In this document: piece after piece, positions 1 to 64,000 of the stretch
How positions within the stretch are numbered: the stretch's first letter is position 1
Layout of the letters: each line of letters opens with the position of its first letter
DNA from: Panorpa germanica
Taxonomy: Eukaryota; Arthropoda; Insecta; Mecoptera; Panorpidae
DNA length: 64,000 nt
Reading direction: 5' to 3'
Assembly: GCA_963678705.1 (NCBI GenBank)
Contig: OY783204.1
Coordinates: forward strand, 26,918,759 to 26,982,758
Translations under genes and position numbers: made by a program
Notes under the pieces: model-generated
Database searches by the model: none
The model's input: only the letters and a program-made list of their open reading frames with translations
Told to the model about the DNA's origin: nothing

Positions 1-2215
1 AAACACATTTGGAGGGGGTACAGAATGCTATATCTTCAGCGCTATCTTGTTCTCAGTGCGGCGCCGTTTTCTCAGATCCTGTCGCCCATGATCGTCATTC
101 AACGTCACATTTCTTATCAACAACTACAGAATTTGGCTGCCAAAGTTGTCAGAAATCTTTTGTTAAACCAGATGAGTTACAAAAACATTTGCTGGATCTT
201 CACGCTCACCATTTGTACCGATGCGCTTTGTGCAAAGAAATGTTCGACTCAAAAGTTTCCATCCAGGTGCACTTTGCTGTTAAACATTCGAATGAATGTA
301 AGGTCTACAGATGCACGACTTGCGTGGCTGAATTTCGGACAGAGCGAGAATTTCGTCAACATGTTAGGTCTAGACATTTGCCTCCTCCAATGCCAAACGG
401 AGTACATCCTCTTCCTTTCTCGATGCCGTTGAGATGTTTGTTCTGCAGGTTGGTGTGTTCAACGGAACTAGAAATGCATTTTCATCTAGCAGCACATGCT
501 CGCCAGTTCCGGTGTCCGTTATGCCCGGAAGCGTTCCACGTGGAGTTTCTTTTGGATAGACATATGCAAACCCATCACACGCAGCCACATCCGGTAAGAT
601 AACATCGCTTTTTTCCACCGATTTTTCCTATCTCTTTTTTTCTCTCTCTTAAATCAAAGCATATTTTCGATAATATTTTTTGACGACACAATTAATATAT
701 AATTATTTCTATAATTACTACATTATAAAATGACATTTGAAGAATACTTTGTGAAATTTTTATAAATAAATATCAAGAAATGAGGCATTGACAGCGAATC
801 GACTTCAAATTTTTACACAATAAACTTAATATGTTGGACAATAATATAAATAAATAAAAAAAAAGTTGAAATCTTACCCCTCCTTAATGTGTGTTTTACG
901 ATTTCAGGTGATAAATGGAAACACTCCAAAGACAACGCCAAAGCCTTCACCTCCTTCAGGTGGATCAGTAAGAAACCAACCCCAAGACAACAACAACACA
1001 CGTAATAATTGTGATATTTGTGACCGCGATGACTTCCTTAACGAAACAGAATTAGCAGCTCATCGTAAATTAGTCCACCACCTTAAATCCAACTCGCGTA
1101 GTAACGGTGTCGTTAGTCTCCACTGCGCGTATTGTAACGAAAACTTTCGTTCGAGGACAGACTTAGAGAACCATATGAAGACATCTCACAACACGGGGTC
1201 CTCAGGAAAGCATAAATGTTTGATCTGTGATGAAATATTTCCTTCAGCTACTGTCTTAGCTGAGCATAAGTTAGCTCATTGTAAAGTTGGTCCAGGAGGT
1301 AGATGTGCTCAATGTGGGGCTCTAATGGGGGATGAACGGACCTTCAGAGCGCATCTCAATCAACACTCCGGGTCTGATTTACCATCTCCTTGTCCAGTGT
1401 GTCGTCAAACGCTTTCATCTGAACTGGAGGTTGGAATCCATGCTAGGTTTCACTTGAAAGGAGTTGCTGGAGGTCCTGCTGGGTTGCATTGTGCGCTGTG
1501 CTTGAAATCCTGTGATCCCAGCGATGCTATTCCAACAGGAGCGGAACTAAATCATGGAATCCCAACAACACAGGTTTGCCGGGATTGCTACGAGCATCAT
1601 GGAGGAAATAGAGGAACAACAGGAGCAGGGAATACGTGGAGTTGCATACAATGCCAAGCTAATTTCGAGTCGGAACAGGATGTCCGCGCTCACGTGGCTT
1701 CCCATTTAAGAGCTGAGAGTAACTCCTTGATGTGTAGGCTGTGCAGACGACAATTGACAACTCCTCTTCAACTCCAGGCGCATTTGATTGAACACACATT
1801 CGCAGGATGTGAAGGAAGAGGATTCTCCTGTTACATATGTTCAGCTGTGTTTACAGGAGCACCAGGACTACAACAACATATGTTAGATCATGGTCTAAAT
1901 GCCAGACCGTATGACTGTTCAAGATGTAGCCTAAAGTTCTTCTTCAGAGCTGAATTAGACAACCACAGTTTTATGCACTTAGAAGAAGAAAGCAAAACTT
2001 TAGAAAATAAAATAGAAGCACATGAAATTACTGTTAAAGATATTAAGGAAGAAGCTGTTGAAATTAAAAAGGAAGAAGAGGAGGAAGATAAAACAGAAGA
2101 ATATATTGAAGTTGGCTCACCTGTATCTTCAACTACTGTACCTATAAAGAAAGTTAAACTTGAAGAAAAGGAAAATAATGAAATACAAAAAACTAAAGAA
2201 GCAATTGAACCATGA
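1..2215 (+). CDS. Oaz: C2H2 zinc-finger transcription factor, ZNF423/ZNF521/Oaz family (3' part)
   Basis: Partial gene; coding is open through the left edge. Exons are 1-593 and 908-2215, joined in phase 0 (CCG|GTAAGA donor, TTTCAG acceptor), stop TGA at 2213. The first exon holds six C2H2 fingers. The second holds nine canonical fingers plus one odd CxxC...CxxC module (C-A-L-C...C-R-D-C) between fingers 5 and 6. The order of the last modules, the HLIEH finger and the final finger with KFFFRAEL..H match my memory of the C-terminus of vertebrate ZNF423/ZNF521, whose fly relative is Oaz. These are nuclear DNA-binding proteins that partner with EBF/Collier and SMAD factors (family knowledge). 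The tail after the last finger is acidic and lysine-rich, with SUMO-type motifs (IKEE, VKLE). The intron is largely filled by a repeat-C copy. Family assignment is strong, strict orthology less so. Confidence 0.85.
653..879 (-). repeat. Internally deleted copy of repeat family C inside the zinc-finger gene intron
   Basis: The 314-bp intron (594-907) consists mainly of a minus-oriented copy of family C, whose longer copies lie at 41.4, 46.4 and 49.7 kb. Both ends are present (AAAGCATATTTTCGAT... and ...AAAGTTGAAATCTTACCCC). The middle is deleted, joining the GACAGCGAATC segment straight to GACTTCAAATTTTTACAC. The element ends lie about 60 bp from the donor and 28 bp from the acceptor. Confidence 0.8.
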
Positions 2216-3676
2216 AAACTTTGTCCATTTAATTATTAGCCAATGAAATTCAAGAAATATTTATATTTTGTTAATTTTTATACATAGTTTGAAGGGTGAG
2301 GTAATATACTCATAGATATATATGCACTAGAAAAATGAAAGAAGGTAATTTTAGAAATCCTTGCATTCCAAATCGTAAAGGTTGTATTTTACATTCCTTA
2401 ACATACACGGTAGTTTTTCACAATGCAAACTAATTTTGCCAGATATATTTTAATATTTGCTGAGCATATATCACCCAATAAATCTATAGATGCGTTTGAT
2501 ATAGTCAAATTGCTAGCTGTTCTTTAAGATATTATTAGCAAATATCTTAAAGTTTATGCTCATTCGATTATACCTCCAACACTAATTAGACAATGTAATT
2601 ATGTTAAATTTAGGTTTTAAATTAAATTAAAAGCACTTTTGTTAGCATTATATAATACAGAGTTAGGCAAGTCCAAGTATTAAATAATTTGTTAATTATT
2701 AAATGGTTCCTGAACATTCTTTCCAGTAATATTTCTGTACATTTTCACTGACATACTGTAAACAATATTACCGGAAACTCCGAAATATAAATGTATTATA
2801 ATATAGAAATTAGTTATACAATTTTTTTCATTGATAAATAAAATGAATTAATGTAGTTTGTGATACTGATTTAGCTCAATAGTTGTCTCGATACGAGACC
2901 ATGAAATGTAAATATTTGTACAGCATTATATATTATTCAAAATATAAACATATTATATTATTAGGACTGACTCAATTGTCGGTGTATGCATTTTAGATTG
3001 ATTGATTTTATTGGAATTGGAACTCGCTTCTCTCGCTTAGTTTACTTATTAGAACCATACATATAATTAAATACAACCAGTAAATAGAGTGAGTCCTGAT
3101 ATTATTTTGTGTATACATATTTAAAGTTATGTTAAATTTATAGAGTCACTAAAATAATTGACACGCACAAAAAACATATTTGAAATGTTATTGTTAATTA
3201 TCGTTTAAATTAAATTGATTTTTATTCGATTTGTATTTGTTATATTTGAAATTATTTTGCACATTATGTATTACTATGGTTATAGAGTTGTACTACTTAG
3301 TAGTTATTGAGGATAATGTAGTTATTTAAATTTAGATTTGGGAAAAGATTGTTGTTTATTTTTATTTTTTTGATTTAACAGATAACATAATATTGTTATA
3401 CCTGGATTAATTTATTTAATTAAAAATAAACAGTTTAAATAAAGAATAAAACTGTTTTACTTTTCGCCTCGTTAGGAATATATTGATATGAGTATATCTT
3501 ATAATTATTTATATTTCCAACTTGTCTCTTAATTGTTCAAACAAATAAATTATAAAACTCTAAAAAATTAGACTGTAAGAATTTATTTTTTCTTTTTTCA
3601 CAGGATTACAAAGTCAAATTTTGACTAACTTTTACTTAGATTTTAAAACAGACTAGTTCTATAATCTAGACAAATT
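2216..3676. other. 3' UTR of the zinc-finger gene and convergent intergenic spacer
   Basis: No convincing coding sequence. AATAAA signals on the plus strand at 2477-2482 and 2837-2842 are candidate poly(A) signals for the zinc-finger mRNA. On the minus strand, TTTATT at 3582-3587 (AATAAA when read on minus) lies about 90 bp beyond the nucleoside hydrolase stop and may end that mRNA. The two genes converge here. Confidence 0.5.
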
Positions 3677-5657
3677 CTAAACGCATTTCTGGGATGGCGG
3701 CAGATCCTCTGGCCTAGCTAAGTCCACATTTATATTGTCTCCTACTGCATATAATAACATATCCTTCACAATGTCTCTTTGCAGCATTGTAACTATGGTA
3801 ACATTAGCAGGCGTTTGCTTTTGGTGGTCGATAATCATTTGGCCCCTACTTTGGTAACCACTGATTTCAACTGTTGCGTGGTTATTGGAGTAGTCTAATA
3901 CTGTATGATGATTTAATAAAACCGCTGCGCATACTGCGTCGTGCGGAATGTACATTTCGTTCGGTTTATCCTTATAGACTGCCTCTTCTATTACATTCAT
4001 TAATTCTGCTTGAGGTGTTCGACAAGAGGCCATTTGGTTGAAGCGCCATTCCTGATATCACAAAATTGTTAATTATTGTTTAACCTTTGAGATAAGTATT
4101 TCATATTAATTTATAACATATCCAACAAATGCTTTGCAGAAATGCAGAAATAGTGTAATATGTGTTGCTGCTATTATAATTGCAGGGGAAGCAACACTAA
4201 AACAGAGAATCATAATGGTATACTACAATAATATTTACCAAACTCATCTCACATTCCAACGCGGTTTCTAATGGGGTCATTATAATAGGGCATGCCGAAT
4301 TATTCAGCACAATGTGTGCAGCTTCAGGATCTAACAGAAAATTAAATTCTGCACAATTTGAAGCATTGCCAACACCTAGAAACAAAATACGTTAATATCA
4401 TTAAATTTAAATAGTAACAGAAATTTACAAATTAAAAAATCGTAAATACTTCGTCTGATTGAAATTAATAAAACTTCGAAATGAATGCTAGGATGTTATT
4501 GAATATAATGTGTACATTTTGAGAATAGTGTGTTACCTTTATAATTTCCTCCATTAATATAAATTTCCTTCAACTTTGCTGTGAAGTCTGGGTATAATTT
4601 TATAGCTAGTGCAATATTTGTCAGAGGGCCAATTGGCATTAAAGTTATTTCTCCAGGCATAGCGCTAACTATTCTGTTAAGAGCGTGAACCGCATGTTCT
4701 TCATTAAGTAATGAGTCGTCAACGCCTCTTTGAAATATATCACCAAAACCATCAATTCCATAAAATTTATAAAGATTATTTCTAAAAGGAATCAATTCCT
4801 CTGCTGCTCCCTTGAATACTGGAATCTTTAAAAATTAATATTGTTATTATTAACTTCTTCAAGGGTTCATTTTTAACAAGAAGATTTTATATATAATTAC
4901 ATACATCTAATCTACCAGCTGTACCTAAAACGCGTAAAACATTATTAGCTACTTTATCTACTGATGTATTTCCATTTACACATGTAACAGCCTCCACTTG
5001 AACATCGACGCCATCGTCAGCTCTCAAGAGCATAAATAATGCTAATGCGTCATCACAACCACCATCTGTGTCTACAATTATTCGCTTCAAAGGTCTGTTA
5101 TTTACAGCATCACTGACCTATATTAAAACATTTTATTAACATCTATTTTACTGTCATTATAACTGGATTTTAAAGCACTTGCTTATCATTTATAAATAAA
5201 AATCAATTTAAAAATATAGTTCCAAAGTTCACAACCAACGGGTATATATTTTCAGCCCTAAACTAGTTTTAAAAAGTAATATCATTTTCTTAATCGTCTG
5301 ACCGATTGTTAACTTTTTTTTAAGAATTGTAAAACTTTTAAACCATTTGAGATCTTCTTGGTTTACTTCCAGAGGTAAAACTCTTTTTACAGCCACTTGA
5401 TGCCACTGCTTGTTTTTTTACCATTTGCAAAAAAATATTATGAAATAGTGAGATCTAAAACATAAATAAGATTAGTAATAGATTTATTTTCTTACTTGAT
5501 ACACTAACTATTATAATTATTTATTATTATATTTTATTATTTATACCTTCGCAACATCGTAAACGTTTTGCTGAAAAGCTTTTATTCGGTTTTGAAATAC
5601 ATGAGCTTTATAAAATCGATTTCGCATAGCGTCGAATAAAAAATTTCTTTGAACCAT
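3677..5657 (-). CDS. Inosine/uridine-preferring nucleoside hydrolase
   Basis: Four well supported exons on the minus strand: 5117-4905, 4825-4537, 4375-4239 and 4051-3677 (stop TAG). All have GT-AG borders and matching phases and give 337 residues, close to the usual family length. The core begins with the Ca2+-binding motif DTDGGCDDA, followed by VNGNTSV, IPVFKGA, the GPLTNIA motif, INGGNYKG and a late PHDAVCAA motif, all typical of IUNH enzymes. These hydrolyse the N-glycosidic bond of ribonucleosides in purine and pyrimidine salvage (family knowledge). The 5117 exon has no ATG, so an upstream exon is required. Candidates are 5405-5367 (13 codons) and 5657-5547 (37 codons, starting MVQRNF); all join in phase 0 and would make 387 residues with a basic, possibly organelle-targeting N-terminus. 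The core is certain, the N-terminus tentative. It faces HEATR3 head to head. Confidence 0.82.
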
Positions 5658-6012
5658 CTTTGTCTAAAATAGTACAGTCATTAGTTAAGAAGATTAAGCT
5701 AAATTATATTAATTGTAGCTTGAATTAATAATTAATATAAGTTTTAAATTTTGTATTTACCGCTTTTCAGAAATATTCAATCCTTTAGCATTGTATGCAG
5801 AGGCCTTCGATTTTACAGATACCTGGCTTCTTATACTAAAATATTTTAAAGTTGAGGTTATGGTTTATTTATAGTAAAAACATGTGCTGTGATGTATTGT
5901 CTTTATAAATCATATATTGATATTTATGAAAGTTACTATTAATTTTAATTATATGAACAGTTAAACTCAATAATTTAAAGTTTTTTTTTATATTTTAAAA
6001 CGAGAATTTAAT
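5658..6012. promoter_or_regulatory. Candidate divergent promoter between IUNH and HEATR3
   Basis: The two start codons lie about 355 bp apart, pointing away from each other. On the minus strand a probable non-coding first exon ends with a GCG|GTAAAT donor at about 5760 and would splice to the acceptor at 5664. No clear TATA box is seen on either side. Shared promoter use is inferred from spacing only. Confidence 0.4.
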
Positions 6013-8429
6013 ATGGGAAAAACTAAAAGGACAAAAACAAATGCAAAACCAGAAAATCCAACTGGATTGCCTAGCATTCGTGACATTGCATTGGAGGAAG
6101 AATTACTTGGTGATGACGAGGTTGGATGCCGAAATTTACAAGCAGTTATAGAGCAGATTCAATCTTCAAGAGTTGAAGATAAGTTATGTGGTTTGCAAAG
6201 CTTAGCTTCTCTGTTTCAAAAGCCTGGACCTGTAAAAGAAGCTTTAAATGCTGGAGTTGTTCGAATTGCTGGCCCCCTGCTTGTCGACAGTAATTCAGAT
6301 TTAAGAAATGCAGCTGCTGGAGCTCTAAGAAATCTTTCTCTCAGCGGTGTTGAAGTGTGTGATACCCTTGTTGAACAAGATGTATTGACACCACTCTTCG
6401 CTTTATTTAAACTGGTGAGTAATATTTATGTAACGTGTAAATATGCTTAGGTGATTTGTTGATAATTTATAAGCAAGTTATCATTATTTTAGTACTCTGG
6501 AGATTGGAATCCTTATGCTTTAGTTACAAAAGATGGCAAACAAACATCTGAACTTACAGAAATCGGAGACACTTTCTTACAAGCCGTTCATCTTATCTGG
6601 AATTTATGTGAAAGTTCACCTAGAGCATTGGAGTTATTCACTGACTCTGTCTGTATTCCTATATTAGTCAAATGTCTAGATGTAAAACAATATGGATATG
6701 ATATAGGTATGACGAAACATATTTTCAATTTACATATTTTTATTTTATAACTGACCAATTATATTATTTTAGCAATTGGAGTAGCTCAATGCTTGCAGGT
6801 AGTTACAGAGGAGAACCCTGACGCTACAGAAATTCTTTTACCTTACGAAGATATTTTAAATAATTTATTACAACTTCATGGAGATGAATGCAATGTTTTA
6901 TTATTAAGGACTCTAGTTTCAGGTGAACTATAACACTGAAATGAAAGCTGCTTTATCATATCACTAGCTAATAGTAATATTCTTTGTTTTTCCAGGAATT
7001 TTTATGAATTTAAAAATAGCAGGAATGTTGAGACTGAATCTAATATTTACAAACCTTCAAAAAGCATTAAGTCCCGATCATCGTACTGCTTTAAATACAA
7101 TTAGTAGCGCTTTACCCCTCGGAGAAGATGTAGACGAAAAAACTTTAAGCGCAGATTCAGAAGCACAAATAAAACAAGTAGAATATTTACTCGAAGCACA
7201 GAAAACTGCTCTCGAATTGTTAACAAATATAAGCTCAAATGAAGGTAATGATTTACTTGTTTAATACAGATACATTGTCCTCAATATAGTTACACTATAA
7301 AGTATTATTTTTATTTTTAGATGCAGAAGAGGCTGATACAATGGAATGTGATGAAAGTGAAAATGACTCCGATTATGAAGATATGAATTCTGAGTCTGCA
7401 AGCGATACTGTCTTGGCTTTAGATAAAATACCAGTAGAAGTTTTAGAAGCTATTGGTTCACTAGGAATAGTTGAGAAAGTTTGGGGATGCGCTCAACCAT
7501 TAGCAGAAAATGTTGATAATATTTTAAATGAACATGAACCAGGCCGTAATTTATTAAAAAAGTAACCTTGGATTTATATAAAATGAACTTTGAGGAAAAA
7601 TTCAAGATATTATAATATTTTTTCTATATTTTTTAGAGCCATTACATTACGATCAAGTGCCTTATTATGTTTGCATAATTTGTCTTCAAGTTTACCACTT
7701 GAGATGTTAGGTGGAGCAGAAGCTTTGAGGTCTGTGTGGCTTAAAGTTGGACACCAAGTATTTCGAGGTAAACCTGGTGATGAATTATTACTTGAACCAG
7801 CAACAGCTTTAATGCGGGCAGCTTTAGAACGACTTCAAGAAGGACCTCCAAATCTATTCGCAGAAATTTCAGAAAATGATATACAAGTATGTACTTGCAA
7901 TACTACATTTTACTTATTTATTTTTTAAATAGTAAATGTATAATGGTTTTAATATTTTAGCTTATGTTAGAAGGAGAGAAACATTGTACCGATTCGGAAG
8001 TTAGAGCTAATTGGTTACGAATGCTAGGGCTTCTTGGACCGCTTTTGTCAGAGCCTCTAGCTCAACAAATAGCTGTATTTCTACTGGAAGTGTGTAGCCA
8101 TGAAGCACACATTTGGCCTTTATCTGAAGCATTAGATGCTATTGTAGATATGTTTTCAGAAGATGATACTGATATTTTAGCTTCTAAAATACAATTAATA
8201 GAAAAATTAACACCGATGGTTTCTATTTTAAAAAATAAGGTATTTATTTTGGTTGTATTATTGTTGATTTTATAATCCTGTATAATGTAAAATTATTTAT
8301 TTTTAGATGAGACAACAAAAGCGGTTGCTAGGTGAACGGTCTATATCTGTCGGAACAGTAATTACAAATTTGCCTAGATTTATTAAATATAAGAAAAACA
8401 GATTGTTGGCAGTAAATGGAAAAGCATAA
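6013..8429 (+). CDS. HEATR3: HEAT repeat-containing protein 3 (Syo1-like ribosomal protein chaperone)
   Basis: Complete gene of eight exons: 6013-6414, 6493-6706, 6773-6922, 6996-7244, 7321-7561, 7637-7886, 7961-8239 and 8307-8429 (stop TAA). All introns are short (about 65-80 bp), GT-AG and phase-consistent, giving 635 residues against about 680 for human HEATR3. The protein starts MGKTKRTK, a basic start like that of family members. ARM/HEAT-type helices follow (for example the LRNAAAGALRNLSLSG segment at about residue 100), then an acidic loop (ESENDSDYEDMNSESASD) in exon 5, then further helices and a basic C-terminus. By family knowledge, HEATR3/Syo1 escorts uL18 and uL5 into the nucleus for 5S RNP assembly. 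AATAAA at 8432-8437 and 8472-8477 are candidate poly(A) signals. Confidence 0.93.
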
Positions 8430-9471
8430 ATAATAAAATGTTTATTAATACATATTGTAGTATATATTTATAATAAAATTTATATAGATATAATTGTTTA
8501 TTGCCTATTTATATATTATATAACTTAATAAATTAATGACTTTATATTCACAAAAGTTTATTTATTATTAAATAACAAAAAAATATGACAGAATGTTTTA
8601 ATTTTAACCAACGAATAAAGAATATATTTCAATTAAATAGTTAATAAATGTCTTTTCATTTTTTAAATTTAATTTGTTTTGGTTGTGCGCTTTAAAATTG
8701 CACTCTATACAATCCTAATAAAGGCAGGAGATCATAAAGATCAGCTAAGCAGTTTAGGTAAGTCAGTTTTTAAAGAATTCTGCGAAATACATGTTCATTT
8801 TGTGTGTACCAGTTGGTGAAATTGCTAGCTAGTGAATACTTTGTTTTAGAGAATCTATGTATGTACGTAGTGTCGTTTGCGGGAAATAAATAATGTTTCC
8901 AAGAAGTTATATAGTGCACTTGTAAAAATTGATAATTTTCCTAAATTACAAATACGTTCATTACATATTAATTGTGTATTTGTTAAGAAGGAATTGTGAA
9001 TTACAACATTTAGTTTTTAAGAAATTACGCAATAGAGTATTGTTAACAGTTAGTTATAAATGGAACCATAGTAACGTTGATGTTCTTGCTGGAGCATTGA
9101 GTCGATCACTGAAGCTCAACGAAGCAAAATGCTTGCGTTACATTTTTCGCTAGTCAACCATGGTCGGTCTTCGACAAGACTAATATAAAAATCTTCAGTT
9201 ATTTCTTAACTGAAGTTTAATCGACAATTGAAAAAACACCACGAAAAATATTGTACGTTTAAAGTAAATAATTTAAAAGTTTTGTTCCTCCAATTTTTGT
9301 GCTTTCTGTATTTAAATAGTCGATGAAATTATTTAATGAGCAGCTGCATACAAATCACATAAAACCATTACTTTTATTAAATATAACAACTATTATGAAA
9401 ATACAAGAAGGATAAATAGAATCTTTAATATATAACAAACTAATTAAATAACAAATATAAGTATATATAAT
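8430..9471. other. Spacer between HEATR3 and the NPF-protein gene
   Basis: AT-rich, convergent intergenic region with no supported gene. TTTATT at 9373-9378, read on the minus strand, is a candidate AATAAA signal for the gene ending at 9472. A 74-codon open frame at 8929-9153 has no family features and is not called. Confidence 0.5.
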
Positions 9472-12400
9472 TTACGATGGAGTAGACTTTTCATCAAAAC
9501 TAAAACATCTACTTCTGCGAGGCTTTGGCAATGGATTCCAATCATGGGATTTATCAGTTACTGGATTCAATTTCATATTAATTTCAGCGCGGTGTTTACC
9601 ATTTGAACTAGTAGAAGATATACTTCTATGAAATTCTGTGTAACCATCTTTCACCTCATTATTATTGGCATGGTCAATAATATTATCATAATATGAATTT
9701 CTTATTTCCGGTGTAACTGGTGTTGAAATATTTTCTTCAGTAGGATATGGAGGAACTCCACAATGGTTCAAAGGCGTGCTATTATCTTGCAAAGCTTCCA
9801 ACCATAATTTTATTTGATTTTCACTTTCTTCTAATTGTGCTAATTCTGATTGTACTGCATCTTCAATTGTTTGATTTTGACCTGGTTCATTATTTTTTAA
9901 TTTTATTGTTTCTTCTTCATCTTTTATTCTAGCGATTTCTTCTAATTTACTAGTTTCTTCCACCGTTTGTTGTAGTACTGTATCAGTTCGATTCACACCA
10001 CCCAAATCAACTTGATCTTCGTTTGTTGGAGAAGGGGGTGGTGTATTTGGTGCTTCCGATACTATCACAGTTGGAACAGTATTTAGTTGTTCTGAACTTA
10101 ATTTTTTACCTCGTAATTTTGGCGTTGGAGGAGGACTAGTGGGTAACAGAGGTGGTGTTCCACTTTTGGCAGGTTTTGGTAGTGTTTTTGGTGGAATTTT
10201 TGGTGACGAACCATTTTCTTTTATATTTTCAACAGTAGTTTCTTCTACAACTGTTACAGAATGTACACTACTTTTATTGGATTCTAATGTTTCATTATTT
10301 TCTTTCACTTTTAATCTCATGACACATAAATCACCTTCCAAAGAGCATTCTATAATCCCATTGCTTTCTTTTGATTGACTAGTGTTTTCTTCGGTTTCTT
10401 TTTCATAATTTTCTGCTGCACTTTGGTCCTTTTCTTGTAGACTATTGGTACTTTGTTTAACTTCTATACTAATTTCTTTTCCATCTATATTTTCTTCACC
10501 ATCTTTCTTTGGGGTAGGTTCGCTCAGCTCCTCAGTAATTTTTAACTCAACAGTTAATGAGGAATCATCAGCGGATACATCAGGCTGTTGCGTCTAAAAT
10601 AATATAATTACATTAATAAATATATTAAAGTAAATGGGCTTGTGTCCTCATTTTTTAGTGGTCGATTTTTCAATTGTTGATTGAAATTGATGTTAATAAA
10701 TATGTATTGGCGTGTCTATTTTATTAAATATCTAAATGTTGACGGAGATATAGTAATTAAAAATTTGAATTGTAGTTTTAGCGTTAGAAATGTTCGGCCA
10801 TATTTGTATGACGTGAAATGCATTCTAACGTCAGTTATTTGTTGAGTAGGTCAGTGCTGTGGTAATGTTCTGTAGCTGTTGGTAGTCAAATAATAAAGTC
10901 AAGTCAATGAGTAATAGGTTTTTATTTTATTTAACTCTGCTAAGGCAGACATAATATTGAAATTTTATTGTTGCTTGTAATAGTTGTAAATAATATTTGA
11001 TATATAAATACATATAGCAGAGATTTATGAGCTGTAAGGTTGGAAGCGATTGTGATGTCACATGCATTTGGAATGTGTACAACGTTGAATCCCTTTAATA
11101 ATTAAAAAGACTTTTTTAATTGTTAATATCTCTTAACATATAAGGAGTTATTAAAAAATAATAGTACATTTGAGGTTCTAGTAACCCACTTTATCAATAT
11201 ATAGTACACTTTTATAGAAATTAAGACATAGGACACAAGCCCATTAACATTCATGTTTGTGCAACAACTTTCAAATTATAGTTTAGCTAATCTCTACCAG
11301 ACGTCTCTGCATTATTTGAATATTAGCACAATGCATATATCCGGCCTTCTCATATATTCTTTATTATCATACAAAAGAGAAATTAAGACTGAAAGAGATT
11401 TATGAAGTATTAACGGGTCTTAAGAAGGAAAGGTTTCTAAACTTGCAGAAATGTTTCAAGAGAAGTTCAATGTCAATATTTTGAAATGATTTGGCTTGGT
11501 TCCAAGTTGAGATTTACTTAATGACTAAGGTTAGTAACCTTTATTTTAAATGAATAATCCTGCAATATATTGGTTGGAAACATTACTAAATATTATAACA
11601 AATTATTCAATGTTGTCTGCGTTTATTTATAAAGTCCTAATCACCTGCGGTGGTAAATTAACTAGTTGTGTCTCCATTAATTTTGTATCTAATCTACAAT
11701 ATACCAGAGATAAGAGTTATCAATGTGATTCTTTCATACTATGTAAAGATAACTTCAAAAACATAACGTCTATTGAAGTTGAATTAATTATTTTGCTAAA
11801 TGGAAAACTAGCAAAAAAATGATTTTCAAATTACAATATGTTGTTTTTGATAACATGCATCCATCAGTGATATTGATAAGACATTTATAGGGCAGGTGAT
11901 CACCTTGTGCATTGCATAGCTAAATATTATATAACATATTTATCTTTTAGAATCGCATAACGAATGCGAAGAGTAGATATCTGTAAAGGGCTTGTGTACT
12001 CATTTTTTTGGAGGTCGATTTTTTAATTGTTGATTGAAATTGATGTTAATAAATGTATATTGGCGTTTTTATTTTAATAAATATCTAAATATTGACGAAA
12101 ACATAGCAATTAAAAAATTGAATTGTAGTTTTAGCGCTAGAAATGAATTTTAACGTCAGTTATTTGTTGAGTAGGTCAGTGCTGTGGTAATGTTTTGTAG
12201 CTGTTGGCAGTCGAAATAATCAAGTCAAGTCAAAGAATAATAAGTTTTTATTTTATTTAACTGTTACGGCAGACATAATATTGGAATTTTATTGTTTCTT
12301 GAAACAGCTGTAAATAATATTTGATATTTTGATATATAAATACATATAGCAGAGATTTATGAGCTGTAAGGTTGGAAAGCGGTAAACTTATCAGAGTTTG

Positions 12401-15400
12401 TTCTTATTGTTAAATACTTTTTAAATGTCACGTAAATTCTACAAAGTCTGTAAACGGAATATTTTATGATATAATACACAGGCAATGGAAAATTACGCGA
12501 AAAAATATCCTAAAAAAGTCAAACTTACCACTAGAAGCGTGGGTGGAGGAGGCGCTTTCCTCTTCTTTTTCAACACTCTAGGTGGTCTATCTGGTTCCTC
12601 AAATGGATTTGTGCTTTCTACACTAATTTGAGAACCACTGTAAGAAATGGCAATAAGGATATGTAAGTCTTTCTTAATCAAAAAAATACTAATCTTACAT
12701 GATAAGAAAAATAATTTCATATAAGCTTAACGTATAATAAATAAAGTATGTATAACTTAAAATTTCAAAATGTTTAGTAAAAAAAATATGTTACTTGGCC
12801 CTTACGTTTCATCGCTCTTTTTCAGGGGCGTCGAATGTATAAATCGTGGCTTAGGTGTTGGAGTTACAGATCCGCCGTATACGTACCGCCCCTGGGTATC
12901 TATTTGTTGCTTCCTAGGTGGTGGTACCGACAGCGCATTTCGGGTCATTGGTTCTATATAAATAAAAAGATGTCTTTTTGCATGAAATGGTACAAGAATA
13001 ATTTAATTCGTCAATACGATCAAAAAATATACCTGGTCTGCGAAGTGTTGGAGGAGAAATTGGTGCTGGCGAGGGATCTTTTTCTTTTGGTCCTGATGAT
13101 GTATTTTTACGACCTCGGAAAGAACGCAGTGTCCTAAAAATCAAAGAAATCGAAATTATTATCAGTCTACAGAATCAAATCAAATCAAAATCAAAAGATG
13201 CCCTTTTTAAGAATAAGGAGAATCATAAATTAACTCTTTTATAGCCATTTTTAGCAAAACTTAAGCCTTTTTAATTGAAATATTATTACTAGATATAAGG
13301 CCTTTTTTGTAACTGCTTACGAGACATCTGTTAACTTCTGATGATGTTTCAAAGCCCTATAATTTACAAATTAGGCTGCTTATGCCAGTTTCAAGGTATG
13401 GGATCCATTTTTCTCTTTATTTAAGGTCTTCCTATAGTTTTGTGTAAACTTACATAGCTTAGTTTAGAAAATACAGGCCTTTGAAAAATCGTCAGAAATT
13501 AACATACCTCAGGTAAGCAGTTACAAAATAGACCTCTTAGTTTAAGAAATTATATGTATTTAAGGTGAAACGATACTTGGCCATTTTTTCTCGCGAAATA
13601 TAGATGGCGATACTATACAGCAAGTTAAATATTATCAAAAAAAACATGTTTTTTTATGTTCAAATCGTTTTATGTAAGTAACAATAAACGCGAATCAAAA
13701 TCTAAAGCTGCAATTAGTTAGATGAATAACGTATCTACATTTTAAGCTTTCTTCCACTGACTTTTAATGAGTTGGAACCGCAAAGATAAACATGATTATG
13801 TTTTACATTTAGTGAAGATTATTCTTTAATAAGGAAACCTTGGCTGTGCGAAATGGAGTTGTGAACATTGTCTTAATTTCTATAAAACTCTATTCTATAT
13901 TGTTAAAGTTGGCTATCAGGATGCAATTCGTTCTTTCCATCATTAAAGGGATCAAAATTAATCCTTCATGCCCTTTCTTTTTCTACCCTTCAATCTTTAA
14001 AGTATCCTTCGGACTATACCACTTATTGGGGGCACTTTTCTGTAGTTCTCCACGCATGTATTCGGATACGAGTCTCTCAGGTAGAGTACTTTACCCTTTG
14101 ACCCCTTTTGTAAAGTGACTAGCAACGGGGACACGAATCCCTTTAATCATTTATTGATATTTGACGTTAATTTAAACGTACTAAGAATTATTTATAAAGT
14201 GTTCGTTTCAGGGAATTGCCCTTTCCAGACTTTAAAAAATCAATACTATTGCACGAGACCAAAGGTAACGTTCTTTGAAATTCAGGTGTTCAACAATAAT
14301 ATAAAAGTCAATGTAATTATTCGATGAACCTACCCCTTTTGTTTTTTAATTTATAAAAAAAACTACTGTATTTTCCTATGTTCTGTAATGTTTGTTGTAT
14401 ACTCAAAACATCTACAAATACTATGTAAAAAGTTTGTTGCAATGTATGTACAATAATAGGAAATACAGAGGTTTTATTTGTATCTAAAGAAACCCCTGCT
14501 AAACACAATTATATGTTTCTGTTGTTTATTTACCTAGCCATGTAGTAGTCATAAATTGACGTATTCATATATTTAGAATCATAATCAGAAAATAACTTTA
14601 TGCAAAATTTAACCTTTTCAGATAAAGTATTGCTAGATTTTGTTTAAGTATAATTTTATCAGTATTTAGTTAATAAACATTTTATTCTATAACGCGTACG
14701 TCTATGTCTGTAATAATATAAATGTTACGCAAACTTGTCACGGTTTTAGGCCACCTAATCAGCAGCACCTGTATCTATTCTTAAGCTCCTTACTGATTAC
14801 TTGTTATCTTTATCAGAGCAAGTCTTATCAATAAGTCTACAAAAGCACTGAAACAAGTTAAATAATAAAATTAAACAAATATTAAATTATAAGAATTTAA
14901 ATTACGTTATATTTTTCCTGTTTATAATTGCATTCAAAGAATTGCAAACTAGAAAATTTAATATAATCTTTATTACTATTTTATAAGGGGTTCTAAAAAT
15001 TCATGGACTTTGTTTTCAAAAAGGAAAATTATTGATTTCCTGATATTTTTTGATGCAATTATATCCATTTATAATTAAGAAGACGAACTGCGGTAAAAAA
15101 TTTGAAATATCTAAAGTATTTTGGATTTTATAAGGGGTTCTAAAAATTCATGGACTTTTTTTCCAAAAAGGAAAATTATTGATTTCTTAATATTTTCTGA
15201 TGCAATTATATCCATTTATAATTAAGAAGACGAACTGCGTTAAAAATCTTTAAATATCTTAAGTATTTTGGATTTTATAAGGGGTTCTAAAAATTCATGG
15301 ACTTTTTTTTCAAAAAGGAAAATTATTGATTTCTTAATATTTTTTGATGCAGTTATATCCATTTATAATTAAGAAGACGAACTGCGTTAAAAAATTTGAA

Positions 15401-18400
15401 ATATCTTAAATATTTTGGATTTTATAAGGGGTTCTAAAAATTCATGGACTTTTTTTTCAAAAAGGAAAATTATTGATTTCTTAATATTTTCTGATGCAAT
15501 TATATCCATTTATAATTAAGAAGACGAACTGCGTTAAAAAATTTGAAATATCTTAAATATTTTCGATTTTATAAGGGGTTCTAAAAATTCATGGACTTTT
15601 TTTTCAAAAAGGAAAATTATTGATTTCTTAATATTTTTTGATGCAGTTATATCCATTTATAATTAAGAAGACGAACTGCGTTAAAAAATTTGAAATATCT
15701 TAAATATTTTGGATTTTATAAGGGGTTCTAAAAATTCATGGACTTTTTTTTCAAAAAGGAAAATTATTGATTTCTTAATATTTTCTGATGCAATTATATC
15801 CATTTATAATTAAGAAGACGAACTGCGTTAAAAAATTTGAAATATCTTAAATATTTTGGATTTTATAAGGGGTTCTAAAAATTCATGGACTTTTTTTTCA
15901 AAAAGGAAAATTATTGATTTCTTAATATTTTTTGATGCAGTTATATCCATTTATAATTAAGAAGACGAACTGCGTTAAAAAATTTGAAATATCTTAAATA
16001 TTTTGGATTTTATAAGGGGTTCTAAAAATTCATGGACTTTTTTTTCAAAAAGGAAAATTATTGATTTCTTAATATTTTTTGATGCAGTTATATCCATTTA
16101 TAATTAAGAAGACGAACTGCGTTAAAAAATTTGAAATATCTTAAATATTTTGGATTTTATAAGGGGTTCTAAAAATTCATGGACTTTTTTTTCAAAAAGG
16201 AAAATTATTGATTTCTTAATATTTTTTGATGCAGTTATATCCATTTATAATTAAGAAGACGAACTGCTTTAAAAAATTTGAAATATCATAAGTATTTTGG
16301 ATTTTATAAGGGGTTCTAAAAATTCATGGACTTTTTTTTCAAAAAGGAAAATTATTGATTTCTTAATATTTTCTGATGCAATTATATCCATTTATAATTA
16401 AGAAGACGAACTGCGTTAAAAAATTTGAAATATCTTAAATATTTTGGATTTTATAAGGGGTTCTAAAAATTCATGGACTTTTTTTTCAAAAAGGAAAATT
16501 ATTGATTTCTTAATATTTTTTGATGCAATTATATCCATTTATAATTAAGAAGACGAACTGCGTTAAAAAATTTGAAATATCTTAAATATTTTGGATTTTA
16601 TAAGGGGTTCTAAAAATTCATGGACTTTTTTTTTCAAAAAGGAAAATTATTGATTTCTTAATATTTTTTGATGCAGTTATATCCATTTATAATTAAGAAG
16701 ACGAACTGCGTTAAAAAATTTGAAATATCTTAAATATTTTGGATTTTATAAGGGGTTCTAAAAATTCATGGACTTTTTTTTCAAAAAGGAAAATTATTGA
16801 TTTCTTAATATTTTCTGATGCAATTATATCCATTTATAATTAAGAAGACGAACTGCGTTAAAAAATTTGAAATATCTTAAGTATTTTGGATTTTATAAGG
16901 GGTTCTAAAAATTCATGGACTTTTTTTTCAAAAAAAAAAATTAACATTTTCTTGAAATTTTTTAATGCAGTTCTGTTCCCTATGCTTTAAAATAAATAAC
17001 TGCATCATTACTTTTTAAATATCTAGGCTAGTTTAGCTTTTATGCGACTTTTCTTAAATTCATGGACATTTTTTTCTAAAAAAAAAAATTGCATTTTCTA
17101 AAAAAATTTTGATGCAGTTTTGTTCCTTATGCTTTAAAATAAATAACTGCATCATTACTTTTTAAATATCTAGGCTAGTTTAGATTTTATGCGACTTTTT
17201 TTAAATTCATGGACATTTTTTTCAAAAAAAATAATTTACATTTTCTCAATTTTTTTTGATGCAGTTCTGTTCCTTATGCTTTATAATAAATAACTGCATC
17301 ATTACTTTTTAAATATCTAGGCTAGTTTAGATTTTATGCGACTTTTTTTAAATTCATGGACATTTTTTTCAAAAAAAAAAATTTACATTTTCTCAATTTT
17401 TTTTGATGCAGTTCTGTTCCTAATGCTTTAAAATAAATAACTGCATCATTACTTTTTAAATATCTAGCCTAGTTTAGATTTTATGCGACTTATTTTAAAT
17501 TCATGGACTTTTCTTTTCAAAAAAAAAATTTACGTTTTCTTGAAATTTTTTGATGCAGTTCTGTTCCTTATGCTTTAAAATAAATAACTGTATCATTAGT
17601 TTTTAAATATTTACGCAATTTTGGCTTTTATTCATCTTTTAAAAAATGTCTATGAATTCTAAAAACCTCTTATAAAATCCACAAAAATTAGGATATTTAA
17701 AAATAATTAACACAGTTCGTCTTCTTAAACTGTAACGGATATAACTGCATCAAAATAATTTAAGAAATCAATAAAAAAAATTTAAAAAAAAAGTCCATGA
17801 ATTTTTAGAACCCCTTATAAAATCCAAAATATTTAAGATATTTTAAATTTTTTAACGCAGTTCGTCTTCTTAATTATAAATGGATATAACTGCATCAAAA
17901 AATATTAAGAAATCAATAATTTTCCTTTTTGAAAAAAAAGTCCATGAATTTTTAGAACCCCTTATAAAATCCAAAATATTTAAGATATTTCAAATTTTTT
18001 AACGCAGTTCGTCTTCTTAATTATAAATGGATATAACTGCATCAAAAAATATTAAGAAATCAATAATTTTCCTTTTTGAAAAAAAAGTCCATGAATTTTT
18101 AGAACCCCTTATAAAATCCAAAATATTTAAGATATTTCAAATTTTTTAAAGCAGTTCGTCTTCTTAATTATAAATGGATATAACTGCATCAAAAAATATT
18201 AAGAAATCAATAATTTTCCTTTTTGAAAAAAAAGTCCATGAATTTTTAGAACCCCTTATAAAATCCAAAATATTTAAGATATTTCAAATTTTTTAACGCA
18301 GTTCGTCTTCTTAATTATAAATGGATATAACTGCATCAAAAAATATTAAGAAATCAATAATTTTCCTTTTTGAAAAAAAAGTCCATGAATTTTTAGAACC

Positions 18401-21400
18401 CCTTATAAAATCCAAAATATTTAAGATATTTCAAATTTTTTAACGCAGTTCGTCTTCTTAATTATAAATGGATATAACTGCATCAAAAAATATTAAGAAA
18501 TCAATAATTTTCCTTTTTGAAAAAAAAGTCCATGAATTTTTAGAACCCCTTATAAAATCCAAAATATTTAAGATATTTCAAATTTTTTAACGCAGTTCGT
18601 CTTCTTAATTATAAATGGATATAACTGCATCAAAAAATATTAAGAAATCAATAATTTTCCTTTTTGAAAAAAAAGTCCATGAATTTTTAGAACCCCTTAT
18701 AAAATCCAAAATATTTAAGATATTTCAAATTTTTTAACGCAGTTCGTCTTCTTAATTATAAATGGATATAATTGCATCAGAAAATATTAAGAAATAAATA
18801 ATTTTCCTTTTTGAAAAAAAAGTCCATGAATTTTTAGAACCCCTTATAAAATCCAAAATATTTAAGATATTTCAAATTTTTTAACGCAGTTCGTCTTCTT
18901 AATTACAAATGGATATAACTGCATCAGAAAATATTAAGAAATCAATAATTTTCCTTTTTGAAAAAAAAGTCCATGAATTTTTAGAACCCCTTATAAAATC
19001 CAAAATATTTAAGATATTTCAAATTTTTTAACGCAGTTCGTCTTCTTAATTATAAATGGATATAATTGCATCAGAAAATATTAAGAAATTAATAATTTTC
19101 CTTTTTGAAAAAAAAGTCCATGAATTTTTAGAACCCCTTATAAAATCCAAAATATTTAAGATATTTCAAATTTTTTAACGCAGTTCGTCTTCTTAATTAT
19201 AAATGAATATAACTGCATCAAAAAATATTAAGAAATCAATAATTTTCCTTTTTGAAAAAAAAGTCCATGAATTTTTAGAACCCCTTATAAAATCCAAAAT
19301 ATTTAAGATATTTCAAATTTTTTAACGCAGTTCGTCTTCTTAATTATAAATGGATATAACTGCATCAAAAAATATTAAGAAATCAATAATTTTCCTTTTT
19401 GAAAAAAAAGTCCATGAATTTTTAGAACCCCTTATAAAATCCAAAATATTTAAGATATTTCAAATTTTTTAACGCAGTTCGTCTTCTTAATTATAAATGG
19501 ATATAATTGCATCAGAAAATATTAGGAAATCAATAATTTTCCTTTTTGAAAAAAAAGTCCATGAATTTTTAGAACCCCTTATAAAATCCAAAATATTTAA
19601 GATATTTCAAATTTTTTAACGCAGTTCGTCTTCTTAATTACAAATGGATATAACTGCATCAGAAAATATTAAGAAATCAATAATTTTCCTTTTTGAAAAA
19701 AAAGTCCATGAATTTTTAGAACCCCTTATAAAATCCAAAATATTTAAGATATTTCAAATTTTTTAACGCAGTTCGTCTTCTTAATTATAAATGGATATAA
19801 TTGCATCAGAAAATATTAAGAAATTAATAATTTTCCTTTTTGAAAAAAAAGTCCATGAATTTTTAGAACCCCTTATAAAATCCAAAATATTTAAGATATT
19901 TCAAATTTTTTAACGCAGTTCGTCTTCTTAATTATAAATGAATATAACTGCATCAAAAAATATTAAGAAATCAATAATTTTCCTTTTTGAAAAAAAAGTC
20001 CATGAATTTTTAGAACCCCTTATAAAATCCAAAATACTTATGATATTTCAAATTTTTTAACGCAGTTCGTCTTCTTAATTATAAATGGATATAATTGCAT
20101 CAGAAAATATTAAGAAATCAATAATTTTCCTTTTTGAAAAAAAAGTCCATGAATTTTTAGAACCCCTTATAAAATCCAAAATTTTTAAGATATCTCAAAT
20201 TTTTTAACGCAGTTCGTCTTCTTAATTATAAATGGATATAACTGCATCAAAAAATATTAAGAAATCAATAATTTTCCTTTTTGAAAAAAAAATCCATGAA
20301 TTTTTAGAACCCCTTATAAAATCCAAAATATTTAAGATATTTCAAATTTTTTAACGCAGTTCGTCTTCTTAATTATAAATGGATATAACTGCATCAAAAA
20401 ATATTAAGAAATCAATAATTTTCCTTTTTGAAAAAAAAGTCCATGAATTTTTAGAACCCCTTATAAAATCCAAAATATTTAAGATATTTCAAATTTTTTA
20501 ACGCAGTTCGTCTTCTTAATTATAAATGGATATAATTGCATCAGAAAATATTAAGAAATCAATAATTTTCCTTTTTGAAAAAAAAGTCCATGAATTTTTA
20601 GAACCCCTTATAAAATCCAAAATATTTAAGATATTTCAAATTTATTAACGTAGTTCGTCTTCTTAATTATAAATGGATATAACTGCATCAAAAAATATTA
20701 AGAAATCAATAATTTCCCGAATCGCGTAAACATATAAGAAAATAAACATACACCTGGGATATTATAAATGAGATTAAAAGTTATTTCGATCAAAAACTAA
20801 AAATACGACCCCTAAGAAATGACTCGCAAGCTCGCAGAAATATGCGTAACCTTGTAATGTAGGAAATATTAATTCATCTTATGCACAATACGTCCGTGCG
20901 AAGTATACTGCACATTGACTTGTTTCTTTGGATCTACGCGTTTCCTTGTTTTGCTTGTAATAATTGCTTTGACCTTTGCTCTCCTTATGCTGTTTCTGGG
21001 TTATGCACTTGCTGTGGCTGGACCCGGGCCTCGGGATTATACGATGCAGATTGATTAATTGGTCCCATGATATTCATACTTAAACGTCTACATGTATATT
21101 TACATGATTTGAATAATAATAATAACATTTAGTCGTTGAATTCAAACTTCCTGTTGCAAATTTAGAACAATTGCTTCAGAAAAGTACGTGCCACTATTGT
21201 GACATATTAAATTACAAATTGTTCACTAAGAATACATTAAAGGGAGACAGCAAGAGTTGAAAAGAGAGAATAGACAAATGTTTTTCTATAGTCTTGAACA
21301 CTTTTAATTATTTTTTGTGACCAGAACGAAATTAGGAATGTTTAAAGACTGGTAAATAAATATATTTAAAATATATTGTAAAACCTTGAACTCAGTCTGT

Positions 21401-24400
21401 GACGTATTCAAGTCCATTTATGTCAAAATGGTGAAACCATTCAACGCCCATGGACACCAATCGAACGGCCAATTACTGTGTAACTAAATACCTGGTTGAC
21501 CGAATGCAAATTCTTTGTAATATAATGGAAATAATTTAAATTTGTATTGGTAATAAATAATTTAACATATTTTTTAAATGAGAAATAGTAACGTAATTCT
21601 GTCATCTAAAATTTTTCCTTTTTATTTCAGTTCAAATTGCGAGAGTTCGACTGCGACTTATACTTAAAAGAGCGGTATAAATCTATAATACGGTAATGAA
21701 TTTTATCTTATTCGTTTCTATATACATTATAGAAAAATAAGTGAGTCAGTGCTTTTTAGTTATATCGGCAGTTTATACCCCACAACTTGTTTTAAGTATG
21801 AGTCGCCACCGAACTCTCGTAATTTAAATTAAATCTAACTATTTTATATAATTTTCTTCCAGTTTATAGATATGTATAGGCACTTGTTTAATTATGAATT
21901 ACTGCAGCGTTGGTCTCATGCCTTAATGCAATAACCTTAACATCTGGTCATATGACTTTTCAGATCATATGTTTTATAATTGTTTAGCAGTTTCATTAAT
22001 TAAATACTTGGACATTTTGATAACATCTGCGCTCAAGCGTGACATCTTCTGTTGTTGAATTAATCGAATGATATTAGTAAGATTTTAATCAGGATTTCGA
22101 AATCGGAAGGAATATCTAGAGATAAATACAGTACCAATAACTGCATTGATGAAAGCAAGATCAGACTCTTTGATTCCCTCTCTGGTGTTCATCGTTTTTC
22201 TTCTATCTCTTTCCTTCCTTACCTCCTCTCTTCAGTTCCTTTATTCTCCTTTACTACTTATTTTAAATTCGCATTCCTCTCTTCAGAGTCCTCTCAGATT
22301 TTCCTCGTCTATCCTTCTCTTAGATATGCTGGTACCACCCTCATTTCTTTCTATATATTTTTCGTTTTTATATTACAGACTATAGGATTTTTAACAATAA
22401 CATAATAGGCGATTTTATTGTGTCATATATGTATGTATGTATGTATTTAAATACTTTTGAAAAGTATTTGTGCACATCTCTGCTCATAATGTTTATCATC
22501 AAAAGCATGCAACGTAATTGCCCTGAGACCTAGAAACACAGTCGCTCAAAACCAATTTCAAATCAGTTGTTTCATTCGTGCCTTGTGCGTTCTGTCACTC
22601 ACAACACGCAGATTCGGGGCTTGCGTTTTGCAATCAGCCGACCCATGTGCGGATGGCATAAGGCTCCAAGAACAACCCTGATGCTACTGCTGAGGCACTG
22701 CTTCAGTCTTATCTTAACATAAACGAAGAGAGTGATGTAATCTGACTCGTGGGTAACCTTGGAAAGCTACTTATATTAGGTATTAACTGAAATTAAACAC
22801 GCTGAATTATGTTAGTATTAATTGGTTTTATTACACCTTCCCTTAACAGTCTTAACACTAACAGTGCCCCCTCCTTCGTCTCCAGTTTCGATAAAAACAC
22901 CTCCGTAACATATCTATTACAGACAACATAAAATATCTTAGTATTTAATTTGGTCTCCTATTATGATCCATAAGTATTTAAAAATATTTACCCGAAAATG
23001 TGATTTCATGCTTATTTTGATAATTCGCAGTTCCTATCTTAAGTAAATACAATGATAAAATAATTGTCTGTTTATTCAGCTAATCTATCGAGTAGATAAA
23101 CCTATCGGCTTTACTTCAGACCCACGTTGGGTACCAGTAATGTTACAGTATGTAAGAACCAGGTATTTGCATATTATGTCATATGTTGTTATACGATATC
23201 ATGCAAAAAGAATTTAACTCCATTAAAAAAATAGTTTTATTTTTAAAAATGTTTGGAAGGTAAATATTATTATTGCAGCTAATTAGATATAAAGAGCTCA
23301 TTTTGTCTCTTTAATTATTAAAGGAATTCAACGTTGTACACATGCCAAATGCATGTGACATCACAACCGCTGCCAACCTTACAGCTCATAAATCTTTGCT
23401 ATATGTATTTATATATCAAAATATCAAATATTATTTACAGCTATTTCAAGGAACAATCAAATTTCAATATCATGTCTGCCGTAACTGGGTTAAATAAAAT
23501 AAAAACTTATTATTCTTTGACTTGATTTGATTATTTGACAACCAACAGCTACAAAACATTACCACAGCACTGACCTACTCAACAAATAACTGTCGTTAAA
23601 ATGCATTTCACGTCATACAAATACGTCCGACCATTTCTGGCGCTAAAACTACAATTCAAATTTTTAATTGCTATATCTCCGTCAATATTTAGATATTTAA
23701 TAAAATAAACACATCAATACACATTTATTAACATCAATTTCAATCAACAATTGAAAAATCGACTACTAAAACACAAGCCCATTCGCAATGCAAAAAAATT
23801 AAATTTATATATACAGAATAACATCCTTTTGTTCTCTATTTATTGATCACCCTGTAATAATTTAAATCACAACACTATTATAAAGATATGTACTATATGC
23901 ATATAGATATTATGTATTTATATACGCAAGGATACCAACTTGTCATCGGATTAAAATAACCGTAGGCGTCATTCACAAGCACAACGGACAACGGAATGAC
24001 AATGTTTGCACATAATTACCACTATACAATTGCATCGCTTTATAGATTACTATACAAATTAACGATCTTCAATGTGTATTATAAATTACACGGTATTTAT
24101 AGTATGAGGTTTCGTTAAAAGTAAAAATGCATTCATAAATACTTGAAGTACTTTTAACCTTGTGGGGATCTTTAAAGTTTAAATGTTATTTAAAGCGCCA
24201 TATAGAATAATAAGAAAATATTGTATGGAGATACGACTCTATGAAAGAGAACTGGACTTCTAAGGGATGTGATTGGTTTAAGGTATCCAAAGGTTAACTA
24301 CCGTAGAAATAAATTTCTATATAACGGAATTCTATATAAGAGTCTATTTCTCGCCATGTGTTTTTACAAAAAACTTTTGTAATCAAAAATGGAATAAAGT

Positions 24401-26947
24401 GTCAGAAGCTGGATTCCTTAACCAAGAAATGTAAGATATGTTGGTAGAGATAAGGGATTATGTTTTATAAATTATTAGTTAGAGACACTCATGTCTCTCT
24501 GCATGACGAGTGTCAAAATTTCGCTGCCTCACCTGATTTATAGATATTTATAAGATAATAAATATTTGAAAATAATAAATACGTTTTACGAACAAATTTA
24601 AATAAATAGTGAAATAATTCCTTTTAAAAATGAAATCCAATAATGAAGTCAAACATTCCCCCTATGTGTGTCATTTGATTATTATATTATTGACAACAAA
24701 TATATCAAATATCATTGCTATAGTTCAAATTGTGAGAGTTCGGTGGTGACTCATGCTTAAAACAAGTTGTGCCGTATAAAACTGCGAAAGAATAAAAAAG
24801 TACTGTCTCACTATTTATTGTATAATGTATATAGCAACGAATAAGATAAAATTCACCATCGTATCGTAGATTTATACGACTTTTATAACGTATTTTAAGC
24901 ATGAGTCACCGCCGAGGTCTCGTAATTTGAACTATGTATAAGCAGTAGCCATCTCTGCCCTCAAATGCGGGCCTGGTCTTAAGGCTGCGTTCGATAAGAA
25001 AGTAAAAAGCCTGATCTTAACTAAGACTCTGACGCATTTAAACTTTTAAACGAGTTCTGCATGATGACGTTATGTTCAGCTGTTCTGACGTATGCACACA
25101 GCTTTAGATCACGAAAAAAAATGACTCACTATGACTTTTAGACAGTGTTTTGTAACAGTTACATTGTTTTTGTATCTACACTGTGATAAAGACACAGTAA
25201 ATATTACTATACGGTATTACTATACATAGGAACTTTTGCTGTGTTTTCTATATTATTATATATTTATATAAAATATTCTATAGAAAACTGATAAAATTTT
25301 TAGGTTAATATTTCGCGTCCAATACAAAATTTATCATTTGTCATTTCTATCGACTGATGTCATAAAAACGTCACAATTAGTGAGCGTGACCATGCCTCAC
25401 CGACCATATTTTGATGGATTGCATTGCCAGCAGATTCAATACAATAATGTTATACATTCTAGAAAGTTAGATCACTGCTATTTTTTATAAGTGAGTAACT
25501 ATTTGCTTGTAATTATCCATGCGACCACTCGTTCGCTGTATCACGTCACAAATCGTCATAACTAAACATGGGCGCTATTTTAAGGTCAAGGAAGGCTGCA
25601 TAGTATAATATTTCTATCTCTAACATACTTCTATCTTACTACCAGATGTTGCTTGACCAAATTATCCTTAAATGTATGCACTGCACTGCTGGCTAATAAG
25701 TATTTATTCACGATAATACCAAAACCGTTCTTAAGAAGAAGCGGACTAGGTTCTTACCCCTTTCCTTACACGAATATCGAGTTGTAGTCTAAATAGAATC
25801 GAATCTGTAGTTAGAATAGATTAGATAAAGAAATCTGTTACAAATTTACGCTGGTAAACTGGAAAACATAAAGCAACTGTCCCGTTTGGCCATAACTGAA
25901 GACACCTTTAGTTTCAGACTCCGTTTCCATTTTAGTTTCACTTTATTACTCTTTAGATTTTGCACAGATTTCAGTTAGAAGAGTTTAGAAAACGAAACGA
26001 TTTCGTTAACTATATATGATAGTTTAATAATTTTACTTGTATTGTATAGAGGATTTATGCATGTATCCAAAGTGGTGCAGCGATGAGAGAGGAGAGTAGC
26101 TCGCTTTGTTTACCTCTTAATATGAATAACATAAATTTACGTAAGTCAAAATTCCCCGTCCCCCGGGATTCACCGGGGCAATACATAATAAATACAGCGT
26201 GGGCCAATTAATTTTGATGTACATTTTTTGAACCGTTGTTATAACGAACCGAAGAGAATAGGAAAGAAATAGATAGCATGATACAACTGTTTTTATATGT
26301 TACTATTAATACATTGCTTATAAATAATTGTGTGCTCTTAAAATAGTCACAAAACTTCAATTCGAAAAAGTTAATAAAGCCCACATTTATATTTGTATTA
26401 GAAATAAAGTGATTAGTACATAACAAAGTATCTCAATACTGTATTTTATATCAAAACTAAAATTAAAACGGTAAATAATAAAGTTTTATAGAAAATAAAT
26501 AATCTATTACACTTGGGTTTGATTCGCAGCTAATATAACTTTAATTTTTAGCTAATATAAAATTGTATTAGTTATATATTCATTAGTTTTAAACTCTAAA
26601 ACACCAATTTCACAATAAATTCTAGTTTTAAACATAATAGAACATTCAAAACTAACTTTTAACACGTCGCTACTTGTTTGGTATGTAAGATACTATCATT
26701 AATATTAAATATTTAAAACTGTTATCACTAATATATTTATAAAATAATTTTAAGAATGTAAAAATAAAACTTACATTGCATTACGAATTCCAGAGAAGCT
26801 GAAACTATTCGAACGTCCCGGTTTCTTCCGGTTTATTGTCCAGAATCTTATTTTATTATGATTGTCATCTTCGTAAAACGGATTTAGATGTTCCGGGTAA
26901 TCGTAGATTGACACAGAAGCTCTTCTTTGCGTTTGATTTTGTTCCAT
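9472..26947 (-). CDS. Proline-rich protein with two NPF motifs (uncharacterised adaptor-like protein)
   Basis: Five exons on the minus strand: 26947-26775 (ATG start), 13133-13033, 12953-12806, 12637-12529 and 10593-9472 (stop TAA). Phases run 2, 1, 2, 0 and every border is GT-AG, giving 550 residues. Visible features: NPF at residues 22-24 (LNPFYED) and 151-153 (TNPFEEP); a basic KKKRKAPPPP stretch at 164-173; a proline-rich PxxP region near 308-340; a Glu/Lys-rich, probably coiled segment in the last third; and a basic PLPKPRRS motif near the C-terminus. There is no signal peptide, membrane segment or enzymatic domain. NPF motifs usually bind EH domains and PxxP motifs bind SH3 domains, so an endocytic or trafficking adaptor is inferred. 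I do not recognise the family. TTTATT at 9373 may supply the poly(A) signal. Intron 1 (13.6 kb) contains the 147-bp inverted array. Confidence 0.8.
10634..11244 (-). mobile_element. Repeat family A, copy 1 (full length, 611 bp)
   Basis: Bounded by perfect terminal inverted repeats ATGGGCTTGTGTCC ... GGACACAAGCCCAT. The interior matches the other family A copies. No transposase is encoded, so it is a non-autonomous element (MITE-like). It lies in intron 4 of the NPF-protein gene. Confidence 0.85.
11245..11987. other. Intron sequence between two family A copies
   Basis: Part of intron 4 of the NPF-protein gene. No repeated or coding structure is recognised apart from a 90-codon open frame (11550-11822) without family features. 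Confidence 0.4.
11988..12383 (-). mobile_element. Repeat family A, copy 2 (truncated)
   Basis: Begins with the GGGCTTGTGT terminus and follows the family A interior to GAGCTGTAAGGTTGGAAAGC, then stops. The other terminus is missing. It sits about 0.75 kb from copy 1 in the same intron and the same orientation. Confidence 0.8.
13560..13790 (+). repeat. Repeat family B, copy 1
   Basis: Starts AAGGTGAAACGATACTTGGC and runs through CTCGCGAAATATAGATGGCG and CTAAAGCTGCAATTAGTTAG to GGAACCGCAAAGATAA. Similar copies lie at 34.5 kb (plus) and 58.0-58.3 kb (minus), with a fragment at 60.4 kb. No coding content. Confidence 0.75.
14981..16929 (+). repeat. 147-bp tandem satellite, forward arm (about 13-14 units)
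   Basis: TTATAAGGGG recurs at 14981, 15128, 15275, 15422, 15569, 15716, 15863, 16010, 16157, 16304, 16451, 16598, 16746 and 16893: spacing 147 bp, once 148 because of an extra T. Units are nearly identical and contain AATTCATGGAC, TTATAATTAAGAAGACGAAC and a variable GATGCAATT/GATGCAGTT site. Units 3-6 alternate the two variants, a local 294-bp dimer pattern. Confidence 0.97.
16930..17640 (+). repeat. Diverged 147-bp units at the core of the inverted array
   Basis: Five units keep the 147-bp spacing of the AATTCATGGAC motif (ends at 16920, 17067, 17214, 17361, 17508), but the second half is different: GATGCAGTTCTGTTCC, AAATAACTGCATCATTA and ATATCTAGGCTAG replace the flanking-unit sequence. 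Each has a short internal inverted pair TGATGCAGTT / AACTGCATCA. Confidence 0.93.
17641..20716 (-). repeat. 147-bp tandem satellite, reverse arm (about 21 units)
   Basis: The same unit as the forward arm in opposite orientation (AAGTCCATGAATTTTTAG, CCCCTTATAAAATCC and so on), repeated at 147 bp from about 17675 to 20613. The array stops abruptly at 20716 within AATCAATAATTT, followed by unrelated sequence. The first unit after the switch is diverged, the rest nearly identical. Together with the forward arm this forms an inverted repeat with arms of about 2 and 3 kb. Confidence 0.97.
21629..21834 (+). mobile_element. Repeat family J, copy 1 (MITE-like)
   Basis: Ends are inverted: AGTTCAAATTGCGAGAGTTC on the left, GAACTCTCGTAATTTAAA on the right, with inner GTATGAGTCGCC. 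About 205 bp and no coding content. Copy 2 at 24.7 kb has the same structure. Confidence 0.75.
22385..22668 (-). repeat. Repeat family F, copy 1
   Basis: About 280 bp matching 53400-53700 in inverted orientation: GTGCACATCTCTGCTCAT, AACGTAATTGCCCTG, GTCGCTCAAAAC and CAGATTCGGGGCT are shared. The edge also contains GCAATCAGCCGACCCATGTG, which recurs in direct orientation near 53757. It begins next to a (TATG)n run at 22430. Confidence 0.7.
23295..23782 (+). mobile_element. Repeat family A, copy 3 (left end missing)
   Basis: Matches family A from the CATTTTGTCTCTTTAATTATT region to the right terminus ACACAAGCCCAT. The left terminal repeat is absent. Confidence 0.85.
24722..24932 (-). mobile_element. 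Repeat family J, copy 2 (MITE-like)
   Basis: 211 bp flanked by TA, with inverted ends AGTTCAAATTGTGAGAGTTC and CTCGTAATTTGAACT. Inner arms GACTCATGCTTAAAA / TTTTAAGCATGAGTC give terminal repeats of about 40-50 bp. The TA flanks suggest a Tc1/mariner-type origin (inference). Confidence 0.8.
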
Positions 26948-27240
26948 TTTATTATTTATTTCAAAGTTTTACTTAAATCACTATCACTTTTCGCTTTTTC
27001 TTGTTTTTTAATACAATTTTTTGGTTTCGTGTTCAATTTATGTTATATTTATCTTTGTTTGTGGTAAAAAATTTTTTTTCTTCTTTTAGATTGTTCTGCG
27101 ATGTCTTTAACAGCTGTTTTTTTTAAATATATACAATACACACCAACTCGAAGCGAAACCAACTCACTAACTAATATATAAATGTACTCGTTTGAATTCG
27201 TTCTCGTGGTGAAGCTGTTCTAGCTAGACGTTGGTTCTTA
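26948..27240 (-). promoter_or_regulatory. 5' UTR and presumed promoter of the NPF-protein gene
   Basis: AT-rich sequence upstream of the ATG at 26947 with no in-frame extension. TATATA-like runs occur near 27170-27180, but the transcription start cannot be placed from sequence alone. Confidence 0.3.
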
Positions 27241-29113
27241 CACGCGCGATAGTGTGTCATATAAATGTAAAACACATACAAGTAAACTCCATGTATATGT
27301 TATGTTATCAACACTACAATACATTCTCACATATGGTAAAATATAGTGGAATAAAATTGTGACAAAAACAATAATAATTTTTATTTTGAAAACAAAAACA
27401 TTCAGATTAAATATTTTTTATGAATTATAATTTGAAATTTAGTGCCAAGCTAAATAAAACAAATTATAATAATTACAAATCAAATTTGAAAATAGACAAT
27501 CAAGTAATTTGTCTTATTTATACAAACTCATCGTTATGGGTTTTTTTAATAGCAATTATTAGTTGCTATTAAAAGATTTAGTATCATATTCAAACTTTTC
27601 AGCCGTTTCTTTTTAGAAATATATAAGTTTCTCCTCACATAAGTTCGCGGGCAAATATTTTACTGAAAGAGTACAATCTAGATACCCATTAGTCAAAATG
27701 GGCTTGTGTCCTATGTCTTAATTTCTATAAAACTGTACCATATATTAATAAAGTTAGTTAGTAATAACTCCTTATATTTCAGGAGATATTAACAATTAAA
27801 AAAGTCATTTTGTCTCTTTAATTATTAAAGGGATCAACGTTGTACTACATTCAAACTGCATGTGACCTCACCTTTGCTATCTCTTTTATACAACAGAGCG
27901 TAAAAGAGATACATTCTTGACAACCTTACAGCTCATAAATCTCTGTTATATGTATTTATATATCAAAATATCAAATATTATTTACAGCTATTTCGAGGAA
28001 CAATAAAATTCCAATATTATGTCTGCCGTAACAGGATTAAATAAAATAAAAACTTATTATTCTTTAACTTGACTTCATTATTTCGACTACCAACAGCTAC
28101 AAAACATTACCACAGCACTGACCTACTCAACAAATAACTGACGTATAAAATGCATTTTACGTCATACAAATGGCCGACCATCTCTAGCGCTAAAACTATA
28201 ATTCAAAATTTTAATTTAACGTTAAATTACCTGTAACATTAACTTTTTTTAAATTCGTTTAACAAGTATTATAAATGGAAATTGAAAATCAGAAGTTTTC
28301 ATTTTTATCAGTTGTACACCACTAAACTCTTTATATTGCTGTTACGTCACCTGACCTTCTTTAATTAGATTCAATTAATTTGCGACTCCGCGTTGTCTTA
28401 ACAACCGCTAACTATTCTGCACCTTTACTTGTTCTAGTTGGTGCAATAAGTAATGAAGCATTAACAAAGTCATTTATTTGAGAGATACAATTCTTTCAAC
28501 CTAATTTCTTTGGAATAGGTTTATTTTGAAGAGGTAAATTAGATACTAAAAAACACAGAGTTTTTGGAGTCAACGAAATATTACCCAGAAAAATATTGAA
28601 TGCTTTTAAAAGTAATATAAGAAATAAGTGACCAACATTTCTATCTCCAATAATGTAGTACATAAACACATCAAATTACTTAAATGAAGAGTAAAGCCAA
28701 GTAAAGCAAAGAGGGTAGATTTTAACTTTTTAAGGGTTGAAACAGAATCACAGATCCCGCCATCTATGGTTCATCACGTAAACAAATACAATGGATTTTT
28801 TTACTTTAATAATTATTTATTGCCTTTATATATAATACATGCTCCTAGCAAGTGAACGTTTTATTAATTAAGATATTAATTTCCTTTTATATAATATTTA
28901 TTATCTAATTTAATATATGATATTTGTAAATTATTTTAGTACTTGATAACAGATGTCTCAAGTTGTATTATAAAAGTGTAGAGTCTCTGTAGTAGAACAG
29001 ACGCCATTTTAGTAGCTTTGTAATATTAGTTATTGCAGAAATTGACAGTTGTGTATAAATATTATACTAGTTTATTATATTTTAAAATAAAGTTTATACA
29101 ATAAATATTCAAA
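27241..29113. other. Intergenic region between the NPF-protein gene and SF3B6
   Basis: Divergent spacer. It holds family A copy 4 (27698-28218) and otherwise AT-rich sequence with no gene recognised. Just before SF3B6, GCCATTTT at 29003-29010 resembles a YY1/Pho core (GCCAT), a common element near housekeeping gene starts; promoter use is an inference. Confidence 0.4.
27698..28218 (+). mobile_element. Repeat family A, copy 4 (right end missing)
   Basis: Begins with the full terminus ATGGGCTTGTGTCCTATG and follows family A to AAAATTTTAATT, after which the match is lost. It carries an extra short insertion near 27880-27925 (ATCTCTTTTATACAACAGAG). Confidence 0.85.
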
Positions 29114-29635
29114 ATGGCAATGGCATCACAGCGTCGTACTAATGTAAGTATATATATTAATTTAATAAAATATGGAAAGAAAATAATAAGTGTACTAACA
29201 GTGAATGTATTTCTAGGTTAGGTTGCCTCCAGAGGTAAATCGTATTTTATATATAAGAAATTTGCCATATAAAATAACTGCTGAAGAGATGTACGATATA
29301 TTTGGTAAATTTGGGGCTATAAGACAAATTCGAGTGTAAGTACTTCGTACCTTAAGTTTTTATCAAATAGTTTGCAATACTGATAATTCATTATATGTTT
29401 TAGTGGCAATACTCCTGATACAAGAGGGACTGCATTTGTTGTTTATGAAGATATATTTGATGCTAAAAATGCCTGTGATCATTTATCTGGTTTTAACGTT
29501 TGTAATCGTTATTTAGTTGTTCTTTACTACCAATCAAATAAAGCATTCAAGAAGATTGATGTCGACAAGAAACAAGAAGATCTTGAAAAAATGAAAGCAA
29601 AATATAATATAAGCAACGAAGACCTAAAAAAATAA
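29114..29635 (+). CDS. SF3B6: Splicing factor 3B subunit 6 (SF3b14/p14)
   Basis: Complete gene of three exons: 29114-29143 (10 codons), 29217-29335 and 29404-29635, stop TAA at 29633. Introns are GT-AG with phases 0 and 2. The 126-residue product matches the family length (125 in human). After a short variable N-terminus comes [19 protein letters not shown], in which LYIRNL is the RNP2 motif. RNP1 is the TAFVVYED segment, followed by [20 protein letters not shown] and a basic C-terminal helix. The protein is the SF3b subunit of the U2 snRNP that contacts SF3B1 near the branch-site adenosine (family knowledge). An AATAAA at 29631-29636 overlaps the stop codon. If it is used, the 3' UTR would be only a few tens of bases. 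Confidence 0.97.
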
Positions 29636-30372
29636 AATCTATTTCATGTAAATATATGTTTTATTAATCATTTATTCATTTACTATTCGTCATCATACAA
29701 AAATTAAAATATTGATTAACCTGAAAGATATTTTTTCATATGGCAATTATAATTTAGTACAAGCTGTCACCGTTAGATGGACTTCGCATTGTTGTACCTA
29801 GTGTTAATTGTATTCAAGCGAAAAACGTCATCGTGCTATCATATCGCAGTTTTATACGATTAAATTAAGTGTTGCGTATAATAATTATAAATAAAATAAA
29901 CATTGTGAATTAAAATAAAGTGATTAATTGTTTTTACATTATTTTGGTAGATGGCAATATTGTCTTTTAAGTGAATCTGTTTTGAAACATGCGCGTTAGT
30001 GTTCAAGTAAATTCCAGACGGTCGAAATAAACAAGCTCCTTAAACAGAACCAGACGGATGTTTTATGAATGTATTTGTGCATTTATACAGTGTGTTTCAA
30101 TATACGCGGTGCACTAGTTAAGCCGGTAAATTAGTTTTTGTGTACTATGAACTAAATGTAAATGCTATTTCAGTGTGGTGCTTATAAATAACACAGAAAA
30201 ATTACAATAGCGCCTTTAAAACTCTCTATTTCGTTTATATTCATATCGTTACATACTACATCTACTAAACTAAAAAAGAAGTCTGGCGCTTTTGTATTTA
30301 AATTTATATTCTACGTAACATTGCTTTGTTTATTTATTATATTTATAAACTGTATTAAATAATAAAATATAA
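29636..30372. other. Spacer or possible 5' UTR before the 73-residue reading frame
   Basis: No coding sequence supported. AT-rich, with a short stretch (30088-30130) resembling terminal sequences of insect repeats (GTGTGTTTCAATATACGC). It could contain an untranslated exon of the next small frame, but no splice pattern decides this. Confidence 0.35.
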
Positions 30373-30594
30373 ATGAATGACTGCTGTGGCGATGGTTTTA
30401 CTGTAGGTGAGACATTCGGAAATATTCTTAAAAAAGTGTTTATATATACATCGCCAACAGAATCGATAATTTTGTATGTCACAAAACCCAATTATAATCT
30501 ACTCCTAATAGTGATACAACTCACAGTATCTGTCATGGTTATATTAATCCTTTTCTTAACTGTCTTCTACAGAGGACGAATATTAAGGAGATAA
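30373..30594 (+). CDS. Possible small single-pass membrane protein (73 residues)
   Basis: Unrecognised single-exon frame with an ATG in a fair context (AAATATAAATGAATG). The N-terminal 43 residues are mixed polar with CCGDG near the start. One clear hydrophobic helix follows (about residues 44-66, LLLIVIQLTVSVMVILILFL), then a short basic tail FYRGRILRR, as expected for a type II or tail-anchored small membrane protein with a cytosolic basic end. It stands alone after SF3B6 on the same strand. A strong AG|GTGAGA donor-like site lies inside the frame, so splicing could alter it. A long AT-rich downstream region could be 3' UTR. It may be a chance frame. Confidence 0.35.
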   Translation: MNDCCGDGFTVGETFGNILKKVFIYTSPTESIILYVTKPNYNLLLIVIQLTVSVMVILILFLTVFYRGRILRR

Positions 30595-31580
30595 GATCTG
30601 CTACAGGATATAAACAAGGTTTGACACTATTCATTTTATTATTATAAACATTTTTACATGTATATATATGTATATTCAATTTATTTGTTATTTCACTTCT
30701 ATAACAACAACAAAATGATACTTATTTTAAATTAAAAATAGTCATTGTATACCTTTTGTGTATAATATAGTGAATATATTATTCGTCAGACATGTCATTA
30801 GGTATAAAAAATAATGGCATGGTCGTCGTAATTATATTTTGTTTGTATTGTGACCATACACTGTGGATCTTGGATTGTATATAAGCACTATACTATCGTC
30901 TTGCAGTGTTTTATATTCTGTTAAATACATATTTACATATGTTGTATGTATATATTTAAATTTAACAGTTTAAATATGTTTACTAACGCAATGCTTATCT
31001 TCCTTGGGTGTTCTTATCACTCTTTGGTTATAACTGAACGTTTTACCCTTCGCCCAAAATACACAGTATTAATATAAAATATATATTGATGTTTTTTATA
31101 TAAACATTTATAATACTTTTTTATTATTAATTTTATGGCATGTTTCCGATAGAAGCACATGGATTTAGTTTTAGTTTTTGGTTGTAGCTATAGATATTCG
31201 TCATAATATATATAATCTTTAGGGAAATTTGTTATTTATTTACATTAGCTATTCTACTATATAAACATTGTATAATAGTTAAATAACATACATTCAGATA
31301 TATAATCATAAAATTTTCTTGTATTTTATTATAAATAAATTGTAACCCGTTGTCCATGAAATCTTTAGCACAAAGAAGTTCTGTACGATGTTGCATCTAT
31401 TCCAGAAAGTTTGGAAATGTAAGATTGTGTGTAGAACCTAAAGCGGTACTTTGATTTACATATGTATGAACCATATTATAAAATACAGGCTTCTTCGATA
31501 CAGTGGTGTTACATTAATTGCAATTCTTGTCATAATAGTTTGTTTCAGTGTAGGGTACTATTATACTTTTGTTATAGATA
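30595..31580. other. AT-rich region after the small membrane-protein frame
   Basis: No gene or repeat recognised. It may be 3' UTR, with several AATAAA-like sites, or plain intergenic sequence. Confidence 0.3.
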
Positions 31581-32093
31581 ATGGGCTTGTGTCCTATGTC
31601 TTAATTTCTATAAAAGTGTACTATATATTGATAAAGTGGGTTACTAGAACCTAAAATGTCCAATTATTTTTTAGTAACTCCTCATATGTTAGGAGATATT
31701 AACAATTAAAAAAGTAATTTTGTCTCTTTAATAATTAAAGAGATTCAACGTTGTCCACATTCCTAGTGCATGTGACATCACAATCCTTGTGTAAGGTTAC
31801 CAACCTTACAGCTCATAAACAAGAGCTCTGCTATAAGTATTTATATATCACAATATCAAAGAATATTTACAGCTATTTCAAGGAACAAATAACTGATGTT
31901 AAAATGCATTTCACGTCATACAAATATGGCCGACCATTTCTAGCGCTAAAACTAAAATTCAAACTTTTAATTGCTATATCTCCGTCAACATTTAGATATT
32001 TAATAAAATAGACACACCAATACACATTTATTAACTTCAATTTCAATCAACAATTGAAAAATCGACCACTAAAAAATGAGAACACAAGCCCAT
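31581..32093 (+). mobile_element. Repeat family A, copy 5 (both ends, internally deleted)
   Basis: Both termini ATGGGCTTGTGTCC and CACAAGCCCAT are present. At 513 bp it lacks about 110 bp found in longer copies: the part with CATTACCACAGCACTGACC is missing between CAAGGAACAA and ATAACTGATG. Confidence 0.9.
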
Positions 32094-33450
32094 TAATTTG
32101 TAGTATATTTGCTAAAGTAAAGTTTCAAACCATATGGAACGTCTTCTACATATCTTCAGTGGTGTAAAATTGAGTGGGGCACATTTATTATCAAGTTTTC
32201 GTGTAATATTTGCTTTTGCTTCTTATCTTATAGCTACGGTTCTATTTTTTTTCTATTTTATAAAGTTATTATCTTGAAAGATCTATAGTCTCTAAAAGAA
32301 AACAAATTTTAGGTGAGTGTGCTATATTAGGGAAGACTATAGTCTTCCATCTAATCATCCTGAAGATTTTTAAGCTAATGTTTCTCATATTGCTGAAAAA
32401 TGCGACGACCGTGTATATTAAATAATATTATTAAACACATAAGATTTATTTAATATGAAAAAGTATACCATGTACATAATTTGTTTTATGTTAATATAAT
32501 GTAAGATTACCTAACTAAAATTACAATGTTTCTTTTCTGACGTTAATAAAGATTCTTATGTAAGATTTTATAGTGTTAGATATTAAAATAATATATTTAT
32601 AATATTTGCCACTGCTGCGCCAAAGCAGTGTTAACCATTTTAGAAATCAAATTTAATATTTATCTTAAGTTTTATAAAATTCTAATAAATATTGGTAAAG
32701 TTCATAAAGCAGGCGCACATGAAGGGTTACCATGACGGTAATACGTATAGTGAACTAACAATTTTATATTTCTAGTACACCTGAAAATCGATTAAAATAT
32801 AAAGTACGTAAAAAACCTTTTACTTTGTCAGTTTAACGTTCACTTTCCTCTGTTTACAGAATTTGAGTTTCGAAGCACTTTTCTTCCAACCGGTTTTTTA
32901 AATACATATTTTTTTATTATTTCTGCAGTTTACTAGATAGGAATTTTTTCTTCAGTTCGCAGACTCTGAGGACCACAACCTTGAACTGATTCGAAACTTA
33001 AACATAGCATTCAGTGTTGCAAACAAGTTATTAATAAATGTAATTTCGAAAATTGAAAAATTATTAAACCATCTTTTGTGAGATTGATTTGCCTTTTGTT
33101 TAGTTGTATCTAGCTTTGTAACTATTAACAATTGATGAATCACCAATTGAAATCTTCTTAATTAACAATCGTATGTTGTTGTTGCCAACAATCCGTAATC
33201 AAGAATCAACTATGGAATGCGTCTATTGGTTGTTTTATGACTTTTAATTTCAATTGATCATTTTTTTATTGTATCATATTAATATCAATTTATATATATT
33301 TTTTTATTTGACAACTTTCAATTATATTCAGTACATCCCAGTTCAAAATTTTCTTATTATTTATTCTATTGTTCTATGGCGAAAGTTTATAGGGTAGACC
33401 TGTTCTTTTTTGTTAAGAGTGCTGTAAAATAATAACAAACAAAATAACAG
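32094..33450. other. Gene-free AT-rich stretch
   Basis: Nothing recognised: no conserved reading frame and no match to the repeat families of this window. Confidence 0.4.
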
Positions 33451-33648
33451 TGGGCTTGTGTCCTCATTTTTTAGTGATCGATTTTTCAATTGTTGATTGA
33501 AATTGATGTTAATAAATGTGTATTGGCGTGTCTATTTTATTAAATATCTAAATGCTGACGGATATATAGCAATTAAAAGTTTGAATTGTAGTTTTAGGGC
33601 TAGAAATGGTCGGCCATATTTGTATGACGTGGAATGCATTTTAACTAT
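33451..33648 (-). mobile_element. Repeat family A, copy 6 (fragment)
   Basis: One terminus (TGGGCTTGTGTCCTCATTTT) and about 195 bp of family A sequence up to GAATGCATTTTAAC. The rest is missing. Confidence 0.85.
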
Positions 33649-34522
33649 AAACAATACTACGATGAATTGTCTGGTTTTATTATAACTAGATTCCTGTGTT
33701 TATATTTTTAATAGTATAACCATAATCGTATTCTTTTGTAGCCTGATACAGATACTATTTATAATTAAGATATAATTCTACATGTAATACATGTTGCATA
33801 TTATTCAGGCGTTATTTTTGGGATGTAATCACTAATATTCTAGTGACGTACAGAAGGTGAACAGCTGTGTTTTGTGTACAAGGTTAAACTATAAAAAAAT
33901 CATGATAGACAAGTTTACTAGTTTCCTTGTTCATATGGATTGTTTTTGTAATGTACAGTCGGTTGAATTAAGGTACTTAATACTTGCAAATTACATGTAA
34001 TACGTTTTTATAGACTACAATAAGAATATGATCTTATTCTTTACATTAGATATTTTTAAATTTTATTAAAAGATTTGTTTGAATTTAAAAAAATATTCTT
34101 TTTGATTTTTTTATTTGTAATTTATATTTACTTTGCCTTTTAATTCAAATTCGTTTTTTTGTTCTTACTTTTACTTGTTCTATCTTTGTGTGAAATGAGT
34201 AGAACATGTTATTGCGGTTTATTTTTATTCATAATAATCTAAAGGTATTATTAGACAACGTATCTTTATTTACATATTTACCAGAATTTTTGTAAAAGTT
34301 GAAATGTAAATAATAATAATCCGGGTAAATATAATTATATGTATTTGTTGTTTATTTATAAAAATTATCTTTTATACAAAAAATGTTATCTAAATATAAA
34401 GGTTATCTGATTTATATTGCTATTATTATCATAAAAGAATTTTTCTTGGATTATTAGAAACATATAACGATTATTGGATTATCAGGATTATAAGAATACC
34501 TTTGTTTTTTATTTGTGTTTGC
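33649..34522. other. Gene-free AT-rich stretch
   Basis: Nothing recognised between the family A fragment and the family B copy. Confidence 0.35.
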
Positions 34523-34781
34523 ATTTTTTCTCGCGAAATATAGATGGTGATACTATACATCAGATTAAATATTATCAAAAAACCATGTTTTTTATGTTTA
34601 AATCGTTTTATGTAAGTAACTATAAACGTGAATCAAAATCTAAAGCTGCAATTAGTTAGATGAATAACGTATCTACATTTTAAGCTTTCTTCCACTGACT
34701 TTTAATGAGTCGGAACCGCAAAAATAACTTTTGAAAATGAATATTCCTATATTTTCTAGTTAAATTCCAATTTTTATATGA
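34523..34781 (+). repeat. Repeat family B, copy 2
   Basis: Matches copy 1 from TTTTTTCTCGCGAAATATAG. It continues past it with AACTTTTGAAAATGAATATT and TTAAATTCCAATTTTTATATG, both shared with the inverted copy at 58 kb. Confidence 0.75.
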
Positions 34782-35335
34782 CTGGTAACATTTCTAAGGG
34801 TTTGTCATAAATTTTATAACCTTTATTTCGTCGGTGATAGAACTTAAGTATTAAAAATACACCGACGTTAAATAAATTAAATTGAAAAAAATAATTATAA
34901 TAATATTATTGGAAATCTGTTATGTAATAATACCTTACTAAGTTAATATATAAAATAGGTGCTTTTAGTTTTTAAATATTTCTGCAATCTCAATCAAATA
35001 AAAATAGAAAGTGGAATTCGAGAGAAAGAGAGATGATGACTTCAACATGGAGTCGAGTTCGAGTGGAGGTGAGGTGTACGTTTACGTTTCACGTAGTTTA
35101 AATCGGTTCTAATGTTCATTATTTATTCATATTAATAATGATAATTAAATAGTACGTTCATTCAATATACAGAGTGTTTCGAAATATACTATCCTTAGTT
35201 TTAGAAAAATATTAAAATTAAATTCGATTTTTTTTTAATGTAATAAAAGGTATACTTGTACAAGATCTTTACGTAAATGACGAAAATATTGTGAAATTTA
35301 GAGGATCGATAAAAATAGTTAAAATACATACTGTC

Positions 35336-36104
35336 CAGGGGCGTAGTATCAATGATACGGCCCCCCCGGGCTATAGGGGCCCTAAACGTGTCTAAGCAAA
35401 CATTCGTTTTTTTCTCTTCATTATTTGAAATCATGAATCCTGTTTCTAAAGCTCTACAGCATGAAAGTAATGACTTACAGAAAGTTAGCATTTTATTAAG
35501 TAATCTTTTAAATTGACTGAGCGAAATAAGAAATCAAAATTCATTCCATGGTTTGCATAAAGGAGTCCAGAGATCTAGCAAAAGAATGGGGAGTAACAAC
35601 TGTTTTCAAAAATAAAAGAAAGAAGATAACGAAGCGTTTTTTTTATGAGGTAAATACAGTAAAGACATGTCAGTTGATCTTTATGAACAATTCATTGCTT
35701 TGAAAACATGCTTAAAACCTGAAATTCAGAAAAGGAAGTCATGGAATTATTGCTGATAAAATTCAATAGCCTTGTATCCAGTTTTCCGGAGGTAATAACA
35801 GCATGCTTTCTAATCTTAAACCTTCCGGTTACAAGTGCAACAATTAAACGAAGTTTTTCGAAATTAAAACTGATAACAAAGTTATCTAAACACTTCTATG
35901 GGACAAAAAGGCAGATTTGTCACTATTGTCTATAGAGGCATAATATTTGATTTGAATTGTTTGGCTAGTTTAGTTTTTAGATAAACAATATATAATTATT
36001 TTAATTCAATGCGGGTGTTTTTGTTCCTTTTGTTAAAAATTTGTACCCATCATTTGTGCCCCCAAACAAATTTTGATGCAGGGCCCCTCTAAGACAAGCC
36101 ACTG
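35336..36104 (+). mobile_element. hAT-type transposon relic, family D copy 1 (769 bp)
   Basis: Ends are CAGGGGCGTAG and CAAGCCACTG, bordered by near-identical 8-bp sequences ATACTGTC (35328-35335) and ATGCTGTC (36105-36112), consistent with an 8-bp hAT target duplication. Inside, the plus strand still reads fragments of a ZMYM1-like hAT transposase: VSKALQHESNDLQKVSILL near 35440, and the C-terminal dimerisation motif LPVTSATIKRSFSKLKL near 35820. Stops and deletions make it non-functional. It seems to be an internally deleted copy that kept transposase pieces. Confidence 0.88.
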
Positions 36105-36112
36105 ATGCTGTC

Positions 36113-37690
36113 TTAATATTTCTGTGACTTAAGGTTCCATAGTTTTCTTTAAAGTGATTAAAAATAGTCAATTCCCCTATATATATCAAAACTTTTACCT
36201 ATTTATAATTTTTTAATTGTTAAACTATTTTATATGTTTCAATAAATTATTTTAACAATGAAATCATTTAATGTCAAATGTACAGTCTTGATTAATATTC
36301 ATCTCTTCTATATTTCGAATTTCGTAGTACCGAGAGATTAACTTTTACCAATATATAATAAAATTAAATAGGGAAAAAATTAAACCATACCTTTCTTCAG
36401 ACGAATTAAATTATGTTTAAAAATTAGCTGGTAGGTTAAGAGAAACAGTAAGATCATAAGATGTTGGAGCTCATATCCTGGCTTCGTTGATAGCAACAGA
36501 ATACGCACTGCATAATTTGGCTTGCTTATTAGATGTGTAGACCTCAACCAGTAGCAAATATCCTAACAGCAAGCACTGGAAAAAATTAATACATTTAAAA
36601 AAAGTGGTATATAAATATAAACACAGTTACGTATATTTAAGATTTACCTAATCCACGTGGGGTACAATTTCACTAATTGCCTAATGATGAAAATCTTGAG
36701 CATAAGGAAAACTCAAAACATATATAAATAGAATATCATCTCCTCGTGGGGCATCGTCAGAAATCTGCGCCTATTTTTATCATATTGGCAATCACTAGCT
36801 TTCTAACTAAGTGCGGCACCGGAATATTGCCTTTTCATAAACCACAGGATTAGAAGTAGAGGTAACTTTGAATAAACTGCATTAAGAAATTATTTAGTTA
36901 AACAATCAGATTCTTATTAAATGCCGTCAGCAGTTTCAAAGATTTTTTTACCTTCCCCCGCTTCCCTTCTCTTCCATGCTTTATACTATAAAGGTATAAT
37001 GCTTACCTTAATACATATACTTACAACGTTTTGTCACCTATTTTGTTAAGAAGACCTTTTCAAGTATCCTTAAAACAAGGGCCTTAAAAATTAGGTTATT
37101 GAAAGAACGAAATTTGACTAGTTATTTTTAAGTTACCTAAATTACGATATAAAATAGATTAATTATTACAAGGTTTCGTTTAAGTGAATTTTTATACGAA
37201 TTTAAAGTTGTTTTTGTTTTTTATATATAGATAAATAAATATCATTAGTTAATACATATTATATAAAAAATTACTTATTTAAAAATATAATTATATAAAT
37301 TTAAGTAAAAACAAGATTTCATAAACAAAAGTTAGAGCCCTTTTAGTTTTTTAGGTTGTTTTGTTACCTATTTAAAACCTGAAAGTTTTTTAAATTTCTT
37401 ATTCATTAATTAAGAATATTATTTTATTAATTAATTCCTTATTCAAATACTATTTTGCTGAATGATATACAAATACATTATAAAACACATTAAATTTATT
37501 CAAATCTAAATCAATCTTTAACAATTACATTTTATTTATTAATAGGTACAATATTGCTTTGTTTTTAATTTTTAATTATTTTATAATTACGTTCTATAAT
37601 TGTATCTGATGGCTTGAGTGAACACCGTTGTAGCTATTTTCTTGGACCGGGGAATTTATTATTTCAAAATTATTTAGTTTTTCATATGTC
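36113..37690. other. Gene-free stretch and 3' side of the secreted-protein gene
   Basis: AT-rich with nothing recognised except TTTATT at about 37656, AATAAA on the minus strand about 35 bp beyond the stop of the next gene. Confidence 0.4.
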
Positions 37691-38116
37691 CTAAACGCAT
37701 GCCTTGTAAATTGCAGTTGTTAAGGGAATTAGCAGGAAGTTTATAGAGATTTGTGATGCCTGAGATTGTGATCCACCCGCTCCTCCAGGGCCGCCTTCTT
37801 CTCCTTCTGAAGTTACATAGGGGCCTGTGGCACCAAAGCCTGCAGGGCATTTTTGACCCTCTCCTTCTTCTGTTACGACAGTAATGGAGCACCGACACGC
37901 ACACAATGGATCTTGTTTCGCGATATATTTGGATGACATGGGGTGTCCGGCTTTATTTCTAATAACTCTTCGGGTGCGAGAGGAGGCTATCATGTCACAG
38001 CAGGGTTGGTCCATCTCAGCTCCGCAGGTGTCATCATTCATGTTTGGATCTGGCTGACAAATTACTACCACCAAACACACCATAAAGAAGATCAATACAA
38101 TTAAGTTCCGTTCCAT
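37691..38116 (-). CDS. Small secreted cysteine-containing protein, possibly GPI-anchored
   Basis: Single-exon frame of 141 residues, starting at the ATG at 38116 (AAAAATGGAAC). An in-frame ATG 36 bp upstream would bury the signal peptide, so the inner start is preferred. Residues 1-20 are a strong signal peptide (MERN then LIVLIFF..CLVVVIC). The mature part has seven cysteines in a DTC, PCC, CACRC, KC pattern, a dibasic RTRR site at 47-50 that fits the furin consensus, and a Gly/Ser-rich stretch at 104-118. It ends in a hydrophobic tail (NFLLIPLTTA) that could be a GPI-attachment signal. The base composition (GC-richer) stands out from the flanks, which supports coding. I do not recognise the family. 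AATAAA (minus) near 37656 fits its 3' end. Confidence 0.7.
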   Translation of the reverse strand: MERNLIVLIFFMVCLVVVICQPDPNMNDDTCGAEMDQPCCDMIASSRTRRVIRNKAGHPMSSKYIAKQDPLCACRCSITVVTEEGEGQKCPAGFGATGPYVTSEGEEGGPGGAGGSQSQASQISINFLLIPLTTAIYKACV

Positions 38117-38553
38117 TTTTTCCGTTAATCCAGTTCTCCAGTTAAATTTCAAAAATCCTATAACGTTATCCTTATAATCCTGGTATTACATGATTCCAAA
38201 AATCCAATAAATATGTTTCCGAGATATGAACGAATCCTCTTCTCTTCTATCGCGATGTTTTATTATTAAATGAGTTACTACAATCAGATATTATGCGTTT
38301 GCGTGTACATGCGTGCGCGAGTTTCAACTTTAGTACGATGTATGAAACATATGAATAATAATTTGTTCAAGTCGACTACTACAATTCGTGAAGAGCTATT
38401 TGTTTATGGATAAATCGAATATCGTAGTAGGTGTTTTAAGGAATATCAGCACGGCTAGATTAGCAACGTATTAGAAAAAATGAGCCGTAATGTTTATAAC
38501 AGGTGTACACAACTTAAAGTACGAGGGCTGATAACTGCTTGTTGGTACAAACA

Positions 38554-39113
38554 ATGGGCTAGTGCCCTATGTCTTAATTTCTATAAAAGAGTACTATATA
38601 TTTATAAAGTTGGTTACTAGAACTTTAAATGTTCAATTATTTTTTAATAACTCCTTATATGTTAAGAGATATTAACAATTAAAAAAGTCATTTTGTCTCT
38701 TTAATTATTAAGGGGATTCAACGTTGTACACATTCCAAGTGCATGTGACATCACAATCCTTGTGTAAGGTTACCAACCTTACACATAAATCTCTGCTATA
38801 TGTATTTCTATATCAAAATATCAAATATTATTTACAACTATTTCAAGGAACAATCAAATTTCAATATTATGTCTGCCTTAGCAGGGTTAAATAAAATAAA
38901 AACTTATTATTCTTTAACTTGACTTGATTATTTGCCTACCAACAGCTATAGAACATTACCACAGCACTGATCTACTCAACAAATAACTGACGTAAAAATG
39001 CATTCACGTCATACAAATATGGCCGACCATTTCTAGCGCTAAAACTACAATTCAAACTTTTAATTGCTATATCTCCGTCAACATTTAGATATTTAATAAA
39101 ATAGACACGCCAT
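38554..39113 (+). mobile_element. Repeat family A, copy 7 (right end missing)
   Basis: Starts with a mutated terminus (ATGGGCTAGTGCCCTATG) and runs through the family interior to AATAGACACGCCATTAC, where the match ends. Confidence 0.88.
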
Positions 39114-39310
39114 TACTTACATCAGTTATTTAATTTTGTTTGTATAACTCTATCTTGAATCAGTTGTGTGTCCTTTGTTTGTTCTCATCGCACAATATTA
39201 CATTTTATCCAGTGTCAATTTTAATACCTATATTATAACATATAGAAACAGAATATATTACGTTAAATAATACATTATCATTAGGGTGACAGCGTGTAAA
39301 TTCCTGTTAC

Positions 39311-39396
39311 CTGTTATAAAATTTATACCAGGTATAAACTGATAATAAGCCTATCGTGCGGACGAGCTTTATACCTGGTATAAATTTTATAACAAG
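39311..39396. repeat. Short palindromic repeat E, copy 1
   Basis: Inverted arms of about 28 bp (CTGTTATAAAATTTATACC / GGTATAAATTTTATAACAAG), each with a smaller palindrome around TATACCAGGTATA, enclose a loop of about 30 bp. A second copy lies at 51624. Confidence 0.85.
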
Positions 39397-40108
39397 TTTA
39401 TTTGTAAAGCGGTAAAAGTAAAAAAAATAATAATAATAATACATGAGTTTAAGTTTTTCTAAATTTTCTCTTAGAAATGTTGACGTAACATAAATGTAAA
39501 ATTGACGTAATATCATCTATAGCGTTGCATGAATTAACACCGTTGGAACTCACATTGTTTTCTGACAGTATTTTGTATTTTTTGAAGGAAATTTTACATT
39601 ACAAAACACCTTGTGTTTTACTTGTGGTAATTAAGAAATTATTTCATTAAAATTTCTTTTTTTGTGTTCTACAATACAGCAAAACATATAAAAACTAGAT
39701 CCAACACATGCTTGTTCACCTATACGGACCGAGCACATTAATTGAGAAATTGTTTTTTGATGATAAATTTTCAGCTCCATTATTTGTCAATATGTATATT
39801 TATTTAGACAATCAATTCTACGGAAGTAGAACTAGACCTGGACCTGGAATTCCATTAAACCGGAAGCCAACCTGTTTATTTTTAATTACGTTAATTATTC
39901 AGACTTTTTAAATACTATATTATTTAAATGGTTTTTTAAAATACATCCTATTTTTTCTTACAAGTTGTCTTTGAAATATTATGATAATTTAATAGTTATT
40001 TTTTAAGACGTACTTAGTGAAATTTCTCTGAAAGAATGAAGGCTTCTTGGATCTGCTTGTATGTTAATTAAGGTTTGGGTACAGCATCTCAAATGGGCTT
40101 GGTAACAA
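39397..40108. other. Gene-free stretch between repeats E and A
   Basis: No gene recognised. A stray ATGGGCTTGG at 40092 duplicates the family A terminus 17 bp before copy 8. Confidence 0.35.
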
Positions 40109-40735
40109 ATGGGCTTGTGTCCTATGTCTTAATTTCTACAAAAGTGTACTATATATTGACAAAGTGGGTTACTAGAACCTCAAATGTTCAATTATTTTTT
40201 AATAACTCCTTATATGTTAAGAAATATTAACAATTAAAAAAGTCATTTTGTCTCATTAATTATTAAAGGGATTCAACGTTCTACACATGCATGTTCCAAA
40301 TGCACAATCCTTGTGTAAGGTTACCAACCTTACAGCTCATAAATCTCTGCTATATGTATTTATATATCAAAATATCAAATATTATTTACAGTTATTTCAA
40401 GGAACAATCAAATTTCAATATTATGTCTGCCTTAGCAGGGTTAAATAATATAAAACCTTATTATTCCTTGATTTGATTTGATTATTTGACTACCAACAGC
40501 TACAGAACATTACCACAGCACTGACCTACTCAACAAATAACTGACGTTAAAATGCATTTCACGTCGTACAAATATGGCTGACCATTTCTAGCGCTAGAAC
40601 TACAATTCAAACTTTTAATTACTATATCTCCGTCAATATTTAGATATTTAATAAAATAGACACGCCAATACACATTTATTAACATCAATTACAATCAACA
40701 ATTGAAAAATCGACCACTAAAAAATGAGGACACAA
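40109..40735 (+). mobile_element. Repeat family A, copy 8 (nearly full)
   Basis: Full left terminus ATGGGCTTGTGTCC. The right side reaches GAGGACACAA but the last GCCCAT is replaced. About 627 bp. Confidence 0.88.
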
Positions 40736-41399
40736 TGTCCAATTATGTTGGACAATTAAAAATGTCATTTAATCTCGATTTGCCATCTCTTTTGTACGCA
40801 TACGAGTGTGTGTGTGATAAGTCATTTAATACTACCACCTGGAGTGTGTACCCTATGAAGTATTATATTTCGAAGGTTATGAAAAAGGAGAAATAATCAT
40901 TTAATACTAATCAAGAAATACTTATTTCTTTTGTGACGTATTATGCATATCTAATATCTATATCTATAACTTCGTCAACTTTAAAATTTATTTCAATCTA
41001 AAGTAAAAGAACGACCCCTAAAAAAAGATTTGACAAGCCAATTAATAGAGATTTTGATTATAGTAAGATACAGGGGCCAGTTAAACCACTGTTAAAGACA
41101 TACTCACTGGTATATATTTATCAATAGTACTCTTGCATTAATCGCATTTTTATATTTGTTGTTAGTTTGATTGACCACCACCAGTCGCGCTGGTGATACG
41201 AGTCTCATACAGGGAGTGCCAAACATACACCAATCAAAATCGCAACAAGATTATCATTTATCTTATGTGTAGATTTACAATGCGAACAATGCATTAGTAT
41301 TTTTATTTTTTTATACAATTTAACATGTCATTGCTGGTTATATATTAATTTATGCATTGACATTTTGATATACAGGGTGTTCATGAAATATGCACGGGG
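40736..41399. other. Gene-free spacer
   Basis: No gene recognised. ACAGGGTGTTCATGAAATAT at 41374, next to repeat C, resembles a transposon end. Confidence 0.35.
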
Positions 41400-42105
41400 A
41401 GAAATAATATGATTTTTAAGGTATCAACTTTTTTTTTCATTTTTTAAATTTATTTATATAATTGTACAACATATTAAGTTTATTGTGTAAAAATTTGAAG
41501 TCGATTGGAGTGAAACTGTCGGAGATATAGAGTTTTAAGTCTTCACCTCTCTGGTGTTACTTTGAAACTTTTAAATGCGGTTTCTCACACTTAGCTTTTT
41601 CAGAGTCGGAGCCCTCTCTAGCTCAAAATGTACAGAACCGATTCTTTTGAAATTTGGCACACTTATTCTTTACATAAATGCTGAGGTAACGCTGCCGACT
41701 TTTTCTTATTTTTTAATCTAAACATATTTTAAAAAAACAAAGTTTCTGATTTTTTTCATGAAAAATCGGTATTTTGACTTTTAAGTGCAGTAAAAAATTG
41801 AAAAAGCCATAAAAAGAGAAAAACTTGACAGCGTTACCTGCAGAAACTAATTAATTAATGAAATCATTTTGGATTTTTGATTTCAGAAAATCCAGTGATG
41901 AGTTATGAGTGGCACTGCAATATTACTTTTTTTTGTGACGTCTGCGGAGATTCACTGTCAATGCCTCATTTCTTGATATTTATTTATGAGAATTTCACAA
42001 AGTATTCATCAAATGTCATTTTATCATGTAGTAATTATAGAAATAATTATATATTAACTGTGTCGTCAAAAAACATTATCGAAAATGTGCTTATTTTTTA
42101 TCGTT
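41400..42105 (+). repeat. Repeat family C, copy 1
   Basis: About 0.7 kb shared with 46.4 and 49.7 kb. Landmarks are TGAAGTCGATTGGAG, GGAGATATAGAGTTTTAAGT, ACCGATTCTTTT, ATGAAAAATCGGTATTTTGA, GTGATGAGTTATGAGTGGCA and TCAATGCCTCATTTCTTGAT. A frame beginning MSYEWHCN...FFCDVCGDSLSMPHFL is open in all three copies, but it has no recognised family. Confidence 0.85.
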
Positions 42106-43890
42106 TGGTATTTGTTAAAAAAGTACCTCAATTAATTTGTGACTGATATAACAACCTTTTAACAGTGAAACAAAATTTTTCATAGGAAAATTGTATTTAT
42201 CCCAACGACAAATCTGTAACATTCGGTTTAGCTTTTCTTAATCTTCGCGTTTACTCTTATTTTATGCACAGCTAACGCTACATCCGCGCTGCATAATTCA
42301 ACATCCAACAATTTACATCTCAGCTTGCAGCTCGTGGCATCTGACGTCATCACGTGATTTATTTATTTATTCTATATAAATAATTTATCTCTTTGTTTCT
42401 TGTTTACCTGGTTTTCGTTTTATTGATAAAGATCTAAATACATTTCTTAATCCTTATAATGTTGATTTTGTTATCGAGTTAATTCATCGAGCTTTAAACA
42501 TTTGTCTAGTCTGGTGTTGTCAACATTTGTAGCATCCGGTCTTACGCAATTTATTTATTAACAATTATGATGTTTGGTAACTATAAATTTTGCAAACGAC
42601 CATTAGTGTTGTAGAGTTAAATTAGATTAAATGAAATGAATTGAATTGAATGTCATACGTTGTTTTGAATTACTAATTTTCCGTGAAGTGCTCTACTTTA
42701 CAGCGGTGTAGCTCAAAATCTATCAGGTATACAAAAAAATGTTGTAGGCACAAATTGTAGGAAATCGAATCCTTTCTCAGGTTGAGCAGATTGTGCGAGT
42801 GTTTAATTGAAACATACATTAGTTTTTCATTATTTCTACTTGGTTATTTTTATTCACAAAAATTGTATATATTTTTTAGCTCAATGATTTTATGATTTAA
42901 ATAAAATAAGAATTATTATTAAAGGTATTAAATCAATTCATACAATGATGTAATTGTCAACAATTTCTACATTTTAAGCTAATTAGTTGATGTCAATTAC
43001 GCACATCAAGCGAGAACAGAACTTTTTAAAATGTTTAACTATGGTCTTGGGGTCTTAATTGGAAAACACCCTAAAACTATTTTTATCTTAGGACTCACTG
43101 ATAAGAAACTATTGCAAAGAAACCGTTTCTCTTCTTCATTTTTTAAAGATAGAGGCGTAAATCATCAAAATTGAAGCTGGTAACACATTTAAAACAGTTT
43201 ATTTACCAGATATAATGATTTAAAGACCCATTTTCGGATAGCATCTCTAATGAGTAGATCACAATACACAAAAACCGTTTAAAATAATCAAGAAACAAAC
43301 GCAAAACTTCTTTGAATTCAAGATATATTAATCTAGTTTCTTACAAAACGTCTGGATATTAAATTTCACATCTGTACATCACAAATCCACAGATTCCCTG
43401 TTTGATCTAGCATAGAAAACGTGTTTTTAAAAACGAATAAAAAAATACTTGTATTCCACCTGGTTTTGTATTGTAGAACTATGGAACTATAAAGCAGACA
43501 ATATTATAAAAAGAAAAAGAAAACTTAGGGTTTTCTAGATGTAGTTTATATATATAATTCCACACATCCAAATATTTCCCTGCTAGCGATCAGTCTGTGC
43601 CGATACTGATGCTTTTCTTTTTATTTTATAGCATATGTTACCTGTTTGAATGAATTATTTGTTTAAATATTATGTTGTCTTGCTTAGATAATAAGGTAAT
43701 TATATACGGGTGAATGAGATGGATATACAAATATTAATCAAATATGAATCCATATATAGCTCGGACTTACTGTAGTAGATAATAGAATTATAGTAAATAG
43801 TAATTTATAAATAGTCTTTTATTTTCTATGAGCGAATTTCTTTTTATATTAATATTTATTCATTGTGGTCCTATTTACGATTCTAATCGC
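42106..43890. other. Gene-free stretch with family I segments
   Basis: Two segments (about 42695-42790 and 43080-43140, for example TATTGCAAAGAAACCGTTT) match 53215-53400, where they are contiguous. The 290 bp between them here looks like an insertion in this copy or a deletion in the other. Otherwise nothing recognised. Confidence 0.5.
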
Positions 43891-44662
43891 CAGTGGCATA
43901 GCTTGCCTCAGAGGGGCCCTGTATCAAAATTTGTTGGGGGGTCCAAATGATGGGTAAAAATTTTTCACAAAGGAACAAAAACGCTCGTATTGAATTAAAT
44001 TATTTATATATTGTTTGTACGCCTTTTGTTCGGCGAACTTATTTCTTAAACTTAAGATTACTTAAGTTTCTCAAATTTTCTGCCTCTATAGACAATAGTG
44101 ACAAGTCTGATAGCCTTTCCTGTCCCATAGAAGTGTTAAGATAACTTTTGTAACAGTTTTAATTTCGAAAAACTTCGTTTAATTGTTGCACTTGTAACCG
44201 GAAGATTCAAGAATAGAAAGCATGCTGTTATTAACTCCGGAAAACTGAATGCAAGGCTATTGAATTTTACCAGCAATAATTCCATGAGTTCCTTAATGGA
44301 ATAAATTTTCTGAATTTCTGATTTTAAGTATGTTTTCAAACATGTATTTACTATATTTACCTCATCAAAAAAATGCTTCGTTATCTTCTTTCCTTTATTT
44401 TTGAACAGTTGTTACTCCTCACTCTTTTACTACATTTCTGGACTCCTTTATGCAAACCATGGAATGAATTTTGATTTCTTATTTCACTCTGTCAATTCAA
44501 AAGATTACTTAGTAAAATGCTAGGTTTCTGTAAGTTATTAATTTCATGCAACAAAGCTTTAGAAACAGGATTAATGATTTCAAATAATGAAGAAAAAAAA
44601 CACGAATATTTGCTTACACAGGTTTGGGGCCCCTATAGCTCGGGGGTATAGCTACGCCCCTG
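43891..44662 (-). mobile_element. hAT-type transposon relic, family D copy 2 (772 bp)
   Basis: Flanked by a perfect 8-bp duplication CTAATCGC (43883-43890 and 44663-44670), with imperfect inverted termini CAGTGGCATAGC and GCTACGCCCCTG. It is the reverse-oriented sister of the 35.3-kb copy and carries on the minus strand the same hAT C-terminal remnant, LPVTSATIKRSFSKLKL. The frame is broken outside this segment. Confidence 0.93.
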
Positions 44663-44670
44663 CTAATCGC

Positions 44671-45304
44671 GTAATCAACGATCTTCTCCTAAAATGATAC
44701 AATCACGCTTCACGCAGTTATTAGGCAGCAATGTTGTTCACATATATGAGTTTTCGACATTATAAAAAGTAAACACATTAACGCAGTTTTATATAAATTA
44801 TGACGTGGTTCACAGGCCCATCTGCTGTAAATTACAAGTCCCTGCTGTGTTGTTTGGAAATAAATACGTTATGTACATTATTCGTTAAATAATCAATTTA
44901 TAAAAATTAGAGATTAACATTCAACATTACAATTGTAAATTAGTTACAAACATATGTCGAATGCAACATGTTGCACTACATATTTATAACGTGTTTTGAT
45001 ATTCAAATCAATATCTACTTAGGTTTCGATAACGTTTCTTAATCATTTCTAGATAGTACTGCTTTACATAATGTGTTGTATATGTTAATGGTAATTATTT
45101 CATGAATAAATGCATTTTCTTTGGACATTTGTCAACGCTCTGAATCTTATCGGATTTCTAATCTATTCAAATTTAGTAAACTTATATAACTTTATAAAAT
45201 AATTGTTTTTGAAACTATCAAACCTTTTGAAAGGGTGATTAGATAAGTCTAGTAACTTTTCGGATGATGACACTCTAACCGCATTTAAATTTGTAGGTTC
45301 GTTA
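44671..45304. other. Gene-free spacer
   Basis: AT-rich, nothing recognised. Confidence 0.35.
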
Positions 45305-45903
45305 ATGGGCTTGTGTCCTATGTCTTAATTTCTATAAAAGTGTACTATATATTGATAATGTGGGTTACTAGAACCTCAAATGTTTAATTATTTTTTAATA
45401 ACTCCTTATATGTTAAGAGATATTAACAATTAAAAAGTCATTTTGTCTCTTTAATTATTAAAGGGATTCAACGTTGTACACATTCCAAATGCATGTGACA
45501 TCATAACCGCTACCACCCTTACAGCTCATAAATCTCTGCTATATGTATTTATATATCAAATTATCAAATATTATTTACAGCTATTTCAAGGAACAATCAA
45601 ATTTCAATATTACATCTGCCGTAACAGGGTTAAATAATATAAAAACTTATTATTCTTTGACTTGACTTGATTATTTGACTACCAACAGCTACAAAACATT
45701 ACCACAGCACTGACCTACTCAACAAATAACTGACGTTAAAATGCATTTCACGTCATACAAATATGGCCGACCATTTCTAGCGCTAAAACTACAATTCAAA
45801 CTTTTAATTGCTATATCTCCGTCAACATTTAGAATAGACACGCCAATACACATTTATTAACATCAATTTCAATCAACCACTAAAAAATGACGACACAAGC
45901 CCA
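45305..45903 (+). mobile_element. Repeat family A, copy 9 (full length)
   Basis: Termini ATGGGCTTGTGTCC and GACACAAGCCCA, 599 bp, with small internal deletions near the right end (TTTAGATATTTAATAAAA and CAATTGAAAAATCG are partly lost). Confidence 0.9.
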
Positions 45904-45984
45904 CAGCGTTGGTGACAGATATGACAGTGCTTTTGTCCATGAAAAATCAGGAGCATCTTATTTCTTCCTATATACATTAGCACA

Positions 45985-46034
45985 CAGCTTGTTTTATCAA
46001 TAGTCACTGCCGAACTCTCATAATTTGAACTATA
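45985..46034. repeat. Repeat family J, end fragment
   Basis: AGTCACTGCCGAACTCTCAT followed by AATTTGAACTATA matches one end of family J. The rest is missing. Confidence 0.65.
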
Positions 46035-46434
46035 TATTTGCATATATTTCATAAAGTTCAGACTTTCCAAATGGAATCCAATTGTAAACTTTTTGAGAAG
46101 TACTGCAATAAATAATTGATTGATTTTTGTATATTAATGCGACTGACGCAATACTATACCTAATTTCCAAACAGATCAGATTTGTAAATAATTTTAACAT
46201 AAATTTAGTATACATACTCGTACAGTTCTAAATACAATTTAAATGAGGGAATTATCATTTCTTTAATGTCTTGTAATCATACGTATGCTAGTTTATTCAA
46301 TTTCTTTGTTCGGTGTTTCGCTGTTTATTTAATATTCTATATTCTTAAATGCTATATTAAAACCTAAATAAATTTAGATTCAAAATAATGATTAATTCTT
46401 ACTGATTTTTTGAATTATTTTAATTTGATAAGGT

Positions 46435-47115
46435 TAAGGTTTCAACGTTTTATTTATTTTATTTTTTATTTATTTATATTAATGTACAACACATTAAGCT
46501 TATTGTGTGAAAATTTGAAGTCGATTGGACTAAAACTGTCGGAGATATAGAGTTTTAAGTCTTCACCGCTCTGATCTGCTTTCGTCTTACTTTGAAACTT
46601 TTAAACGCGTTTACTCACACTTAGGTTTTTCAGAGTCGGTGCCATCTCTAGCTCTAAATGTACTGGACCGATTCTTTTACAATTTTGCACACTCTTTCTT
46701 TACATAAACGGTGAGGTAATGCTGTCGAGTTTTAAAAAAAATAAATTATTTTAACGTATTTTAAAATAACAAAGTTTATGATTCTTTTCATGAAAAATCG
46801 GTATTTTGACTTTTAACTGCTGTAAAAAATTGAAAAATCAATAAACAAAAAGAAACTTATCAACTATTGAAATCATTTTGGTTTTTCGATTTCAGAAAAT
46901 CCAGTGATGAGTTATGAGTGGCATCGCAATGTCCCTTTTTTTTGGTGACGTTTGCGGAGATTCGCTGTCAATGCCTCATTTCTTGATATTTATTTATGAA
47001 AATTTCACAAAATATTCTTCAAATGTCATTTTATCATGTAGTAATTATAGAAATAATTATATGTTATTTGTGTCGTCAAAAAATATTGTCGAAAATATGC
47101 TTTATTTTTATCGTC
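46435..47115 (+). repeat. Repeat family C, copy 2
   Basis: Same landmarks as copy 1, starting TTAAGGTTTCAACG and ending GCTTTATTTTTATCG. The open frame of family C is conserved (46914-47123) but differs near the start (GGTGACGTTTGCGG). Confidence 0.85.
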
Positions 47116-48485
47116 CAGTGTGAGACGGCTGATTGCATTTACAAGGTTCGGATAGGTTTACCGTAGTAGCATGTATTCGTTTGGTGAAAATTCGCAACAG
47201 ACAGAAAATGACTGATTTTGTAGTTTCAATATTTTTTCTTATTATTGCAAAATCTGTTCCGTAACTTTGAAAGACTTAAGAATCTCTGGTCTAAAGCAAG
47301 TATGAAACTAGCTGAGAGCAAATCCAGTGCTGCAAAAGTAACAACTGTCTTGTACTCTATTCACGTACAGTACGATACATTAACCAACGACGATGGACGA
47401 TGGACGACCAGCGCACGAACAACAATCCAGGCGTCGCCAAGCCGGTCTTTTAATTATCTCATTGCAATGACCTTGAACATGTCAAGGTCATTCTCTAGAT
47501 CGGTCACCTTATGCTTCACAAGGGTCACAATCACATTCACAATCACCATATTATTTCTTGGAATCATTTTATGGGATAGACATTTAAATCATTTCTTGAA
47601 TAATAAAATATTTATTATATCTTTGTTTTTCTTTTTTTTTTCTTTTAATTTTATTATTATAAATTAAATAATTATTCATTGTTATTACCATATAAATATT
47701 ATCTTGTAATTGTTATTAACAAAGGAAAACATTCAAACATGTTTATTACATGTTGATTATTATTTTTATCGGTTGTATTTTTTATACCACCCTGAAGTTA
47801 GATAACCTTTGTGTTTTTCTTTAAAGAGGTTAAATAGTTTTCGATAATTAGACCTTGTCTTTTAATTATGGGCTTATAACTTATACTTCTCCGGTCAATA
47901 AGTATTAAATGAACTTAATAATCTAAACTAATAATTTCCTAAACGATCCCTAATTCTGCGAACTATAAAATATCGAAGCATTAAATATACGAATGAAATT
48001 TAATTAAAATTAGTAAGAAAACACTGAAATGCGCATTGGGTCAGTTCACCTATTGCATTAGTTGACCCGTTAAAACGCCGCGGTTATAGAGAAACCGAAA
48101 CTTGTTTCACAATTCCAGATAGCAGGATCAAATAAAAAACGAAATATAAACTGAATACGCATTTACGTAGGCAAAACTAACCGCGTTTAAAGATTTGATA
48201 TAGCTATAGATTGTGTAAAACAGGAAAAATATATATATATATATAAATAATTTAAATTATCGCCTATCGTTTAATCGAGTTTCCTATCAATTGTCTAGTA
48301 CAAAAAATCGAATACTGCATTTACATTCATCAGTTTTGTATCCCATGAAAACCGGAGCCTGTCATAAATCAATTTAGTACACAAACGCAGTAACGAATTT
48401 TTGAAATGACACCCAAATTTGCTTGGTCCTGCGCTATTTTTTGACCTCTGTTTTTTCCAGATACAAGAAGGTTTCACTGTACACT
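47116..48485. other. Gene-free region with a nuclear-receptor-like palindrome
   Basis: No supported gene; a 140-codon frame at 47245-47667 ends in low-complexity sequence and shows no family features. TGACCTTGA (47468-47476) and TCAAGGTCA (47482-47490) form a near-perfect palindrome of extended AGGTCA half-sites. A (TA)n run lies at 48232-48246. Confidence 0.4.
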
Positions 48486-48640
48486 CGAGTCGAAATTTAG
48501 ACCTATTCTGATCCTAAAATGGATCCTTGCTCCTCTTTTCATCCTAAAAACAGTAAAGTGAACCTCGTCTCATGCTAAACGTTATTACATGACCCTCGCT
48601 TCATCCTAAATGAAAATCCATGATCCTCGTTTATTTTAAA
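48486..48640 (+). repeat. Repeat family H, copy 1
   Basis: About 150 bp matching 57150-57290 in inverted orientation: ATTCTGATCCTAAAATGGAT, CTCCTCTTTTCAT, CTCGTCTCATGCTAAACGTT. It is made of diverged short units around ATCCTAAA/GATCCT. No coding content. Confidence 0.7.
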
Positions 48641-49711
48641 TGGTTTTTAAATATATTTTTTCAAGTAAATGTTTGATTCCCTTCTTAAAAACTGCTCCTG
48701 TAATTTCAGTAAATAATATAGTACGATTGTTTTTACTAAATAATTAATATTTATATTTTTTTTCCAGACCACCAACGCAGATCTTCTACTACTTCAATTA
48801 CAACTGGCGCAATTTTAAGGGTAAGTGAAATGTAATCATACAATCAAATTTTTGATTTTCATTGCAGTGCCTCTCATAACTCATCACAATGAAAAAAAAC
48901 CCTGAAACCTTAATCCAAAAGTAAAGTCTGAAAAGTCTTACAGATCTTTTTTTGGCGGTTAAGGTTTTCAGTATTTCAACAAAAATATATTTGAAGCGTT
49001 ATCAAAATTTGAATTTACAAAATCCTACTGTAAATATTTCTGAAGGTCAAGTTGAACGTTGTTTAGCGGACTGTAATAATTGTCTTAATTTTGCGCCATT
49101 GAATTTCCTGGTATTTTGATTTGACGCAGGACCATCCCGAGTCCCGTGTCCCGTGCGTTGTGCCATACTCCTACCAAATCATGGCGTGTCGTGAATTCCG
49201 TCCGTCTATCTGTTGGTCGTTCATCTTCCCGTGTCTGGTCCAGCGTCTGTCCAGCCGGGCCCAGGGTTTTGGTCATCTTCTAATTTGTAATTGACTTAAA
49301 TAAGTCCCATACATCATATTCATATATTTAGCTCATTAAAGCTACAGCGCAATACAAAGATTGAGTTTACCCTCTAGTTGTCTACAGTCGAAAATACAAT
49401 AGAGATTTAATAGCCCCGGTCGCTGGGCCAAATGAACCGGACCAAGGTTCCTTTGAAAGACAGGCCCGTTTTTGGGGAAACAGTTTTATAACAAAAAAAT
49501 ATATTTTACAACATTAATAATATTTATCATTTGGTTAGTTAATCTTGTGCCAGTCATGGAATAAATTTATCCATCTTCGGGAATCGAATTCAGAGCCAAA
49601 TTTATTATTTAACATTTATAATGTTGTATTTAAGAGAAAAGTTTTAAATTTGCTACAAGTTAATTCTAAGATTAATTATCTACCTCTCACTTAAGAGGAG
49701 GCGGAAGGTGG
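48641..49711. other. Gene-free region with a GC-richer patch
   Basis: A family C fragment (about 48866-48897, minus) and a GC-richer patch (49125-49275, with GTCCCGTGTCCCGTGCG and CCAGCCGGGCCC) stand out from the AT-rich background. Neither contains a supported gene. Confidence 0.4.
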
Positions 49712-50395
49712 TGGGTAAGCTTTCAACTTTTTTTTAAATTTGTTTATATTATTGTACAACATATTAAGTTTATTGTGTAAAAATTTGAAGTCGATTGGAG
49801 TAAAACTGTCGAAGATATAGAGTTTTAAGTCTTCACCTGTCTGGTCTGCTTTCGTGTTACTTTGAAACTTTTAATAGCTTTTTTAGAGTCGGTGCCTTCT
49901 CTAGCTCAAAATCTACTGGACCGATTCTTTTAAAATTTTGCACACTCTTTCTTTACATAAATGCCGAGGTAACGCTGTCGAGTTTTTTTTATTTTCTTAT
50001 TTTAACGTATTTTAAAATAACGAAGTTTCTGATTTTTTTCTTGAAAAATCGGTATTTTGACTTTTAAGTGCTGTAAAAAATTGAAAAATCAATGGAAAAA
50101 GAGAAAAACTCGACAGCGTTACCTGCAGAAACTTATCAACTAATGAAATAATTTTTTCGTTTTCAGAAATTTCAGTGATGAGTTATGAGTGGCACTGCAA
50201 TGTTACTTTTTTTTGTGACGTCTGCGGAGATTCACTCTCAATGCCTCATTTCTTGATATTTATTTATGAAAATTTCACAAAGTATTCTTCAAATGTCATT
50301 TTATCATGTAGTAATTACAGAAATAATTATATATTAACTGTGTCGTCAAAAAACATTATCGAAAATATGCTTCTTTTTTATCGTTTTGACCTTAC
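49712..50395 (+). repeat. Repeat family C, copy 3
   Basis: Best-defined copy. It is framed by GGGTAAGCTTTCAAC on the left and GTTTTGACCTTACCC on the right, an imperfect inverted pair that may be the true element ends. The MSYEWHCN frame is open here too (50175-50432). Confidence 0.85.
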
Positions 50396-51623
50396 CCCCC
50401 TTAACTTACTACTGTGCTACAAGCAAATCTAAGTGTTACATTTCTACCTTACAGTAGCATTATTTTTCACAGATACCTTAAAACTTTCCATAAAAGAGGT
50501 CCACTAATTTATTTCGGGCCTGTCCAAAATTTAGTGATATAAAATAGCAAATGATTATGACAATAACAGAACAGTTCACAGAATCATAGTCAGATAATTG
50601 GCTGAGAGTTGCTTGATTATCAAGTGCCCTCGTCCGGCAGCCATTAACCCATTCCTCCGTGCTTCCATCCCTCCACACCCCTCTTCCTCCCTTCCACCAT
50701 ACCACTGAACTGTTCTGAACCTGACCCTGAGAAGAAAGCTCAGGGCCATTGTCTGTGCTTGCGATTTATATAGAACAGTATTAAATTAATAATATTGCTT
50801 TGTCTATGGTTATAATATGTATTAATAAATACAGAACGAGGATAACGTGCAATTTTTTTTTTAAATATTTGTTTGAGAAGCAAGGTTTAACTTATGGGCA
50901 TATTTTGTAAGTTTTTCTTTGACGTCTCGTGTCATAAAATATAAAATGATTTGCCAATATTATCTAACAAATTGTTAGCGATATTGCATTGGCCGTGCTT
51001 CAGTCTTATCTTAACATAAACAACTTTGTTCATTGGTCTGCTCCGCCTGGTACAAGACACTGCAGACGACATTCGTTATGTAATCGTTCATTGAGCTACA
51101 TCTGGCTTTGTATACAGTTGTTATATTTGTTAATAAATGATATTGTACCAATATTATGTTCAGCTTATGATTTCTAATTAGTAAATGCTAATTATTCCTG
51201 ACAAAATGAATATCACACTAGTTCAAATCATGACACACTACGTCAGAAAAATAAGTCCCTTAGATTTGTAATCCATGACCCATATTCAGCGGCTATTATC
51301 TTACAAGTAAATAAGCAATTAAACAGAAAATAAATTTTGTTTATGGTTTTCGCTCGTTTCATACTAGGCTTTGTGACGTCACGTGTGGTGGTGTTGTATA
51401 TCATTGATATTTAATTTCATCTATCAGTGAGCAATAAGTATAAAGTTTTGCCCTTGTCCATTGGCGGGGCCCTGGTCGGGTCGACTGAGACTACAAATAG
51501 CCTGACAGGCCACAGCCACTGTAGACATGGAGCTCCAGAAGCACAAGATTCGATCGATATATCAGGGATAGCAAAATTCATTTAAATATTAAAGTGCATA
51601 CTTTAATCGCCCTTCTAATAAAC
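50396..51623. other. Gene-free spacer
   Basis: No supported gene. TTCAGTCTTATCTTAACATA at about 51000 recurs at about 22703. A GC-richer patch at 51465-51545 has no recognisable reading frame. Confidence 0.35.
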
Positions 51624-51705
51624 CTGTTATAAAATTTATACTAGGTATAAAGCCTATCCGGACAGGCTTACTATCAGTTTATACCTTGTATAAATTTTAT
51701 AACAG
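51624..51705. repeat. Short palindromic repeat E, copy 2
   Basis: Same arms as the 39.3-kb copy (CTGTTATAAAATTTATAC / GTATAAATTTTATAACAG). The loop (AAGCCTATCCGGACAGGCTT) corresponds to the reverse complement of the first copy's loop, and both copies are followed by TTTATTTGTAAA. Confidence 0.85.
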
Positions 51706-52119
51706 TTTTATTTGTAAAACTTTAAGAATTTATACCAAATTAATTTGAAGAATTGACTTTTTGTTTTTACATTTATTGAATCTATGAAATATCTAAGAAT
51801 TTCGTTATATCTTAAAGGCCATTTATAATTCCATTCTAATTTTAAGTTTTAAACATAAATGTAAGTTTCAGCTTGTGAAATTCGTTAGTAGTATACTTTA
51901 TTTAAAGTTTAATTATTTTTATTTCTTTTGTGACTTTTTCTTTGACATTATGTGTTATAAATTAGACTATTGTAATATTCATTTATTCGTTTATTGGCAG
52001 ATAAAAGCTTAACCTCAAGTTGAATTTTTACTATAATTTTATTTGTCAAAATTACTAAACAAAAAAATATCTCGCTAGTTACATTCATGAAGCAAGAGTT
52101 ATAAATTCAGGCACTTAAG

Positions 52120-52604
52120 TAAGCCTCATTCCCACTCACTGTTTTGATATTCAATTTACTGTTTTTATTTAATATTGTAATCTAGATTTCAGGTTCTCGT
52201 TTAAGCATTCCTTTGTTTTAATTTAAGTTGAGTTAATTTATTTGGTGCGTATGCATCGTTCAGCATCGTTGGACAAAATTGAAGGTGAAATAATTAAAAT
52301 TACTGCTTTAATAACAATTAGTAATAGAAATTGTTTTCACTTCTATATTTTTCAAAAACTGATATTAAACTTCTCTTAAAAATAAATCCTACTGCATTTT
52401 GACAGATTGTCACATTTTGGAGGTTATAGTATAATATAGTTTTTCTTAATTTAATATTTTTAAATTAAAACATTCGACCTTGTAAGGTTCTAAAAAAACT
52501 AAGAAAACTTAAAAAATAAATTAAATAAAAAATGGTACTGTGAATGATTACGCGTATACAAAATACAAAATTAAATTAAAGCAGTGAGTGGGAATGAGGC
52601 TTTA
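52120..52604. mobile_element. Candidate non-autonomous element with 21-bp inverted termini
   Basis: AAGCCTCATTCCCACTCACTG at the left is matched exactly by its reverse complement at 52584-52604. About 485 bp, AT-rich interior, no coding content. A clear target duplication was not seen. Confidence 0.6.
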
Positions 52605-53204
52605 GTCTTACAGACTCGCATATTCAATTGATTTTTTAAATAGAAATTTATTAATTTATAAGCAGGCCCCACATTATCTACAACTTGACTACCACTGTTA
52701 TAATTCCATACATGCACAGACCCGTTAAACATTACTTATTTGGTCATTTCAAGTTCAAGGCGTTACTTGTTGATGGATCTCATCTTGGTAAATAGTCTGT
52801 TAGACATTTTACTTGATAAATTATTGAAATGGAATGGAATGAAAAGGTTAGGTTAGGATCTTGCGCGCCCTGGCCCCTGTGATCTGTCTTCAATCTATTG
52901 TGTACGTCATTAAACATTAGACACTGAGCATTAGCCAGAAGGGGGAGTCGGCGGGAGGGGGTTTAATATTGACTTATTTTCTGTTATACAAATATACAAT
53001 ACAGTGCAATTAAATTATTTGAATATATCTAAAATTTTCACATATTTTTTACATTTATACATAAACTGTTTATTTTATCAAAAAAATATTTTTATAAAAG
53101 TTGTAGAACGTTAAAAATCCTTTAAAATGGTGTATGATAAGTTTAGATACTATAATGGGTTTAAGAGATATGGATTAAATTGTAAGCGCATGCACTTGCT
53201 GTTG

Positions 53205-53700
53205 ATGTCATTTTCAATAAAGTGCCCCACTTTACGGCGGTGTAACTCAATATTTATTAGACATACAAAAAAGTGTTGTATGCATAAATTGTTGGAAATT
53301 GAATCCTCTATCAGATGATAATAACTAATTTTATCTTAGGACACACTGGTAAGGAGTTATTGCAAAGAAACCGTTTTTAGTTGCTCTTTTTTCAAGATTT
53401 ACGCAAACCTCAGCCCCGAATCTGCCCGAACCGAATGAGAACGCAACTGTGTTGTTAGTGAGAGAAAGCACCTGTATACGAGTGAGAGAACACACACGTC
53501 ACGAACGAAACTAAACTGATTTGAAATTAGTTTTGAGCGACTATCTTTCTTGATCGCAGGGCAATTACGTTGCTTGCTTTTGATGGTGACATCATGAGCA
53601 GAGATGTGCATAAATACTATTTAAATACATACATACAAATACCTCATAATACGACACAATAAATTCCCCTATTAGATGCTTTTGTTAAAAATTCTATAGA
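53205..53700 (+). repeat. Families I (53215-53400) and F (53400-53700), adjacent copies
   Basis: The first part matches 42.7-43.1 kb (family I). It is followed directly by an inverted copy of the 22.4-22.67 kb sequence (family F). GCAATCAGTCGACCCGTGTG near 53757 also matches the end of the 22.6-kb copy. Confidence 0.65.
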
Positions 53701-55090
53701 GTCACAAAACACGACTCGTTTTTCGTTTTCGTTGGAAACTTCGTTGCTCGGCTAGATTGCAATCAGTCGACCCGTGTGCGGACGGCCTAAGTCAATGAAA
53801 TTGAAACTGATAAAGAAAATATTCACGAATTAGTATACTTAAAATAGTGATATAAGTTTATTTACAAACTTTTTCGCCAATTTCTTCGAGATGTCTATAC
53901 TGTAAGCAGAATACTTTTATATGTAAGGGAGAATCATTTTGCCCTTATATGAGAAACACTATATGTAGAGTATAATCAGTGCTATTCGTATGCAGGTTCG
54001 AACATGTTCATAAATACAGCGCGGCTAATGATATAATGAGGCAAATTACCATACTTACTAAATATTTAAATTATTTCGAATTTATTCGTTGAGCTTCTTT
54101 AATCGGTTTAATCGGACTACGACCATGAAGTCTAAAGCTGGTTTAGCTGGCTTTGGTGTGAATATATTCGTTCTCGCATTAGCGTTGCCAACAAGAGCAG
54201 CTACCTCGATGAGTCCAGGAAAATTTGAGCAAAATATATACACACTATTTCAGCTTTTAAAGCCAGAGTTATTAATATTTCAATATAACAAATTGTTATA
54301 ATGAATAAATAATTAGTAAATTTGTCATTACTTTGTCCATAGTTTTACTGCAGTAAATCTCACAGCATCAGCTTCTTGTATACAATATAAGTACAGGGTA
54401 CTTTTACCTTCACTGTTACGAACGATAGGTGGGGGGATCAAGGAGGTGGTTAAAGCTTCCACTGCGCATAACGAGTTGCAATACATCATAATCTGCATTC
54501 CAGTATTCTGCACGGATTGTAGATGGTTCACTGCGCTCGATGGACTCTGCAAGCTGCTGGTATGGATAAGATGAGAAGGCTTGGTCTTCATGCTAAGGCA
54601 AACTGTTTTAATTCATAGGAACAACGCTAGGTAGGATAGGGATTCGATTCGATTCGATATTGATTTAATGTCAGATGCAGGTGCAAATACAACATCTACA
54701 GTATAAATTTTTTTATTTATTATTTATAGTTTATATGATGTAACTATTATCTTTATCATGGGTATCCAACAGAGGGGACAATGATTGCATCTCTAAAAAT
54801 ACAAATTAACACTTTATAGAATGGATTTTCTCTTTCACGAGAATCTTCTCATGGGGCTTTTGCTAAATTTCAGTTCAGGAAAATTTCGTCCACTATGGTC
54901 CGAAACTATATATCTATAGGAAGACGAGTAGCATGTCATATTAAAAGGTTCTCTCCCAAAATTTTACTAACACTATAAGATTCTCCTATCTAAAGATTTT
55001 TTAAAGACTCCTTAAAAGGTCACCATAAATATTGATGTAAATTTGTTAAGGATTGATTTAAGGACCCCATTCTTATGAAGGCAGTAAGAA
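53701..55090. other. Gene-free region
   Basis: Short open frames at 54089-54301 (plus) and 54328-54591 (minus) have no recognisable motifs and are not called. A run of GATTC repeats lies at 54642-54657. Confidence 0.35.
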
Positions 55091-55663
55091 ATGGGCTTGT
55101 GTCTCCATCTTTTAGTGGTCGATTTTTCAATTGTTGATTGAAATTGATGTTAATAAATGTGTATTGGCGTGTCTATTTTATTAATTATCTAAATATTGAT
55201 GGGGATATAGAAATTAAAAATTTGAATTGTTTTAGCGCTAGAAATGCATTTATAAGTCAGTTATTTGTTGAGTAGGTCAGTGCTGTGGTAATGTTTTGTA
55301 GCTGTTGGTAGTCAAAATAATCAAGTCAAGTCAAAGAATAATAAGTTTTTATTTTATTTAACCTTGTTACGGCATACATAATATTTAAATTTTATTGTTC
55401 TTTGAAATAGCTGTAAATAATATTTGATATTTTGATATATAAATACATATAGCAGAGATTTATGAGCTGTTAGGTTGGCAGCGGTTATTATGTCACATGC
55501 ATTTGGAATGTTGTACAACGTTGAATCCCTTTAATAATTAAAGAGACAAAATGACTTTTTTAGTTGTTAGTATCTCCTAACATATAAGGAGTTATTAAAA
55601 AATAATTGAACATTTGAGGTTCTAGCACTTTTATAAAAATTAAGACATAGGACACAAGCCCAT
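55091..55663 (-). mobile_element. Repeat family A, copy 10 (both ends)
   Basis: 573 bp between ATGGGCTTGTGTC and GACACAAGCCCAT, oriented like copies 1 and 2. It is internally shortened near the centre (after TTAGCGCTAGAAATG) and near the right end. Confidence 0.92.
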
Positions 55664-58039
55664 TGCCCATTTTGTCCATAGGAAAATGCACTATTGATTT
55701 TAATCTATCTAGATCAAATCCCAGGTAGAAAATGGTCTCGTAATATCAGGTTTACACTGGCGTTACATTTTCTATCTGGGTAGTAGATTCCCTGACACCC
55801 CGCTTATGGCACAAGCGTTTGAATCTCCAAGTCTATTTTTGTAAGGCCTTGTATAATTTTGTTATTCGCTTATCACGAAGCACTACTAATATCTGCGGTA
55901 ACTAAACCAACTGTTCTATTCTCCCATCAAACGCAGCGTTTTTTTTTAACCAGTATCTTTAAAGTAATGGTTACTACACAGGCACAGGCAGAGGCGCAGG
56001 TACGAATATAACGACCATGAGTAACCACATACTGCAAGATTACAAGCAGCTAAAGCAACTACAGGCCATATTTAATAGGCGTTACCAATTTCGTATAATT
56101 ATCCCAACTTCGTGATTAGACGTGTACACTTATTTCAACTATGTACAATGGATTATGAGCTACATGCTCTGAGCTAATAGCTAAGAGCTATTAAAGGATC
56201 GTCTCTATTGGTAGAACATACAACAATCTACGTAAACTTTAAACAAGAAAAAAAAATGAATCATTGAATTTTATTTTTATGAAACAACTATTTATGTAGT
56301 TAAATAGAAGGACAGTGAAGACGCTCTTTCTGCCTCACAAAACAAAATAATAAAATACAAATCTCAGTTTTATTTTATCTTATTCATAAAATGTACAATC
56401 ATATTTTTACACCAGAATCTTTAATTTCTTATAATTATATTTTATTTATATGTTACCAGCGCTTGTTAAACTTAATTATTACCTTAATTGATAATGCTGT
56501 TCCAACCAAACGCAGTCTGACGTCATATTACCATAAATCAGTTGACATAAATGTTACATTTAAACCATAATTACAGCGAACATAACGAATGAATTAAAAT
56601 TTAAAGTGACGTATTTTTTTTTTTTTTTTAATATATTTTTATTTGAAAAAATTGTAATGTCTACATCACGTTTTAAAAGCTTGATTTCCGCACAAACAAA
56701 TGTTGAAAATTGTCCGATCATGAATTGTATATATGTATACGTATAATACATGTTTAATTTCATACAGGCATATGTCTATAGTTCAAGAGCTAACGGCTTA
56801 ATTGTTAACACATATATTAAATACGTTTAAAAATTGTGAAGTGTCTTAGTGAAGGTGATCTTTGGAATTTTCATCATCATAGAAAAACAAAAGAGTTATA
56901 CTTTGTAAAACTTTGTATACTAGTACTCTATACTTTGTATTTAAATAGCAATACCTTTGTAAATTCTTTCGTTTTCCATATCTTTCTTCTCTGCACTTTC
57001 GCCATCCAACTCTTTCCTTTCCTGCCTCCTTTCAGCAATTCCTCCGCCGTATTCCGTTAGTATATGTTCGAGTGCCTCATACGCTCTCTTTACACACTCT
57101 ACAGATAATTAACTCCCCTTCTTTTCAGTATCTGCTTCCTGCAAGGGAGGGTCATATAATAACGTTTAGGACGAGACGAGGTTTAATTTACTGTATTTAG
57201 TATGAAAAGAGGAGTAAGGATCCCTTTTTAGGATCAGGATAGGTCTAAAATTTCGAATCGGGAATGCAACTTAAGGAGGTGAAATTTGTGGGTCAATAAA
57301 AATAGTTAAAATATATGCTACCTCAAAATTTTAGAGACCTACGGTCATAGTTTTATTTTGACTACTTACTAATTTTTACTACTTTCAGAGAAAAATTTAC
57401 AAAATAAGTTCCTTAGTTTAATTTTTCTGTACGGCGCTCCACTATCTGTGAAGTTTCTACATGGCTGAGTTTTGCGTATGTGCATTAAACGAGAACAAAA
57501 GAAAATGAACCCAGCTCTTGGGCTATTATCGCTCTTTACATGTGTTTGTTATGTACATACATATTACATGCCATGTACCTATACTAGTACATATGTTTTG
57601 CAACAAAAAAAACGACCTTGACTGTGAATGTTGGTTCGCAGAGAAACCGAAAGTACAGAAGATAAATAATACCAAAGTTATTTTAAGAATAAAAATTGTA
57701 AACAGAAACTGCTGGCAACGAGTACAAGAATAATTTTGCCTCGCCGACACAGTGTTTGTATAATCATAGATAATTAAAAAATATATGGAGTTAATGTTAT
57801 TAAAAACCACCAGTATGTAACATTAGAAAAATTAGAAGTTTAAGAACCTACACACACTCAAACCGGGTTTGAACTTGAGTTTGATCGTTTATGAGTGCGA
57901 TGAACATAGTTGAAACTGTGACAATCACTGCCAACACGAGCCGAGCGCCTATGTAAATTTTAGAGCATATATATATGGAGAGAGAATGCTGGACCAGAAA
58001 GTGTGTCCAAAATGTGTGTGAGAGAGAAAGGTATATGTT
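55664..58039. other. Gene-free region with repeat family H copy 2
   Basis: Family H copy 2 lies at about 57150-57290 (minus), ending close to a segment (GGTCAATAAAAATAGTTAAA) that also flanks the hAT relic at 35.3 kb. Otherwise AT-rich with no gene recognised. Confidence 0.45.
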
Positions 58040-58328
58040 CCCGCATATAAAAATTAGAATTTAACAGTAAATATAGCAATATTCATTTTCAAAACTTATT
58101 TTTGCAGTTCTAAAATTAATAAAAGTCAGTGGAAGAAAGCTTAAAATGTAGATACGTTATTCATCTAACTAATTGCAGCTTTAGATTTTGATTCGCGTTT
58201 ATAGTTACTTACATAAAACGATTTAAACATAAAAAAACATGGTTTTTTTTGATAATATTTAACCTGCTGTATAGTATCGCCATCTATATTTCGCGAATCA
58301 AAAATGGCCAAGTATCGTTTCACCTTAA
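58040..58328 (-). repeat. Repeat family B, copy 3
   Basis: Inverted relative to the other copies. It includes AAGTCAGTGGAAGAAAGC in its reverse form, CTAACTAATTGCAGCTTTAG and TGGCCAAGTATCGTTTCACC. The most complete copy at both ends. Confidence 0.8.
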
Positions 58329-59728
58329 GAGTTAAGATGAAACCATCCATTATCTGTATCGTACGCAAAGGGTGACAAAACGTGACAAGAGGAGAGGAGG
58401 GAGGGGTTACAAACTTTGTGACGTCACATCTCCATATAAATAAAACTTAAATGTTGTTCGTTGATAAGCGCATCTTTTGAAAACGACTGGATCGATTTTA
58501 ATGTTCGTATAAGTCTGAATACGATTTTTAGGGCAAGAAAAATTGGTAAATTTGCCCGGAAATTTGGAAAAAGTGAAAGTGATTTTTGCTACTATGTGCG
58601 CAAATTCGTTTGACAGCTGATTGTCAAATTGTGAATCAAGCTAATAGTGACAAAAAAATATTGTTTGTTTTATTTCTAACAAAAGCAGTTCCATATAAAT
58701 AACCTAAAGGGAAGTCGCATTGTCTCCTCGAACTGATAACTTTTATGGAGACAAAACAACTGATAACGCAATGCAGGAGTGCTGTTATCAGTCGTTAGTA
58801 CATTGCGATATGGGTAGCGTTCATATACTCACATTAAATGCGCCACGTCGATAACGAAATATTATTATTTGAACGTAAACATAATATAAAATAAGAAAAA
58901 TATGAATTACAATTGAGGGGGCGTTTATCTCCCCTGCGGACGCTCATGGAAAGTATTTGCGTCTAAATAATATCAAAGGTCTTCGTAATTATTCAAGGCC
59001 AGCTTATAAATACCCAAAACGCAGATCATTTGAAACATAATATCTTTTTAAAATATTTCTGTTTCACTCTAGCATATGCTTAGTGAACGTAGGAAGAAAG
59101 AGATAGATAATAAATATTTCTAATCATTCAATATTTCCAGTCGTTTCTTGCATGTTAATACATCCAGTCTATAATTTAATCACTGAATTATTTCTTTTAA
59201 TCATTTTAATAGATTCGAATAGAAATATCGCATCACGCAATTTGATAAAATTAGGACAATTCTTAACATTCCAAATCTTCAAAGTTCACCAAGAGCTAAA
59301 TACCAATTTGCAGAAATTGGCATGCAGCCCATGTTCACGTTTTATTTTAGAGGTCTTATTAACTTTTTTTTTATTAGAAAGTTTTGTTGAATTGCCGTGA
59401 GGTTTGCTTTAACATCGTTTTAATGTTTTCTTACAAGACAACGTTGTGTCTTCTCTTTGTCTAAGACTCTGTGACTTAAATTATTAAATTCACGATTCCG
59501 AGAAATGAATGAATAATTCTTTCTCTTTTTATTCCAATCGTTTTGTTCTTTCTTGTCATTTTAAAATTAGAAAATGTATTTCTTTTTTTAGGTTATACAA
59601 TAAAAAATGTCATTTTTGCTAATTGACAAATAATTGTTTTATTAATTATTTTCACTTTTTGTACAAGTTGAATGAATTATAGAAATTGTTATATAAAGTT
59701 GAGTATTTTCCTTTTTACTTTTATAGAT
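58329..59728. other. Gene-free region
   Basis: No gene recognised. A TTTGTGACGTCAC site at 58419-58431 recurs at about 51371, next to unrelated sequence. Confidence 0.35.
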
Positions 59729-60352
59729 ATACAAGGTGTTCCAAAATTCAACGATAAGCGGGCACCAGAGGGTGGTCCTGCTCATGACTACACGAGAAAA
59801 AAAGAATTTATCTTATTTTGTTTAGAAATTACAAAAAAAAAAAAATCTTTCGAAAATTGAAACACCTTAAGATGTTTTTAACTACCAAGACCACAATTTT
59901 TCAGTTTTTAAAAAAATTGGCTCCTGGATCCTGAAGAGTTGCGCCAATTTTTAAAAAAACTTGCCATAGTAGTGTTCATACTTCTTTTTACACCACGATG
60001 AGTTAAAGTGGACTGAAAGTAAAAATCTTTAAAAATTTTAAGGAAAAAAATAATTTCGATTGATTTTTGTGTAAAAACTACTAGCATTCTGGAATTTTTA
60101 ATGGTTGTGGTGGATAGTAGTGCTATTTAGGTTGCTGATACAAAAAAAAAAATCCGAAATATTTGAAAAATTGTGGTCATGGTAGTTAAAAACATCTTAA
60201 GGTGTTTCAATTTTCGAAATTTTTTTATTTTTTTTTTTGTAATTTCTAAATAAAATAAGATAATTTTCCTTCTTCTTTTTTTCTCGTGTAGTCATGAGCA
60301 GGACCACCCTCTGGTGCCCGCTTATCGTTGAATATTGGGACACCCTGTATAG
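59729..60352. mobile_element. Foldback element with terminal inverted repeats of about 175 bp
   Basis: The left arm starts TACAAGGTGTTCC and contains GATAAGCGGGCACCAGAGGG and CATGACTACACGAG. The right arm holds the reverse complement and ends ACACCCTGTATA. TA flanks both sides. About 620 bp with a 270-bp non-coding centre. The CACCCTGTA end resembles those of insect mariner-like MITEs (inference). Confidence 0.85.
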
Positions 60353-60355
60353 ATT

Positions 60356-60434
60356 TGATAATATTTCACCTGCTGTATAGTATCGCCATCTATATTTCGC
60401 GATCATAAATTGCCAAGTATCGTTTCACTTTAAA
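60356..60434 (-). repeat. Repeat family B, fragment
   Basis: TTGATAATATTTCACCTGCTGTATAG to AAGTATCGTTTCACTTTAA matches one end of family B. It lies immediately next to the foldback element, with only a few bases between. Confidence 0.75.
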
Positions 60435-61140
60435 CGTAGTATACTACACCTTGTACAGGTAGATAAATAGTAAAATACACCTCTAATTGTTCAAAAACAT
60501 TCTTCAGTGAAATAAGGAAACGCAAACAACAGCTGATGCTATTCCAAATCGAGAGTAAACATCCTCGTAGTTAGCTAACACCTCGTTTATAGTGTCACAC
60601 TACCTACCTACGTATCTGCTAGTACGAATACGAATCTTTATTTGACTGATTACTAATTGTAATTCCTCGAATGTGATCTGAACAGCAAGCCGGTGTGAAT
60701 AACCTTACCCTCAGGGTCTTTTTAAATAATATTTCATACAAAATAAAACATATTTATTATAAATAATAAGTAATAATTGCCCTGTATTTTACAAGTATGT
60801 TATATCTGCAGTAAAACTTGAAGTCACTTCCGCTATTGAAACAATTCGTCGCTTCGGAGGCTTCAGATTGTTTTAGCACTCCCACTACCCCCTCCTGCCC
60901 CCCTTCCCCACGTAACGTGTATGGTATAGTGTTGATACATTATGAACTGTGTCTAGGATTTCCTAGGAAGCAATCGGCATGCTAAATATTTTGTTTCTTT
61001 TTTGTTTTGTTTGAAGCTAGTATTAAAAACCTTGAATTTTAAAATGTTTCATGGGACTTGTTCATGGTCGTTTATAAAACAAAGCTAAACTAAATTTAAC
61101 CATTTTTAACACAATCTGAATCGACCTTCTGTGCCGTGCA
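60435..61140. other. Gene-free spacer
   Basis: No gene recognised. A C-rich patch (60878-60910) stands out. Confidence 0.35.
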
Positions 61141-61683
61141 ATGGGCTTGTGTCCTATGTCTTAATTTCTATAAAAATGAACTATATATTGGTAAAGTGGG
61201 TTACTAGAACTTCAAATGTTCAATTATCGTTCAAGAGTCCAAATGCATGTGACATCACAACCGCTACCAACCTTACAGCTCATAAATCTCTGCTATATGT
61301 ATTTATATATCAAAATATCAAATATTATTTACAGCTATTTCAAGGAACAATAAAATTTCATTATTATGTCTGCCGTAACAGGGTTAAATAAAATAAAAAT
61401 TTATTATTCTTTGACTTAACTTGATTATTTGACTACCAACAGCTACAAAACATTACCACAGCACTGACCTACTCAACAAATAACTGACGTTAAATGCTTT
61501 TCACGTCATACAAATATGGCTAATTATTTCTACCGCTAAAACTACAATTCAAACTTTTAATTGCTATATCTTCGTCAACATTTAGATATTTAATAAAATA
61601 GACACGCCAATATACATTTATTAATATCAATTTCAATCAACAATTGAAAAATCGACCACTAAAAAATGAGAAGACAAGCCCAT
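61141..61683 (+). mobile_element. Repeat family A, copy 11 (both ends)
   Basis: 543 bp between ATGGGCTTGTGTCC and GACAAGCCCAT. About 70 bp is missing near the left (TTATCGTTCAAGAGTCC replaces the usual CTCCTTATATG... region). Confidence 0.92.
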
Positions 61684-64000
61684 TGGCTTAGATTTATCTG
61701 AATTGGAATTAAATATCTATATTTTCCCACAGGTTTTTTTCATAACAACGTAAATACGTTTTCGGGACAGATTTCACTTACTGCACTAGAACGTGGAACG
61801 AAAAGTTAAATCACTTTGATCTAGTTGACTTCTGAGTAGTTGGATAGTCAAGTTTTTGGCACCTGGTTAAGTAATTAGGACAGTAGGAACATTCCTTGGC
61901 TAGAAACTGAAATACAACTAAAGTAACTTGTAATATTACTTATAAGAACTGCTATTACTTTAATTCAGGTCTGATCTTGCATAAATATAATATATAAAAG
62001 GGCTTGATTAATTTTTGATCAAACTTTCTATTTATTTTATGAATGAAATTAATATTACCATTCTTTTATAGATGCCGAAATTTAACATATTAGGCAAATA
62101 GTTCCACTTACGTGTCAATGATCCTATTTCATTAATTTTATTAATGGTTACACAATATTTAAAATGAGGCAAAATTGTTAGCGTTGTCTCTGTTTGTTGT
62201 ATCTGTTCAAATGGTGTTGTCCTTGTCTTTCTACAACAAAAACTAAAATCTATAACTAAGCAATAGTGTGTAACGATTTATCTGTTTTGTATAATTTACT
62301 AAATGGTGAACTTATATTAAATTAAGAAAACGTTTTTTACGAAATATGCTTTTAAATGGATTAAAAGAGAAACATAATTTGTGATACTATATTACATATA
62401 TTCTAATCTTTATCCCATCGCAAAGAGCCCCTGGTTTATTTTTAAATTTCTAAATTCTAAAATATTTTTCCAATGCATAGGCGCGAAATGTATTTGCAAA
62501 ATTTCAACTTTCTATCTATACCGTAATAAAAGTTACGGACCAGAATGTAACTGCACTTTTTCCAGTTTTTCCAATATTACTAATAAAATATATATTTAAA
62601 ATTTATCTGTATATTATTGTACCACATTGCAAGAGTTTGTGTGCAAAATTTAGACTTGATAGGTTATTAGGAAGACGTTTAAAATCGATTGCAAAGTGTT
62701 AACCTTAATGATAAATACATCGCCATTTTTTTTTGCTAGTCAAAGTTTTCACGGCGCCAAATTTAAAAACAGATTCACGTCAAAAACGCAGTATTTATGT
62801 AAACACAATTCTAAATAATGGAAAGTGTCACTAAAGATATTTATTTATAGGGAAACTGTATCTAAACATCATTATAATTAAAATAAAAAAAGTAATAGGA
62901 GTATATTTTTCATGGAAGTCGCAAAACTGATTCCGAAAACTGTGCTTTACACGGCCTGCACACAAATATAGCAGATAATGTATGCAGTCAGCCAAATATT
63001 CTTGTCCTGACCAGGTTCAAGGCTGCGAGCCACCAAGTCGCTCCTCTCCGCACGGTGCTATTCAGACTGGCAGAAAACACAAGCTGAAGCATTATTCCCA
63101 GCTACGGTTTTCATTCTATGTCTTAATCTTACATTGTATGTTTCAGTTGCAGAAGAAAGTATACGTTTCAAGCTGTGTTTTAATTTTTGAATGTACAATA
63201 AAAATACCGCTGTATTGTTAAGTTTTCTATTTTAGATTCATTTTAGGAGATAAGTAGTATAATTTAGAAAATGTAGTTCTCCAAAAAATCTTAAATAGCT
63301 AAAAAATCAGACGCTAAGTTTAGGAAGCCTGTAGTTTTAATACTTCTGCAATAAAAACATTTAAAAAAAATTAGTTAAAGCTAAAATTTATTATGGAAAT
63401 GAATGAAATGATAATGACAATATTGCACATGTTACACTAAAAATTAAAACTAAAACAGTAGCTGAGAATGCTACTTAAAACTTAAGCAAACTGGCTCTAG
63501 CTCTCCAAGTGGCTTATACTTTTTTTTAGTTTTTTTTGTTAACCCATTAGCTACCATAACTTCCTTTTGAAAATATCATCTTCTTTCTTATACAAAAGTT
63601 GGTAGAAGATCTCACCTATCTACCTCACCCAGAAAGTACAACGCCTGTCCGGAGATCGATTCCGATGATACGATATTTTGGCATCAAGTATAAACATTTT
63701 CGGCTGTTGTGTTGTTTCAATTTAGTCTAAATTAGAATTAAAAAAATTAGTTTTCTGATTGAGGTAGCCGTTGTGTATAAGGGTACTCTCTCTTTCTCTC
63801 TCTGGAACAGACTACTTGCTATTTTAGAGTTCTTCAGTGGTGTATTGATAAACATGTAACTAGAGGGTCACTTTCATAATAAACTGTTCTAACGCGAACC
63901 GAATGAAAAACACACCCTACTGAAAAAAATCGCCGTCGCAAGAAATCTGTTCCAGGTGTGAGAAAAACCAAAGCCTCATGAGTAGAATGTTATAATTTTT
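61684..64000. other. Gene-free right end
   Basis: AT-rich. Several short frames (62381-62599, 62982-63221) show no family features. A CT-rich run (CTCTCTCTTTCTCTCTCT) lies at 63785. Nothing else recognised. Confidence 0.35.

Follow-up and report, generated by a model that had tools for sequence, protein, structure and literature searches.

An inverted pair of 147-bp tandem arrays in a Panorpa germanica intron is very probably a truncated copy of a non-autonomous Helitron with foldback-like architecture

Inverted arms built of tandem units are the layout of the foldback transposon FB, the hpRNA loci of Drosophila are long inverted repeats able to give double-stranded RNA, and DINE-TR1 is said to be one of several non-autonomous Helitrons or Helentrons with central tandem repeats. 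DINE-1 and Cg_HINE of Crassostrea gigas are described as elements of the latter kind, and arrays bordered by an element end on just one side have also been recorded (PMC4067079, PMC7492417, PMC8268682, PMC12628747). Helitron arrays of C. gigas run in different directions, and the available portion of that account mentions no fixed inverted layout (PMC12628747). Canonical Helitrons are defined by a palindrome of 16-20 nt that lies about 11 bp from the 3' terminus, on the inner side (PMC4067079), and the arms of the foldback element Tetris are described as holding units of about 220 bp (PMC4079207). In this study we analyse a stretch of 64,000 nucleotides of the P. germanica genome (contig OY783204.1; hereafter the window), in which two inverted arrays of a 147-bp unit lie inside an intron. 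We find it very probable that they are a 3'-truncated copy of a non-autonomous Helitron that carries as cargo two oppositely oriented tandem arrays of 147-bp units, arranged foldback-like on either side of a centre of 50-51 bp.

The array, which the original prediction had placed at 14981-20716, is indeed there, and its span was corrected to 14978-20718 by TRF and unit-by-unit alignment, with the whole element reaching 20773. TRF reported three blocks of period 147 (14978-16969, 13.5 copies, 97% match; 16909-17631, 4.9 copies, 91% match; 17641-20715, 20.9 copies, 97% match), and together with the unit map these confirm forward units followed by reverse units, so that the predicted inversion at about 17640 is real. 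The overall layout of about 14 forward, five core and 21 reverse units also stands, while the recount gives 13 forward units, one hybrid, four core units, a 50-bp centre, and one diverged plus 20 reverse units (Table 1). The core units are of a different subtype and forward-oriented, and the array is therefore asymmetric about the flip. The arms are, as had been claimed, nearly identical: units share on average 0.977 identity inside the forward arm, 0.980 inside the reverse arm and 0.978 across the two (0.972 by another alignment). Beside the duplicated block in the reverse arm, units R08 and R13 have two of their three variants in common.

Table 1. The element and the intron that contains it (positions in the window)
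Feature	Position	Strand	Basis and remarks
Intron 1 of host gene, 13.6 kb, contains whole element	13134-26774	-	Splice signals: donor GTAAGT at 26774, acceptor TTTTTAG, exon 2 begins 13133; frame kept across splice
Left array edge	14978-14979	.	No hairpin/CTAG 3' terminus outside it
Forward arm, 13 A-type units (F01-F13)	14980-16891	+	TRF, unit alignment
A/B hybrid unit, A-like then B-like	16892-17038	+	Unit alignment
Four diverged core units, B-type, 69% identical to A consensus	17039-17626	+	Unit alignment, unit map
50-bp centre with orientation flip; eye-judged counterpart of the 50-51-bp centre of other copies	17627-17676	.	Unit map; 17641-17676 diverged, reverse (unit alignment)
Diverged reverse unit adjoining centre, 0.83 to A	17677-17821	-	Unit alignment
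Reverse arm, 20 A-type 147-bp units, the last partial	17822-20718	-	TRF, unit alignment
Duplicated block, R09-R11 (18851-19291) and R14-R16 (19586-20026), identical variants, 735 bp apart	18851-20026	-	Unit variant table
5' terminal segment of the window copy, 5' TC at 20773, minus-strand A before	20719-20773	-	34-36-bp match plus A/TCTCATTTATAATATCCCAGGTGTATG

Splice signals and the preserved reading frame agree in placing the array wholly inside predicted intron 1, and the element has the same 5'-3' sense as the host gene, both being on the minus strand. Three of the four exon pieces of that gene had no match in Pfam, the fourth having only a match to DUF5538 below the cut-off (E 0.023), and searches with Rfam (gathering cut-offs) and for tRNA genes gave 0 matches. 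The predicted ability of the intron RNA to fold back was upheld by RNAfold, which for the 5741-nt minus-strand array places 2086 of 2575 predicted pairs at spans above 1 kb, so that a transcript is predicted to be able to form a long hairpin. This strong long-range folding and the intronic position would suit a hairpin-RNA locus, in which Dicer-2 would process the folded intron transcript into target-regulating siRNAs and the array would be retained for this role; in larvae of Drosophila, hairpin RNA expressed from satellite repeats is reported to yield siRNA (PMC7214746). Being long, inverted and intronic does not by itself make a repeat a hairpin-RNA gene. As a transposon part the layout is found at many loci, and the array thus needs no local function; since the same inversion recurs at places unlinked to this one, together with transposon ends and, in one insertion tested, an empty site, the claim of an independent hairpin-RNA locus is not supported, and we regard that reading as very improbable. 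Hairpin RNA from the window copy is possible on the folding model, as is double-stranded RNA as a by-product of the intronic copy. The suggestion that 147 bp reflects nucleosome phasing likewise has no support, as the 10-bp periodicity of AA/TT/TA is no higher than in shuffled units (34% of 300 shuffles were as high for A and 56% for B) and unit length is not fixed between copies.

Searching the assembly with one A unit gave at least 444 matches, a lower bound for the family. Of 20 further loci retrieved by their A units, 19 have plus-strand units, a 50-51-bp centre and minus-strand units in that order, the twentieth (L048) being only partly covered by the sequence examined; eight of the 20 (L031-L038) were selected after both strands were already visible there, and among the remaining 12 both arms are present in 11. 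Unit length in the unit map of these loci is mostly 145-148 bp and varies between copies. Five copies of the W type lie distally on C1, at 29.4-30.4 Mb. Such recurrence bears on two readings of the window locus that we consider barely credible. One is a satellite that expanded locally and was inverted by chance, which the unit-level duplications inside an arm would favour, and against which stands the same order with a similar centre at 19 of the 20 other loci, unless the similarity of the centres is convergent. The other is an assembly artefact from a folded long read: inverted tandem arrays are difficult to assemble, but the flanks differ on the two sides, the core is asymmetric and one array-bearing insertion has an empty site, and the order and the similar centre repeat at unlinked loci with different flanks, which makes a fold-back artefact unlikely. 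When the right flank of the window was used as a query with array sequence included, the flank part matched only itself among the 535 matches listed.

The family has the ends of a canonical Helitron, with a 5' TC preceded by A (A/TC, the slash marking the boundary) and a 3' end made of the CCATTGCC/GGCAATGG hairpin plus CTAG/T. Its 3' palindrome reads CCATTGCCAGGCAATGG followed by GGCGAAGAGCTAG; no such palindrome occurs at the window copy, which has the 5' end only. The 3' terminus (the hairpin with GGCGAAGAGCTAG) is present in 14 of 15 sequence stretches examined, 13 with CTAG and one with CTAA, these stretches not being a fair sample (seven came from mutually matching flanks, seven from matches to the 3' region and one from the known 3' side of L050). 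The next base is T in all 14, and across copies the last 40 bp of the element have a mean identity of 0.90, against 0.34 beyond the terminus (chance 0.32). With up to two mismatches, the 22-base 3' end including the T has 161 matches in the assembly and its reversed control 0. Within the array-chosen set the terminus was placed for 12 of 20 loci, two of them by position only, and was not placed for L031, L033 and L035-L040, some of which have little flank. The 5' motif was found in seven of 16 stretches (five preceded by A/TC, two interrupted by a second Helitron) and not in the other nine. The evidence for the 5' end of the window copy is a match of about 35 bp (34-36 bp, 88-92%, to the array-adjoining 5' segment of L045, L049 and L050) together with an A/TC placed by eye. 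No hairpin/CTAG terminus was found beyond the left array edge or anywhere in the window with up to seven errors allowed, and the copy is therefore taken to be 3' truncated. Helentrons and HINEs insert at TT, whereas this family inserts at A/T. Helitron_like_N domains are abundant, 150 of 893 candidates having been scored; the family 3' end was not found in 12 Rep loci of about 3.5 kb each, and no autonomous partner was among them.

Insertion itself can be seen at one site, where a 9.4-kb copy interrupts a 600-bp repeat of which uninterrupted copies lie in the window. When the 5' flank (L043) and the 3' flank (L065) are joined, they match the window's copies of the repeat across an A/T site with no target duplication; eight matches cross the joint, six without gaps within about 15 bp and two with gaps near it. 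At this one tested site, as with the next-base T in 14 of 14 termini, insertion is that of a canonical Helitron. The 147-bp unit was also compared with the 600-bp repeat and a relationship rejected, local alignment being no better than shuffles (133, 111, 19 and 200 of 200 as high in four comparisons).

The same site weighs on a further reading, namely that the element is a classical cut-and-paste foldback transposon like Tetris, with terminal inverted repeats of tandem units, and that the Helitron ends merely happen to lie next to it. The foldback layout as described does likewise consist of a middle domain flanked by inverted tandem arms (PMC4079207), L037 carries a different end motif that is present on both sides and inverted, and B-type elements have a long self-complementary middle. 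Full copies, however, have unlike ends, TC at one and hairpin-CTAG at the other, and not terminal inverted repeats, and the one empty site lacks a duplication, while those of Tetris are given as 8-10 bp (PMC4079207); we hold this reading to be improbable.

Within a copy the two arms are usually more similar to one another than to the arms of other copies. Compared with the mean of the other type-1 loci, a locus's own arms were more alike in 13 of 14 cases, and they ranked first in eight of 14; those of L037 are no more alike than the arms of other loci. Mirror symmetry of unit order between arms had a permutation p below 0.05 in six of 18 loci (L032, L036, L040, L041, L047 and the window) and not in the other 12. 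The orientation of the centre relative to the 3' end is inconstant (L041 and L047 against L032, L034, L042 and L044), which requires arm-to-arm flipping. B arrays also occur elsewhere in the genome, some of them inverted. Terminal units of other copies were considered as a source of the B units and rejected, all ten examined resembling A (0.75-0.82) more than B (0.62-0.73), which leaves only a resemblance at the unit start, judged by eye. For the B-type locus C17 a foldback transposon bearing long terminal repeats was likewise considered and rejected; the locus is a local inverted duplication, because a 639-bp stretch of its flank has just two copies genome-wide, both of them there.

We read the inverted array as Helitron cargo because its architecture is repeated at unlinked loci, comes with transposon ends and has one empty site. 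A single ancestral inversion would have become fixed inside the element, and rolling-circle transposition, driven by Rep/Hel protein supplied by other Helitrons, would then have placed complete copies, bounded by the 5' TC and the 3' hairpin-CTAG, at A/T sites genome-wide. After insertion, unequal exchange may alter unit numbers, and exchange between the inverted arms would tend to keep the arms of one copy alike. The Rep/Hel driver, the single origin of the centre and the truncation of the window copy are what we infer, and inside the intron that copy is probably passive DNA. The single-stranded intermediate would be a hairpin of 5-10 kb, which should be difficult to copy, and the spread of such copies therefore bears on Helitron replication. 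A bolder and unlikely extension is that this Helitron lineage uses its giant hairpin actively in the life cycle: the single-stranded rolling-circle intermediate might fold into a duplex of kilobase size, which would either prime synthesis of the second strand or protect the intermediate, with homogenisation and centre flipping by arm-to-arm exchange as consequences and the B family as a sister lineage of the same design. The family also lends itself naturally to the study of how inverted arrays exchange sequence.

Like Drosophila hpRNA loci, the window array is a long inverted repeat and potential source of double-stranded RNA; unlike them, it belongs to a dispersed transposon family. With foldback transposons such as Tetris the family shares long inverted tandem-repeat arms around a middle domain, and it differs in having no inverted-repeat ends, in showing no duplication at the tested insertion and in moving as a Helitron. 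With DINE-1 and Cg_HINE, as described, it has in common conserved ends, a 3' palindrome, the lack of target duplication and a dispersed internal satellite-like tandem array, and it departs from them in its canonical Helitron ends (TC, CTAG, A/T) and in carrying a pair of inverted arrays that flank a shared centre. No Helitron whose paired arrays keep a fixed inverted layout was found in the literature searched by title and abstract, where absence is unproven. Tandem-array Helitrons are thus already known, and what is new is a fixed foldback-like layout spread by a Helitron, in which two usually separate designs are joined, that of rolling-circle transposons with satellite-like cargo and that of foldback elements with inverted tandem arms.

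The 147-bp inverted array put forward in the original prediction is real, and the feature is very probably a 3'-truncated, non-autonomous Helitron copy with the array inside it, our confidence being lowered slightly because two of eight matches to the empty site are gapped and the sample of element ends is not a fair one. Units of subtype A are 97-98% identical, both within an arm and between arms, and the A and B consensus units share 69% identity. Variants common to reverse units R09-R11 and R14-R16, spaced 735 bp apart, are a sign of unequal exchange. The intronic position originally proposed is likewise supported, since splice signals and an open frame place the array inside predicted intron 1 of the host gene, for which a Pfam search yielded no name.

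Features of the window, in window orientation, and one end motif of other loci (a slash within a motif marks an element boundary)
Feature	Location	Strand or orientation	Remarks
Inverted array	14978-20718		
Forward arm		+	13 A-type units, first in order
A/B hybrid unit			one, after the 13 forward A units
B-type units		forward	four, after the hybrid
Centre	17627-17676		50 bp, after the B units
Diverged unit		reverse	one, after the centre
Reverse arm		reverse	20 A units, the last partial, up to the array end
5' end of window copy	20773	minus	A/TCTCATTTATAATATCCCAGG
Predicted intron 1 of host gene	26774-13134	minus	splice signals, open frame across junction
~600-bp repeat, places 1-5	10630-11250, 11983-12377, 23290-23783, 27697-28216, 31580-32094		
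~600-bp repeat, places 6-10	38553-39116, 40108-40735, 45304-45903, 55090-55664, 61140-61697		
Second Helitron-like end	right flanks of L032, L039, L048; left flank of L049/L050		GACG-GGGGT-A-CTCTAG/T
Imperfect palindromes	13298-13535, 39309-39397, 51617-51712		self-complementary

One A unit has at least 444 matches in the assembly (464 Mb, 249 contigs), and of 20 other places fetched from that match list (L031-L050), 19 show the order forward units, 50-51-bp centre, reverse units; the stretch of L048 is incomplete, so only reverse units are visible there. Eight loci (L031-L038) were chosen after both strands were already evident in the A-unit search, and outside these both arms are found in 11 of 12. 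By eye, the centres of the 14 type-1 loci are mutually alike in either orientation, as are those of type 2 (L043, L045, L046, L049 and L050), and that of the window is a more diverged version. The simplest reading of the common centre and order, we infer, is one ancestral inversion copied along. The B-plus-centre stretch of the window has, among the matches listed, five other full-length relatives (92-94%), all inside a 1-Mb stretch on contig C1 (29425141-30408808), so this subtype looks to have spread locally.

Judged by their sequence, the ends of the element carrying the array are Helitron ends. The flanks of separate copies are alike up to an abrupt stop, and on the 3' side identity falls from 0.90 to 0.34 (chance, 0.32) at one common base. 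A hairpin (CCATTGCC with GGCAATGG), then GGCGAAGAG and then CTAG form the terminus in 14 of 15 windows, L038 lacking it, a count that is not a frequency as the windows were picked for likeness to each other or to the 3' region. The terminal letters are CTAG in 13 and CTAA in one, and T follows in all 14. Of the 20 loci selected purely by their arrays, 12 could be assigned this terminus (L047 and L048 by position only) and the other eight could not. The 22-base 3' end has 161 genome matches with at most two mismatches (reversed control, 0); of the 100 places listed, 17 or more are no further than ~6 kb from a previously placed array. The 5' motif is present in seven of 16 windows, with no match in nine; A/TC precedes it in five, that of the window copy among them, and in L049 and L050 a second Helitron occupies that spot. 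This second Helitron-like end occurs in or beside arrays at A/T-like sites. By a raw tally, many of 150 listed Helitron_like_N domains fall on contigs C2 and C5.

An empty site was supplied by a ~600-bp dispersed repeat, present whole or in part at ten places in the window in both orientations. The copy at C9:690404-699806 (9403 bp, TC to CTAG) sits inside this repeat, ~45 bp from its end, and its flanks, joined at A/T, match repeat copies within the window. Eight matches cross the joint, six gapless within ~15 bp (e.g. 11251-10996, 45303-45569) and two, at 55664 and 27697, gapped near it. Because the joined flanks match uninterrupted copies, the element most likely went in as a single piece together with its array and duplicated no target sequence, as canonical Helitrons do by the definition in PMC4067079.

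We take the window copy to be 3' truncated because its left edge (14978) falls within an A unit and a search of the window allowing up to seven errors detected no hairpin-CTAG terminus. Helitron arrays in which just one side bears an element end are described in PMC8268682 and PMC12628747.

Of the 14 type-1 loci, 13 (all but L037) have two arms more similar to each other than to the average of the other loci, and in eight the locus's own arm ranks first. For A units of the window, the two arms score 0.972 against each other, and no type-1 locus scores above 0.947 with them. Arms of the five type-2 loci are less alike (0.83-0.85) than the units within a single arm (at least 0.895). The centre is oriented relative to the 3' end in L041 and L047 opposite to L032, L034, L042 and L044, as expected if arm recombination flips the middle, though in few copies and with L047 placed by position only.

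Many places carry separate inverted arrays built of B-type units. Two of these, on contigs C17 and C3, have middles that agree at ~91-93%, with self-complementarity of 86-88%, and the B-type flanks on C3 and C7 show no mutual similarity outside the units. At C17:7387700-7394200 (fetched places L071-L074) a B-type inverted array is enclosed by a larger palindrome with 98.7% identity between its outer arms across 1.6 kb; this candidate was set aside as a local inverted duplication, 639 bp of its flank having no match elsewhere in the assembly search.

That array RNA can fold into a long hairpin, as first suggested, agrees with the predicted minus-strand fold, in which 2086 of 2575 pairs are long-range (predicted MFE about -3335 kcal/mol); such a fold would indicate capacity rather than use and is expected of such an inverted repeat. 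The companion idea of ordered chromatin gained no support, the 147-bp period carrying no 10-bp dinucleotide signature above shuffles. Neither function is needed for the layout, because transposition explains it.

Tandem arrays in Helitrons and inverted tandem arms in foldbacks are both already known, and the review PMC12628747 mentions C. gigas Helitron arrays that run in different directions. Among the titles and abstract beginnings listed by literature searches, none described a canonical Helitron that spreads a conserved inverted arrangement, and, compared with the literature at that depth, this combination appears to be new.
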